Part shown: in pieces, positions 1 to 64,000 of the stretch | How the letters are laid out: each line of letters begins with the position of its first letter | Numbering within the stretch: the stretch's first letter is position 1 | Source: Diplolepis rosae | Taxonomy: Eukaryota > Arthropoda > Insecta > Hymenoptera > Diplolepididae | Assembly: GCA_030998225.1 (NCBI GenBank) | Contig: JAPYXD010000738.1 | Span: 248,001 to 312,000 of the forward strand | Direction of reading: 5' to 3' | Length of the DNA: 64,000 nucleotides | Notes under the pieces: model-generated | Database searches by the model: none | Seen by the model: the letters and a program-made list of their open reading frames with translations, nothing else | What the model was told of the DNA's origin: nothing | Position numbers and translations under genes: made by a program

Positions 1-180
1 TGATATTTCGGTTATTGGGGATAAATTTTGGGTTGTTTTATTACTTGCTGATTCTGCCTCAGAATTTCTTAACTGAGAACTTCCTGGTTTAGATTCGGTG
101 GAAGTTTCGTCGATTTTTCTTTTTCCATATTTATGAGAACATTTATTTGAAATAAATTTTTCTGTTTTTCTAAAAATTGT
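1..180 (-). CDS. Partial open frame at window edge, unknown
   Basis: Sixty codons are open on the minus strand, from just after a TGA at 183-181 to the window edge. The reading is Lys/Arg-rich at first (KRKIDETSTES) and then Ser/Asn/Thr-rich, a composition often seen at the N-terminus of domesticated or hAT/ZMYM-type transposase proteins, but no domain can be named. A polypyrimidine-AG stretch near the start could be a splice acceptor. It may be the edge of a transposon gene or chance. No function is claimed. Confidence 0.2.
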
Positions 181-189
181 TCAAAGAAT

Positions 190-480
190 TCGATATCGTT
201 ATTGATCTCTCTAATTTCGATATCTTTTGACTTTAAATTTCTTGCTCGGGGACGTTTAAAAGTATGTTTTCGTTAAAGGCATTTATTATACAGTGCTTAC
301 AAAATATGACATAAAATTTCAAATACGAGTGATGACTCAATTTATTCACGATTATATTTTTTAAAATAATTTACCTAAACAATTCTTATTTATAGAAACT
401 AATGAAAATAAATTTTATTTTGAGTATCGCTTTTTCTTTTTTGTTTTGTGGGATAAATTTTAATCCTGATTCAAAAAATT
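190..480. other. AT-rich DNA without recognisable gene
   Basis: No coding region, RNA gene or clear repeat is seen here; it is ordinary AT-rich sequence. Confidence 0.5.
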
Positions 481-727
481 ATAATTTGAGGATGTCTGAG
501 CGTGTTACCGCTAGCCCTTGTTCAATATAATCCTCCTCGAGCGACTGGTTACGCTATAAGGGGTTAAATCCTCAAACGAATTTTTTAAATTTCAGTAATT
601 GAATTTTTAAGATGAAATTTATTAAATTAATCCCAAATCCACTTTCGAGACTGTAATTTGAGGACGGCTGTGCGTTTTACCGCTGGCCCTTGTTCGATAT
701 AATCATCCTCGAGCGACTGGTTACGCT
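481..727. repeat. Diverged direct repeat pair of ~75 bp
   Basis: Two ~75-bp units at 481-555 and 653-727 share most bases, including the end CTCGAGCGACTGGTTACGCT. They are 172 bp apart in the same orientation. They could be remnants of a tandem array or two fragments of one mobile-element end. No coding content is supported. Confidence 0.7.
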
Positions 728-851
728 GTGAGGAATTGTGTCCTCTACAAATCTCAATCGTAGGGTTGAAATCAATTAAAAATAAATTATATCTTTTTTG
801 TTTGTGTCTGTGTTTAACAATTCGGTACTTCAGCAATGAAAAATTATGCAA

Positions 852-1006
852 GCTAGACTCAAGCACAGAATCTTGAGTAATTTTGTCATTTACAGAAGTA
901 ACGATAGTCGAAAATCAGAATTGTTGTGTACCAAATTAATTAGGCTCGACTCAAGCAATAATTTCCTGCTTAATTCTGGTACTTACAAAATTCTGATAAT
1001 CGTCGA
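852..1006. repeat. Diverged ~60-bp direct duplication
   Basis: Segments 852-911 and 942-1006 both run from a GACTCAAGCA motif to a GATAGTCGAA / GATAATCGTCGAA motif. They are about 90 bp apart and clearly diverged, consistent with an old local duplication inside a mobile element. The short open frame across them is not a credible gene. Confidence 0.45.
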
Positions 1007-1439
1007 AGTTGAATGTGTACATTTTTGTAAAATAAAAAAAGAAATTTTAATAAATTTAATTTACCCAAAAAAAAAATTTGTTATTTGAATTTAATTTGAA
1101 AATTTTTAAATTTAAAGTAGTGTAACTTGTATTGGTAAAAATGGAAAAAGAAAATTTCAAAATATTCTATTTAAATTTTAAATTAAAAAGAAAATTTTAA
1201 TTTATTTATATTTTTAATTTGTACGCGAGAATATACTTTATTCACTGGTGGTGTTTTGTATCACCTGTTATATTTTGTCACACTTGTAATATTTGTAAAA
1301 CTTATCATATGTGCTATTACTATAAGAGAAGGAATATTCGCTAAATTATTTTATGAAATCTCTCTTAATATTAATTTTATTAAAAAATTATTAAATTTAT
1401 ATTGTTTTTCATAATATTTCTATAAATTATTATACTATA

Positions 1440-1790
1440 ATATTATAATTTTATTTTAATTTAAACCAATTCCAATTCAACTCAAATAATTTAATTTTAA
1501 TTCTATTAAATTCAATTTTATCTCAATTTGATTCAATTCAAATTTTATTTTATTATAACTTAATTTTGATTTAATTTAATTCCAATTCAATCCCAATTTC
1601 AATTCAAATAATTTTATTTTAATTCAATTCAATTTCATCTCAATTTGATTCAAGTCAATTTTTATTTTTATTTAATTTAATTCCAATTCAATTCAATTCA
1701 ATTCAATTCAATTCAATTCAATTCAATTGAATTCAATTGAATTCAATTCAATTTTAATTTAAAAAATAATTTTATTTTAATTCGATTTTA
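1440..1790. repeat. AATTC-type low-complexity tract
   Basis: The tract is built of degenerate AATTC/AATTTCAATTC pentamers. A nearly pure (AATTC)n microsatellite core lies around 1685-1755 and more diverged units extend leftward. This is replication-slippage sequence. Confidence 0.85.
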
Positions 1791-1825
1791 TATATCCATG
1801 GAGGAACGTACCGACCACAGTCACT

Positions 1826-2646
1826 TGTAGCGAAATTATAATTTGGGTTAATTCCTTATGATAGTCAGGAGGGCAGACGCCGGAGAAGAGTGACTTTTCG
1901 AGGGTGAGTTCCGAATGTTAAGATGGTCCGACGGTAACTGACGAGAACTGACGAACAACTGAAGAAGACTGATTTTTCGAGGGTGAGTTCCGAATGTTGA
2001 GATGGTCCGAAGGTAAGTGACGAGAACTGAGCTCACGAACAACTGAAGAAGACTGACTTTTCGAGGGTGAGTTCCGAATGTTAAGATGGTCCGACGGTAA
2101 CTGACGAGAACTGAACTTTTGCGGATTCGCAGTCGCTTTTATGGGCAATTATCGATCGATAGTGATCCTGGTCGCCATTTTTCAATCGATACTGGTTTTG
2201 CCCTGTATATTTATGCCAAGCTCTGGTTGACCCTTGCCCGATCTTGGCACGTGGCTGATCTCCTTGGCTTTTCGCATATTGAAAAAGAGAAAGGCGAAGA
2301 ATATATTCGAATAGTTTTTCTCCTCTGGTTTCACCGACGTTCCTTCTTTTCAAATCAACTGGACTTTTAATTTCCCTGTTTTGCTGCGCCGTTCGATATT
2401 CTAGTTTACTCAGCGCATTCCGATGGGGTTTCCTCGTTCACGCCTTTGTAAGGGTTTCGACGTTTCATTCATAAGCGTTGTCTATTTATAAACTTACTAT
2501 TTCTCTTTCCCTATTACAATCTTAGTACTGTACATTTTACTTCGTATAATTAATACCTTCCAAAAGATATCGTTTATGCATGTTTTATTGCGAATAAAAT
2601 TATGATATTATAAGTAAATAAATTTTAATGGTCACAGGACGTGACA
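1826..2646 (-). mobile_element. Possible degenerate solo LTR
   Basis: Read on the minus strand the block starts TGTCACGTCCTGTGACC, close to the TGTCACGTCCCGCGACG start of the LTRs at 44825, 52448 and 54273. It has a TATAAATAG-like box near 2483-2490 and ends ...TACA, with TGT at 1826-1828 on the plus strand. Sequence beyond the 1826 edge faintly resembles a primer-binding region. No target duplication is visible. It contains the minisatellite. A truncated LTR plus leader is the favoured reading. Confidence 0.35.
1891..2114. repeat. Three-unit minisatellite (79/84 bp)
   Basis: Units start at 1891, 1970 and 2054 with TGA[C/T]TTTTCGAGGGTGAG. The first is 79 bp, the second 84 bp (it carries a GCTCA insertion) and the third is partial. 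Open frames on the minus strand here are repeat-driven and not genes. The array lies inside the LTR-like block at 1826-2646. Confidence 0.85.
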
Positions 2647-2649
2647 CTT

Positions 2650-3180
2650 TAATAACAGTATTTTAATTAACAAGTTTGTTTTTTAAAATTTACGAACTTA
2701 AAAATATGTTTATAAAGAGTGGATATGTATAATTTTGTGAATGTAAGATAGTAATGTTTGTAAAGTTACTGTTGAAATAAGTTTTAAATAAATTCAAATT
2801 CATACCATGTAAAGTGATACTACAACTTTTTTAGAATTGATAAAAGAGTGTATGAATATCTTTTAGTAAATTTTAAATTAGTATTTTACCTTCGGAAATA
2901 AATGCTCATAAATTTATACCTTGATAAAGTAGATTCCTAATTAAGTTTTTTTCTTATTAATTTGCCATTGGTTTTTGTCTAAATTCTATAAATTTGAAAC
3001 GTTATTTCACATAAAAATTAGATTCAAATTACTGTTCCTTTATTAGTTAATATAATAGTTTATTTTTATTTTTTATTCATAGCATACTGAATAATACAAA
3101 AATAAATAATATTGATTTCTATTTAGAACGTGAATTATATCGACCCTGAATAACAATATTTGTAATGTTAGATAATTGGC
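2650..3180. other. AT-rich DNA, no gene seen
   Basis: No credible ORF or RNA gene is present. The final ~55 bases (3125-3180) are homologous in inverted orientation to 42785-42830, so they belong to the large interspersed repeat described at 34430-44800. Confidence 0.5.
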
Positions 3181-3204
3181 TTTAGGGTCCATAAATGAGA
3201 AAAC

Positions 3205-3262
3205 AGTAGTTTTAATCAAACGTTTCGACTCTGATTGGAGTCCTCATCAGTGAACTTTATTT
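3205..3262 (-). ncRNA. Hammerhead-ribozyme-like motif
   Basis: On the minus strand CTGATGA (3250-3244) is followed by a stem-loop with arms GGACTC and GAGTC around CAATCA, and then GAAAC (3226-3222). This is the CUGAUGA-stem II-GAAAC core order of a hammerhead. A GTTT/AAAC pairing after GAAAC could be a short stem III. Hammerhead cores are known in Penelope-like elements and retrozymes. The cleavage triplet and stem I were not established, so activity is uncertain. Confidence 0.5.
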
Positions 3263-3954
3263 CTAGAATATGAAAAAACAACTAGTGAAAATTGCGTATG
3301 TGAGCCCCAATTTAGAGTACAACTTTGGTATTGTCTACAGAATAAAATATGATAAAATTTACATAAAATAAAACATAATCATTTTTTTGGTGAAACACAA
3401 GAGAAATCTTAAGAATTGATATTGAAACGTAACATACATTTTTTTAGAAAACATCTGAGATAAAAAACTAGACAAGTTTATGTACAAATTTAAGTGAAAC
3501 AAGAAATTCAATTTATTTAACTTGTAACTTTTTAATAAATTACATGGTTAAAATAATTTATTTTCTTCCAAATCTCTCAAAAAGAAAAAATAATCGTAGA
3601 CTTTATTTAAGGAAACGATTTTGCAGAACAACGCTTATTTCGTATCTCACATATTTTGGTGATAAAAATCGAATTTTCTTAATATTAAAAATCAAAACAT
3701 AAAACATATATCCTGTCCCGAAATGTCTTAATGAGAATTTGTAGACCTTATTTAGGCAAACAATTTTCCATCTAAACGTTTTTTTTGTATCTCACATATT
3801 TTGTCTAAAAAATTGAATTTTTGAATTTTAATCGTATTTTTTGGAATTGAAACGAAAAATATATGTTTTTTCAGAAACTGTGTGAAACAAAATTTGTAGA
3901 TCTTTTTGAAACGAACAACTTTGTATGTTACAAAAAGTCGTGAAATTTTAAAAA

Positions 3955-5010
3955 TAAAGGGTTTTCTAGTAAGGACATTACAATTTGGCATCTTTATATG
4001 AACGCATCCTTAAACTTTTTTAATGAATTGTCAATGTCAAAACGTTAGTTAAAGTCAACATTTTCATCATAGTAAAGTTCACGAACCAGCAACGTTTGGA
4101 AATTATTAAAAATTACTACCGAAATTCTGAGTCGGTGGTCGCAACTTCAAAAGCGCTTACTCCAACTTTTGGCCGTAATAATCGTCCCACCCGACAGGCT
4201 GTGCGTGCTATAATGGATAAATTCGAGACCAAATTTACACTATTGGACGTTCCGGTGCCAAAAAGACGTCGTATTGCTCGAAGCGAAGAAATAATCGCAG
4301 CTGTAAGTGCATCGATTCAAAATGAACCAAAACAGTCGATTCCACGTCGTTCTCAAGAATTGGGCATCGCTCAAACGACACTGTGGCGTATTATGCGAAA
4401 AGATCTTGGCCTACATGCTTTTAAGATTAAATTGACTCAAGAACTAAAGCCACTTGATCATTTGAAACGTCGAAATTCCTCCAATTGGGCTCTGGAAAAG
4501 CTTGAAGAAAATGAAAAATTTCATCGAAAAATCATCTTCAGCGATGAAGCTCATTTCTGTCTCAATGGCTTTGTTAACAAGCAGAATATGCGTTATTGGT
4601 CAGCAACAAACCCAAATGTGCTTCTTGAGACACCGTTGCATCCGCAGAAAGTGACTGTTTGGTGCGGTTTTCATACCGGAGGTGTGATTGTGCCGTATCT
4701 TTTCGTGGATGAAGACGACCGTCATGTTACCGTCAATGGAGAGCGCTATCGTGCTATGTTGGAAGATTATTTGTGGCCAGAATTGGATGAACTTGACATC
4801 AACGATATGTGGTTTCAACAAGACGGTGCCACTAGCCACACAGCACGCGTCACAATCGATTTATTGAAAGGCAAATTCGGTGAACGTGTTATCTCGAGAA
4901 ATGGTCCGGTCGAATGGCCGCCTCGTTCATGCGATCTAACGCCATCGGATTTCTTTTTATGGGGCCAAATCAAGTCACTGGTCTATGCCAACAAGCCAGC
5001 AACTGTGGAA
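3955..5010 (+). mobile_element. rosa-like (DD41D) Tc1/mariner element, 3' truncated
   Basis: The left end, ATAAAGGGTTTTCTAGTAAGG, matches the terminal inverted repeat of the second rosa-like copy at 40115. The right end is missing: the coding sequence breaks off near 5010 and joins a tRNA-like repeat fragment. The element therefore cannot be mobilised from its own ends. Confidence 0.75.
4069..5010 (+). pseudogene. rosa-family DD41D transposase, start lost and C-terminus missing
   Basis: It encodes a cut-and-paste transposase. An N-terminal paired-type helix-turn-helix region (with SIPRRSQELGI) is followed by the catalytic core: first Asp in IIFSDEAHF, second in WFQQDGATSHTA, third in TPSDFFLWG. 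I count 41 residues between the second and third Asp, the DD41D signature of the rosa family; DD34D mariners have 34. Aligned with the copy at 40230, the start codon here is ATA at 4069, so the first usable codon would be an internal TTG. The frame is otherwise open, but after NKPATVE it runs into a tRNA-like repeat and ends at 5097, so the last ~28 residues are not transposase. Probably inactive. Confidence 0.85.
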
Positions 5011-5092
5011 AAAAGACGATTTCGAATGCACCGGGATTCGAGCCCGGTTATTTCGATTGCCGGTCGACTGCATATACATTCGTGTAAAAATA
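5002..5092 (-). repeat. tRNA-like T-arm repeat fragment, copy 1
   Basis: It is nearly identical to 42238-42330. Read on the minus strand it holds a perfect T-arm-like hairpin, CCGGG-CTCGAAT-CCCGG, with a B-box-like GGCTCGAATCC. No A box or complete cloverleaf was found, so it is not a tRNA gene. It is better read as a tRNA-derived SINE piece or an element tail. It directly abuts the broken rosa-like transposase. Confidence 0.55.
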
Positions 5093-5170
5093 TTTAAAAA
5101 AAGGAAGAGAATTCATAGACTCTTTTAGAGGAAATGATTTTTTGTATTATCGCTTAGTTTGTAACTCATA

Positions 5171-6451
5171 TGGGTGTTAGTTGAAATTTGCCCGTTTTAC
5201 TTATAGATGTCGCTAGAGATATGTATACATTTCCATGATTTGGCATCTATGTCAAATTTTTCTATGGACAATAACCTTCAAAAATACACAATTACATCCC
5301 ACCAAAATAATAGCATCATAGTTGTTCACCTCAGTGAATATGTCGAGTTTCGTTCCAAGTAAATCGCATTTGCGGCATTCGTTGCTTTTCTTATTTCATC
5401 AAAAGAAAAAAGCAGTTGAAGCTCATCGATTGCTGGTAGAAACTTATGGTGAACATGCTCCAGTGATTAGAACATGTGAGACATGGTTCCGTCAATTTAA
5501 AAGTGGAGATTTCGATTTAACAGACAATGAACATCCTGGTGCAGCGAAAAAGTTCGAAGACGAGGATTTGCAGGCCTTATTGGATGTAGACCCAACCCAA
5601 TCGCAACAACAATTAGCACACACACTAAATGTGACCCGAGGAGCAATTTGCCAACGTTTAAAAGCCATGGGAAAAATCCAAAAGTATGGAAAATGGGTAC
5701 CACACCAACTGAACGATAGACAAATGGAAAATCGAAAAGCCATTTGTGAAATGCTGCTTCAACGGTTCGAAAGGAAATCTTTTTTGCATCGAATTGTCAC
5801 GGGGGACGAAAAATGGATTTATTTCGAGAACCCGAAGCGGAAAAATCATGGCTTTCACCTGGTGAGGTCGGCCCATCGACTCCAAGGCCAAATCGCTTTG
5901 GCCGTAAGACAATGCTCTGTGTTTGGTGTGACCAGTGTGGTGTGGTGTACTTCGAGTTATTAAAACCTGGTGAGACGGTGAATACGGATCGCCACCGACA
6001 ACAAATTATCAATTTGAATCATGCGTTGATCGAAAAACGGCCGGAATGGGCCCGAAGACATGGCAAAGTTATCCTACAACATGACAACGCACCGTCTCAT
6101 ACCGCTAAAGTGGCGAAGAACACATTAAAAGCATTGAATTGGGAAATATTATCGCACACGCCGTACTCTCCAGATCTCGCCCCGTCCGACTATCACCTTT
6201 TCGCATAGATGAGACACTCACTCGCAGAGCAGCGCTTCGCCAATTTTGAAGAAGTCGAAAAATGTCTCGTCAAATGGTTTGCCTTGAAAGAGAAAATGTT
6301 TTTTTGGAATGGTATCTATGATTTGCCTGAAATATGGGCAAAATGTGGAATACAATGGTCAATACTTTGATTAAAAATTTTTTGAGATTCCCTTGAGAAT
6401 TAAGTGTTTTATTTTTTGAAAAATCCGGCAAACTTCAACTAACACCCCTGG
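5171..6451 (+). mobile_element. mariner element 1 (~1.28 kb) with both TIRs
   Basis: The ends are inverted: TGGGTGTTAGTTGAAATTTG at the left against the complement of CAAACTTCAACTAACACCCC at the right. A TA lies at each edge. The matching empty site (CATATTTTGGTT context) is visible in the paralogous repeat near 43180, so the insertion point is well supported. Length is typical of mariner. Confidence 0.88.
5340..6370 (+). pseudogene. mariner DD34D transposase, frameshifted and nonsense-mutated
   Basis: The ATG at 5340 begins a canonical mariner transposase with an N-terminal HTH (RTCETWFRQFKSGDFDL), the linker WVPHQL, the first catalytic Asp in IVTGDEKWI, the second in QHDNAPSHTA and the third in LAPSDYHLF (34 residues between the last two). 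A single-base frame change near 5835-5860 moves the reading to another frame, where the core continues from about 5813. A TAG at 6206-6208 then stops it just after the third Asp, although homologous coding continues to the TGA near 6370. Two lesions make it inactive. Confidence 0.88.
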
Positions 6452-6715
6452 TATTTTGGTTGAAAAATGGAATTTTTGATTTTCAATAGTGTTTTTTTGG
6501 AACCAAAACATAAAATATACATCTTGTCAAAAATGTCCTACTGAGAATTTGTATACCTCATTTCGCGAATAACTTTCCATCTCAACGTTTTTTTCTTATG
6601 GCACATATTTGGTTAAAATAATGGAATTTTTGAATTTTAATCGCATTTTTTTAAATTCAAATGAAAAATATACGTTTTATCAGAAACTATGTCTGAAAAT
6701 ATTTGTATATATTAT
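6452..6715 (+). repeat. 148-bp subrepeat block between two mariners
   Basis: The large repeat resumes after mariner 1 with TATTTTGGTTGAAAAATGG and closely matches 43185-43450. It stops at 6715, where mariner 2 begins. The match to the uninterrupted copy fixes both insertion boundaries. Confidence 0.8.
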
Positions 6716-7845
6716 ACAAATACTCGACGACGGCTATAACCTCTTCGTTTGATGAAAAATGCTTCCCACGAAGGAATTTCTTGAGGTGTGGGAACAGCCA
6801 GAAGTCAGAGGGAGCTAAATCAGGCGAATAAGGTGGATGCTGCAACAATTCCTACTTTAATTCGGTTATTTTAGTGATGGTTTTTTGAGCTGTGTGAACG
6901 GGTGCATTGTCTTGATGAAAAAGGATTTTTTTCTTCTGCAAACCGGGTCTTTTTTCACGAATTTTTGCATCCAATTGATCCAAAAGGTTACAATAATATT
7001 CAGAATTTATTGTTTTGCCAGTTTGGAGATAATCCACCAACAAAATCCCTTTTGCATCCCAAAAAACTGATGCTAACACCTTCTTCGCTGATTTCTGGAC
7101 ACGAACTCGCTTCGGTGCCGAAGTGCCTGGTTGACACCACTCCTTAGCCCCTTGTTTTGATTCAGGATCATGATGGAAGACCCAAGTCTCATCCATAGTG
7201 ATGAATCGACGCAAAAAATCCTTTTTATCCTTTCGAAAACGCTCCAAATGTTGCTCAGAAAGTCGCATTCGAACGTGTTTTTGTTACATTGTGAGCGAAT
7301 GCGGCACCCATTGTGCACAGAGCTTTCTGAAACCCAAAACTTCACGTAAAATATGACTGACACTGCCTAATGAGATGTCTAGGGCCTCTGCTAAATCTCT
7401 CTCGGTCAATCGACGATCTTCCAAAACCATATCCTGTACTTTTGCTATGAATGCTGGTTTTGATGCACATTTTGGACGTCCTGAGCGTGGATCGTCTTCA
7501 ACGCTTTTTCGACCACGTCTAAACTCTAAAACCCATCGATGCACAGTTGGAAATGAAGGAGCAGCTTCCTTTAACACTTTCACCATTTTTGTATGAATTT
7601 CCGTTGCTGATAAACCTTCCAAAACAAAGAATTTTATCACTGCACGATATTCGGTTTTTTTCCATTGTTCAAAAATATACTGACACGTCAACTTCAAATG
7701 GCTTGTAAACAAACAATTAATTGACAGAGTGGAATGACACTTTGTGTATGTTCATATGAAAGATAAAATCCTAAAATGGCGTAGAAATTTTGGCTCTTCT
7801 ATTGCTCTATAGATGTCGCTTTCAAAACTTTTTGAACAACCTAGT
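6716..7845 (-). mobile_element. mariner element 2, one terminus missing
   Basis: On the minus strand the 5' end carries a mariner-like TIR, TAGGTTGTTCAAAAAGTTTT, ending near 7845. The other end stops at 6716 inside or near the end of the coding sequence, with no matching TIR. The flanks are the same large-repeat sequence, seen uninterrupted near 43440 and 44725. The element is 3'-truncated. Confidence 0.8.
6720..7712 (-). pseudogene. mariner DD34D transposase with in-frame stops
   Basis: It belongs to a different mariner lineage from the 5340 copy, with SETMAR-like motifs: HTH region DPRSGRPKC, WVPHSL linker, first Asp in FITMDETWVFHHD, second in FHQDNAPVHTA, third in LAPSDFWLF beyond a stop. 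A TAA (7286-7284) and a TAG (about 6851-6849) interrupt one otherwise continuous frame. No ATG is seen at the expected start; the first codon of the open frame at 7712 is TTG. The C-terminus is lost at the truncation. Inactive. Confidence 0.85.
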
Positions 7846-7906
7846 AGATCTTTATGTAGTAAAACATTTTTTATCATAACTTTTTTTCGTATCTCGCATA
7901 ATTTAA

Positions 7907-8441
7907 GGTAGTATTGTCGGTACGTAGCTATACAAATGAGTACTTTTTCTCATTTGCTTCACGTAGTATCTAAATTTGTCAACGTCGCATAAGAAAGCGA
8001 CTATAGATGTGTGTATAGCTGTTGACTTCTTACGACACGTGAATGGCGGGCGCTTTCACTTATTCTGCGACGTTACCACATCTATTTAATCGCCATCGGT
8101 TACTGGAGAAAAATTATATTTTTGCTTACTTACTTGGATTTCGCTACGCTTAAACGTACCCGATTGAGATGTTTTAACTTGCAAAATGATGCGTATATTA
8201 TCAATCAATGCACCAGTCATTTTTATTGAAATCTGAACTGTAGTTATGGCAGGATTTGTAAATAAACTAGGTTTCCCATAAGGTTACGTGTTAATCGTCT
8301 CAAAATGCAATTACTAATTACTCCCCGCCAGTGTACCCTAGGTTCTTAAAATTTTATCTGAGTCATTTCTGGCATAATGTTTACCAGCGAATTCAATTTT
8401 ATCAATATCTGAACTGTATTTCCATTTACGACAGTACTACC
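7907..8441. mobile_element. 535-bp MITE with TTAA-type target
   Basis: The ends are GGTAGTATTGTCGG at 7907 and the inverse CGACAGTACTACC ending at 8441. The flanks are TTAA (left) and TCAA (right). The uninterrupted target, AATTTAACTGGAAAATGG, is present at 44778-44800. It also has an internal inverted pair built on AACGTCGC (about 7980 and 8065). TTAA targeting fits piggyBac-like MITEs, but the GGTAG end is not the classic CCC start. No ORF. Confidence 0.75.
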
Positions 8442-8890
8442 TCAACTGGAAAATGGATATTGACTTTTTTAAGTTTTAACATACTGTAACTTTCATAATT
8501 TTATTTTAATCGCAAAATATTATAAGGATAATTAGTAGAGATTTACGAGAATTATCAGAAACAAGTCTTAAAATCTTTGATTTTTTCACACAGTTTTTTT
8601 CAGGAACACAAAAACTGCTCCTATTTTGACAATTTTTGTCGAATGTAGCTGGTTAACGAACTTGTCCTTACTTTTTCGGCTCCGATAATGTATGCCAAAG
8701 CTCAATTCAATCCGATAATTTTTTTCTATCGAGAGTTATCGAGTATACGACCTATTACTACTACAGACAGACAGAAACTTTCGTAAAAACCGTTTTTTCT
8801 GACTCAGGGGATCTAAAAACGTAAAAATTTGACAAAAATTCCGTAAATGATTTTTCACATAAAACCAATACTTTTTCATATGATGAGAGT
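8442..8890 (+). repeat. Distal interior of the large repeat
   Basis: It is homologous to 53290-53720 and, inverted, to 34435-34900. Shared landmarks are GTAGCTGGTTAACGAACTTG, the CAGACAGACAG tract and TTTTTTCTGACTCAGGGGATC. No coding sequence. Confidence 0.8.
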
Positions 8891-8934
8891 CTAAAAAACG
8901 TCAGATTCTAATCTTTCTTAATAATATTAATAAC

Positions 8935-9596
8935 TCTAAAATTAATTAACATTCTGACCCCCAAGATAGAATCTAGGAAAGAATTTCTAAAAATATTTTG
9001 ATTAGGTTAAGAAATCACAATGAAGACATACTGAAAAAAACCTTTTGAAATCTAAATCTAAATTGTAATTTCTTTTGTAATATCTTTCCATTAAAATAAA
9101 ACACTTTAAGGAAAATTGAAACTCCAGGTCAATCTGTAATTTCCGATGGTAATTTATATATATATACGAACTGTCATGTAAAAAATGTTAAATTCCAAAA
9201 AATTTTATTCAATGTATTTTACTTTTTAGTAAAGGTTTGTCGACTTAGCTTCATATCAAGAAAACTTTGAAGTGTAAATTCACATATAATTTATGTTATC
9301 TCTTAAATCAGCAAACACTTCATTTAGATCCATCTATTGAAATGGCCATATGTATAAGATGTTTCGTATTTAAAAAATTGTATTTAAAGTATTTTACTCC
9401 ATAAAAGTTTAAGAAGTAAAGTCTTATAGAATTAGCATCATACCAAAAAAATTTAAGGTGTAAATTCATATGCGAAGTGAGTTATAATTTATGTACATTC
9501 ATCGTAGTTTATCTTCGAAAATTAGATATTAGGTAAAAAAAGATAATTTTGCTGTGAAAAATAAAAAAATTATTACTGGCGAAAATCTTTTATAGA
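8935..9596 (+). mobile_element. Large-repeat terminal arm, first part
   Basis: It aligns along its length with the outer half of the arm at 38440-39300, and 53790-54272 aligns with its first part. Landmarks are AAATATTTTGATTAGGTTA, CTCCAGGTCAATCTGTAATT and a TATATATA tract. The arm is cut at ~9597 by the non-LTR element and resumes at ~14762. Confidence 0.7.
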
Positions 9597-9599
9597 CGC

Positions 9600-9990
9600 T
9601 GTACAGGGCTCTCCTAATACGGGTCTAGGTCTACCTGTTAAAACCAAAAAAACCCCTCTCACGAGCCAATACACCGCCCGCATAACCGCCTTTCGGCTTT
9701 AAACTTCGCGGGCAGTTGGTTCCAGCTTGAAGTCGCGTAGTACTCGTCCGTCGTCCATTCGCCCAGGACTCCCATCCGCGGGAACACGCCCGTTAGGCGG
9801 GCTGGCTAGCCGCGCTAACCAGAGGAGGAATAGGAAAATTTCTCCTTCGGTCGACGCGAACAACCAAGTCCGCCCAAGACGCAGGACCGCGGGTGCAGGC
9901 CCCGATGCGATTTCTACTGGCCCCCGTTGTTGCCGCGCTCTTCACGCCCATCGAGCTCCCTCGTCTTCATCACCAGGGTGATGAATGACT
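9600..9990 (-). other. 3' region of the non-LTR element
   Basis: GC-rich sequence lies downstream of ORF2 on the minus strand. The plus-strand open frames here are composition artefacts. It is likely the end of ORF2 plus the 3' UTR; no structure was resolved. Confidence 0.4.
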
Positions 9991-9999
9991 CGAAAAGCA

Positions 10000-12686
10000 T
10001 CCATATCAGTTCAGACTTGACCGTGCTTTCTATCCTGCCAGATGGCAAGCTCCGGGATCAGACGGTGTGTCCATCTCCCGCATTGGTCACCATGCCATCT
10101 CGTCTGCCATTTCTCGACGAGTCAGCGCCTTCCATCCTTGCGGATGGCTTCTTCGCGCGAGCGATTTCCTGCAGGTTTGTTAAGCAGGTCAGCTCCTTGC
10201 GGAACTGAAAGATCTCTTTCCTTTCCTTCGCCAATAAATCTATTGGTGGGACGCTCGCCAGGACCAGCACAGCGCTTGTCGACACAGTTCGGTATGTTGA
10301 GACAATTCTCATCAACACACCTCTCTGTGCCGAGAACAGCTTCGTCAGGATAGCATGGTTGTTAAGGGCACTTGTCCAGATCGCAGCTGCAAGAATCAGC
10401 TTCAAGTTTACCGCGCTCGCTACCAGCCTTCTCTTAGCTTTCCTAGGTCCACCAATGTTGGGCATGAGCCGAGTCAGGGCGGCCCCAGATTGGATGGCTT
10501 TGGCAGTCGCGATCTGCAGGTGTTCGCCGAAGCTAAGCCTTCGATCCAACTGCACACCCAGGTATTTAATGCTCTTTTTCCACTTGATTTCATGCTCCCC
10601 GAGAACGATCCTCGGGTATTTGAAGGATCTCCTGTCTGTGACCAGCAAAGCCTCGGTCTTTTCAGGGGCCATTTTCAGGTATCTGCTATCACACCAACGC
10701 TTTGCCCGCCACAGACTATCATTGATCCTCAGCTCCAGGATTTCAACGTCGATGATGCTCGTTCCAGCAGGCAGTTCCATGCGCAGGAAATCGTCGTACA
10801 TGACATTCCAAACGAGCGGACCCACCCGCGACCCTTGAGGGGCGCCACATGTCATCTCTTCCTTGAGAGACCATTTGTCGCCCTCATATATCACCCACCT
10901 GTCGCTCAGATAGTCATATATCATTCGCAACAGGTAGTCTGGAACCTTTTTTCGCACCATCGCCTCGATGCAGATGTTCCATCTCGCGGTATTGAACGCA
11001 TTCCGTATGTCAATGCCGATCAACGCGCAGAATACCTTATGCTTACCAGTTCCTCGTCTTGCTTTAGTGGCAATGTCAACACCTGCCTGAATGGCGTCAA
11101 CTGTGGACCTGCCTTTCCGAAAGCCGAACTGGTTTTTCGAGAGACGATTCTCGCGGACCATGTGACTCTGTAGTCTTTGTAGGATCATTTCCTCCAGAAG
11201 TTTCCCCACCGTATCCATTAAGCATATTGGTCTATACGATGAGGCATCCCCTAGAGGTTTGTTGCCCTTCCTCAGCAGAACCAAGCTCTGCTTCTTCCAG
11301 TCAGCGAAGAACTTCCCCTCCCAAAGACAGGAGTTAAAGACTTCTAGGAGGATTTCCGGGTATACCCCGATCACCTCTTTGAGGATCTTGTTTGGCAACC
11401 CGTCGATCCCCGGCACTGTGTTTGCCTTGAGCCTTCCACCCGCTCTCTTCAGTTCTTCAAGAGTGAGGAGCTTCTCGCTCCGGACAACGCAGGAACTTCG
11501 GTCCTGTCTTTGGAACGGCTCTACATGCGGAAAAAAGCTTCGCACGATGTACTTGCCTCGATCGGCATTATTCAGGCCCGGTGTCTTTCTTATAGTCACC
11601 AATCTTTTACAGACTATTTCGAAGGTGATACACCATGGGTCCTTCTCGAATTCCCCGATCAAGTCTTTCCAGCACTGAAGTCGGTTTTTCTTTATGCCTT
11701 TCCTCATTGCTGATTTTGCTCTTTTCCATGCCTCGCGCAGCAGAGGATCACCCTTTGAGCGGGTAAAATTCCGACGCGCTGTAAGGCATTTTTGACGCAG
11801 AACAGACAACTGGTTGCTCCACCAGTTCATCGAGTCCCCGGTACGCATGTGCCGGCGCCGAGGCATGGAGTGCTCGCATGCTGTGACCACTTTCCGCCTC
11901 GCCGCTTGCACAGTAACCTCCAACGACTCAGCAGACCTTGCCCAACCAAGCTCATCTATGAGCCTGGTTTCTTCAAGATGTTCGTGAAGCTTGTCTTTGC
12001 TGAGTCGTTTTGTGTTCCAGGAGGGGCTTCTTACCTTGCTGACCCTTCCCGTATTCACCGGGTGGCTCCGTTCCTGGATGCTAAACTCAATCCACTGGTG
12101 GTCACTCAAGGTTATTACCTCGAGGACGCACCAGTCGCCTATCCTTGAGGCAAGACTAGGCGCGGAAATCGTGAGTTCGATAATCGACCCCCCGCTCTTC
12201 GTCTGAACGTAAAATCCCTGCCTCGATTCAACACAATCAGATAATTCCTGGCGAACATCTCACCGACCAAGATTCTCCTCCTGTCCAGACGGGCTTCTCC
12301 CCACTCGGGCGACTCACTATTAAAGTCGCCCACAATAAGGGAACGCCCACTAGCCTCTTTGAGGCTTTCCTCAAGAAGGAGGATCTGGGTCTCAAAGATC
12401 TCGAAAGGATCGTTGGGGGAGAAGTAGCAGCTGTACACACGTACCCCCGCCACCTCCACAAAAACGAACCCCACGTCGGTTTCCCAGCCCTCCTTGGTGC
12501 ATCCTGGTACCAAGCAAAGTTTTCGGCCCATTTGTGTTGCTTGCTAATGAGCAACACATCGGCCCCCATCTCCCTGGCAGTCTGCATCAGAAGGTTCTGG
12601 GCTTCCTTCCCTCTCCCGAGGTTGAGCTGCAGAAATTTCACTTTCCACCTCTCAACCTCCGGAGCTCCGCCCTGAATATTGGGCAA
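10000..12686 (-). pseudogene. Non-LTR ORF2: APE endonuclease plus reverse transcriptase, YADD motif deleted
   Basis: The APE-type endonuclease starts with FLQLNLGRGKEAQ (near 12640). The usual catalytic Glu position in the LLISE-type motif reads ISKQH here. It continues in another frame with LIVGDFNSESPEWGE (near 12300). The RT runs from 12109 to 10058: fingers ADWKKQSLVLL, motif A IGIDIRNAFNTARW, motif B GAPQGSRVGP. The catalytic Y/FADD motif is absent: the frame goes from LPAGTSIID straight into VEILELRIN near 10750, as if a short in-frame deletion removed it. The C-terminal part shifts frame near 10100. Motif spacing best fits the R1 clade. Inactive. Confidence 0.82.
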
Positions 12687-12699
12687 GAACCGCTCCCTG

Positions 12700-13852
12700 A
12701 AGCATGGGCGACATCTTTTTCGCCCCTATCAGCGCAAGTCAGGCACCGAGGGGGAGCCTTGCACTTATTGGCTACTTGCGACGCGCCCCCACACCCAATT
12801 CACCCAACCTACCCTTAATCTACCAAGCCCGAGCAAGCTCCGGGCGTCCGCCTCGCTTAAACGGACCACCGCAGTCTGCACACCGCTAAAGCGTTTGTAC
12901 AGCCTGCACTGGTCCCCGGGGTTTGGCTTGCCGAGCGCGATGCACAGCGCGGCAACAACCTCTTCTCTTGTGACTGTTTCGTCGAGGTCCCTAACTTCAA
13001 GGGACCTCTTCGTGACCAATGATTTAACTTCGATCTTCTCCCCGACCGCCTCGTCGAGCGCCTTTTGGAAGCTCGAGACGTGACCCCCCTTTTTGGGGAC
13101 CAGGAGGATCTCCTCCCTCCTGATTCCCCGAATGGAGAGGACCTCCGCTCCTGCATTTTGGGGGTTTTCATTGCTTTCAGGATATCGGCGACGGACTCTC
13201 CATCCCTCGCCGATACCCTGATAGCGTCGCCCGACCTAGCGGCCGGAGAGCGCCTCGGCAACTTTCCCTTTGTTTTGGGTTCCTGCGCAGAGGGCACAGG
13301 AACCTCTTTCTTCTTCTTCTCTTTATTTTTTTTTCTTCTTCTTTCCCACCAGCTGCCATTCCCACTCCTTTTTTGGGGTCTGGCCTCTGGTGGCGGCAGC
13401 GTAGGATGGCGATATGACATCCTTCCGTTTCTTGGGAAGCCGATCTTCGGGGGGAGAAGGAGCAACCCTCTTCTCCCCCTTTGTCAGCTTTTTGGGGTAT
13501 TTCCCAGAGACGCAGAGCGCAGTTTCCGGAAGATACCCATCTTTTTTTAGGCGGGGTGGGATTCCAGCCTTTTCTGGATTTCCACCCCGCTTTTTAGTAG
13601 GCACTTGTCCGTGTTGAGCATACCCCTCAACACCTCAGTTGCCTCATTTACCGAATCTTTTACAAACCCAGGGTTATTCCTCAGCATACCCTGTTGGATA
13701 ACGCTGAGGGCCCTGGCTAACCTTTCCATCTTTCCATTTTGCTCCTTCAGGAGCTGAAGGACGTATTTCCATCCCTCAGCCCCTGGAGGTGTGTGTGAGG
13801 GCGTATCTGGTGCCCTCACCTCTTCACCTCTTTTATTTATATTTGAATTCAT
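12700..13852 (-). pseudogene. Non-LTR ORF1 (gag-like), several frame breaks
   Basis: From the ATG at 13852 the product has a Gly/Pro-poor N-terminal segment with KYVLQLLKEQNGKMERLA, then Lys/Pro-rich segments in other frames (13604-12857). A conserved R1-type ORF1 block (LEVRDLDETVTREEVVAAL, 13019-12765) follows, with a Cys-rich zinc-knuckle remnant (CKAPPRCLTC, near 12745) just before ORF2. ORF1 proteins of this class bind nucleic acid and form the RNP. At least three frame changes are needed to read it through. Confidence 0.7.
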
Positions 13853-14760
13853 ATTAATGATCGTCGTGCCTTAAGAGGGTTCGCCCATCATGGGAGCCCT
13901 ACCGCAGTAGGGCTACTATCCCCGCCAGTATAGATCCCTAGTTATGTGCGCCGAAACCGAGAAGCGGCTTATCGGATGTTCAACCCTATCGGCAAATTAA
14001 ATGAAGCTAGTAAAGAGGTTACGGGATAGGCCAGCGCCATAATGATGCTAAAGGTTTAACTTCACCCCTATCGACCGAGTGTTGCCGGGTCCGCCCCGAC
14101 ACCTGGCCCGGACTTCAGGCTAGACGGTGTGCGATTTATCCTACGCAGCGTCGGATATAAGGAAATACTGACCAGGTAATCCTTCATTCCTGCGGCCGGG
14201 CTTCCATGATTTCAACCCCAAAATTGGCTCCAGACAGTAGAAACGTGAGCGGCTTTCCCAGTTTAACATGTGGTTTCACGGGATCTTTGCTCTTCGCGGC
14301 CGAACACCGGAGGAACTTACATTTACCTATATTACTTCCACAGAGGTAAGGTACTTACATCACGTCCTACCCTGGTCGGGAGGTCATCCCTTGGCTAGTC
14401 TATCGGGAATATCCACCAGGCGCCGGCCGCAGCCCATTCACTCAGCAATCCATTTATTCTGGTATGTGTGGGTGTCGGTATCATGCTTGTGGTTCTGATG
14501 TGACCGGAAGAGGGCATGTGGGAAGTTCAGAGTGACCGCCGCATGCGCATTTGGGGCGATACCCCGATTAAGCTTGAAGTTTGCGGGAATCATTCCAACG
14601 CGTGCGCCCGGGAGGCCCATCGCTAAGGAAAGCCAGTCTATAGGGGTCCCTTGACGGCCATCCTGACGGCGACAGCCCAGGTGCTGGCAGAATCCTTTCG
14701 GCTACTACCGTTGGTGGGCTGCTTGGTACCGGCAATGGCGGAGTTTCAGGAAAAAAAAAA
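13853..14760 (-). other. GC-rich 5' region of the non-LTR element
   Basis: About 0.9 kb of GC-rich sequence with no credible ORF lies upstream of ORF1. It most likely holds the 5' UTR and internal promoter. The A-run at its outer edge is unexplained for a minus-strand 5' end; it may come from the target or from another plus-strand insertion. Confidence 0.45.
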
Positions 14761-14761
14761 G

Positions 14762-15645
14762 ATTCAATACAACCTAGCCGTTTTCATATTTCTGAAATAA
14801 ATAAGTTATTACCACATTCAGCACTTTTTTACAAGAATTTTGTTGTGGAAAATTTATTTTTAATGGTTTCAGCCATTAAAGAATTTATTATAATTTCCAA
14901 AAAATGGAAACGGTTAAGTTGTAGAACACCTTTTTCTTGAAAAAGTTATCCGTGATTTCACAGAATTACATCATTTTAAAAATTTGGTATGAAGCGATAA
15001 GAAAACAAGTCCGGGTAAAAATAAAATGTGTTAAATGCATTATTTGTTTTTTTTTTAAATTTTTTTCTTGGAAACTAATCTCTTTTCTTCCAAATGATCT
15101 CTTCAATAATAATATTGCTATTCTTGAAAAAAAAATTATCTATTGTTGCCTGAAGTCTAATTATTGTGGATGAACTACCTCAAATCAGCAAACACTTCAT
15201 ATACATTTAATTATCGAAATTTTTATACAAAAGATGTTACCTATTATAAAAATGTCCAAACCCTTTATTTTTGAAACATGTATCTCATTTTGAATGATAT
15301 CTTATTATAAAATATCCTCTACATATTTTTAAAAAAAAATGCTGAAATCGATATTCTGTTTCGAATCTTTAAGCATTTATTGACATTAAATTTCATTAAA
15401 AATTCTTTTTAACGTATGTAAATCATCTGAAAATTTCATAAAATCTTTTAGATACTTATTTCAGATCAATATTTTTCAAAGTATATAGAAAATAAGTGTA
15501 ATTTTTTTAATGATATATTCCGTAATTTTGAATTCGGCGTCTATTTTGCGCCTCCCTTGCACGGAGTCGAGGAAAATACAATTTCTGATTTCAACTCGAC
15601 AACCGACAGCGTGAAATCAAAAGGTTTTGCTTTTATATTCAACAA
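14762..15645 (+). mobile_element. Large-repeat terminal arm, second part
   Basis: It continues the arm interrupted at 9597. The final ~110 bases (15530-15640) align with 39470-39570, sharing TTTTGCGCCTCCCTTGCACG-like and GACAGCGTGAAAT motifs. Similarity stops just after this, near 15645, which marks the repeat terminus or a second insertion point. Confidence 0.65.
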
Positions 15646-15649
15646 AATA

Positions 15650-17145
15650 TTATAAATTGAGAACGATACAGCTTACCGATATTTGTAGTTAATTCTACCA
15701 GTTGGTAGGACAAGGGCTGAAGAAGAAGGCTGTCTTCGATGCCACCCTTGACTGGAATTCTGTGATGCGTAACTAAAACTAGTCACTCTTGTTCATTTTT
15801 CACCGGTTGCACGTGGTTGCAACTAACACACACACAGGAACTCTCGAACCTCTTGCCTTATTAATTTTATATAAATTAAAAGATGGATGGTTTCGAACCA
15901 GAATGAAAACAGTAGTTTTAAATTGTGTTTTTTTCTCCACTTCTAATCGTTTATAACCTTAATGTGGCTTCTCGAAAAGTATATTCTCGTCGTTTTGAGA
16001 TTCGTCGACAGGATTATTTTTCGGAATTTTGTTTTTCAATGCCAGGCTGTACACGCACATTTAAACTCTCGCGGCTAACCGACCACCGACGCACTCAAAT
16101 ATTATTTCAGAAGCGTAGTGATAAAAATTTTACTTGTATAATTTTTTAGCGCGACAACCCCCTGAACGGCTTTCGTCGGAGGAAAGATTTTAGAAGTATT
16201 TACGTCCGCCCAAGTGCAATCCCCAATTTGTGGCCCTGGCTAGGTCTTTTCACGAATCTAGGTCAACTATCCAGGTGATAGGACATACTTTTTCCGAACT
16301 GCGGACGGGCGAATGCAAAGATCCGTGTCCTGCTCTTTAAAGTTCTTACCCGGAGTATGAAGCTCGTCAGACTGCGGTTTTGATTTCAAATTGATGAATT
16401 TTTATAGAATTGTATCGATGTCATACAGGTGGGGAATAGAGATGACTTGGAATTATTTCTATGTGGCGTTATTTCTGTGAAGAGGAATTTTTCCTGAGAA
16501 AGAATTTGGAAATATTGAAGACCTAAATACTTGGTAGTTTTGAAATTCTTCATGTCTATTTCCAAGTGAGAAACTTTGTCGACTTGGCATTTTATTAGTT
16601 AATGATAATTTCTGGATTATTCCAGAATTTTAACAAGACGTAGGTTGATACCAGGATTTCAGATTGTCCTTTAGAATGTTTTGGAATCTGATACCTTTTC
16701 GAATTTGCATATTTTCAGAAAAACGTTGGTTCAGATTCTTTTGGTAATGTATTACTCACTGGACGACAATTTTTCAGCTACTCAAGCTTTAGGTATAATT
16801 AATAATAGGAATAGTAATTTAATGGATTGAGGTGGTTCCAGGAATACTATTGCGCGCATAAGATCGATACCAGCGGTCAAAGATTTTCGCGCGTGGTCTC
16901 TAACATGCGTAGGATCCGTCAAAGTTCTCATGTCTTGCCTGTTTAATTTAATTTTATTATGTATTTAGATGCATACATTTAGGTGCCAATATTCCTTGTC
17001 ATAATTGGCACGTAAATATATGCATACACATTCAAACATGGACACAAATCTAAACGCTTAGGTTGGCATCGTTATGAATAACCTTTGTTATATTATGTAT
17101 AATAACATAACAAAATTATATAATATATATACATACCACATACAT

Positions 17146-17148
<3 letters not shown>
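15650..17148. other. Unassigned region next to the provirus
   Basis: No gene is seen. It may hold the 3' noncoding part or 3' LTR of the minus-strand provirus C, but no second LTR copy was found to prove it. The short ORFs here have no recognisable domain. Confidence 0.35.

Positions 17149-17176
<28 letters not shown>
17149..17176. repeat. (TA)n microsatellite
   Basis: A pure TA dinucleotide run of about 28 bases lies within a longer TA-rich tract (17095-17230). Confidence 0.9.
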
Positions 17177-17178
<2 letters not shown>

Positions 17179-17799
17179 CATAGCATATACAATATAAATT
17201 ATATTATTGATCACACACATAGACATATATACCTATAACCTTATTTATCATTATGAATAACCTTTTCCCCTCGCATGGAGTTTGTTGTTTTAATTTTGAG
17301 TTTCCTAATACGTTTAGGTCCTTCAACCGACCCCTTCACCTGCCTCTGCTGAGCGTGCAAAATCGCTCAGGTTTCGAGAACCGTGAATAAACTATTTATT
17401 TATCGTTTATTTGAGTCTTGCGTAAAATACCTCGCTCGGGTGATAATAAAATATTTTTATGATATTACAACTTATTATAATTTTTAATATTTTATTTACG
17501 GTTTGCTCGTAACAAACCACACCGGAATATTGCGCTTTCGTCCCCGAGAGCAGGGGTGGTTCAAGGAAGGCCTCACGCACAATTTGCAAACATGATTGGA
17601 CATTCCATTAACATCAATTGAAATTACTAAATCGTTGTAATAATCCATAATTAATGGAGTTTTCGCTCTTACCTCAGCATTGAATTTATTTCGTTTATCA
17701 CATTATAAAAAAAAAAGAAAACCATTAATGGTAATAATCAATATGTCGTCGTCCCAACATTTGGGTTTAAATTAGCCTAACTTTTCCTCCGTCTTCCTT
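17177..17799 (-). other. 3' noncoding region of provirus C
   Basis: It lies directly downstream of the env remnant on the minus strand. A purine-rich stretch (AGGAAGACGGAGGAAAAG, minus, near 17795) could be a polypurine tract, which would put a 3' LTR start close by. A second LTR copy to test this was not found. Confidence 0.3.
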
Positions 17800-19885
17800 T
17801 TACATTGGCTGCAAGCTTTGTGCTGGTGATCGGGTAGCTGCCTTCGATGTGGAAATACTGATTGGTGCGGTTCTATTCTTTGGAGCAGGTGTATTCGTGG
17901 TGGTGGTGCATCGTCGCTCTATTCTGAATTCATCTGAATGGGAATCAGCTGCTTGATTGCCCGTTGGTTCCTCGGCCAAACGAATAGCTGGTTGATCCTC
18001 GGCTTTACCCTTTCGTCGTGGGCATGGCCTCCAATTTGTCACTGCCGTCATCAGTTTGGCGCGACCAAAGTAGGTTATTAAACCATTTGAGAGGAGTCCT
18101 ATTCCGACATAGGAGCCTTGGGTCAGGATGGTTTGTTTGATTCTGCTTTGTTTTGCTTTGTTCTTGAGAACTGATTTCGTTGAGCTGGTCTTCAAGTTTG
18201 TTCATCGTGTCGTCAGTATCTTCAAACTTGATTTCTTCAGCCGAGGTGTCTTCAGCCCGTTTCTTTGAAGTTGGGGTTAGTGTCAAAAGTTGCTTGTTCT
18301 GAAACAGGACCGGTGATAACTCGGATAGGTTCAGGTGGATGTACGGCTCGTAGGTAACCGCAGACACTTGTGCTCTTGAGCCTGGTGATGGTAGGCTCAA
18401 TCCGCTAGTCCTTAAGTAGCATCCTGGGGCAATCTGCACGATACCTACTCCGTTTAGCTGTATTTTTAAAGTCCTTCTGGCTGGACAAGTTATTTCAGCT
18501 GCAGTTCTCGTCAGGAAAGAGTAGATCCAGCCGCCTAGAGTCTCCAGAAGCTTAAAGAAGGGATGTTTCCTGTAGGAAACCTGGACTTCGCATGGTCGGA
18601 ACGAATCGGCCGTAGGTTTGTTCAACAGGGAGCTCTAACAGGATGCATAAGTAGATGTTTCGCGTACTGGTAACTTATCAGGACACATGTAGAATCCCTT
18701 AGTTCCTTGCACTGGTCCATTTCCTTTTCCTTCATCAGGAGATGGGTCCGTTGCGAGTCCGCCATAGCTAAGTGAGAAAATTCGGAGCGGACATATGCCC
18801 TTGCCGAACCATTTTTCACGATAGATTGAATAACCGGTACGGAATGTAGTCCGTACAGATTGTAGTCGGTTTTGTCTAGTAGAGAAACGTCCAAACATAC
18901 CCTGAGCGTTTTATTCCTGCAGGAAATTGTCGTAGTTGCTGCCTGGGCCAGGTGCTCAACGTTTATTATGGGCCCTGGAACTGGAAAGGCAAGTGCGGGA
19001 GCGTGATCCTGAATGTCCCGATATATTGGTTGCAATTGTTCTGTAGTCAGCAATGAGGGATGCAACAGGCCTCGGCGGGCGTAATAGATGATTTCTAGCA
19101 ACCGGTCGGCCGCTCGAAGGTGCTCATCGAGTCCTGCCTCCAGGACGGGAAGCGTGTTTGAAAGTGCCCGAGAGTTTTCCAATTTTACCACAGAAGAGGA
19201 CATCTCATACATGCCTTTCTGGATCTCGGTGAGCTGGTGTTTCAATTCTTTCTGACGTTCTTCATAGATCTTGAATCGCGCTTGTATTTCCTCGAATTGT
19301 GCTCCTACTACGTGAGTCTGTTTCCCTACCAGGTGTGGATAGATTAGCAGCCACCTGGTTGAGGTTATTAATTTCATCCTCGATTTGCTGACCATCATCG
19401 TATGTGAGAAGGCCAGCGACGGGGTCGATGATGCCTCTCAGGAATCCCGGCATTGGGGTTATTCTTCGTCTCCCTAGCCCCTGGGTCAATTGTGCAGGTA
19501 ATTGGCTATCGGTTTGTCGGTTTACTTCTTCTGCCTCATGGGTTATTTCCCGATGTAATTTGTAGGCAGCTTCCCATTTACTTTCCAGGTTGAAACTTTT
19601 TATTAGCTGTTGACATTCAGCTCCCAGCATTGGTTGGCACATCGTGGTGAGCACAGTTAGCCGTGATTTTTACGCCTCCAATCTAAAGCATAGCTTCTGA
19701 GTGTCCAGGAAGCTGATGATCCTCCAGGTCGAAACTCTGCGCCTAATGACGCCCTGGTATTCGTAGTAGAGGCCGGTACTGGCCTCAAAGGGCAGGGTCG
19801 GGTAGGTCTCGGTCCCTTGGCTGGTGGTGTTTTTTAGCATGGCACTTGCGGCCAGAAGTAGTAATAGAATGGTACAGGTTTCCAT
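17800..19885 (-). pseudogene. Errantivirus F-type envelope, broken
   Basis: It begins at 19885 with a hydrophobic signal peptide (METCTILLLLLAASAM). A basic furin-like GRRR stretch is followed by a segment rich in small and hydrophobic residues, then coiled-coil-prone helices (QARFKIYEERQKELKHQL), a Cys-containing ectodomain and a late hydrophobic segment that could be the membrane anchor (around 18080-18130). This order fits the F-protein-like envelopes of insect errantiviruses. A TAA at 19672-19670 and at least three frame changes (near 19340, 18620 and 18190) disrupt it. A splice-acceptor-like TTTCACAG lies 11 bases before the ATG, consistent with a spliced env mRNA. Non-functional. Confidence 0.75.
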
Positions 19886-21480
19886 GATGTTACCTGTGAA
19901 ATTTTATTGTCGTTAGTCATAGTTCTAGTATGGGAAGTTGGGCATAAGTCGCCAGGGTTGATCCAAGGGGAGGTCCCCTTTATTGGTGTAATATTTGTAT
20001 GTATGTATATATTTATTATATCCCCGGACTTATCCTCTAGGATTACGTTATTGTTCTCGGTAGACCCGACAATGGTGAACGGTCCTTCTTTCCTACTGTC
20101 GAATTTCCTTTCCCTAACTCCTTTTATTGCGTAGACTTGGTCACCTATTTTAGTCTTCAAGGGCCGAAATTTGCGATCGTAGAATTCCTTTGAGCGCTGT
20201 TTTGCCCTGACCAAATTCCGTGCTGCGATTTTCTGTATTTCCGATAGTCGGATTATCAGGTCACGTAAGTAGGAGCCGTAGGTTTCCAGTTCGTCGCCCT
20301 GGGGAAAGGAACTAAGAGTCCTGGCTAACCGCCCAAACAGCAGCTCATAGGGTGTAAAAATGGTCGCCTCGTGAAACGAGGTATTACAGGCGAACATTGC
20401 GAATGGGAGCAGACGATCCCAGTCGTCGTAGTCGCTCGCATAATGTTTGATATAATCAGTTAGTACAATATGACTTTTTTCCAATGATCCATTGGTCTGA
20501 GGTCGATAGCCCGAAGTCGTCAGCTGTTTGACATTGAACAGCCCTTCCAATTCCCTCATGAGTTTACTCACAAAACTCCCTCCTCTGTCCGTAAGTATGG
20601 CTCTAGGAGCGCGATAGTGTGAAAAGAGGGTCGTCGCGAAGGCGTGTGCAATGGTGGTGGTCTTGAGGTTCGGTATAGGAACCGCGATGCAGTACTTGCT
20701 GAAGTTGTCCTGCATCGTGAGAATGTGGCGATCTCCGTTAGGGGTAGTTGGTAGTTTACCGACTGTATCGAGAGACGCCTTGTCGAACGGTTCATCCGGA
20801 GTGTCCGTAATGAGCATGGGTTCCCGGGTTCGAACTCGCACAAGTTTTTGTTCAAAACAGCTCTTACAACCTCGAATAAATTCCGTGATTTGATCTTTCA
20901 GCCCGGGCCAGGTGTATCGCTCCCTATTTCTCCTGTAGGTTTTGGATATGCCCTTGTGGCCACCTATGAGGCTGCTGTGGTATTCTTCGATTATCTTGGG
21001 CCTCATTTTAGGAGTTGGAACCTGAATCTTCCCATGGCAAAGTGTGACAGTTATGTCACCACACCGCAATATTTCAGACAGAATGTCTGTCATTTTATTC
21101 TGAGGCAAGGAGCCCAGGGATTCTCCTGAATTTGCTATTCGCAGTGTTGTTTGCTTGTCCCTTCTAAGGGCCAGCTGGAGATTTTTCAGCCCCTGAGTTA
21201 CATCCTTCCAGTCAATTTCGTCAAAGTGGCGTTTCTTCACTACGACGGAGTAGGTTTTGTGTTGTCCGTGCGAAGGGACCAAGACTTGCCCCTTTTTGGG
21301 TCGGCTTTCCCAGGTGTTTAGGAGGTCAAGACGCTCGGTGGCCACAAGCAGCTTTGCAATAGCGTTTGAGGGGTCGCAGTCTTCAGAAATAAAATGCGCG
21401 TAGTTGTCTCGTCGGTAATTCAGTGGTTCTGTCGATTCGAGCTTAATGTTGTGCACCTTCGTGCAGTTCAGAAGAGGTTT
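19834..21480 (-). CDS. Integrase of provirus C (frame intact)
   Basis: This is the C-terminal part of the frame at 22089-19834. It has the zinc-binding HHCC module (EEYHSSLIGGHKG ... GCKSCFEQ), then the DDE core: Asp in ASLDTVGKLP, Asp in LTDRGGSF, Glu in LEKSHIVL. A GPY/F-type motif (KEGPFTIVG) follows near the C-terminus. All catalytic residues appear to be present and there is no stop, in contrast with the rest of C. It overlaps the env start by about 50 bases in another frame. Without an intact upstream pol it would not be expressed normally. Confidence 0.85.
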   Translation of the reverse strand, partial: KPLLNCTKVHNIKLESTEPLNYRRDNYAHFISEDCDPSNAIAKLLVATERLDLLNTWESRPKKGQVLVPSHGQHKTYSVVVKKRHFDEIDWKDVTQGLKNLQLALRRDKQTTLRIANSGESLGSLPQNKMTDILSEILRCGDITVTLCHGKIQVPTPKMRPKIIEEYHSSLIGGHKGISKTYRRNRERYTWPGLKDQITEFIRGCKSCFEQKLVRVRTREPMLITDTPDEPFDKASLDTVGKLPTTPNGDRHILTMQDNFSKYCIAVPIPNLKTTTIAHAFATTLFSHYRAPRAILTDRGGSFVSKLMRELEGLFNVKQLTTSGYRPQTNGSLEKSHIVLTDYIKHYASDYDDWDRLLPFAMFACNTSFHEATIFTPYELLFGRLARTLSSFPQGDELETYGSYLRDLIIRLSEIQKIAARNLVRAKQRSKEFYDRKFRPLKTKIGDQVYAIKGVRERKFDSRKEGPFTIVGSTENNNVILEDKSGDIINIYIHTNITPIKGTSPWINPGDLCPTSHTRTMTNDNKISQVTSWKPVPFYYYFWPQVPC

Positions 21481-21879
21481 TTGCACTTCTGGCTTTTCCT
21501 CCAAGGAAGGGGGTGACGGTGGATCGATATAAGGAATAGCAACATAGATAAAAGAGCTAGAAAATGGAGTGGAGCCAACAGTGGTCTTTTCGGACGTCTC
21601 CGAACGCTGTAGTCGCCGTGGTCTAGGGTCCAAGCCTCTTCTTGTTGGGATCTTGTTCGTATCCGTCCCTTCCTCTTCTTCGGTGATTGGAAATGGTGTC
21701 GATCCGTCCCTTCCTCTCCAGATTTCTCGAATTGAGAGGATGTTTTTTTTTAGATCCCTTTTAAAGGTTTCCATATCAAATTCCTCGTCGCTACTGTTCT
21801 CGTCACTGTCTATAGACAAGGGCGGAACGTCAACAATTGTCTTCAATGGTCCACTAGGGTTATCAGCGTCTTCTTCAGA

Positions 21880-22330
21880 TTCAGAAATGAACAGTGCTCT
21901 TCCTTCGATCCCTTGACGGGCAAGCCTGTCGGCTCCCTCGTTGCCTTCAATGCCGTTATGCCCTGGGGCATGGTTCCAAACTACCTCGATTGACTCAAGT
22001 GCCTTTTTTAATTTCTCAAATTCATTTCGGTTTTTAACTGGTTTGTTTTCAGCATCTTCCAGTCGTGCTTTTCCCGCGTTGGGATCCATTCCGTCGCGCT
22101 GCTGACTAGATATTTGGACTCAGTGTTAATTCTTAATTTTTTTATTCCAGCATCCTGAGCCCTATGAGCTGCCTCTACAGCGGCCTCGATTTCAGCGCCC
22201 GGGCTGCCCGAGAGACATTCAGCGGGTCGTCTGGGCCGAACCAGACGCCGATGCCAGCCCTGAATTCACCTCTCTCGTTGTCGCTGCAGGAGCCGTCGAC
22301 GAAGACGTCTATGTAGGGTTCCTAGAGGGG
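21880..22330 (-). pseudogene. RNASEH1-like second RNase H domain in pol
   Basis: Three consecutive pieces in different frames read as a cellular-type RNase H1. The first is VFVDGSCSDNERGEFRAGIG (near 22310) with the first catalytic Asp. The second is AEIEAAVEAAHRAQDAG (near 22180) with the catalytic Glu, followed by TESKYL where TDS is usual. The third is WNHAPGHNGIEGNEGADRLA (near 21930) with the last Asp. The block sits between the gypsy RNase H/tether and the integrase, so the element has two RNase H domains. Frameshifts and a stop just upstream make it inactive now. This position is taken by an AT-hook/acidic segment in element B. Confidence 0.75.
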
Positions 22331-22625
22331 TGGGAACGAAGGACGATTCATGCTCGGACGCATGAAGGCGCATTCTTCGGTGGAGAACCGTCCGTCGCGC
22401 TACCTGTGCGCAACTCCAGGCTTTGGAGAACGCTGTGTGACTTCCTGTGCACAGGAAGGTCTGAATCTTCGCTGTTGCCATCCCTTGAAGATTGCTCGCA
22501 CTCAGAGGAAAATTCATGGCTATTCGTGGGCGTTCTCGGGAGTCCCGTTGTTCCTCGACGCCGCGAGAGCCGTTTCGCGATACAACATTCGGTCAGGCTC
22601 GGCCCTATCCGACCTACCGGGGCGC

Positions 22626-23120
22626 TTAGGATTCATCGGAGCTTACCTTCGGCATCGTGGAAGAAGAATTAGGTGTTCTTCCCCTCCTTTTCGACGTTCG
22701 CTTACCTTCCTCCGGCAGGATGGTGGTAATGGTTTTGAATTTAGTTGGTTTGAATATAGCAGACCTGGTGACTATGGGCCTGCCTCTTATTACCGATGGA
22801 TTTCGGTCGACAGTAGTTTTCCTTTTTGCCATCGTTGGTTTTGTGGAGGGTGGAATTCGACCGGAAGTACCAGGTGCTGATTCGAGATATTCAACTCCTC
22901 TCTGCAGGGTGGATGACCTCGTGACGGGCCTTGACTTTTCCGCCTTGTCCTTGTTCCGGATAACTAACACCTGTTTGCGAGTTCTAGTTGGAATGTGCCC
23001 GTTTGTCCTAGCAGTTTCAGGATTGACTCTCCTCCTGTGCGGGGAATGGGATTGACTCATTCCGCCAGAGTCATCGGAATCTTCACTGGATTCGGTTGAG
23101 CTTGCCAAATCCGTTTTCAT
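22626..23120 (-). pseudogene. Ser/Arg/Thr-rich tether region of pol (C)
   Basis: A 164-codon open frame rich in Ser, Arg, Pro and Thr lies between RNase H and the RNASEH1-like block (SSEDSDDSGGMSQSHSPHRR, later EEGKRTSKRRGRTPNS). It has no catalytic motif. Its position and composition suggest a disordered pol linker, comparable to the AT-hook/acidic region of element B. Confidence 0.5.
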
Positions 23121-23129
23121 AGCTGGTTT

Positions 23130-23925
23130 TTTAGAAAGAGCCTCAACGCCCCTGTTTAATTTCCCCTGGTTGTATTCGAACTTATACTGGTAATCCTGGA
23201 CCCTTAGTCTCCATCGTAGGAGACGTGCTCCAGGGTTCTCAACATAGTTATCCAGTGGATAGGTTCGTAGTTATAAGCCGAAATAAATTCTTGGCCATAT
23301 AGGTCGGGGCGGAAATTCATAACCGTGTACCATACGGCGAGGCACTCTTCCTCGGCCTCAGGGTAACTTTGCTCGCAAGTGTTCATCGTTTTCGAGAAGT
23401 ACGCCACGGGCATATCTACTCCGTCTTTCTCTTGGGTCAATATTGCTCCGATCGCGTAATCGTAGGCATCCGTGGTATGTTTGAAGGTCTTCTGAAAATC
23501 TGGGTATAAGAGAATAGGCTCCCTACAAAGATACCTGCGAAGTCTTCTGAAGCTTCCCTTTTGGCTGTTTTCCCATTCCCATTTTACGTCCTTTTTGAGA
23601 AGGTCGGAGAGTGGTTTTGCCAATTCCGCGTAATCTTGGATGCATCTTCGTTAGTACCCAGAGAGCCCCAAGAACTGTCGGATTGCTCGCACGGTAGTGA
23701 GTCAGGGAAATTTCCTAATCGTGTTAATTTTAGCCGGGTTAGGTTTTACACCTTCGCGCCCGATGATGTGCTGTAGGTAGGCGACTTCCGTTCGTAAAAA
23801 GTCGCACTTGTCTGGTTGCAGTTTTAAATTAGCACTCCGCAGACGATCAAAGTCTTCTTGCCTTTTTATCATGTTTTTCGAGACTTTCTACATATACCAC
23901 AATGTCATCCAAATAGACACTTGCC
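23130..23925 (-). pseudogene. RT C-terminal half and RNase H of provirus C
   Basis: It starts abruptly at the catalytic YLDDIVVY motif (near 23905) and continues through LQPDKCDFL and QFLGLSGY to a Ty3-type RNase H (TTDAYDYAIGAIL, YPEAEEECLA). In-frame stops occur (for example near 23690 and 23645). Everything upstream of YLDD in the RT palm is missing: the frame before the junction still reads protease-linker sequence. An internal deletion at ~23925 thus removed the RT fingers and the first catalytic Asp. Confidence 0.8.
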
Positions 23926-24684
23926 ATCTTGAGCGGTGACGGCTGCTTCACCTATGTACAAGCCTTCTGGGGTATCAATTCTTGGCAGGTACCCTTGATG
24001 GATTTCCGAATTGGACACATCTATTGCAATGGGCTGCCTGGTTCTTGCTTTGATTTTCAAGATCCTGGCATAAGGCTTGATTTCCGATTAAAGGGCTTTG
24101 TTGGCTTGCTGTAATTTCGCGTCGACAAATGAAATCGGCGTGATAGGGTTGGATACGGTGACTAGAGTATTATGCCTAAATGAAATTTGTGCTTGCTCCT
24201 GCCGTAGGTATGGTTGTCCTAAGATCCCATCGGGTGGAATAGGGAGTTCGTTTCCTACGACGTGAAATTCCACAGGACTCTTGAAAATCGTGATTTTCCC
24301 TGTACCGATTGTTTTCACAGGCTCGTTGGTTATGCCGGTGATAAAGATAGAATTCAGGGGTTCGATAATCATATCCTGGCGTAAAGCGTGAAGTTTCACA
24401 AGATTCACGTCAGAACCTGGGTCAACCAGGAAGGTTGCCCTAGAACCTTGGAATTCGGAGGCAGTTAGTTCAACTACTGGTGAGTCTTCTTGGCTGCGTT
24501 CCGTTCGAAGGACCCTACGGAGATCTCCTGGAAGTGGACGGACTTGGGACGCTCTTGTATAGTTGAGTGATTCGTCACAGCGTCCGAGCGACGAGACGAC
24601 TGGGAGTTTAAAGCTCCTGATGGTCCTGGAGAGGCTGATCGGGGAGGAGTCATGCTTCCTGCAATTTTGCTTTGCCCTTGCCAC
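23926..24684 (-). pseudogene. Retroviral-type aspartic protease and linker (C)
   Basis: The frame at 24684-24088 carries FLVDPGSDVNLVK where an active protease has D-S/T-G; the Pro replaces that residue. ILGQPYL is the distal structural motif. The reading continues after a stop near 24088 with YLPRIDTPEGLYIGEA, homologous to the protease-RT linker of element B (58580-58690), until the deletion junction near 23925. Confidence 0.75.
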
Positions 24685-25553
24685 GACGAGTTGCCGGGTG
24701 ATTTTTGACCCTTTTCGACTGGTGGGTATTGCATCATGGCGGGATGAGGAGGATAAGGGTGGTGGGGTGGATATGGTTAGTTCGATGGGTATTGAGGAAA
24801 GGAATACGGATATTGAGACTGATAATTAGGTTGATAAGGAGGGTAAGACAAATGGTATTGACTGTACATGGATATGTACATTGGGGCCTGGTTTGTTGGA
24901 GTGCTAGGTCCTGTCATTGTTAAAGTTGTGCTTCCCTTTGAACTTGGCCTCTCGGATTTTACCTGCTTCTCCGAATGTTCCATTTGCTTTGAGAAGGGGC
25001 TTGGTGAGCGTTGCCGCTCTGACGCAAATTCTCTGCGATATGACAGAATGACGCGGCCTTTCTCGCTTTCTCCGTATACGTCTGTCGTTCTTCGGCATGG
25101 AGGGCGTGTTCAAATGCCTCGCTAAGATCTTTTGGAGTGCGGGTGTCGACAAAAATTGATATATCATCTGGTAGGCCCCTGATAAAGGCGTCTAAAGCAC
25201 AGTCGATTACTAACTTCATCATAATGGCGCTTTCCTTGGTGTGTCCATACGTGCCTGTATACTTTTCTTCTATCGCATGTCTAGCGCCACTCAAAAGGCC
25301 TTGTACACGATCGTTATAATCGCTCACGGTTTCCGATTGCTTCATCCGGAGGTTAATGATAGATTCGAAATACCATTGGTACTTTTTCGTCGGCGCGAAT
25401 CTTTACTTCAGGTGCGCTATTAGGTCCTTTACCCTAGAGAACTGTTTGTCGCGGACGCTTTCGCAAGCTACACCTTTGAGCTTGGCTAACACGGCCTTGA
25501 TGAAACCAGGTTCCGTAACGTCGGTGACAAATACTGCTCCGTTTGCGATATCC
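24480..25553 (-). pseudogene. gag of provirus C, N-terminally truncated
   Basis: The capsid-like reading starts at the element edge with IANGAVFVTDV and reaches LRMKQSETVSDYNDRVQGLL. It aligns in position with the segment of element B gag around LEELIEKLKRVYAP and ENVLSYAARIKE. A stop occurs near 25400, and later frames are broken before a Tyr/Pro/Gln-rich tail (near 24830). The N-terminus is absent because the element is cut at 25553. Confidence 0.7.
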
Positions 25554-26249
25554 TGTAAGAATATACAGAGACAATTTGAGTGGAGAGTATGAAAAGATGT
25601 TTATTGTAAAATGTAACTATCCCTACGATAAAATAAAATTAATAGAATAATAGTAGAATATTCTTGTGCACTAGAGATGGAGTGTTCTGCAGATGTTTAG
25701 TATATTTCTAAAGATTACTCACCAGAAATTAATGTTAATATAGAGATCTGAAGCGTGCTAGTTTAGGGTTTTAAATTCTACATGATTTTCGGAATGACAG
25801 TTGATATAAAACAGAACTGTTCAGAAGAGCGTAGACTGTATTTCTTTATCAAGTATTTTATTCACGGCTTAGAAAATAAAAAGACTTTCAGCGGAAAAGG
25901 ACTGGAAATGTAATAAATTAGTCAAAAAACCCTAAGGGTGCCCTCCCATGTGGGCGAAAAATGCAAAGCAGAAAACGAACAGTCGATTACAAAAAAGCTT
26001 TAAATTTCTTTCTTCTTCAAGGTGTTCTGTAGTTGGCTATTCGTTTCCCGCTTTGCACTATGCGGCCACATGGGATGGCACCCTAAGTGCTCAAAATTAT
26101 AAAACTATGAGCTCAGAACGGTCTAAGCTGAATTATGCCATAAAAGAACGGCCAGAACACAGTGGGTCCACTGATATAGGAGAAAAGGGGAACGAATTAT
26201 AGTGTTTGCTATCAACAAGTGGTGGCGCTATTGTCGCTACCGTGTAACA
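25554..26249 (-). mobile_element. Possible LTR interrupting or bounding C's gag
   Basis: The block begins TGTAAG (25554) and ends GTAACA (26249), the TG...CA form of LTRs. On the minus strand it is preceded by ATTAGGGGG, a polypurine-like run directly before TGTTACACGG. It directly abuts the truncated gag. No duplicate LTR or clear target duplication was found. It hosts the MITE at 25933-26087. Confidence 0.35.
25933..26087. mobile_element. ~155-bp MITE with ~55-bp inverted repeats
   Basis: The left arm (TAAGGGTGCCCTCCCATGTG, with GCAAAGCAGAAAACGAA) is mirrored by the right arm (TTCGTTTCCCGCTTTGC, CCACATGGGATGGCACCCTA). Nearly the whole element is a hairpin. No coding capacity. Confidence 0.8.
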
Positions 26250-26900
26250 CCCCCTAATGTGTGTTGATTATGAATAAATCTGCAAGGTGGGTTTTATGCC
26301 TTGAACGTTAAAACGTAAAAGTCAGAGAATTGGTGAAAGGTTGGAAAAAATTTAACTGAAGGTAAAATCAAATTAAAGACAGTGAACAATATTATTTATT
26401 AAAAAGAAAATTTTACTTTGAGAAGTTTTCATAACTTGGTCTTGGTCTTGGTCTTGTTTCGCGTCTATAACATTTAGAATTACAGTCTAGCGAAGTCAAC
26501 AGAATCGAACGACTGTCCTTGAGGAATCGAAAAATGTCAACTGAACTTTTCAGAGAGAAGAGATGAAGTATCCCGTCTCCCTGAAGACGATTCACGTATT
26601 TTGAGGAACGCCCTGGCCCAATTGCAGCCAATAGGGGAAGAGTTTTCCTCCAGTGTGAAAACATAATAGAAATGACGTTGAGAGCCCCACTATTCCTGGA
26701 TGAGAGAGAAAAAGAGAAAGTACATTTTACAAGTATCCTCACTTTTTGCGCGATCTATGTAACACTTGAGATTCCGCAAGACCCTAGACGCCTCTATTCG
26801 GACATTTATGACCTTCGCGGTAAGTCCCAGGGCGAGTCGAAAGATCTTCGCATACCGGCCTATGCAACATGTGTCGAGCAGGCGATCGCCCAGGAGTAAG
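26250..26900. other. Unassigned mixed-composition region
   Basis: No gene is recognised. A triple GGTCTT hexamer repeat lies at 26433-26453. On the minus strand an AATAAA-like signal (near 26400) follows a more GC-rich stretch, so it could be LTR-like, but no partner copy is present. Confidence 0.3.
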
Positions 26901-27840
26901 GCATTTGATACTCCTATTACACTAGGCAGTTTTTTTATATAACCTTTTCCTTCACAAAACTTAAATTCATCTAAATCACCCTACTTAGAAAACACATAAA
27001 AACGTTAAGTTATAGTACTTACTTTAGTTCCTTAAAAGATTTATTAAATGTGAAAATCTACTCTTCAAACTGGAGAACTCCAAACGAATTCCAAGACTTC
27101 CTTTCTTAATTTTAACTGTAAAGAAATATACGGGACACTATTCCTATATCGAAGCTTGAGTTTAGTCTAAGTCGTATTCCAAAAACAAGATGTTCTTCCA
27201 AAACGAATTTTCAGGGTTCTAAGAACATTATAAACTCATTCAAAACATTATTGTCTCCTTGCATACTGTCCCATGCTTATTCTGAGCTTTCTTTAGATTC
27301 TATTCCATAGATTTATATTTATATTTATAGTTCCAGAATTGAAAATCATTCTATCTTTGAATAAATCTAATCTTACATATAATTCAACTCATGTTTTTAA
27401 AATTTAAGAAATATTATCAATTATAAACCATGCATAATGAATTAGTTCTACTTTATCCACCACATACAGAAGATAGTTCGCGCCAGTCACCGATTGTCAC
27501 AACCGATGTTCTTTTTAACCTCTTGCAACCATAGTTTGATATTCTTTTGATAAAATCAGATGGTATAAATCATTGATTCATGTTTAAAAAAATTTCACTC
27601 TTTAGAATATGCCTAGTAAAAAGAAACTTTTCACTGCATTTTAATTCCTAGGCATTAAAAGGCATTCAAAAGTTTCATTCTCGATTCCGTTTTTTTTTTC
27701 AGATTTTGACATTTCAATGTCATTCAATGCCCACCTTCTTAATGGGTTTTGGGGTACGGGGGTTTCATTTGCATTGATATTAGATCTTGCTACCATAATT
27801 TAGGGGCGCTGATGTTCATTTTCACTTTTTTAAGTACCCT
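26901..27840. other. AT-rich intergenic DNA
   Basis: No ORF with coding character, no RNA gene and no clear repeat was seen. Confidence 0.5.
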
Positions 27841-27847
27841 CCTAAAA

Positions 27848-27965
27848 TACATGGTAGTGCCGTAGTGGACGACTGGACGTACTGTGGGTCAGAACCACTT
27901 GGAGACAAGACGTTCCATATGTTAAGGTTCGAGCGATGCCCACCAGACTATGCCTGAAGTTTGTT
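27848..27965 (+). repeat. Possible tRNA-derived SINE head
   Basis: An A-box-like GTGCCGTAGTGG (27857-27868) is followed by a B-box-like GGTTCGAGC (27926-27934), the internal RNA polymerase III promoter layout. Spacing is longer than in a mature tRNA gene and no cloverleaf folds, so a SINE head or tRNA pseudogene is preferred. Confidence 0.4.
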
Positions 27966-28880
27966 ATCTAAAAAATAGTTAAAGAGTAGGTAGAGATTAG
28001 AATAGGATTTAAGAGGAGTTAGAAATAGAAATTGATTGGCTAGTGACGAAAGAGTAGGACAAGTCACAAGTCAGAGTTTTATTTTATTTCACGGAAACAT
28101 AAGAGGTATTTCAATTCTTATTATGATGAAAAAATAGATTGTTATAACCCCTATTTATAATATTAAATATAGATCTCATCTTATATTCCCCGATCTTACT
28201 TATAAGTTTGAACATTAAAAGTGGATTTCCTCAGAAACTTGCTTTTTGAAGTTGTGTCGTTATGCCGGTCAACCACAGATATGTTATTTCTTTCGGAACC
28301 TCTGATATGGTCCGTAAAAACTTTTATTTTTCCGAAAAAATTCATAGGTCGCGACTTTTTGGTGTCGTGCGAAAAAATTTGAAATTTTAGTTGACTTTAA
28401 GGTTAATCATTTTGTTCTTCTCCTTATTTCGACAAGTTTGGTAGGAAACTGCATATTTATCGAGGAGATTCCTATTGCAGAAGATATAGTTTTTCTATGC
28501 TTGTTTTTTTTTATCTTCCTATGAACGAGAATAAAATTGAAAAATTCTTGAAAAACGATAGCCTAGTTCCCTTAACTTCGAGTTGTTCAAAGCCTCCTTT
28601 TTTTTATAAGGGCATTGGAACATTTCAGTTTGATTACATAAACCTCTTTTTACTAGTAGTAAATATGTTAATTTGACGAAATCTTTCTCCCTTTTCTGAA
28701 AAAAATAAAACAACAGACAATCATGTGCTACCCAAAAGCACGCATTGAGCACCAAAGAAAATGATAATTATCGTTTTTTCCCCGAATAACCTTAATTCAA
28801 AATCAAGAAAATTGTATATGTAAAAAAAGGACACTTATTGTATTGAATAAAATTATATTTACATTTCTATAATAAGATTA
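27966..28880. other. AT-rich intergenic DNA downstream of the ERI1-like gene
   Basis: It contains no supported gene. The portion near 28890 probably includes the 3' UTR of the minus-strand exonuclease gene, but no definite poly-A signal was assigned. Confidence 0.4.
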
Positions 28881-28889
28881 TTTCTGCTT

Positions 28890-29573
28890 TCATTGATAAA
28901 CAGAAGAATTAGGATAATTCACTGCGGAAGTTATTTTAAATAGTGTATCATGCTGCGTACTCAAAGATTTGATTACATTAACCATATTCTTCACATCATC
29001 AATTCCAGAATGTAGTCTGCCAACTTTTGGAAGATTTAATTGAATAAGCATATCCACAATCCCACGAGGATAGACTTTCATAACGTCACAAAAGACTCTT
29101 TTCAAATTAATCCATTCCCTAAAATATTCTGGCACATTTATTTTTTCAGTCACACATTGAGAAGGAATCATCACTTTCAGATCCCAATCACCGCATGTTA
29201 CGAAAGCACTCTTATTTTTTTCTTCGAAGTATCTTCCTTCCTTGATCCAATTTGAAAACGTGGCCAAAACGTCTGGAAAGTTGGATTGATCATCGACCAT
29301 TTCTTGTAAAATTCCAGTGAGTTCCGTACAAAATGGACTTAGGTTAGGATGTACCCTGGGTCTGACGTACTCATGAAAAATATCTTTTACTTGCCAGTCT
29401 TGAGTGGAAATAGCAATGCACGGAAACTCTATGATTTCTTGTGGTTGTATTTGAATATTTCTCTCGCAAGTTGCTTCGAAATCTAAAACTAGGAGAAACT
29501 TCAACTGCTGTGCACATTTTGTTACACTTTGAGTAAGATTCTGATTTAATCCCATAAAAGCTCTATGAGCCAT
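28890..29573 (-). CDS. ERI1-like DEDDh 3'-5' exoribonuclease
   Basis: This is a 227-residue, single-exon reading of the ERI1/ERI3 (snipper-like) family, which trims the 3' ends of small RNAs and structured RNAs. ExoI is LLVLDFEATCE (near residue 30; Asp and Glu metal ligands), ExoII is FVTCGDWDLKVM (near 125; Asp) and ExoIII is RLHSGIDDVKN (near 187; catalytic His and last Asp). All five DEDDh residues are present and the frame is intact. The ATG at 29573 is the first Met; MGLNQNL seven codons on is an alternative. CCAG directly before GATGG could instead be a splice acceptor, so an upstream exon is possible. It is the only apparent host gene here. A P-like element lies only ~120 bp upstream. 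Confidence 0.88.
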   Translation of the reverse strand: MAHRAFMGLNQNLTQSVTKCAQQLKFLLVLDFEATCERNIQIQPQEIIEFPCIAISTQDWQVKDIFHEYVRPRVHPNLSPFCTELTGILQEMVDDQSNFPDVLATFSNWIKEGRYFEEKNKSAFVTCGDWDLKVMIPSQCVTEKINVPEYFREWINLKRVFCDVMKVYPRGIVDMLIQLNLPKVGRLHSGIDDVKNMVNVIKSLSTQHDTLFKITSAVNYPNSSVYQ

Positions 29574-29694
29574 CCTGGCTTATAAAATGGCGATACTGGG
29601 ATGTTCCGAATAAGCTGACCAAAGGGTACAGACAACACGGGTGGTATTCTCCAGCGCTATCCGACTCCCTGCCTGCAACGGCGAGAACTTGCTT
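29574..29694 (-). promoter_or_regulatory. Short upstream region of the ERI1-like gene
   Basis: Only ~120 bases separate the exonuclease ATG from a transposon terminal repeat. A TTTTATAAG stretch on the minus strand lies about 10 bases before the ATG, too close for a TATA box. The promoter must lie in this short space or within the transposon. Confidence 0.3.
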
Positions 29695-29896
29695 CCCTTA
29701 GTGATTATAGTTTCTATGTGCGAAGTTTTCTCACGAGAGCGGCGCTGCACGCGGCACGCTCTACAAAAGGATTATACATTCAGAAAATTTATCTGAGGAA
29801 GATAAAAATATTTTATTCAGTATGAGATTTCGAATGGAATATTATCAATACTGTAAAAATGTTTCACTAATTTTTTGTTCCTTTCCTATTGTTTAG

Positions 29897-30684
29897 AGAT
29901 TTTTTGGCACTATCAGATTAGCTGGAGGAACAAAAGATCATCCTTGTACACCAACCTTCTTGCAAATATACAAGATATTAACTGCCTTTAGCATTTTGAA
30001 ACCTGCAAAGCTTTGAAATTGTAGTACTTTCGATGGCAACCCTCCGCAGCCCTTAATAACAATTTCAAAATTGAAAGAATTACATCAGTCGAATAGTAAA
30101 AGCGCAATTCAAGAAATTCGAGAAAAGTTGAAAGCAATAATCGATTGTGAAGACACTGATTTTAATGATTTTTTAGATGCAGTAGCGCACGATTATGCTT
30201 TACCAGCTGTTAGAGATTGTTTGATTTTTTACACAACTGGTCGTATAACTGCTTACATTAAAAAGCACACTCAGTGTTCGACATGCTTAAATGCATTTTG
30301 ACTACTTCTGAAATTCATGGAAATACGATAAATTTTTCTTGTGATCAGTTACCTGAAAGTTTGAGTAGATTTGCAAGAATAAATAAAGATTTCATACATC
30401 GAAATGTTAAGTTATACAAGCTTATCAGAGTTGTCGAATATCTATTTAACAAACATTGCCGGTCTAGCAATTCTTTTGATCTAATTCTAGACGATTTAAT
30501 TTCATCTGAAACAAAATTTAGTTTTCAATGCAAAGAACATGCCAATGAAGCTGTGGAGATGTTAGCATATATAATTCAATTTTATCTTCAAATACGGATG
30601 AGACAATTCGTAAGACAGGAAATGGCTGAGATTACAAAAGTTAGCGTCTTGAAGAAAAAAGCAGCCAAGCTTTGCGACACTTAA
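29897..30684 (+). pseudogene. P-element-type transposase C-terminal exon, broken
   Basis: It begins after a splice acceptor (TTTCCTATTGTTTAG, ending 29896) with IRLAGGTKDHPCTPTFLQIY, a motif typical of P/THAP9 transposases. It goes on through CLIFYTTGRITAYIKKH with a CSTC motif to a C-terminal helical region ending KKKAAKLCDT at 30684. A TGA at 30013-30015, a frame change soon after and another near 30290 disrupt it. The N-terminal THAP and catalytic regions are absent from this copy. Confidence 0.75.
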
Positions 30685-30689
30685 CTAGA

Positions 30690-31177
30690 CATCATCGAGC
30701 TGTACATGTTAAAAATTTAAAATATGTTAAAAATATGTACTAGCAAATTTTATAGTAATGGATATTTTTTGTTACATTTACAAATTTTTAATTGAGTATA
30801 TATTTCCCTTCACATGATTTTTTATGTTGAACACAGGGCTTAACAAAATAATAATTTTTCATTTCATTCGTTTGAAGATGGAAAATAAAAATGGAAAATA
30901 CTTCTATTTAGAAGCTTAAGCTTTTTATTTATTTTTAAATATATTTTCAGTTACATGGGGATAACATAAAAAAAATTTTGTTTAGGGTCTCAAGAATTCT
31001 TCCTGCGTATCCACAGTATATATTTTACGAAGTTTAATGAATTCTTTTTTTATTTTGTATTAATTGATTTCTGCAAAATGTGTATTTTATGTCCTAGAAT
31101 CATTTTAGGAACATTTTTTCATTTCATATTGTTCAGAAACCTAATTATTTATATTTAGTAAAATATTTTTCTATTAG
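30690..31177. other. 3' noncoding part of the P-type relic
   Basis: AT-rich sequence between the transposase stop and the right TIR; nothing else is recognised. Confidence 0.5.
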
Positions 31178-31260
31178 TATAATGCTTTTGTAGAGCGTGC
31201 CGCGTGCAGCGCCGCTCTCGTGAGAAAACTTCGCACATAGAAACTATAATCACTAAGGAA

Positions 31261-31760
31261 CCGCCATTTTGTTCTTAGTCGGACAGGGCTGGTATTCTCA
31301 GTTGAAAAAGGCATCAGAGTAGACTGTCGCCGAGGGCGGCGCTGGCAGTACTTTGTGTCGACGAGAGCTACAAATGCATGGGAAGTTATACAAAATTGCA
31401 ATAAAAATTTGCAAAAATGTTATTAAATTGATTTATTTTTTTAATTTCATAAAATATAAATAAACCTCTTAATAAAGAAAAATAAAACACTTTGAAATGT
31501 GGAATAATTAAGTCAATATAAATATAATAAAATAATTTGGACTGAGGAAATTTTTTCAAAGATTCAAACGTTATTGTTTCTAAAAGCGTAATACAACTGT
31601 AAAAATAAATTTTATTTTTTATAATTTACTTAATTATTAATTATTATAAATTAAATGAAATATTAATAATATTATTACGTATTTTATATTTACGCAATCA
31701 ATAAATTTTGTTGAATATGTATATTATTTTTAAATAGTTTTTTTGTTTTAAAGATGTCAA
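31261..31760. other. Mixed flank without gene
   Basis: The first ~130 bases are GC-richer and share a CTGGTATTCTC stretch with the opposite flank of the TIR element (29642-29652). The rest is AT-rich. No coding region is supported. Confidence 0.4.
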
Positions 31761-31815
31761 TTTTTACTTGCAATACCGGATACGTCAGTTTGTAAAAACT
31801 ATGATGGCAGATCTA
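31761..31815 (+). pseudogene. Short P-type transposase C-terminal remnant
   Basis: About 18 codons (NFYLQYRIRQFVKTMMADLS) match the C-terminal stretch of the neighbouring P-type exon at 30580-30645 (QFYLQIRMRQFVRQEMAEI). The reading then leaves the family. It shows that a second, separate P-type element decayed here. Confidence 0.55.
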
Positions 31816-31819
31816 AGCA

Positions 31820-32600
31820 TGGGGATGAATTGGATAACTAGCGTCGCTACCTTACGGCAGTCGTCTGGCGAGTTATTCCGGCCAGACTCAAAAAGCGCGA
31901 AATATTTGAATGACTTAAATATTTTGAATATTCTGTTTGATTTGGAAAACTCGAACAGGCAAAACAAATAAAAGTATTTCGTGAAAACGTATTATTGAAA
32001 TATCTGTATTGACATTAACCAACGTCTGGCAATACCGTCTGGATATACGTCTGTATTGTACGTTTGTAGCGAAATAACCTTATTACTTTTCCATGAAATA
32101 CAATTTTAAAATACAAATTATTAATGTTATAAAAGTATCAAATTGATGACAAAAAGTTAATTCGATTCCTTACGATTTAAATAATAACAACAGTTAAAAT
32201 ACATGTTCAATTGTTTATTGAACTCCAGTAATTAATAACATATTCAAAATTCAGCGGATTTGCAATGTATTTCATGCAATATTTTTTTCCATTTTTCTCT
32301 CCGTTTATGATCTTTTAGAAATCTATGAAAACGTTTGTTTTTGTAGTCCGCTTTTCAATAATCTGGAATTTGTTATATCACATTGGTATCACTTGAATAA
32401 CAATTACAATTATTCAAAACTTTCAGATAGCTAATGCGTTAAATATCACTGGCCTTTCGACTTTATAAGCTAAGAGTATATTATGAAAATTCTATTAAGA
32501 CTAATTAATCTTTGTACCAATTTCAATATCACAGGCTCAATCAGAATTATTCTATAATTCCATGATTGATAATATTGGACATTACATTACATTACATTTC
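31820..32600. other. AT-rich DNA, no gene
   Basis: No supported gene. The segment around 31980-32050 repeats short CGTCTGG/ATACGTC words but forms no clear array. Confidence 0.4.
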
Positions 32601-32833
32601 TGATGCTGTGACAGACCAGCCCCCTGCATCAATGAGTTGAAAATGACATGAATTGTGACTGGCTGCCATGGTGGCGCTGACTGTTCATTGGGCCGACTTA
32701 CACGAAAATCACATTACAAAACATAATTTTTTAAGCTTTTCTCTGTAAATTTTCAAATTTTCGAGTTCTTGAACGGTAGTGAGATAAAGTTCGCAAGTTT
32801 AGAAACAAATTTCCAAAAAAATTAATGTAAAAA

Positions 32834-33070
32834 ATGGTGAAATGTGTGTGTTTTGGGTGCAAATCCGGATATAAGTCTTGCTCTGACAAAATTCCTTTTT
32901 TCATTGTACCGAAGGATAAAAATACGATAAAATTATGGCAAATTGCTATCCTTCGCGATGACATCAAATTAAAAGCAGGTCATGCAATTTGCGAAAAGCA
33001 TTTTAAGCCAGAAGATATTCTGTAAGAGAAGTTAACCTATACGCACAATGGAGTAACAGTTTTGGGGAGA
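32834..33070 (+). pseudogene. THAP zinc-finger exon of a P-type transposase
   Basis: The ATG at 32834 opens a near-complete THAP domain: MVKCVCFGCKSGY at the start, FIVPKDKNTIKLW with the conserved Pro and Trp, and ICEKHFKPEDI with the final Cys-x2-His of the C2CH zinc site. THAP domains bind the transposon ends. A TAA at 33023-33025 stops it, although the reading continues (THNGVTVLGR) to a consensus splice donor, GTAAGTAC, at 33071. The domain is thus an N-terminal exon with one nonsense lesion. Confidence 0.82.
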
Positions 33071-33074
33071 GTAA

Positions 33075-33595
33075 GTACATCGAACACATTGTTTATTTTC
33101 TTAATTAGTTTAAAATACAACATTTTATTTGATAGAGATATTAACAATTAATTTCATAACATAATAAAGTTTAATGTCTCAATATTAATTAATTGTATCT
33201 AGTTGTGCAATGAATTTTTTTTGCACCGCAATAAATGTCTCTCAAATATTTATCTTAAACAAATTCAGTTACAAACATTTTGTGTGATAGAAGTTAAAAA
33301 ATAGATAAATGAAAGTGACTGAAATAAAGAATAGATGAAAAAGAATATTTTTCAAAATTCTGAATTAAAGTTAAAGCGAGCCTGTTAAAATTGGATTGTG
33401 TTGAAATGGAAAAAAATTTTCTGATTTCTAACAATTTTGTTATTAAAATAAAGTTTTGAACTGCATAAAAGAATATGTTTAGATTTTTTGTTAATTTAGA
33501 TTCCTTACTTTTTATAGCTCATAGTTTTACTGAATTACATAGAATTCCTAAAGTAATAGGAATTGAAAACTTAAATTTATAATTTAAAAAAATTA
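33075..33595. other. AT-rich interior of the P/THAP relic
   Basis: This is the intron or deleted middle of the element; no catalytic-domain coding is recognisable. Confidence 0.45.
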
Positions 33596-33597
33596 AG

Positions 33598-33660
33598 ATG
33601 GCTGATATAAAGAAGGCCAATCTTGAAAAGAAAAAGGCAGCAAAGCTGACTGAGGCCTAA
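33598..33660 (+). pseudogene. P-type transposase C-terminal tail
   Basis: Twenty codons (MADIKKANLEKKKAAKLTEA) end in TAA and match the tail of the exon ending at 30684 (MAEITKVS..KKKAAKL). With the THAP exon at 32834 it marks the two ends of one internally deleted transposase gene. Confidence 0.65.
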
Positions 33661-34370
33661 CTTAATAATGTGCTCACATACCAAATATTATATTTATGAG
33701 ATGTTCAAAATGGATGAGAACACCGTATCATCTAAACAAAAAAATTAGACGTTAATATAAGTTATCAGAGAATTACTTTTATTAGATAAACTCCAGTCAA
33801 TTAAAAAATCACTTTTACTCAATGTTATTTATACAATAATCTAAGTGCAATTTGTTTTAAAACTATTACACTGCTTTGAATTATAATATATTATAATAAT
33901 ATATTATTAATATATTTCATAGTATAATATTAACAAATTTTAGTCCAAATTCCAAACAGTATTTTTGAAATGTTTTTTTTTAAAAGGAGTTACATTTAAT
34001 TACAGTAGTAATATATAGTATATGTATTATATGTTTTTGTTATATGTTATATTATATATGTGTTATATAATATGAAAAATTATCAAATTTTATTGTAACG
34101 AGGTTAATTATTAGTATTAATATTTAAATGAACGCAAAACAATAATAAAATAAAAAACATGATACAAATAATGCAATTCCCGCCAGAATTTAGAAATTAG
34201 ATTTTCTGCCTAAAGTGAATTTCTTAACCTTTTCGAAGAGAATAAATTTTTGTGAAAAATATGAAGATCTTATTAGGTTATTGTCATGTATAAGAAAATG
34301 CTATAAAATAGTTTTTATTGGGGGAAAATTCATTTTTTATGCTCTTTCCTATGCATTTTTTTTGAATCTA
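33661..34370. other. AT-rich DNA within the P/THAP relic
   Basis: TA-rich, with a short ORF at 34215-34421 of no recognisable family. No gene is supported. Confidence 0.4.
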
Positions 34371-34544
34371 GGGCCTATGAACAGTCAGGGCCGCCACCGG
34401 CGGCAGTCAACTTTCACGTAATTTTTACATTCTCATCATGGATGAGAAGGTATTGGTTTTATGTGAAAAATGACTTTCGAAATTTTCATCAAATCTTTAC
34501 GTTTTGAGACCCCCTGAGTCAGAAAAAATGGTTTTTACGAAAGT

Positions 34545-34567
34545 GTCTGTCTGTCTGTCTGTCTGTA
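34545..34567. repeat. (CTGT)n microsatellite
   Basis: About five and a half CTGT units. The same position in other copies carries GACA units (53577-53600) and a shorter tract near 8765, so the microsatellite is part of the repeat family. Confidence 0.9.
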
Positions 34568-34888
34568 GTAGGTCGTGTGCGGCATAACTCTCGATAGAAT
34601 TATCAGATTGAATTGAGCTTTGGTACACTTTATCAAAGCCGAAAAAGTAAGGACAAGTTCGTTAACCAGCCACATCCAATCAAAATTGAGGGATGGAGCA
34701 CTACTTTTGTGTTTTTGAAAATAATTTTTTGAAAAAATCAAAAATTCCAATCCTGGTTTTTGATAGTGCTCAGAGATCTCTACAAATTATCATAATAACA
34801 TTTTTTGATTAAATCAAAATTAGAAATGTTACAGCATATTCAAATTCGAAAAAAGTCAATATCAAAATTCCATTTTCCAGTTAAATTA

Positions 34889-35400
34889 TACGAGATACGA
34901 AAAAACGTTATGATACAATATTATTGAATACATAAAGACCTACAAATTTGAATTATAACATTTTTTCATAAGATGCATATTTTTCTTTTTAATTAAAAAA
35001 AAATCTATTGAAAATCCAAAATTCAATTTTTTAACAATAATATTGGAAATACCAAAAAAACGTAAGAATACAAAGTTGTTCGTTTCAAAAAGATCTACAA
35101 ATTTTGTCTGACACAGTTTCTGATAAAAGATATATTTTTCGTTTCAATTCCAAAAAATACGATAAAAATGAAAAAATTCCATTTTTTAGACAAAATATGT
35201 GAGATGCAAAAAAAACATTTAGATGGAAAATTGTTTGCCTAAATGAGGTCTACAAATTCTGATAAAGAAATTTCGGGACAGGATGTATATTTTATGTTTT
35301 GATTTTTAATATTGAAAAAATTCGATTTTTTTCACCAAAATATGTGAGATACGAAATAAGCGTTGTTCTGCAAAATCGTTTCCTTAAATAAAGTCTACGA
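34889..35400 (-). repeat. ~148-bp tandem subrepeats
   Basis: Units marked by the inverse of CGTATCTCACATATTTT start near 34889, 35047, 35199 and 35345, a period of about 146-158 bp. They are diverged but collinear with units near 3641 and 3787 in copy 1 and 43170-43500 in copy 3. Confidence 0.75.
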
Positions 35401-35484
35401 TTGTTTTTCCTTTTTAGATATGTGGAAGAAAGTAAATTCTTTTAATCATGTAATTTATTAAAAAGTTATACTGAAATGTATACA

Positions 35485-35835
35485 GAAAATCGAGCGCGGA
35501 GCGCGAGTGTCATGATGAGAATGTGTTCCTTAAGGCCGATAGAGCCTTAAGTAAAATGAATTTCCTGTTTCACTTAAATTCAAAAAGAAATTCAGTGACT
35601 TTGAGAAAATGTGTAATTCACATCATCTGTAATATTGTTATAAAATTGGTTTGAGCTTCAGTATCAAAATATAAGAAATAAACTTAAATTTATGCGAAGA
35701 GCACAAGACCGAGCGCGAAGCGCGACGATTGAATCGCGCGCCTTAGGCGCGCTCAAACTTGCGAGCGAAGCGAGCTGCGCGCGAAGCGCGCGATGAGAAT
35801 GTGCCCGCGAAGCGGGCAGATTTTTTTCTTATGCA
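35485..35835. repeat. GC-rich hairpin cluster (CGAAGCG loops)
   Basis: Several short perfect palindromes stand out from AT-rich DNA: GCGCGAAGCGCG, GCGAGCGAAGCGAGC, GCCCGCGAAGCGGGC, GCGCGCCTTAGGCGCGC and CTTAAGGCCGATAGAGCCTTAAG. Most close on the same GAA(G) core. The inverted counterpart lies at 42660-42765. Confidence 0.85.
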
Positions 35836-35839
35836 TTTG

Positions 35840-36950
35840 GCGGCAAGATACAGGGGGCTGTGACAGACTAGGTTGCAGATTTTTTTCAAGTGGTTCGCGC
35901 ATGTGTATCGCATCATAAAAGAGAGAGATAGATCAATTCTATACTTTTTCTCCTTTTATATGGAGAGCGCCTTCCGACGGTAGGCAAAGATATTATAAGC
36001 CTAGATGCGGTGCAGGCCTAGTTCCCCGCGAAGATTGTAGACGGCGCGTCCGGCGAAAATGTTCAGGTCCCCCTGTACACCTTTGCCCGACGATTTGACG
36101 ATTGAAGTAGTTCGCCAACTAAACCTTAGGAGCGCTGTCTACAACTCTCCCCGTACCCTTCAATCCTCTCGAATACCGACAAGCTTACATTTGCTTAAGC
36201 TGTATAAATTGAAAATATTCAAGTCCAGCGATAAAACGCAAGATATGATGTTGAACATTTGGGCGTATAATATGATGAGTTTGATTTTGAATTTTTTATT
36301 GATTTTAATATCAGAAGCTTATTGGTAGTCATTAAAAAATAATTAATTAATTATAATATTAAATTATAATTAATTATTAAATATTATATTATAATTATAT
36401 TATAATCAAATATAATTTAATAATAAATTATTAAATTTTAATTAATAAATGAATAATATTTAAAGATATATCCACATTAGACTCCCTTTCTACAAAGCTG
36501 AATTTCGGAATTATAAAAAATAAAAATAACAAGGATTGTCTAGTTTGTATGTTGACTCTAATTTACAATCAGAATCAATTTCCTCAGCAAATAAGTACTT
36601 GTAATAATGTTTCTTCAAATTGAATTGAATTTATTGTTCATTATTTACATTCTTTCGTACTATGTACATAGAAATATATCCGGAACAGAATACAGGAGTA
36701 CGTGAAAAAAATCCTGTACTGAAATAATAGTGATTCATACCCATCAGTTTAGATGAATTTGGGTCAATATAATAGTAGACATGTTAACAAACATGTCACT
36801 GAAGTTCCTAATTAAAATTTTTTAATTTTTTGTAAATTAAAAATATTCAGAACAAAATTAAGTATAACATTTTAAAATATCATTTCAATTTTATTTAAAA
36901 TTCAGAATATTTTAATTCAATTTTTATCTTTATACATACTATTTTCTTTA
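35840..36950. other. Region without supported gene
   Basis: A 90-codon open frame at 36059-36328 has no recognisable domain and is followed by TA-rich DNA. A stretch GGGGGCTGTGACAGACTAGG (35852) resembles 32612-32635 in part. Nothing firmer can be said. Confidence 0.35.
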
Positions 36951-36951
36951 G

Positions 36952-37234
36952 GTACACGGAGAAACTCTTTATATCAACTTCTACTATAGTATTTTTCAAT
37001 TTAGGGATAAACGTATCACTCTAAGACCTTTTGTAAAAAGAAATACTAAACTTTAGGAGAATGATATGAAACTATAGCATAGTTCATAACAAATTTTAAT
37101 ATAATTCAGACTAAAGTTTAATATCATTCTTCTAAAGTTTAGTATTTTTTTTGCCAAAAAGTCTTAGTGATACGTTTTTCACTAAATTGAAAAATACTTT
37201 AGTAAAAATTGGTATAAAAAGTTTTTTTGTGTAC
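36952..37234. mobile_element. 283-bp MITE with ~120-bp TIRs
   Basis: GTACACGGAGAAACTCTTTA at the left is mirrored by AAAAAGTTTTTTTGTGTAC at the right, and the inverted similarity runs ~120 bp inwards (AAACGTATCACT, ATACTAAACTTTAG). It is a hairpin element without coding capacity. Confidence 0.82.
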
Positions 37235-37612
37235 TATACTATTAATTAAAAGTGCAAGTTGTATTAACCTTTGGTCTTAAATACTGGTTTATTGTTGGAA
37301 AAGATTGAATTTCTGGTCAAAAATGATGAAGTTAATATGAATCTGACATTTTGGCTCAGATCGGAGCCCTTATTGGTGATTTTTATTAAAACCTGTTAGA
37401 ACCTAAAAATACACAGAAAAAGTGGGAAGCTGAATTGAGATTTTCTTGGAATGAAATATTTTAGATTTGAAAAGACGTAGCTTTTTTACATGGTAAATAT
37501 ATTATATATTTGAAACGAAAAGCTTGAATATAAAACAATCCTAACAACATTTTTTTCAAGAAAAATATTTCAAAGAAATTCTTTACGTGACATTTTTTGC
37601 ACGGCAAATTGA

Positions 37613-38049
37613 GTACACTGAGAAAAAAGAATATTCGAATCAAAGAATATTTCTTTGATTCAAATAAATGGTTGAGCTGGATGGTGACGAATAAATATTT
37701 TTTTAGATCAAAGAAATATTTTTATTGTCTTTAAAAAATGAATAATTAAAGCAAAAAAATATTGGGTTAAAATATTGAATATTGGGATTTGTCAAAGTTT
37801 GGCTTGTGTATATATCTTATAGGTTATATCATAGAATTTTTTTATTTTAACATCGAAATTATACTTCCTTCACATGACAAAGGATTTTATTTCCAGACCA
37901 AAGGAAAAACTTTGGGAATAAAATGATAGCACTTGAAACGAAAATACTTCAACTGTTAGAGGATTTCCTCTTATGCCAATTTTGAGTAGAAAATCCATTC
38001 ATAGTGAACGGAATTGTTCGACAGTCAATATTCCGTTTTTAGAGTGTAT
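37613..38049. mobile_element. ~436-bp MITE with ~22-bp TIRs
   Basis: TACACTGAGAAAAAAGAATATTC at the left pairs with GTCAATATTCCGTTTTTAGAGTGTA at the right. An internal palindrome, AATCAAAG...CTTTGATT, lies near 37636. The CACTGAGAAAA-type end is common in insect MITEs. No ORF. Confidence 0.7.
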
Positions 38050-38077
38050 AGAAGGGTTACGAGATCATTTTTTTCTT

Positions 38078-39570
38078 AAGCCAATGCAATTTAATAAAAC
38101 ATTTTGAATGCAAAATAATTCTGAATGTTTGAGTATAAAAGGTTTAAATATTTGAAAAATACATAAATTATATCAGAATTAGCACACGACATCGTACACT
38201 AACTTTAATTTGGTTTGAAGTAAAATTGAAAATAAATCCTTTAGAATAAAACATTTTGAAAAAACTTTCAGAATACATAACATATTTTAAATGAAAATTT
38301 CAATATATAAGTATAAATAAAAGGTTTGATTATTCGAAAGTAAAATATATTATATCTAATATCTTATCGAACAGCACACTTTAAGATTTCATTGGTATGG
38401 GGATACACATTTTTAAAATTACACGACTTTTTGTAACATGTTCAACCCCAGCATATAGAATCCAGAAAAGACTTTCTAAAAATATTTTAATTAGGTTAAC
38501 AAATCACTATGAAGACATACTAAACAAAATCTTTTAAAATTTTAATTTTTTTACATACTTATTAATTTCCTTCAAAGAGATCTAAATTAAAATTTCTTTT
38601 GTAATTATTTTTCTATAAAATAAATCACTTTGTCGAAAGTTGAAACTCCAGGTCAACCTCTGTAATTTCCGATGGTAGTTTATATATATATATATATATA
38701 CAAATTGTCATGTAGAAGATGTAAATTCCGAAAAATTTTATAGTTACAAAGCTTCAAAATTTTGTAATTAAAATTTGAATATAAAACTTTAAGCATTTAT
38801 TGTCCTTGAATTCCATTGGGAAATTTGTTGTTTACTGTTCAAATCTTCCTCCGATTTCAGAAGAACAGACAAATTAAAAATTACAAAATATTTCATTAAA
38901 AAAATTGAACTCGTCCATATGATCTTGTCATATTGTAACAAGATTTGAACACTTCGGACAAAAATTTTTATGTAAAATTTAATATCGATAAATATTTACA
39001 TGTTCATATGAAGATATTAATGAACACATATTTTAGCTTTTTAATTTATCCACATCTGTTAGAAAATTTTTCCTTTCCATAGACCATTTCATTTTTTTAA
39101 TGAAAAGTCTGTGCTTAGGCTACAAAAATGTGAGATGAAAATATTTCTAACATAAAACTGAGAATGTAAATTTTAAACTTGAATTTTATGTTTATCTCTT
39201 CTTAATAGAAAATATCTCTCTAACTAAAAAGTTTTTAAATGCACAAAATTCATAAGAAGTATGGAAATTTGAATAGGAAAATATATATTGATTCAAATTT
39301 GGAACATTTATTGGCATCAAATTTTACTGAAAGTTTATTTTGAAGTGTTTAAATGCTTATAAAATTTTACACCATATTTCAGCTTTTTATTTTAGGCAGA
39401 TTTTTTCCAAAATATCGGAAAAAAAAGTGTTGTCTCTTAAATAACATATTTCATAAATTTGAAATTGTCGTCTGCTTCGCGCCTCTTTCGCACGGTTTCG
39501 ACAGAAATACACAATTCTCAATTCCGACTCGATAACCGAAAGCGTGAAATTTAAAAATAGCTTTGCATGA
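38078..39570 (-). repeat. Left arm of a ~1.49-kb inverted repeat
   Basis: It mirrors 39831-42082 over its whole length once the 763-bp rosa insertion in the right arm is discounted (about 1.49 kb in each arm). The outer end is AAGCCAATGCAAT and the inner end ATAGCTTTGCATGA. Landmarks include a TATATATA tract near 38685 and CGTCTGCTTCGCGCCTCTTT near 39470. Confidence 0.88.
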
Positions 39571-39830
39571 AGGAAGCGAGGAGAATAAGGAGAAGTGGGA
39601 CGTGTCGTTCTCGCGTGCAAGAACGACGAGGAAGAAACAAGGGCAGCGCGCGCCGCTGCCCCTCCATAGAAATTCTGATGGTAAATCATTTCTGGATTTT
39701 CTAACTTTCATTATTTACCGACGCGCAAAGTACACCTTTTGCGCAACGCGTTCAGAGGGCGCGTTTATCAGCCCACTTTTGTTAAATTCTCTTATTCCAT
39801 TACTTTAGCAATCTCCCAACTCATCTCTGG
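39571..39830. other. 260-bp spacer between the inverted arms
   Basis: GC-richer unique sequence with two strong hairpins: GTCGTTCT...AGAACGAC near 39608 and GGGCAGCG...CGCTGCCC near 39636. It is either the loop of a foldback element or host DNA between two head-to-head transposon copies. No gene. Confidence 0.6.
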
Positions 39831-40114
39831 TCATGCAATGCTATTTTTAGATTTCACGCTTTCGGTTATCGAGTCGGAATTGAGAATTGTGTATTTCTGT
39901 CGAAACCGTGCAAAAGAGGCGCGAAGCAGACGACAATTTCAAGTTTACGAAATATGTTATTTTAGAGACAACATTTTTTTTCGGATATTTTGGAAAATAT
40001 CTGCCTAAAATAAAAATCTGAAATATCGTGTAAAATTTTATAAGCATTTAAACACTTCAAAAATAAACTTTCAGTAAAATTTGATGCCAATAAATGTTCC
40101 AAATTTGAATCAAT

Positions 40115-40880
40115 ATAAAGGGTTTCCCAATAGGGGTGATATGATTTTGAATGTCCCTATCGGGCTCATTTGAACTGAAATTTTTGACGTCTGCTGTCAG
40201 TTGTCATCAGTAAGGTTTGCCATTTAATCATGAGTAGTTTCACGCTTCCACAACGTTTGGAAATTGTCCAATTATTTTATCAAAATTCGAGAAGTTTTGT
40301 CGGTGTTCAAAGAGCATATCGTGCAAAATATGGTCGTCATTCTGCTCCATCCGCGCTCTCAATTCGTCGAATAATCGATAAGTTGGAGAGTGAATTTACT
40401 CTATTGGATACTAAGCCTAAAAATCGTATGCGTACCGCACGTTCTACACAGAATATAGCCGCCGTACAGGCCAGTATCGAGGAAAACCGTGAATTGTCCG
40501 TGCCACGCCGATCTCAGGAATTGGGCCTGTCCAGGATGACTACCTGGCGTATTTTGCGATTGGATCTTGGCCTGCAACCCTATAAGATGATTCTGGCCCA
40601 AGAACTGAAGCCTAATGACCATCGTTTGCGTCGGGAGTTCGCGGATTGGGCTCTGGAATCAATTGAAAATGATCCCAATTTTCATCAAAAAATCATCTTT
40701 TCTGATGAGGCGCATTTTTGGCTCAAGTCTCGGGGGACATTTGGCCGATATATTGTTTAAATCATAAATGGCATAGAATATCCAATATAATAAAAAAGAT
40801 TTCGATCAATTCCGAATGAATATTCAGTGTTTTTTTTCAATTTCAAAACATATCACCCTTATTGGGAAACCCTTTATATT
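40115..40880 (+). mobile_element. rosa-like (DD41D) internally deleted element with TIRs
   Basis: AAAGGGTTTCCCAATAGGGG at the left is mirrored by CCCTTATTGGGAAACCCTTT at the right, giving TIRs of ~28 bp extending to GTGATATG. Flanking TA/TATA fits Tc1/mariner targeting. At ~0.76 kb it is a deletion derivative keeping both ends and the N-terminal half of the gene. Confidence 0.9.
40230..40760 (+). pseudogene. rosa-family DD41D transposase, N-terminal half only
   Basis: From the ATG at 40230 (MSSFTLPQRLEIVQ) it encodes the bipartite HTH DNA-binding region (VPRRSQELGLSRMTTWRIL) and the first catalytic Asp in IIFSDEAHFWL. After KSRG the reading leaves the family and stops at 40760. The second and third catalytic Asp are missing through an internal deletion. 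A protein of this kind could still bind element ends and act as a repressor; that is inference. Confidence 0.88.
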
Positions 40881-42082
40881 TTCCTATTCAAATTTCCATA
40901 CTTCTTATCAATTTTGTGCATTTAAAAACTTTTTAGTTAGAGAGATATTTTCTATTAAGAAGAGATAAACATAAAATTCAAGTTTAAAATTTACATTCTC
41001 AGTTTTATGTTAGCAATATTTTCATCTCACATTTTTGTAGCCTAAGCACAGACTTTTCATTAAATAAATGAAATGGTCTATGGAAAGGAAAAATTTTCTA
41101 ACAGATGTGGATAAATTAAGAAGCTAAAATATGTGTTCATTAATATCTTCATATGAACATGTAAATATTTATCGATATTAAATTTTACATAAAAATCTTT
41201 GTCCGAAGTGTTCAAATCTTCTTACAATATGACAAGATCATATGGACGAGTTCAATTTTTTTAATGAAATATTTTGTAATTTTTAATTTGTCTGTTCTTC
41301 TGAAATAGGAGGAAGATTTGAACAGTAAACAACAAATTTTCCAATGGAATTCAAGGTCAATAAATGCTTAAAGTTTTATATTAAAATTTTAATTGCAAAA
41401 TTTTGAAGCTTTGTAACTATAACATTTTTCGGAATTTACATCTTCTACATGACAATTTGTATATATATATATATATAAACTACCATCGGAAATTACAGAG
41501 GTTGACCTGGAGTTTCAACTTTCGTTAAAGTGATTTATTTTATAGAAAAATAATTACAAAAGAAATTTTAATTTAGATCTCTTTGAAGGAAATTAATAAG
41601 TATGTAAAAAAATTAGAATTTTAAAAGATTTTTTTTAATATGTCTTCATAGTGATTTGTTAACCTAATTAAAATATTTTTAGAAAGTCTTTTCTGGATTC
41701 TATATGCTGGGGTTGAACACGTTACAAAAAGTCGTGTAATTTTAAAAATGTGTATCCCCGTACCAATGAAATCTTAGAGTGTGCTGTTCGATAAAATATT
41801 AGATATAATATATTCTACTTTTGAATAATCAAACCTTTTATTTAAACTTATATATTGAAATTTTCATTTATAATATGTTATGTATTCTGAAAGTTTTTTC
41901 AAAATGTTTTATTCTAAAGGATTTATTTTCAATTTTACTTCATACCAAATTAAAGTTAGTGTACGATTTTGTGTGCTAATTTTGATATAATTTATGTATT
42001 TTTCAAATATTTAAACCTTTTATACTCAAACATTCAGAATTATTTTGAATTCAAAATGTTTTAATAAATTGCATTGGCTTTA

Positions 42083-42655
42083 GGGTCCATAAATGAAGAA
42101 GTCTATTATAAATTAAATCAAGGGTCATTACAATTTACTATTTTAATTGTTTTAATAAAACATTGAATAATTTAAAAACATTAAACATATTAATACGTTC
42201 ATAGTTACATACTTAAGTTCAAAGAATTTGAAAATCTTTCTGTGGAAAAAAGACGTTTTCGAATGCACCGGGATTCGAGCCCGGGTATTTCGATTGCCGG
42301 TAGACTGTATGTACATTCGTGTAAAAATATTAAATATTATGAAAATGTTTTTTCAAGTATTTTACTTTATAGTAATGATTTGTCGAATTTACTTCACATC
42401 GAATAAATCTCAAAGTGCAAGATCGCATGCGAATTCAAATACAATTTATGCTTTTTTGTAATATTTAAAACCTTTCTTTACACAGACACTTCCATCGGAA
42501 ATTAGAGGTTCATATGTTATTTAAGCTATTGTTAAAGTAACTTAATTTTTATAATAAAAGGTTAACATTTCTTCATGATGCTAAAATAAAAGTTAACACA
42601 GTTTTGCTTCTAATAAGCCCAAGTTAAGAGCATAATATTAATTCTGTAAAAATAT
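42083..42655. other. Copy 3 interior next to the arm
   Basis: AT-rich. It starts with TTTAGGGTCCATAAATGA, repeated at 3181 and mirrored as GGACCCTAAAGCCAA at 42770-42784, so this ~15-bp word flanks a ~710-bp segment in inverted orientation. The tRNA-like repeat (42238-42330) lies within. No gene. Confidence 0.5.
42238..42330 (-). repeat. tRNA-like T-arm repeat fragment, copy 2
   Basis: It nearly matches 5002-5092, including CCGGGCTCGAATCCCGG on the minus strand and a B-box-like core. It lacks the rest of a tRNA. Two copies in different contexts support a dispersed SINE-like or element-terminal repeat. Confidence 0.55.
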
Positions 42656-42659
42656 ACTA

Positions 42660-42765
42660 CAAAAAATGTGCCCGCTTCGTGGGCACATTCTCATCGCGCG
42701 CCTCGCTTGCAAGTTTCAGCGCGCCTGGGGCGCGCGATTCGATCGTCGCACTCGGTCTTATATTC
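42660..42765. repeat. GC-rich hairpin cluster, right copy
   Basis: This is the inverted counterpart of 35705-35835: GCCCGCTTCGTGGGC, GCGCGCCTCGCTTGCAAG and GCGCGCCTGGGGCGCGC. It confirms the mirror order of copies 2 and 3 and preserves hairpins despite base changes. Confidence 0.8.
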
Positions 42766-42949
42766 TTCGGACCCTAAAGCCAACTAAGAACATGAACAAT
42801 ATTTGAATATTAATACTAAGGGTCGATATAAGTACTGTTTCGTTATTATTTAAATTTATTACTTGTAATTTGATACTTAAGTTCAAGTCAATTTTATAAT
42901 ATTATCGATGTGAATTACATTTTCTCAAAGTTACTAAATTTGTTTTTGA

Positions 42950-43605
42950 TTTCAAATGAAAAAAGAAATTCAATTTACTTCAAGCTCTATGAGCCTTAAA
43001 GAACACATTCTTATCATGAAACTTGCGCTTCGCGCTTGATTTTCTGTATACTTTTCTGTAACTTTCTAATAATTTACAAGATTACAAAAAATCTATTTTC
43101 TTCCAAATATTTAAAAAAGGAGGAGAATTTATAGACTCTTTTACAGAAAACGATTTTTTGTATTATCGCTTATTTTGTATCACACATATTTTGGTTCAAA
43201 AATGGAATTTTTTATTTTCAATATTGTATTTTTTAAAACCAAAACATGAAATATATATCTTGTCAAAAAATGTCCTACTGAGAATTTGTAGACCTCATTT
43301 AGGCAAATAATTTTCTATCTCAACGTTTTTTTCGTATGTCACATATTTTGTTCAAATAATGGAATTTTTGAATTTTAGTCGTATTTTTTAAAATTATAAT
43401 GAAAAATATACGTTTTATTAGAAACTATATCTGAAAATATTTGTATATATTATTGAAACGAACAATTTTCCATTCTTACGTTTTTTTCGTATTTCACATA
43501 TTTTAGTTAAAAAATTGAATTTCGGATTTTCAATCGTATTTTTTTTTTAATTTAAAAAAAAATATACATCTTATGAAAAAATGTTGCAGTTCAAACTTGT
43601 AGATC
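42950..43605 (+). mobile_element. Large repeat, copy 3: ~148-bp subrepeats
   Basis: It is homologous to 3500-3900, 5100-5165 and 6452-6715 and, inverted, to 34900-35500. It supplies uninterrupted target sequences for mariners 1 and 2. It is broken at 43610 by an inverted-repeat element, resumes at 44725-44824, and after LTR element A continues at 53288. Confidence 0.8.
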
Positions 43606-43610
43606 TTTAT

Positions 43611-44212
43611 ATCATATAGGTTTGGTTTCGTCGGTCTTGTGGTCAATAAAACAACATTCTATAAAAAAACTCCTTCATTATATTTGGTCAAAAATTCTCG
43701 TATGTTTCAACCTCACTGATGGTCTTTTTCAAAGAATATATATGTAACTAAAAATTGAACAAATCAATTTACCATCAAATTTCTTTTTCCAAAGAGAACT
43801 ATTTTATGTTGTGCTGATATAATACGAAAGTACTTATGTACATGAATTACAAAAAAACGAAAGAAAATGTTATTAAAATTAAAGCCTCAAAGATTGAGGG
43901 CTTCAATAATTTAAAATTACATTATAATACGGTGTTTACAATCCGATGAAGCAACGCAAACTGTAGGATAGAGAGACGAAGATACGATAAATTGATTTAA
44001 ATTCACTAATGAAAAGTGTGCTAAAGCTTGAGAACACAAACTTGAAAAGCATATGTTAAATAATGCCATGGCAAATTCAATTAATATTCATAATTTCAGC
44101 CTTACAATTTATTGAAATATTAATATTTTTATTGATATAAATTGATTCAATAATTTTTCTTTAATGTTGTTTTATTGACCTTAAGACCGACGAAACCAAA
44201 CCTATATATGAT
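43611..44212. mobile_element. 602-bp element with ~48-bp inverted ends
   Basis: ATCATATAGGTTTGGTTTCG (43611) is mirrored by CGAAACCAAACCTATATATGAT (ending 44212), and the inverted identity extends through GGTCAATAAAACAACATT. The ends contain GAAAC next to a GACC...GACC pair, and a similar GACC-loop-GGTT-GAAAC unit lies internally near 43700. This recalls decayed hammerhead-containing Penelope-like ends. No ORF. Confidence 0.65.
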
Positions 44213-44724
44213 ATAATAATATAACGGTCGAAGAAATGGTCATCCGTTCTTTATAAAGGAAAAAAACAAACAAAAATTCTAGCCTGTTGTTTACAAATTT
44301 CTAAGTTTTTCGTTAATTTTATCCGGTTTTCTAAATACAGTGAATTCTACATACTTTTACCAATTCGTGTTGTTGCTTACTGGACTTCTTCATTTTGAAT
44401 TGCAAGCAATGAGATAAGTTTTTGAGTTTCATTATTATCCTTATTTTAACTATCTTCTACATTTTTATCTTTTACGAAAATTTTGAATTAATCTTTTAAT
44501 TTATGGCACTGAAGAGGGCCCCCATATGTGGCCGAAACGTTTGCCTTCTCTCTTTTTTTGCGTTTTTTATCGTAAGTAGCATTGATAATATTAATAGAAG
44601 AAAATAAAAAGAGGCTGACCCAATGCAAAAAAAATGAGAAATTAACAAAAATTCTGTGAGTTTTGGGTCAATATAATAGCAGACATGTCATCAAACATGT
44701 CACTTTACAGTTGCTACTGTTGTA
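44213..44724. other. Noncoding region with hammerhead-like motif
   Basis: No gene. The hammerhead-like element at 44505-44545 lies here. A segment near 44665-44700 (GGTCAATATAATAG) repeats 36761-36790 including ACATGTCA words, so a dispersed repeat is present. Confidence 0.45.
44505..44545 (+). ncRNA. Degenerate hammerhead-ribozyme-like motif
   Basis: CTGAAGA (44509-44515; CTGATGA is canonical) is followed by a GGCC...GGCC stem-loop and GAAAC (44534-44538). The order matches a hammerhead core but one core base differs, so cleavage is doubtful. Together with 3205-3262 and the decayed motif near 43700 it suggests Penelope-like or retrozyme remnants. Confidence 0.4.
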
Positions 44725-44824
44725 GATCTTTATGTAGTAAACCATTTTTTATCATAACTTTTATTCGTATCTCGTATAATTTAACTGGAAAATGGATATT
44801 GACTTTTTTCAAGTTTTAATATAC

Positions 44825-45632
44825 TGTCACGTCCCGCGACGTATTTGAATTTATATAATACACACAGGCTGGATTGAGTTAAGAAATCTATGAGAAAACC
44901 GATAAAGGGAATAGGTAGTAGAGGAAGTAGGGAGCAGTATAGGGCCCCTTCTCCTCTAAGAAGATATGACTACGTCACGATTTTCGCTGACCGTCAATTT
45001 GTATAAAAAAATATAAAAGAGGCCCACACCAAGAGCAAGCAGTCAGTAAATTCTTCGTCTATTTCGACACTTAAATTTTCCTTCGGATTTATAACCGGTC
45101 TCGCGACAATAGTCCAGTGCGGCATTTCAATTTAACTTCGAAAATCTCTGAATTTGAGATTAATAAAATTCGACCGGGACAATTTAAAATCAAAGTTCGG
45201 GAGTCGTAAAAGTCATCGTGAACTTGTATAGATCTTTGTAAAGATCTTCGAACAGTGTCATAAATTTGGATCACCGCCCTTTACGGAATATACCTGTGCG
45301 GCCTATAACTACGTCTCTCTCACACACTTGGACTACACCTGCGGGGATCCAGTATTTACTACTCACCGCCGTGTGGATTAACCCTCAACATAAAGGTACC
45401 GAAGCCCTCTCTCTCTCTATCTTTATTCTTTGTCTCTTTCTCACCCACGTACCAACCAGCCTGTGCCTACATTATATAAGAATTGTCTTAACGAATGTAT
45501 ATCCGGAAATTTTAACCAGTAAAATAAATTCAATTTGTACTATTTTCATAATCATTGTGTCTTTCATTGACTTATCCTCATCCCTAAGCGAGGATCATTC
45601 GATCCTAACTTAAAACGAGGAATCTTCGATCA
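44825..45632 (+). repeat. 5' LTR of element A, 3' end deleted
   Basis: It starts TGTCACGTCCCGCGACG. It matches the other two LTRs up to CTTCGATCA (near 45632) and then jumps to leader sequence, so the last ~33-55 LTR bases and the primer-binding site are gone. It contains a CT-rich microsatellite near 45400. Confidence 0.9.
45012..45047 (+). promoter_or_regulatory. LTR core promoter: TATA box and TCAGT initiator
   Basis: TATAAAAG (45012-45019) and the arthropod initiator TCAGT (45043-45047) start 31 bp apart, ideal spacing for RNA polymerase II. The same pair is conserved at 52636/52667 and 54460/54491. Confidence 0.8.
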
Positions 45633-46671
45633 CACATTGATTATTTCTAGTGAATAAATAACTGATTATGAAATATTATTTCAACTTGTAACTTGAAATT
45701 TCAATAAAATAGATTTGTTAGATCACAAAGGGATTTGACGTTGAGGCTAACCTTAATGATTTAATAAACAATTCATTTTTTTGACATTTTATAATTTATA
45801 TAAATTGTATAAAATAAAATAAGTTTGAAAAATCACGCATGGATCTGACCTTGAGGCTAACCTAAGTGATTAAGTAACTTATCTTATTTCAAAAATTATT
45901 CTAATTTGTTAACTAAGTTTTGATTTAAGTTAAAACAAACAAAAAAAAACAGCACACGAGAGTATAAGTTCCTTTTGGGTACGTTGAACGGTCATCATTG
46001 ATTACGATCATTGGGTAGGGCAAAGTTCAAAGTGCTTGTGATTGTATTGTTTATAACTTTAATTTTAACTCTGTTAAGGAACAGAATATTTTTATTTGCA
46101 AAGATTGTCCAAGAATCTGAGCTTAAGCCTAACTTGTCCAGTCTAGAGAAAAATAAATTGTGCATAACTCGAATCTTATCTGATCCTTGTTATAAACAAT
46201 GTTATTTATTTAAAAAACAATTTATAATTCAATAAATTAATAAAATAGATCATTATAATTTACAAGACACACGTGGTTGGTATAAAATATATATATATAT
46301 ATATATTGTTATAATTTTAAGAAATGTATTATTTAACATTATAATTTTACGAAGATTGAGCGATTATTTATTTATTTGAGTATTTTATAGAAATATATTT
46401 TTATTTTATTATCTTATTTCCTAATGAAAGAGTAAAAATATTAATTATTGTTATAAACAAATAAAAATAATTAAATTATATTTTGAAATTATTATTATAA
46501 TTTTTTCTTTGAATTTTTATAAATTAAAATTATATTTTTACTAATTTCACTTTATTTACAAACAAAATGTTACATGTAGTTTTTCTAAATTGTTATAAAC
46601 AATCGATAATTAACAATAAATAATCTAAGATAACGCTCAACAAAAAGAAACTGTAAATTTATAATGACTCA
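45633..46671 (+). other. Leader of element A
   Basis: AT-rich 5' leader without a primer-binding site. It contains a direct repeat (GA..TTGAGGCTAACCT, near 45735 and 45850) shared with element B, and a TA microsatellite near 46288-46310. Confidence 0.7.
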
Positions 46672-48542
46672 ATGTCAAATTCAAATACCCTTGTAGAATC
46701 CGCCCAAAAAGTTATTACGCGTAGTAAAGCAAAACAAGACAATCAACTCGCAAAAATTGTCGATCAGAATCAAATAGATTCCTTGAAACTAAAAGGATCA
46801 GGTAAAATCAAAGAAAATTTAGTCGATTATAATAAATACAAGGATATTTCAAACACTTTTTCTGATGAACAAGAATTAGATAACACTCGTCAGCTAGACG
46901 ATTCACGTTTCGACAAGACTCTAATTAATGATCAAACCATATCAAGTGAAAATTCTAGTAAAACTAGCGGATTTCATTCAAGTTTCTGTCCAGATTTGAG
47001 CATTGTGACAGGATCTAGTAATCAAGATCAAACTTTAACGAACGAGTTATCTTATTTTGACGGATCTAATTTGCTAAGCTCAACGGTAATAACAATAGAA
47101 AATAGAACTTTGAAAGAAAAATTGAAAACCTCATTGGCACGCGACTCTCTAATTAGTAACAACGATAGCGACGACGACAAAAGCGATACAGAAGTCATAA
47201 ATCAGGATAATCCCGTAATAGTAAACAACGAAGAGATGGCCGTAGCCATACCTAACAGCTAGCAGGTATCCTTACGCGACGCGCTAGAGGTGGTCCCTTT
47301 GTTCGACGGAAGTAACCTCCCATTGTCCCATTTTATTGAGGGTTGCATGGAAGCAAAGGCAATGCTGCCGACACCTGCTGCCCAAGAAAATCTTGCACGT
47401 CTATTGAGAGGTAAATTGTCTGGTGAGGCACGAAAATGTATTTTTGGGTCAACGTATGCAACAATAGAAGAATTAATAGAAAAATTGAAAGAGTATATGC
47501 CCCTGCGCAAAGCGTATATCAATTGCAGGGAGAATTAGGTAATAAGTTTATGTGGGAAAGAGAAAATGTCCTTTCCTATGCTGCTAGAATTAAAGAAATT
47601 GCTGATAGAATAGAAGATGCTCACAGACTTAATAATGACGGTCAGGTAGATAATGCTTTTAAACAAAATTTAGAAAGAGATGTAATTCAATGTTTTATAC
47701 GCGGTTTGCGTCCTGAGTTAGAAATTCGTGTGGAAGAAAAGGACACATTTAAGGAAGTAATTAATGATACGATAGACATAGAACGAAGATTGGCTGCAAG
47801 TTCTGCACTGCGAAGAAATAAAAATACTGATTATTTAAAAACCGAAGAATCAACTAATAATAATAAAAATAATAAAACCACCCGATTCAACGTAGCACTT
47901 GAAAATAAAACTATTTGTTTAATTTGTAAAAAACCAGGTCACACAACTGAAATATGTTTTCATTTAAGTAAAGCTCAAGATGCAGTTCTTAACAATAAAC
48001 AAAAAAATTTTTTGCATCCTAACCAACAAGGATATAGTAATTTCAATGGTCAAAGAAGTAATAATAATAATAATTTTGCAAAAAACAATTACAATAATTT
48101 TCCAAATAACAATTTTTTAAGAAATAAAAATTATAATTTTAATAATAACAACAATCATTTTTTACAAAATAGAAATAATAATTATAAAAACAATAATAAT
48201 AATTTTTTACAACAAAGATATAACAATAATAATAATTTTCCTAGAAATTTTTACAATAATAACAATAATGTTAATAATACTAATAGACAATTGAATCCAG
48301 GACAGTATAAAAACTTTAACTCAGGACAGTTTCAAAATCGAAATAAACCATATGAAAATAGATTTTTACAAAATAATAACACTCAACAAAATTCAAATTA
48401 TACTGAAATAATTTGCAATTACTGTAAACAACCCGGTCATTTAGTACGAGACTGCAAGATACGACCAAATAACCAATCACAATCAGCTAATCAGGAAAAC
48501 TCCAAAGCTCTCCCCAGCACGGGTGCACTGAGGAAAGCATAA
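46672..48542 (+). pseudogene. gag of element A with nonsense and frameshift
   Basis: It is nearly identical to the intact gag at 56230. A TAG at 47260-47262 truncates it after IPNS (CAG in B), and a one-base deletion near 47490 shifts frame at LIEKLK. After this the capsid C-terminal part, an Asn-rich region and two CCHC zinc knuckles (CLICKKPGHTTEICF and CNYCKQPGHLVRDCK) are readable to the TAA at 48542. Not able to yield a normal Gag. Confidence 0.9.
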
Positions 48543-50856
48543 ATCGAGAACCACTGGCATCCACTTCTAACGATTCCAAAAAATACGAAAATTTATCATG
48601 GAAAACTATTACTACGAGAGCTCAAAAGAGAATACAACAAGAAAAAGCAAAAAATTTGAATGGAAATGAAATTCAAGAAAAATTAGACGAAAATTTTTCT
48701 TCTAAACCTCTTGTGAAAAAACCACGAGGTAGGCCAAGAAAAAATCTACTTACAAATTTGAAAAATACTCCCTCCCAAACAAAAAGAAAGAGAGGTAGAC
48801 CCAGAAAACAAATATATGAAGATGAATTACCAAAAATAAATATGAAAAAGGGAAGCCGAACAAAAGTAGAATCAGATTCCGACTCTGATCCTGAATATTT
48901 AGATTATTTGAAACTAACTCAAGCAAACAACAAAAAGAAGAAGAATGCCAAGAAGCCAAAAAATATTAATGAATTTGAAAGTGAAGAAAGTGAGAATTAT
49001 TTTTCAACCTCAGAAGATGAAATCAACGACATTGAAACCTCACACGAAGGAAATGATGGAGAAAATTATGAAGGAAATTGGGAAGAGAATTTTGACGATG
49101 ATTTTGAAGACGATTTTGAAAAGAATTTCGAACAGAATTTTGAAGAAAGTTTTGAAGACAATCTTGAGGAAAATTTTGAAGAGAAGTTTGAAAAAAACCA
49201 AGAAGAAAAATTGGAAGAAGAATTTGAAGAGCTTTATTTTGAAGAAAATTTGAGATTAAACCGAAGATCTCAAATAAATCCTGAAAAAATCGATAAAGAT
49301 CATGATAATTATAATCGTCCACCCCGAGAACCTCCTCCTATAAACTCTCAAACAGAAAAAATTATAAAAAAGAAAAATTTAGTTGAATGTCGCGATCAAT
49401 TAACTATGCGAAAAGATAATTATGCATATTTTGTTACAACAAATGGAACTCCTCGCGACAACGGATCAAAAACTTTAGAAAAACGTGAAACTTTACCAAA
49501 ATTTAAAAATTTACAAAAGGGAATAGCAAAAGAGATTAAAAAAGGAAACTACTACCATTTTGCACTTCCAATTGAAGAAGAAACTAAGGACAATTTATCA
49601 GAAACTTTAAATAATATAAAATTATCAATTCACTCATTACATGAATTATGTCAAAAACTTAAATTACGATCAATTAGTATTTCAAAAACTTCCAGAATTA
49701 ATCATATACCTTGGGAAGGAGTGAAATCAATTTTCGATACAATTTTTTCAAATTCAACTACAAAAATTATAGTTTGCAATGGAATAACGCAATATCCAAC
49801 AAAAGAACAACGAACTCATTTAATTGAAGAATCTCATTCTTCGGCATTAGGAGGCCATAAAGGCATTACAAAAACTTATAGCCGAATTCGCCAAAAAATT
49901 TTTTTGGGAAAATATGAAAGTAGACATTCAAAAATATATTCAAGGCTGTTTACAATGTCAACTGAACAAAATTAATCAGAGTCAAAACAAAATACCCTAT
50001 GGTAATCACTGACACACCCACTACTGCTTTTGAAAAAATATCAATGGACATTGTTGGTCCACTACCTGAAACAAAATCTGGTAACTTATATATTCTAACA
50101 ATACAAAACAATTTTACCAAATATTCTTTAGCAATACCTCTTCCTAATCACCAAGCCAGTACGATAGCAGATGCTTTCGTGAAAAAATGTATTTGCATAT
50201 TTGGATCACCGAAAGGAGTACTTTCTGACCAAGGCAGAGATTTTTTAAGTAATTTATTAAAAAGATTGGCAAAACGTTTTAGAATTAAACAATTTCGTAC
50301 CACAGCATTTCACCCTCAATCAAACGGGTTATTAGAACGTTCACATCATGTTTTAGGAGAATATCTCAATCAATTTGTTGCAAAAAATTCAGAATGGGAT
50401 GATTGGCTTGAACTAGCAATGTTCTCGTATAATACTAGTGTACATGAAGGCACAAAATGCACACCCTATGAATTGGTTTTTGGCAAATTAGCTCGTGAAC
50501 CTTCCAGCGAACCTTTATCACAACAAGAAAAATTACAAACGTATGATGATTATTTAATTAATTTCGTAACTCAACTACACGAAATGCGAAACCAAGCAAG
50601 AGAGAATCTTATTTCAGCAAAAGAAAAATCGAAAATATATTATGATAAAAAAATAAATCCTTTAGAAGTAAAAATTGGAGACAACGTATTTTTATTAAAA
50701 GGAGGAAAAATTAAAAAGCTGGATAATCAATACACAGGACCTCACGAAATTTTAGATGTACTAGGAAAAGGAAATGTAAAAATCAACTTAAAAGGAAAAC
50801 CGACAGTAGTTCACATCAATCGAATAAAAAGATCGCACATGAATATACAAAATTGA
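48543..50856 (+). pseudogene. pol remnant of A: AT-hook/acidic tether and integrase
   Basis: After gag, ~2.58 kb present in B (protease, RT, RNase H) is missing: sequence jumps near 48577 to KYENLSWKTITT. The frame from ~48578 to 49975 carries two AT-hooks (PRGRPRKN, KRGRPRKQ), an acidic EENF-type region and the integrase zinc module (SHSSALGGHKG). A one-base gain in a T-run near 49905 breaks the frame. The DDE core continues from 49999 to 50856: Asp in SMDIVGPLP, Asp in LSDQGRDF, Glu in LLERSHHVL, then a YTGPHEIL GPY/F-type motif. Confidence 0.88.
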
Positions 50857-52447
50857 TTAACTGAATTTGAATCCAAACCTAAAATAATATAAACTTTGCA
50901 TACAACCAAAGCGTTTAGAATAACTAAACCAGGAAATGTTTTAAACAAAAGATCTTTTGAAATTTTATTCTAATCTTATTTTTTCTATTTCAGAGATTCG
51001 AGAAGCTCACTGTACCTTCAAATACAAATCAAAAAATTTCAATATATTTCGTGCCTTTTTTTCAGAGTAAATTAAACTTCTCAAACTAGCAAGTATCTAT
51101 CAAATTAATCAAAAATGTTTAAATTTCTCTTCTGTTCAGCAAAAACTAATAATCCAATATCATCACAGAGAAATTATATTTCATTAAAATTCTTATGTGT
51201 AATTTCTTTGCATTTAATTTAATCAATTTTATTTTTGTTCACCAACCTTTCAAAAAACAAACTAATAACCTTTTTAGAAATACAAATGCTAGTTTTCATT
51301 CGAGTCAACATTATATTTTATCACTTAAAGAAAAATATAGAAATATTTGTATTTTTCTTCTTTTTTGGATGAAAAAAAAGACTTTTTCTGACAAGAATAA
51401 ATAAGCACTTCTTAATCGGTGCCATCATAAATATAATTTCAATTTTGTTTTTTCTTCCATCAAGGGAACTTTTCTTGATTCCCATCCTATTGGAAGAACA
51501 GTTTCTACATATATTGAGTCTGTAAATGTATACTATGCGATGGAGTTACAAAATTGTTAATGTAAAAATTGCTTTTCCAATAGAAATTAATGTGCAACAA
51601 TAACAAATTGAATAATTACTATTCTTCATATGTTTCATGCACAAATAACTGTATTAATTTTACAAGAAAGATTAGAAAAACAATTAAAAGTACAAGAATT
51701 GTAGGAAAATCTATTACGCTGTGATTATGTAAAATTGTTTTTCTTACGATTATTTTATTCATTTAATAATACACCAATGAAATTGAAGTTCATGAAATTA
51801 ATTTTTAGAAGCATGTAAAAGTAATAATAAGCAATAGCTATGCCATGTTTTGAAGAAATCAATTTTATACTTAACCAAGTTTTTTCTCTTCAATGTACCA
51901 AGTTACAACGTCTATTAATTAATATATGTTATCAACGATCTAAATATTATTTTTAATCTGTATTATCAATATTATATATGTCAATTTCTCTTTTTACTAA
52001 TGTATACATAAACCATCGTAATACTTGTAAACTGCTCTTTACTATTTTATATCTAATCGATGAAATTTTACAATTTTTAATCTTCTTTTTATCAACAATC
52101 ATCATGTTGTAAGTTTAAATAGTTATTATCAATCAAAGAAAAAATTGTTAAATTACCTAGTCACCGCTATAACATATGTAATCAATGATTGTAATATTTC
52201 CAGACTTGTATCCTCCGTTATTACTATGCATTTATGTAAAACTTGTTATAAATTTTTAATTCGCAACAATAATTGAAAATGTCAATTCCTATAATTATGT
52301 ATAAACAAAATTTTTATATTATAAATTGGCAAATTAAATTAAAAATATGTACTTGATTGAGTAAGCATCTTGGATTAAAAATGTTTTCTTCTACCGAAGT
52401 TTCGATCGCGGATCGTTAACTCCCCGCGCTCGAACTGAGGGGGGAGG
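50857..52447 (+). other. 3' noncoding region of element A
   Basis: There is no CARD and no recognisable env. A splice-acceptor-like TTTTTTCTATTTCAG ends near 50993. Multiple stops fill all plus frames. It may hold the outer 3' end of an env gene whose body was deleted. A polypurine tract GAGGGGGGAGG (52437-52447) lies directly before the 3' LTR. Confidence 0.55.
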
Positions 52448-53287
52448 TGTCACGTCCCGCGACGTTTTTGAATGTATATAATACACACAGGCTGGATTGA
52501 GTTAAGAAATCTATAAGAAAGTCGATAAAGGGGAATAGGGAGTAGGGGAAGTAGGGAGCAGTATAGGGCCCCTTCTCCTCTAAGAAGATATGACTACGTC
52601 ACGATTTTCGCTGACCGTCAATTTGTATAAAAAAATATAAAAGAGGCCCACACCAAGAGCAAGCAGTCAGTAAATTCTTCGTCTAGTTCGACACTTAAAT
52701 TTTCCTTCGGATTTATAACCGTTCTCGCGACAATAGTCCAGTCCGGCATTTCAATTTAACTTCGAAAATCTCTGAATTTGAGATTAATAAAATTCGACCG
52801 GGACAATTTAAAATCAAAGTTCGGGAGTCGTAAAAGTCATCGTGGACTTGTATAGATCTTTGTAAAGATCTTCGAACAGTGTCATAAATTTGGATCACCG
52901 CCCTTTACGGAATATACCTGTGCGGCCTATAATTCCGTCTCTCTCACACACTTGGACTACACCTGCGGGGATCCAGTAATTACTACTCACCGCCGTGTGG
53001 ATTAACCCTCAACATAAAGGTACCGAACCTCTCTCTCTCTATCTTTATTCTTTGTCTCTTTCTCACCCACGTACCAACCAGCCTGTGCCTACATTATATA
53101 AGAATTGTCTTAACGAATGTATATCCGGAAATTTTAACCAGTAAAATAAATTCAATTTGTATTATTTTCATAATCATTGTGTCTTTCATTGACTTATCCT
53201 CATCCCTAAGCGAGGATTATTCGATCCTAACTTAAAACGAGGAATCTTCGATCAAAGTAAGTATATTTCCGTACTTGTGACGTAACA
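52448..53287 (+). repeat. 3' LTR of element A (840 bp)
   Basis: TGTCACGTCCCGCGACG ... GTGACGTAACA. It is complete, with TATA box at 52636, TCAGT at 52667, and AATAAA-type sequence in the R/U5 part near 53146. It differs from the 5' LTR at a modest number of sites, so insertion is not very recent. Confidence 0.92.
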
Positions 53288-54272
53288 ATACTGTAACTTT
53301 CTTAAATTTATTTTAATTGCAAAATATTATCAGGATAATTAGTAGAGATTTACGAGAATTATCAGAAAACAGTCTTAAAAGTTTTGATTTTTTCATAAAG
53401 TTCTTTTCAACAACACAAAAAATGCTCCTATTTTGACAATTTTTGTCGGATGTAGCTGGTTAACGAACTTGCCTTTACTTTTTCAGCTGCGATAATGTAT
53501 GCATAAGCTCAATTCAATCCGACAATTTTTTTCTATCCAGAGTTATCGAGTATATGACCTATTACTACTGCAGACGGACAGACAGACAGACAGACAGACA
53601 CTTTCGTAAAAATCGTTTTTTCTGACTCAGGGGATCTCAAAACGTAAAGATTTGACGAAAATTCCGAAAATTATTGTTCACATAAAACCAAAACCTTAAT
53701 TCTCATATGATGAGAATTTAAAAGACATCAAATTTAGATCTTTCTTAATAATATTATTAACTCTAAAATTAATTAACATTGTCAAAAGTCTGTAGTCTCA
53801 TTTCAAAGGTAAGTTTTCATAGTATTTTTCTAACTAATTAAGATGTTTTTGGAATTTTTCTGCTGGATTCTGCTTTAGAATCAAAGATGGTAATGAAAAA
53901 TCATCAAATTTCAAATGATGATTGTACTACATTCATTTGAAGAATTCAAAAAATCCAAACTATCAATATTTTGATAAAAATTTCTAAATTTATTAAAATA
54001 TGATGTACATCGATTTTTAAAAACTTCTTGAAGAAGCTACATATTTTAAAAATTGCATGACTTTTTTGAATTCTGTTCAACCTCAAGATAGAATCCAGGA
54101 AAGAATTTCTAAAAATATTTTGATTAGGTTTAGAAATCACTATGAAGACATACTGAAAAAACCTTTTGAAATCTAAATCTAAATTAAAATTTCTTTTGTA
54201 ATATCTTTCTATAAAATAAAACACTTTGACGAAAGTTGAAACTCCAGGTCAATCTGTAATTTCCGATGGTAG
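53288..54272 (+). mobile_element. Copy 3 distal interior and start of its far arm
   Basis: 53288-53750 matches 8480-8920 (including a GACA microsatellite at 53577-53600). 53790-54272 matches the arm at 8940-9160 and 38440-38690. The arm is cut at 54272 by element B. This gives copy 3 an inverted arm at each side of its interior, supporting a transposon with very long TIRs. Confidence 0.7.
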
Positions 54273-55126
54273 TGTCACGTCCCGCGACGTATTTGAATGT
54301 ATATAATACACACAGGCTGGTTTGAGTTAGAAATCTATGAGAAAATCGATAAAGGGGAATAGGGAGTAGGGGAAGTAGGGAGCAGTATAGGGCCCCTTCT
54401 CCTCTAAGAAGATATGACTACGTCACGATTTTCGCTGACCGTCAATTTGTATGAAAAAATATAAAAGAAGCCCACACCAAGAGAAAGCAGTCAGTAAATT
54501 CTTCGTCTAGTTCGACACTTAAATTTTCCTTCGGATTTATAACCGGTCTCGCGACAATAGTCCAGTGCGGTATTTCAATTTAACTTCGGAAATCTCTGAG
54601 TTTGAGATTAATAAAATTCGATTGGGACAATTTAAAATCCAAGTTCGGGAGTCGTAAAAGTCATCGTAGACTTGAATAGATCTTGTAAAGATCTTCGAAC
54701 AGTGTCGTAAATTTGAATCGCCGCCCTTTACGGAATATACCTGTGCGGCCTATAACTCCGTCTCTCTCACACACTTGGAATACACCTGTGGGGATCCAGT
54801 ACTTACAACTCACCGCCGTGTGGATTAAACCTCAACACAACTTACGAATCATAAAGGTACCGTCCCTCTCTCTCTCTATCTTTATTCTTTGTCTCTTTCT
54901 CACCTACGTACCAACCAGCCTGTGCCTACGTTATATATATAAATTGTCTTAACGAATGTATATCCGAAAATTTTAACCAGTGAAATAAATTCAATTTGTA
55001 TTATTTTCATAATCATTGTGTCTTTCATTGACTTATCCTCATCCCTAAGCGAGGATCATTCGATCCTAACTTAAAACGAGGAATCTTCGATCAAAGTAAG
55101 TATATTTGCGTACTTGTGACGTAACA
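54273..55126 (+). repeat. 5' LTR of element B (854 bp)
   Basis: TGTCACG ... GTAACA. Core promoter TATAAAAG at 54460 and TCAGT at 54491. A CT-rich microsatellite lies near 54862-54905. Near its 3' end GTAAGT (55096-55101) is a consensus splice donor that would lie in the genomic RNA leader. LTR ends are fixed by comparison with element A. Confidence 0.92.
55096..55101 (+). promoter_or_regulatory. Candidate splice donor in the LTR
   Basis: AAA|GTAAGT matches the donor consensus and lies downstream of the predicted start site, so it could feed the acceptors before the CARD (63226) and env (63649) ORFs. It is lost from the 5' LTR of element A. Use in vivo is inferred, not shown. Confidence 0.4.
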
Positions 55127-55140
55127 TACTTCCTTTTTTC

Positions 55141-55159
55141 TGGTGCATCGGCCCGGGAA
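55141..55159 (+). promoter_or_regulatory. Primer-binding site, tRNA-Gly type
   Basis: TGGTGCATCGGCCCGGGAA begins 15 bases after the LTR end. Its first 13 bases complement the CCA-bearing 3' end of a typical insect tRNA-Gly, and the remainder matches with one extra C. This would prime minus-strand DNA synthesis. Confidence 0.7.
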
Positions 55160-56229
55160 ACACAAGTCAATTGAAAATTAACGCATTGATTATTTCTAGT
55201 GAATAAATAAATGATTATGAAATATTATTTCAACTTGTAACTTGAAATTTCAATAAAATAGATTTGTTAGATCACAAAGGGATTTGACGTTGAGGCTAAC
55301 CTTAATGATTTAATAAACAATTCATTTTTTTGAAATTTTATAATTTATATAAATTGTATAAAATAAAATAAGTTTGAAAAATCACGCAGGGATCTGACCT
55401 TGAGGCTAACCTAAGTGATTAAGTAACTTATCTTATTTAAAAAATTATTCTAATTTGTTAACTAAGTTTTGATTTAAGTTAAAACAAACAAAAAAAACAG
55501 CACACGAGAGCATAAGTCCCTTTTGGGTACGTTGAACGGTCACCATTGATTACGATCATTGGGTAGGGCAAAGTTCGAAGTGCTTGTGATTGTATTGTTT
55601 ATAACTTTGATTTTAACTCTGTTAAGGAACAGAATATTTTTATTTGCAAAGATTGTCCAAGGATCTGAGCTTGAGCCTAACTTGTCCAGTCTAGAGAAGA
55701 ATAAATTGTGCATAACTCGAATCTTATCTGATCCTTGTTATAAACAATTTTATTTATTTAAACAAAAAAAAAAACAATTTATAATTTATTAATTTAATAA
55801 CATAGATTATTATAGTTTACAAAAGACACACGTGGTTGGTACAAAATAAATATACATATATATATATATATTGTTATAATTTTAACAAATGTTTTATTTA
55901 ACATTATAATTTTACAAAAAAATTTGAGCGATTATTTATTTATTTGAATGTTTTATAGAATTATATTCTCATTTTGTTATTTTATTTCCCAATAAAAGAG
56001 TACAAATTTTAATTTTGTTATAAACAAATAAAAATAATTAAATAATTATTATTAATATCATTTTTATGATTGGTTTTAAACTAAAATTATACTTTTACTA
56101 ATTTCACTTTATTAACAAACAAAATTTTACATGTAGTTTTTTAAAATTGTTATAAACAATTGATAATTAACAATAAATAATCTAAGATAACGCTCAATAA
56201 AAGGGAAACTGTAAAATTATAATGACTCA
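55160..56229 (+). other. Leader of element B with direct repeat
   Basis: AT-rich 5' leader. Two ~45-bp units (55266-55310 and 55379-55425) share GAGGCTAACCT and flank A/T-rich sequence. A TA tract lies near 55852-55870. An ATG at 56222 opens a ten-codon upstream ORF overlapping the gag start. Confidence 0.65.
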
Positions 56230-58098
56230 ATGTCAAATTCAAATACCCCTGTAGAATCCGCCCAAAAGGTTATCACACGTAGTAAAGCCAAACAAGATAA
56301 CCAACTCGCAAAAATTGTGGATCAGAATCAAATAGATTCCTTGAAACTAAAAAGATCAGGTAAAATCAAGGGAAATTCAGTCGATAATAAATACAAAGAT
56401 ATTTCAAACCCTTTTCCTGCTGAACAAGAATTAGATGACACTCTTCAGCTAGACGATTCACGTTTTGACAAGACGCTAATTAATGATCAAAGCATATTAA
56501 GTGAAAATTCCAGTAAAACTAGCGGGTTTCATTCAAGTTTTTGTCAAGATTTAAGCATTGTGACAGGATCTAGTAATCAAGATCAAACTTTAACGAACGA
56601 ATTATCTTATTTTGACGAATCTAATTTGCTAAGCTCAACGGTAATAACAATAGAAAACAAAACTTTGAAAGAAAAATTGAAAACCTCATTGGCACGCGAC
56701 TCTCTAATTAGTAACAACGATAGCGACGACGACAAAAGCGATACAGAAGTCATAAATCAGGATAATCCCGTAATAGTAAGCAACGAAGAGATGGCCGTAG
56801 CCATACCTAACAGCCAGCAGGTATCCTTACGCGACGCGCTAGAGGTGGTCCCTTTGTTCGACGGAAGTAACCTCCCATTGTCCCATTTTATTGAGGGTTG
56901 CATGGAAGTAAAGGCAATGCTGCCGACACCTGCTGCCCAAGAAAATCTTGCACGTCTATTGAGAGGTAAATTGTCTGGTGAGGCACGAAAATGTATTTTT
57001 GGGTCAACGTATGCAACAATAGAGGAATTAATAGAAAAATTGAAAAGAGTATATGCCCCTGCGAAAAGCGTATATCAATTGCAGGGAGAATTAGGTAATA
57101 CGTTTATGTGGGAAAGAGAAAATGTCCTTTCCTATGCTGCTAGAATTAAAGAAATTGCTGATAGAATAGAAGATGCTCACAGACTTAATAATGACGGTCA
57201 GGTAGATAATGCTTTTAAACAAAATTTAGAAAGAGATGTAATTCAATGTTTTATACGCGGTTTGCGTCCTGAGTTAGAAATTCGTGTGGAAGAAAAGGAC
57301 ACATTTAAGGAAGTAATTAATGATACAATAGACATAGAACGAAGATTGGCTGCAAGTTCTGCACTGCGAAGAAATAAAAGTACTGATTATTTAAAAACCG
57401 AAGAATCAACTAATAATAATAAAATTAATAAAACCACCAGATTCAACGTAGCACTTGAAAATAAAACTATTTGTTTAATTTGTAAAAAACCAGGTCACAC
57501 AACTGAAAAATGTTTTCATTTAAGTAAAGCTCAAGATGCAGTTTTTAATAATAAACAAAAAAATTTTTTGCGTCCTAACCAACAAGGATATAGTAATTTC
57601 AATGGTCAAAGAAGTAATAATAATAATAATTTTGCAAGAAACAATTACAATAATTTTCCGAATAACAATTTTTTAAGAAATAAAAATTATAATTTTAATA
57701 ACAATAACAATAATAATCTGCAAAATAGAAATAATAATTATAAAAACAATAATAATAATTTTTTACAACAAAGATACAACAATAATAATAATTTTCCTAT
57801 AAATTTTGACAATAATAACAATAATGTTAATAATACTAATAGACAATTGAATCCAGGACAGTATAAAAACTTTAACTCAGGACAGTTTCAAAATCGAAAT
57901 AAACCATATGAAAATAGATTTTTACAAAATAATGACACTCAACAAAATTCAAATTATACTGAAATAATTTGCAATTACTGTAAACAACCCGGTCATTTAG
58001 TACGAGACTGCAAGATACGACCAAATAACCAATCACAAACAGCTAATCAGGAAAACTCCAAAGCTCTCCCCAGCACGGGTGCACTGAGGAAAGCATAA
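56230..58098 (+). CDS. gag: Gag polyprotein, intact (622 aa)
   Basis: Structural protein of the particle. The N-terminal ~190 residues are Ser/Asp-rich (DSDDDKSDTEV). A capsid-like helical region follows (SLRDALEVVPLFDGSNLP, residues ~198-215; ENVLSYAARIKEIADRIED, ~300). Near the C-terminus two CCHC zinc knuckles bind RNA: CLICKKPGHTTEKCF (~414-428) and CNYCKQPGHLVRDCK (~580-594), separated by a strongly Asn-rich stretch. The ATG at 56230 is the first in frame. The stop at 58096-58098 overlaps an open -1 frame leading into protease, consistent with frameshift expression of pol. No lesion seen. Confidence 0.92.
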   Translation: MSNSNTPVESAQKVITRSKAKQDNQLAKIVDQNQIDSLKLKRSGKIKGNSVDNKYKDISNPFPAEQELDDTLQLDDSRFDKTLINDQSILSENSSKTSGFHSSFCQDLSIVTGSSNQDQTLTNELSYFDESNLLSSTVITIENKTLKEKLKTSLARDSLISNNDSDDDKSDTEVINQDNPVIVSNEEMAVAIPNSQQVSLRDALEVVPLFDGSNLPLSHFIEGCMEVKAMLPTPAAQENLARLLRGKLSGEARKCIFGSTYATIEELIEKLKRVYAPAKSVYQLQGELGNTFMWERENVLSYAARIKEIADRIEDAHRLNNDGQVDNAFKQNLERDVIQCFIRGLRPELEIRVEEKDTFKEVINDTIDIERRLAASSALRRNKSTDYLKTEESTNNNKINKTTRFNVALENKTICLICKKPGHTTEKCFHLSKAQDAVFNNKQKNFLRPNQQGYSNFNGQRSNNNNNFARNNYNNFPNNNFLRNKNYNFNNNNNNNLQNRNNNYKNNNNNFLQQRYNNNNNFPINFDNNNNNVNNTNRQLNPGQYKNFNSGQFQNRNKPYENRFLQNNDTQQNSNYTEIICNYCKQPGHLVRDCKIRPNNQSQTANQENSKALPSTGALRKA

Positions 58099-59141
58099 AT
58101 CGAGAACCACTGGCATCCACTTCTAACGATCATACAACAACAACAATAAATATTTCAAAGTCCACTTCAATTCCATCAATTATAATATCAACGGAAGGTC
58201 TAAAAAATCCAACACACATGATGATTGATACTGGTGCTGCTCGAAATTTAATTAAACAAAAGGTTCTCAACCCTGAACTACCCATAAATAGCCAAAACGT
58301 ATTGAAACTTACAGGAATTAATGATTTACCACTTTACACGTTAGGACAGGTAAAAATAAACATTTTTGGTTATCCAACGATATTTAACATTATTCCGAAT
58401 GAAGTCCCAGTAGAAGAAGATGGAGTATTAGGATCAGAATTTTTTCAAGATAATAGTGTGAATATAAACTATACTTCAAAATGCTTAGAAATTGAGAACC
58501 ACTGTTACCCTTTTAAATCTGCCAATACATTTACTATTCCAGCTCGAACAGTTACAACATTTTATGTTAATATAAAAAATACAGAAAAAAGTGAAGGGTA
58601 TGTACCTCGATTACATATCCAAGATGGCGTCTACGTAGGTGACGCAGTTGTAAAAAATCACAGAGGAAAAGCTTATTTAAAATTTGCAAACACAAATGAA
58701 ATCCCAATTACATTATCCGTCCCATTAGTTAATTTAGAAGACTTTGAAGAACAAGAATGTTATAAACAAATTGAAAATTTAATTACTTTCAAACAAACAA
58801 ATAACGAAGATTTATCAAGTAAGATATTAAATAACTTTTTAAAGACTGACAATTCTCTAATTGACTCATGCAAATTTTATAATGTAACAGACGAAGACAG
58901 AGTAGAATGTATTAAAAAACTTCTTCGATTAGACCACTTAAATCAAGATGAATATGAACATGTAGAAAAATTAATTAAAAATAATGCAGACAGATTTCAA
59001 ATCCCAGGAGAACCACTTGAAGCTACTAATGTATTACAACATTCAATTCCTACTGTAGATGACGCTCCAATTTTTCAAGACAATATAGATTTCCCCCAGT
59101 TCACAAGGAAGAAATTACAAGACAAGTCGATGAATTATTAA
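58083..59141 (+). CDS. Aspartic protease and RT-proximal linker
   Basis: This open frame lies -1 relative to gag and overlaps its end; the first Met is at 58218. It carries the catalytic MIDTGAARNLI (D-T-G) and the distal VLGSEFF, the pepsin-like retroviral protease signature. A linker follows with GYVPRLHIQDGVYVGDAVV, a region conserved in element C. It ends at a TAA (59139-59141) while the RT reading has already begun in another frame near 59075, so protease and RT are not in one frame in this copy. Confidence 0.85.
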   Translation, partial: TEESINREPLASTSNDHTTTTINISKSTSIPSIIISTEGLKNPTHMMIDTGAARNLIKQKVLNPELPINSQNVLKLTGINDLPLYTLGQVKINIFGYPTIFNIIPNEVPVEEDGVLGSEFFQDNSVNINYTSKCLEIENHCYPFKSANTFTIPARTVTTFYVNIKNTEKSEGYVPRLHIQDGVYVGDAVVKNHRGKAYLKFANTNEIPITLSVPLVNLEDFEEQECYKQIENLITFKQTNNEDLSSKILNNFLKTDNSLIDSCKFYNVTDEDRVECIKKLLRLDHLNQDEYEHVEKLIKNNADRFQIPGEPLEATNVLQHSIPTVDDAPIFQDNIDFPQFTRKKLQDKSMNY

Positions 59142-62100
59142 AAAATAAAATAATCAAGCCCTCACAATCACCATATAACACTCCAGTGTGGATAGTTCCT
59201 AAAAAACCTGATTCCCAAGGAAAAATAAAATGGAGAATGGTTCTTGATTTTCGTAAATTAAATGAAAAAACAATTGGCGATTCGTATCCTTTACCTAATA
59301 TAAACGATATACTTGATTCTCTAGGATCAGCAAAATATTTTTCAGTGTTTGATTTAGCTACCGGTTTTCACCATATAAAAATGGACCCAAAAGACTCACA
59401 TAAAACCGCATTTTCTACACCTCACGGTCATTACGAATTCGATAGAATGCCTTTCGGTTTGAAAACTGCACTAGCCACATTTCAAAGATTGATGGATTTA
59501 ACATTAACTGGATTAATCGGAACGGAACTTTTTGTATATCTTGATGACATAGTTATATATGCAAATACTCTAGAAGAGCACGAAATTAAATTCAACAATT
59601 TAGCAGAAAGACTTAGAAAAGCAAATCTTCACTTACAACCAGACAAATGCGAATTTTTACGACCTGAAGTAGGATATTTAGGTCATATAATTGATAAAAA
59701 TGGAGTACGTCCAGATCCAAAAAAGATAATAGCTGTAAAAAAGTTTCCAGTCCCAAAAACACAGAAAAATGTTAAACAATTTTTAGGCTTAGCAGGATAT
59801 TATAGACGATTTATTGATGGATTTTCAAAAATTGCAAGTCCTTTAAATCAACTTCTAAAAAAAGATATACCTTTTAATTGGACAGAAAAACAACAAGCAG
59901 CTTTCGAAATTTTAAAAGCAAAATTATGTGAAGAACCACTTTTACAACGACCTGATTTTTCTCAACCCTTTATACTCACAACAGATGCCTCAGGATTTGC
60001 AATAGGAGGTATTTTATCACAAGGTAAAATAGGTAAAGATAAACCAATAGCATATGCTTCACGTAGTCTAAGTGATACTGAGAAAAAATATGATACATAT
60101 GAAAAAGAAGCCCTTGCTATAATATTTTGTGTAACTCATTTTCGTCCTTATTTGTATGGAAGAAAATTTACCTTAGTGACTGATCACAAACCTCTAGTTT
60201 GGTTTCAAAATTCTAAAGACCCGTGTTCACGAGTATCACGTTGGAGATTAAAACTCGCAGAATATGATTTTGATGTAATTTACAAAGCAGGAAAAATGAA
60301 TGTAAATGCAGATGCTCTCTCAAGAAACCCTATTGATGATAGCCAGGAAAAATCAAAATATTTACAAGTTGATGACAATGATACTTTCATGACTTCTAAA
60401 GAAAAAACGTTTTCCAAGAAAACTTTTACAAGAAATAAACAAGAAAACTCTAAAAATAAGGTAAGACCTTTAAAACGAAAAAACTTGAATCCAGGAATGG
60501 TACCAGACGACGTAGATCATTTTAGCGAAATTCCAGAAGCCCAAATATTAAATATTCACACAAAAATTCCAGAATTTTTACAAGAATTCCTTAGTGAAGA
60601 ATCATTTAGTGAGATTGGTAAGAATATTTTAAAATACACAAATTTATTCAAAAATATGGCTTTAAGACTTATTTTTATGACAATATGTTTATTAAGTCCA
60701 ATGTTTTCAAAAAAATACGAAAATTTATCATGGAAAACTATTACTACAAGAGCTCAAAAGAGAATAGAGCAAGATAAAGCAAAAAATATGAATCGAAATG
60801 AAACTCAAGAAAAATTAGACGAAAATTTTTCTTCTAAACCTCTTGTGAAAAAATCACGAGGTAGGCCAAGAAAAAATCTACTTACAAATTTAAAAAATAT
60901 CCCCTCCCAAACAAAAAGAAAGAGAGGTAGACCAAGAAAACAAATATTTGAAAACGAATTACCAGAAATAAATATGCAAAAGCGAAGCCGAACGAAAGTA
61001 GAATCAGATTCCGACTCTGATCCTGATTATTTAGATTATTTGAAACAAACTCAAGCAAAAAACATAAAGAAGAAGAAGAATGCCAAGAAGCCAAAAAATA
61101 TTAATGAATTTGAAAGTGAAGAAAGTGAAGAAAGTGAGAATTATTTTTCAACCTCAGAAGATGAAATCAACGACATTGAAACCTCACACGAAGGAAACAA
61201 TGAAGAAAATTATGAAGAAAATTTGGAAGATAACTTTGAAGAAGATTTTGACGAAAATTTCAAAAAGAATTTTGAACAGAATTTTGAAGAACATTTTGGA
61301 GACGATCTTGAGGAAAATTTTGAAGAGAAGTTTGAAGAAAACCAAGAAGAAAAATTGGAAGAAGAATTTGAAGAGCCTTATTTTGAAGAAAATTTGAGAT
61401 TAAACCGAAGATCTCAAATAAATTGTGAAAAAATCGATAAAGATCATGATAATTATAATCGCCCACCCCCAGAACCTCCTCCTATAAACCCTCAAACAGA
61501 AAAAATTATAACAAGGAAAAATTTAGTTGAATGTCGCGATCAATTAACTATGCGAAAAGATAATTATGCATATTTTGTTACAACAAATGGAATTCCTCGC
61601 GACAACGGATCAAAAACTTTAGAAAAACGTGAAATTTTACCAAAATTTAAAAATTTACAAAAAGGGATAGCAAAAGAGATTAAAAAAGGAAACTACTACC
61701 ATTTTGCACTTCCAATTGAAGAAGAAACTAAAGACAATTTATCCGAAACATTAAATAATATAAAATTATCAATATACTCATTACATGAATTATCTCAAAA
61801 TCTGAAGTTACGGTCAATTAGTATTTCTAAAACTTCTAGAATTAATCATATATTTTGGGAAGAAGTGAAATCAATTTTTGACTCAATTTTTTCAAATTCA
61901 ACTACAAAAATTATAGTTTGCAATGGAATAACGCAATATCCAACAAAAGAACAACGAACTCATTTAATCGAAGAAGCTCATTCTTCAGCATTAGGAGGCC
62001 ATAAAGGCGTCACAAAAACTTATAGTCGAATTCGCCAGAAATTTTTTTGGGAAAATATGAAAGTAGACATTCAAAAATATATTCAAGGCTGTTTACAATG

Positions 62101-62998
62101 TCAACTGAAAAAATTAATCAGAGTCAAAACAAAAAATCCTATGGTAATCACAGACACACCCACTACTGCTTTTGAAAAAATATCAATGGACATTGTTGGT
62201 CCACTACCTGAAACAAAATCTGGTAACTTATATATTCTAACGATACAAGACAATTTTACCAAATATTCTTTAGCAATACCTCTTCCTAATCACCAAGCTA
62301 GTACAATAGCAGATGCTTTTGTGAAAAAATTTATTTGCATATTTGGATCACCAAAAGGAGTACTTACTGACCAAGGCAGAGATTTTTTAAGTAATTTATT
62401 AAAAAGATTGGCAAAACGTTTTAGTATTAAACAATTTCGTACCACAGCTTTTCACCCTCAATCAAACGGATCATTAGAACGTTCACATCATGTATTAGGA
62501 GAATATCTCAAACAATTTGTTGCAAAAAATTCAGAATGGGATGATTGGCTTGAACTAGCAATGTTCTCGTATAATACTAGTGTACATGAAGGCACAAAAT
62601 GCACACCCTATGAATTGGTTTTTGGTAAATTAGCTCGTGAACCTTCCAGCGAACCTTTATCACAACAAGAAAAATTACAAACGTATGATGATTATTTAAT
62701 TAATTTCGTAACTCAACTACACGAAATGCGAACACAAGCAAGAGAGAATCTTATTTCAGCAAAAGAAAAATCGAAAATATATTATGATAAAAAAATAAAT
62801 CCTTTAGAAGTAAAAATTGGAGACAACGTATTTTTATTAAAAGGAGGTAAAATAAAAAAACTAGAGAACCATTATACAGGGCCTTATGAAATATTGGAAG
62901 TGTTAGGAAAAGGGAATGTCAAAATAAGCTATAAAGGCAAACCTACTGTAGTTCACATTAATAGACTAAAACGCTCACACGTACAAGTACAAAAGTAG
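59075..62998 (+). pseudogene. pol: pol: RT, RNase H, AT-hook/acidic tether, integrase; separated by frame break from protease
   Basis: Residue numbers start at 59186. RT: WRMVLDFRKLNE, FDLATGFHHI (catalytic Asp), YLDDIVIY (~117). RNase H: TTDASGFAIGG (~266), YEKEALA, VTDHKPL, NVNADALSR (~373). A long insertion follows with two AT-hooks (SRGRPRKN ~558, KRGRPRKQ ~581), a Lys-rich then Glu/Phe-rich acidic repeat (~660-740). Integrase: AHSSALGGHKG ... GCLQCQ zinc module, MDIVGPLP, LTDQGRDF, LERSHHVL (D, D, E), and a YTGPYEIL GPY/F-type motif (~1229). All catalytic residues are present over 1270 codons without a stop. The 1-base discontinuity near 59070-59085 from the protease frame is the visible defect. 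Confidence 0.9.
60850..61420 (+). other. AT-hook and acidic-repeat insertion in pol
   Basis: Between RNase H and integrase lie two RGRPRK AT-hooks, a basic linker (KKKKNAKKPKN) and an array of 6-14-residue units of the type EENFEE/EDNFEE. AT-hooks bind the minor groove of AT-rich DNA and could steer integration to AT-rich chromatin; that is inference. In C the corresponding place holds an RNASEH1-like domain. Confidence 0.75.
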
Positions 62999-63000
62999 AT

Positions 63001-63231
63001 AAATAAAAAAAAAAAAAAATATATAACAAACAAAATATCTTTACTTTAATTATAAAAAATATGTATACATATACAATTTAAATAAAATATAGAAATTTTA
63101 TTTTGTCGATAAATGGTAAAAATAAAAAAAAATAAATAAAAATATACATATATAAAATTTATATAAAAATATATATTTTATATAAAAAATATATACAACA
63201 AATTTAGACATAACACATTATTCCAGATATA
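63001..63231 (+). other. pol-CARD junction with splice acceptor
   Basis: A/T-rich 230 bases without an ORF. CATTATTCCAG (ending 63226) is a splice-acceptor-like sequence five bases before the CARD ATG, though its pyrimidine tract is weak. Confidence 0.45.
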
Positions 63232-63513
63232 ATGGATCAAATTCATCGCAAACGCATAGATGATCTCATTGAAATAGTTCCCTGTTTTATCGACATGGTA
63301 GCTCTCTGGCCATACTTAATTCAAACTGGAATTTTTAACCAAGACGACTGTAATATTCCCACATGGAGCAAAAACCTAAACAATCCAGATACAATAAAAG
63401 ACATTTTTTCAACAATCAAAACAAGAGGACCAGACGCATACAAAAACTTGATTATCAGTTTACGCCTATCAGATCATATTGTCATAGCTGACATGTTGGA
63501 TATTATAGACTAA
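63232..63513 (+). CDS. CARD-domain protein encoded by the retroelement (93 aa)
   Basis: The whole 93-codon ORF reads as one caspase-recruitment domain of the death-fold superfamily. It opens MDQIHRKRIDDLIEIVP (helix 1), continues through PYLIQTGIFNQDDC (helices 2-3), a polar loop, NPDTIKDIFSTIKTRGPDAYK (helix 4 and the hallmark RGP-x-A before helix 5), then LIISLRLSDHIVIADML (helices 5-6). Length equals a stand-alone CARD. Such domains mediate CARD-CARD contacts among initiator caspases, apoptosome adaptors and innate adaptors. The frame is intact, base composition matches the element, and it lies between integrase and env with a nearby splice acceptor. Its role, perhaps blocking host cell death, is inference. 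Confidence 0.82.
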   Translation: MDQIHRKRIDDLIEIVPCFIDMVALWPYLIQTGIFNQDDCNIPTWSKNLNNPDTIKDIFSTIKTRGPDAYKNLIISLRLSDHIVIADMLDIID

Positions 63514-63651
63514 GTACATAAAATAAAAAACTTAATAAAAAAAATATATATGTATACAACAGTAATAACAAAATTGTTTATTAAGTAATTTTATTCATTC
63601 TTTTTTTTTTTTACAAAGCAAGCTGCTAATTGGAACCTCCTTTTTCCAGAG
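63514..63651 (+). other. CARD-env junction with splice acceptor
   Basis: Contains a 12-base T-run near 63601 and CCTCCTTTTTCCAG (ending 63649), a strong polypyrimidine-AG acceptor two bases before the env ATG. This supports a separate spliced env mRNA. Confidence 0.6.
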
Positions 63652-64000
63652 ATGGGATTACGAGGCTTCCTTTTGGCACTGCTCATTTGCAAATTCAACT
63701 ATATAACAACAGTCTACGCCATCATAGGATTCGATTGCGGTTCAAATCAATCAAATATTACGACATTATCTTTACTAGAGGTAGGAGAATGTGATCTACC
63801 TCGATCTCAAGTACATGTTGAAAGAGTTTATATACAACTTTTACAATTAACTGGATTTTCAAATACAAAAGTAATACAATGCAAAATAGAAATTCGACGC
63901 ACCATCTCTCATTGTGGTATGCATTCTCACAGTTCCATAGTTGCAAATGGCCACAGTGAATATATACATGATGTTACACGAGATCAATGTAATCAAATGC
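63652..64000 (+). CDS. env: Envelope-like glycoprotein, chuvirus-type (partial, 5' end)
   Basis: The ATG at 63652 opens a frame with no stop to the window end (116 codons). Residues 1-23 form a signal peptide (hydrophobic GFLLALLIC, small residues at YA). The mature start has FDCGSNQSNITT, two N-glycosylation sequons (residues 32 and 35) and a regular Cys series (29, 47, then in IQCKIEI and ISHCGMHSH). This pattern resembles glycoproteins of chuviruses (jingchuviruses), which insect LTR elements are known to have captured, rather than the F-type envelope of element C. The C-terminal anchor lies outside the window. Family call is by eye. Confidence 0.62.
   Translation, partial: MGLRGFLLALLICKFNYITTVYAIIGFDCGSNQSNITTLSLLEVGECDLPRSQVHVERVYIQLLQLTGFSNTKVIQCKIEIRRTISHCGMHSHSSIVANGHSEYIHDVTRDQCNQM

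Follow-up and report, generated by a model that had tools for sequence, protein, structure and literature searches.

A 93-codon open-reading frame at positions 63232..63513 (+) of the window, the whole 64,000-nucleotide stretch of Diplolepis rosae DNA analyzed here, is identified as a CARD by its profile matches and its predicted fold, and it is carried by a many-copy, recently active, envelope-carrying LTR element of the Ty3/gypsy type. The CARD gene is under purifying selection and is kept as an accessory gene rather than carried along as a passenger. The assignment as a CARD-only accessory gene draws on Pfam, profile searches, the predicted fold, copies in the genome, and pN/pS comparisons.

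Structure of the element and position of the CARD gene

LTR comparison placed the 5′ LTR (TGTCACG...GTAACA) at 54273..55126 (+). A candidate splice donor, GTAAGT, lies in its 3′ part (55096..55101, +), and just beyond the LTR is a candidate primer-binding site (55141..55153, +), which we take to resemble the 3′ end of tRNA-Gly. These are followed by a gag-like ORF of 622 amino acids with a zinc knuckle (56230..58098, +; ORF list and Pfam), a 307-amino-acid ORF without a Pfam match (58218..59141, +), whose DTGA motif is presumably aspartic-protease-like, and a pol ORF (59186..62998, +) with Pfam matches to reverse transcriptase, RNase H, and integrase. Between RNase H and integrase, the pol ORF holds about 540 residues (60302..61921) that include AT-hook matches and acidic residues encoded by a 12-base repeat, a stretch that is unusual for a pol. 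The CARD ORF, 93 codons plus a stop, is placed between the integrase end of pol and a glycoprotein ORF starting at 63652, and its G + C content of 35%, against 10% in the 5′ flank and 21% in the 3′ flank, makes it a coding island. The preliminary description had placed an intact 93-codon ORF between integrase and an envelope gene, and both the coordinates and the neighbors are borne out by the ORF list and Pfam.

The glycoprotein ORF is intact and begins in the window (63652..64000, +), continuing to the window-equivalent position 65682; it matches Pfam Monjiviricetes_fusion with E 2.6e-38 for the part inside the window and, in the fetched part, with E 1.1e-232 over positions 50-650 of 653. 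Further 3′, in window-equivalent coordinates, Pfam identified a 243-amino-acid ORF with two stretches of dsRNA-binding motif (65694..66425; E 6.9e-13), a 111-amino-acid ORF with a weaker dsRNA-binding motif (66463..66798; E 0.0017, under the cut-off), and a 593-amino-acid ORF matching Baculo_F (PF12259; 67108..68889; E 2.1e-17). A 135-amino-acid ORF near the 3′ LTR (69229..69636) has no significant Pfam family. From their motifs, the dsRNA-binding ORFs (65694..66798) are candidate suppressors of RNA silencing. The 3′ LTR starts at window-equivalent 71134 (contig position 319134), ~ 7 kb past the window end, and differs from the 5′ LTR at one base in the 367 bp compared, indicating that the element is young; assuming two LTRs of equal length, it spans about 17.7 kb. 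The same LTRs thus enclose two unrelated envelope ORFs, the Monjiviricetes type adjoining the CARD and the Baculo_F type further 3′. The F-type ORF could stem from a nested insertion, but no LTR of this element family was seen between the window end and 71134. The earlier picture of a gypsy-type LTR element bearing a CARD holds, but the envelope beside the CARD is, by Pfam, of the Monjiviricetes (chuvirus-like) type and not the errantiviral F type, which is present in the window copy without adjoining the CARD.

A splice-acceptor-like sequence had been noted just upstream of the CARD ORF, and this site (63213..63226, +) does end in a CAG that is separated from the ATG by 5 nt. A second and better candidate acceptor (63636..63649, +), present in sister copies too, lies 2 nt before the glycoprotein ATG. 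The motif GTRAGT occurs once in 54201..64000, at 55096, within the 5′ LTR. A CAG close before the CARD ATG was found in 23 of 25 further loci, with L064 and L078 as exceptions, and in all 19 plus-strand loci of another set; in loci L071 to L073, the CAG lies about 13 nt before the ATG. Five relatives with upstream-extended frames, picked by that pattern, read over the acceptor site as HII(P/S)DIM in four cases and HVSPDIR in the fifth. From these sites, the CARD would be made from a spliced RNA, with the donor in the LTR (55096) and the acceptor just before the CARD ATG.

Two other LTR elements occur in the window, and tblastn found no CARD in either. One is a second copy of the same family with LTRs at both ends and an internal deletion (44825..53287, +; LTR comparison and tblastn), flanked by a 4-bp duplication, ATAC. 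Its 3′ part has no stretch matching the glycoprotein region of the CARD-bearing copy at the DNA level. The ~ 1.6 kb between its integrase and 3′ LTR (50853..52447) resembles neither CARD nor glycoprotein, and it matches the 3′ part of the CARD-bearing copy only over the final 71 bp and a single segment of 40 bp. The other (18005..25345, minus strand) is a separate decayed LTR-type element, with an integrase and a baculovirus-F-type envelope in fragments.

Identification of the open-reading frame as a CARD

Against Pfam, CARD (PF00619) was the sole match to the window ORF, with E 0.001 and 19.5 bits, under the curated cut-off of 23.9 bits; the divergent relatives P0072 (26.6 bits) and P0075 (26.7 bits) exceed this value, so the cut-off is passed by the family and not by the window copy itself. 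Three protein searches listed 53, 60, and 119 relatives in overlapping sets, and these relatives form several lineages, with many proteins exactly 93 amino acids long. With Pfam matches counted up to an E of 1, CARD was found in 30 of 54 close relatives and in 46 of 52 full-length relatives. A chance ORF is excluded by the 53 database relatives, many of exactly this length, together with 150 scored places in the same genome. NCBIfam gave no match for the ORF, PHROGs gave two weak families of unknown function for relative P0057 and none for the window ORF or P0054, and IMG/VR and prokaryote contigs yielded no relatives of the CARD, integrase, or glycoprotein.

When compared to the PDB, a profile built from three lineages placed Dronc first (E 0.0029), and a 52-member profile placed CED-3 (E 0.0023) and Dronc (E 0.0024) ahead of caspase-9, these three together accounting for 10 of its 13 matches and the remainder being a xylanase, NLRC4, and RAIDD. 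Adaptor CARDs like those of Apaf-1, Dark, or CED-4 were absent from the 13. The prodomains of initiator caspases thus match the profile best, with alignments that cover almost all of the CARD, and by sequence the CARD of the element is initiator-caspase-like, that is, caspase-like rather than adaptor-like. Unlike the initiator caspases, the element gene ends where the CARD ends, without a protease domain.

AlphaFold with a deeper alignment predicted a six-helix death-fold bundle (pLDDT 80.6; helices at 3-18, 22-31, 42-47, 52-64, 67-79, and 83-92) that matches CARDs, and structure searches with this model were led by CARDs. A model built from fewer relatives was of poor quality, and in both profile and model the fold evidence needed the wider relatives, the close ones alone being insufficient. 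That the ORF encodes some other helical bundle is very improbable: the single sequence and the close-relative profile do match designed helical proteins and repeats first, and the single-copy Pfam score is under the cut-off, but divergent relatives score above it, CARD is returned for most full-length relatives, initiator-caspase CARDs head the wide profile, and the predicted fold is that of a CARD. The suggestion that the ORF is an essentially complete CARD, for which profile searches and structure prediction had been proposed as checks, has therefore come through both.

Genomic copies and selection on the CARD gene

In the 757.7-Mb genome, 1,166 candidate CARD places were found, and the best 150 of these, a choice favoring intact ones, were scored. 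Sixty-three of the 150, counting the one in the window, are full-length and 100% identical, indicating at least 63 identical copies, and 141 of the 150 have no in-frame stop. Among the first 30 loci, 18 of the 19 on the plus strand have CARD DNA identical to that of the window, and a search with P0057 recovered further subfamilies with 57 to 98% identity to P0057. An integrase upstream and a glycoprotein downstream were both found at 29 of 30 loci of the window type, 25 of 30 of the P0057 type, and 10 of 20 others; since the neighbor queries were the window's own parts and the flanks were short, misses may reflect divergence or loss. The 243-amino-acid dsRNA-binding ORF gave 1,598 candidates, 150 of which were scored. 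In 47 of the 63 copies with the identical CARD, this ORF follows the CARD downstream on the same strand with almost constant spacing, a pairing that uses 101 of the 150 scored dsRNA-binding places. Diverged subfamilies therefore keep the CARD gene in place, between integrase and glycoprotein in most loci examined. An ORF unique to one copy would have spoken against an element gene; instead, it is kept in the identical copies and in diverged subfamilies, with selection seen between them.

Selection was assessed over 91 codons in 21 pairs chosen from 78 open sequences, and pN was below pS in 20 of these pairs (Fisher p of 0.0019 or less), which share sequences and are not independent. The dN/dS ratio was 0.06 to 0.22 in 13 pairs and spanned the same range in the six least diverged of them (dS 0.19 to 0.71); no ratio is given for seven pairs with saturated dS. 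The exception, L062/L066, has four changes and a dN/dS of 0.76. Private changes, ascribed to drift after insertion, struck the columns invariant between lineages as often as the others (47 of 133 and 19 of 54 changes). Given that copies drift after insertion while pN lies far below pS between lineages, the CARD is under selection during the active phase of the element, as expected of a functional gene. A conservation test on protein alone is weaker than pN/pS: 31 of 93 columns are invariant across seven lineages, with 17 of 100,000 under a uniform null, and when sites were weighted by within-family changes P was 0.147, 0.035, or 0.0063, depending on the pseudocount.

A passenger or chance ORF is ruled out by pN/pS and the conserved position. 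In particular, it is barely conceivable that the CARD is a host exon picked up by the element and carried passively without function; the drift of individual copies after insertion is what such a passenger would display, but the low dN/dS in the usable pairs and the same position in most examined loci, across several subfamilies, argue against it.

Proposed function, origin, and relation to known systems

Given that the CARD is caspase-like rather than adaptor-like, its simplest use would be to occupy the adaptor CARD and so prevent Dronc from joining the apoptosome. We give about an even chance to the full proposal, in which an initiator-caspase-type CARD-only decoy, expressed from spliced RNA and captured from the host, occupies the host apoptosome adaptor (Dark/Apaf-1 type) and blocks Dronc activation. 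The protein would bind the adaptor CARD in Dronc's place, Dronc would then not be activated, and the cells making particles, or the germ cells receiving them, would survive. From sequence, a dominant-negative decoy role is plausible. Position 56, presumably the Apaf-1-contacting arginine of caspase-9, is K or R in all seven lineages, and positions 13 and 52, which along with 56 we take to have contact-residue roles in caspase-9, are basic in none.

The fold searches also returned signaling CARDs, with MAVS first in Foldseek, and BFVD, led by a cod iridovirus CARD, returned equine herpesvirus 2 E10, which we take to be an NF-kappaB activator. The MAVS and E10 matches would suit a signaling activator that enters a CARD assembly of the host and sets off signaling, either caspase-dependent or innate, to the benefit of the element, for example, in cell proliferation or through non-apoptotic Dronc activity in germ cells. 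We consider this unlikely, as a lone CARD brings no effector domain and the sequence profile points to initiator caspases. Somewhat less likely still is a use inside the element with no host CARD partner, for example, one in which the CARD self-assembles into a scaffold for building particles or handling RNA. CARDs can polymerise, and the gene occurs in many copies and is linked to the element at most of the loci examined, but the similarity to a specific CARD subgroup and the position among accessory ORFs in the 3′ part speak against such a role.

The target of a decoy might also be a host CARD other than Dark, for instance that of Dronc or of a wasp CARD protein that is still uncharacterised. 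The gall wasp Belonocnema kinseyi has uncharacterised annotated proteins of the same CARD family (P0082, P0091, and P0092), from one gene with several isoforms, and P0082 and P0091 lend this alternative some weight; these two may, however, be element-derived, and we rate it a shade below the internal scaffold. The B. kinseyi proteins could be domesticated copies or could represent the donor gene. In protein letters, not DNA, P0090 seems to read through a phase-0 intron within the CARD, at a place where P0082 runs on without interruption, and the short proteins P0119 and P0121 to P0123 begin at about the same point. This difference between P0090 and P0082 suggests that the element took its CARD from the spliced mRNA of a host CARD gene; a host donor gene was not found in the genome searches.

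As a stand-alone CARD of 93 codons from start to stop, the element gene resembles the virus-encoded CARD-only proteins of iridoviruses (GIV-CARD of grouper iridovirus, cod iridovirus, and lymphocystis virus), which are likewise about 91 to 95 amino acids long; those are, however, proteins of large DNA viruses, and the structural match is a weak fold match (11% identity, Foldseek E 1.0). GIV-CARD is reported to inhibit apoptosis and lower caspase-9 activity, and it is called similar to human ICEBERG (PMC4457926), whereas the element CARD is nearest to Dronc, CED-3, and caspase-9. This iridovirus protein shows that a viral CARD on its own is able to lower caspase-9 activity (PMC4457926).

The usual description of an envelope-bearing insect LTR element is gag-pol-env. 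Like the insect endogenous retroviruses or errantiviruses of the Env-F clade, such as ZAM, the window element has gag, pol, and envelope between LTRs and includes a Baculo_F ORF; unlike them, it reaches about 17.7 kb, and the glycoprotein adjoining its CARD is of the Monjiviricetes type. In Env-F elements, Env is made from spliced RNA according to the accessible part of PMC12992720, which makes no mention of accessory or additional ORFs or of apoptosis. The capture of a Monjiviricetes-type glycoprotein as an envelope is shared with the BEL/Pao element Anakin and with gypsy elements having type III glycoproteins. Chuvirus-like glycoproteins are described in BEL/Pao elements (PMC7642597), gypsy elements with type III glycoproteins are mentioned in legends (PMC13172572), no clear glycoprotein capture by gypsy is reported (PMC10084718), and the word "caspase" appears in the main text of neither PMC10084718 nor PMC13172572. 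A literature search over titles and the starts of abstracts returned no CARD gene joined to an LTR element, a scope that does not establish absence from print.

The dsRNA-binding ORFs beside the CARD suggest a second front, against silencing. Taken together, the element may be an invertebrate "complex retrovirus", a view that we hold with evenly balanced confidence. In this view, a young LTR element combines gag-pol with a mimic of a caspase prodomain that targets the apoptosome, with dsRNA-binding proteins that could weaken RNA silencing, and with two fusion glycoproteins unrelated to each other; the CARD and a dsRNA-binding gene would have spread jointly in the many copies within one wasp-like genome. 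That the CARD gene is maintained means that the element has been selected to touch the cell-death or CARD-signaling machinery of its host, and it raises the question of whether an element moving between soma and germline must keep its host cell alive. The element CARD would be a natural probe of the Dark-Dronc interface, and, with the CARD and dsRNA-binding ORFs together, these elements would lend themselves naturally to the study of conflict between element and host outside the piRNA pathway.
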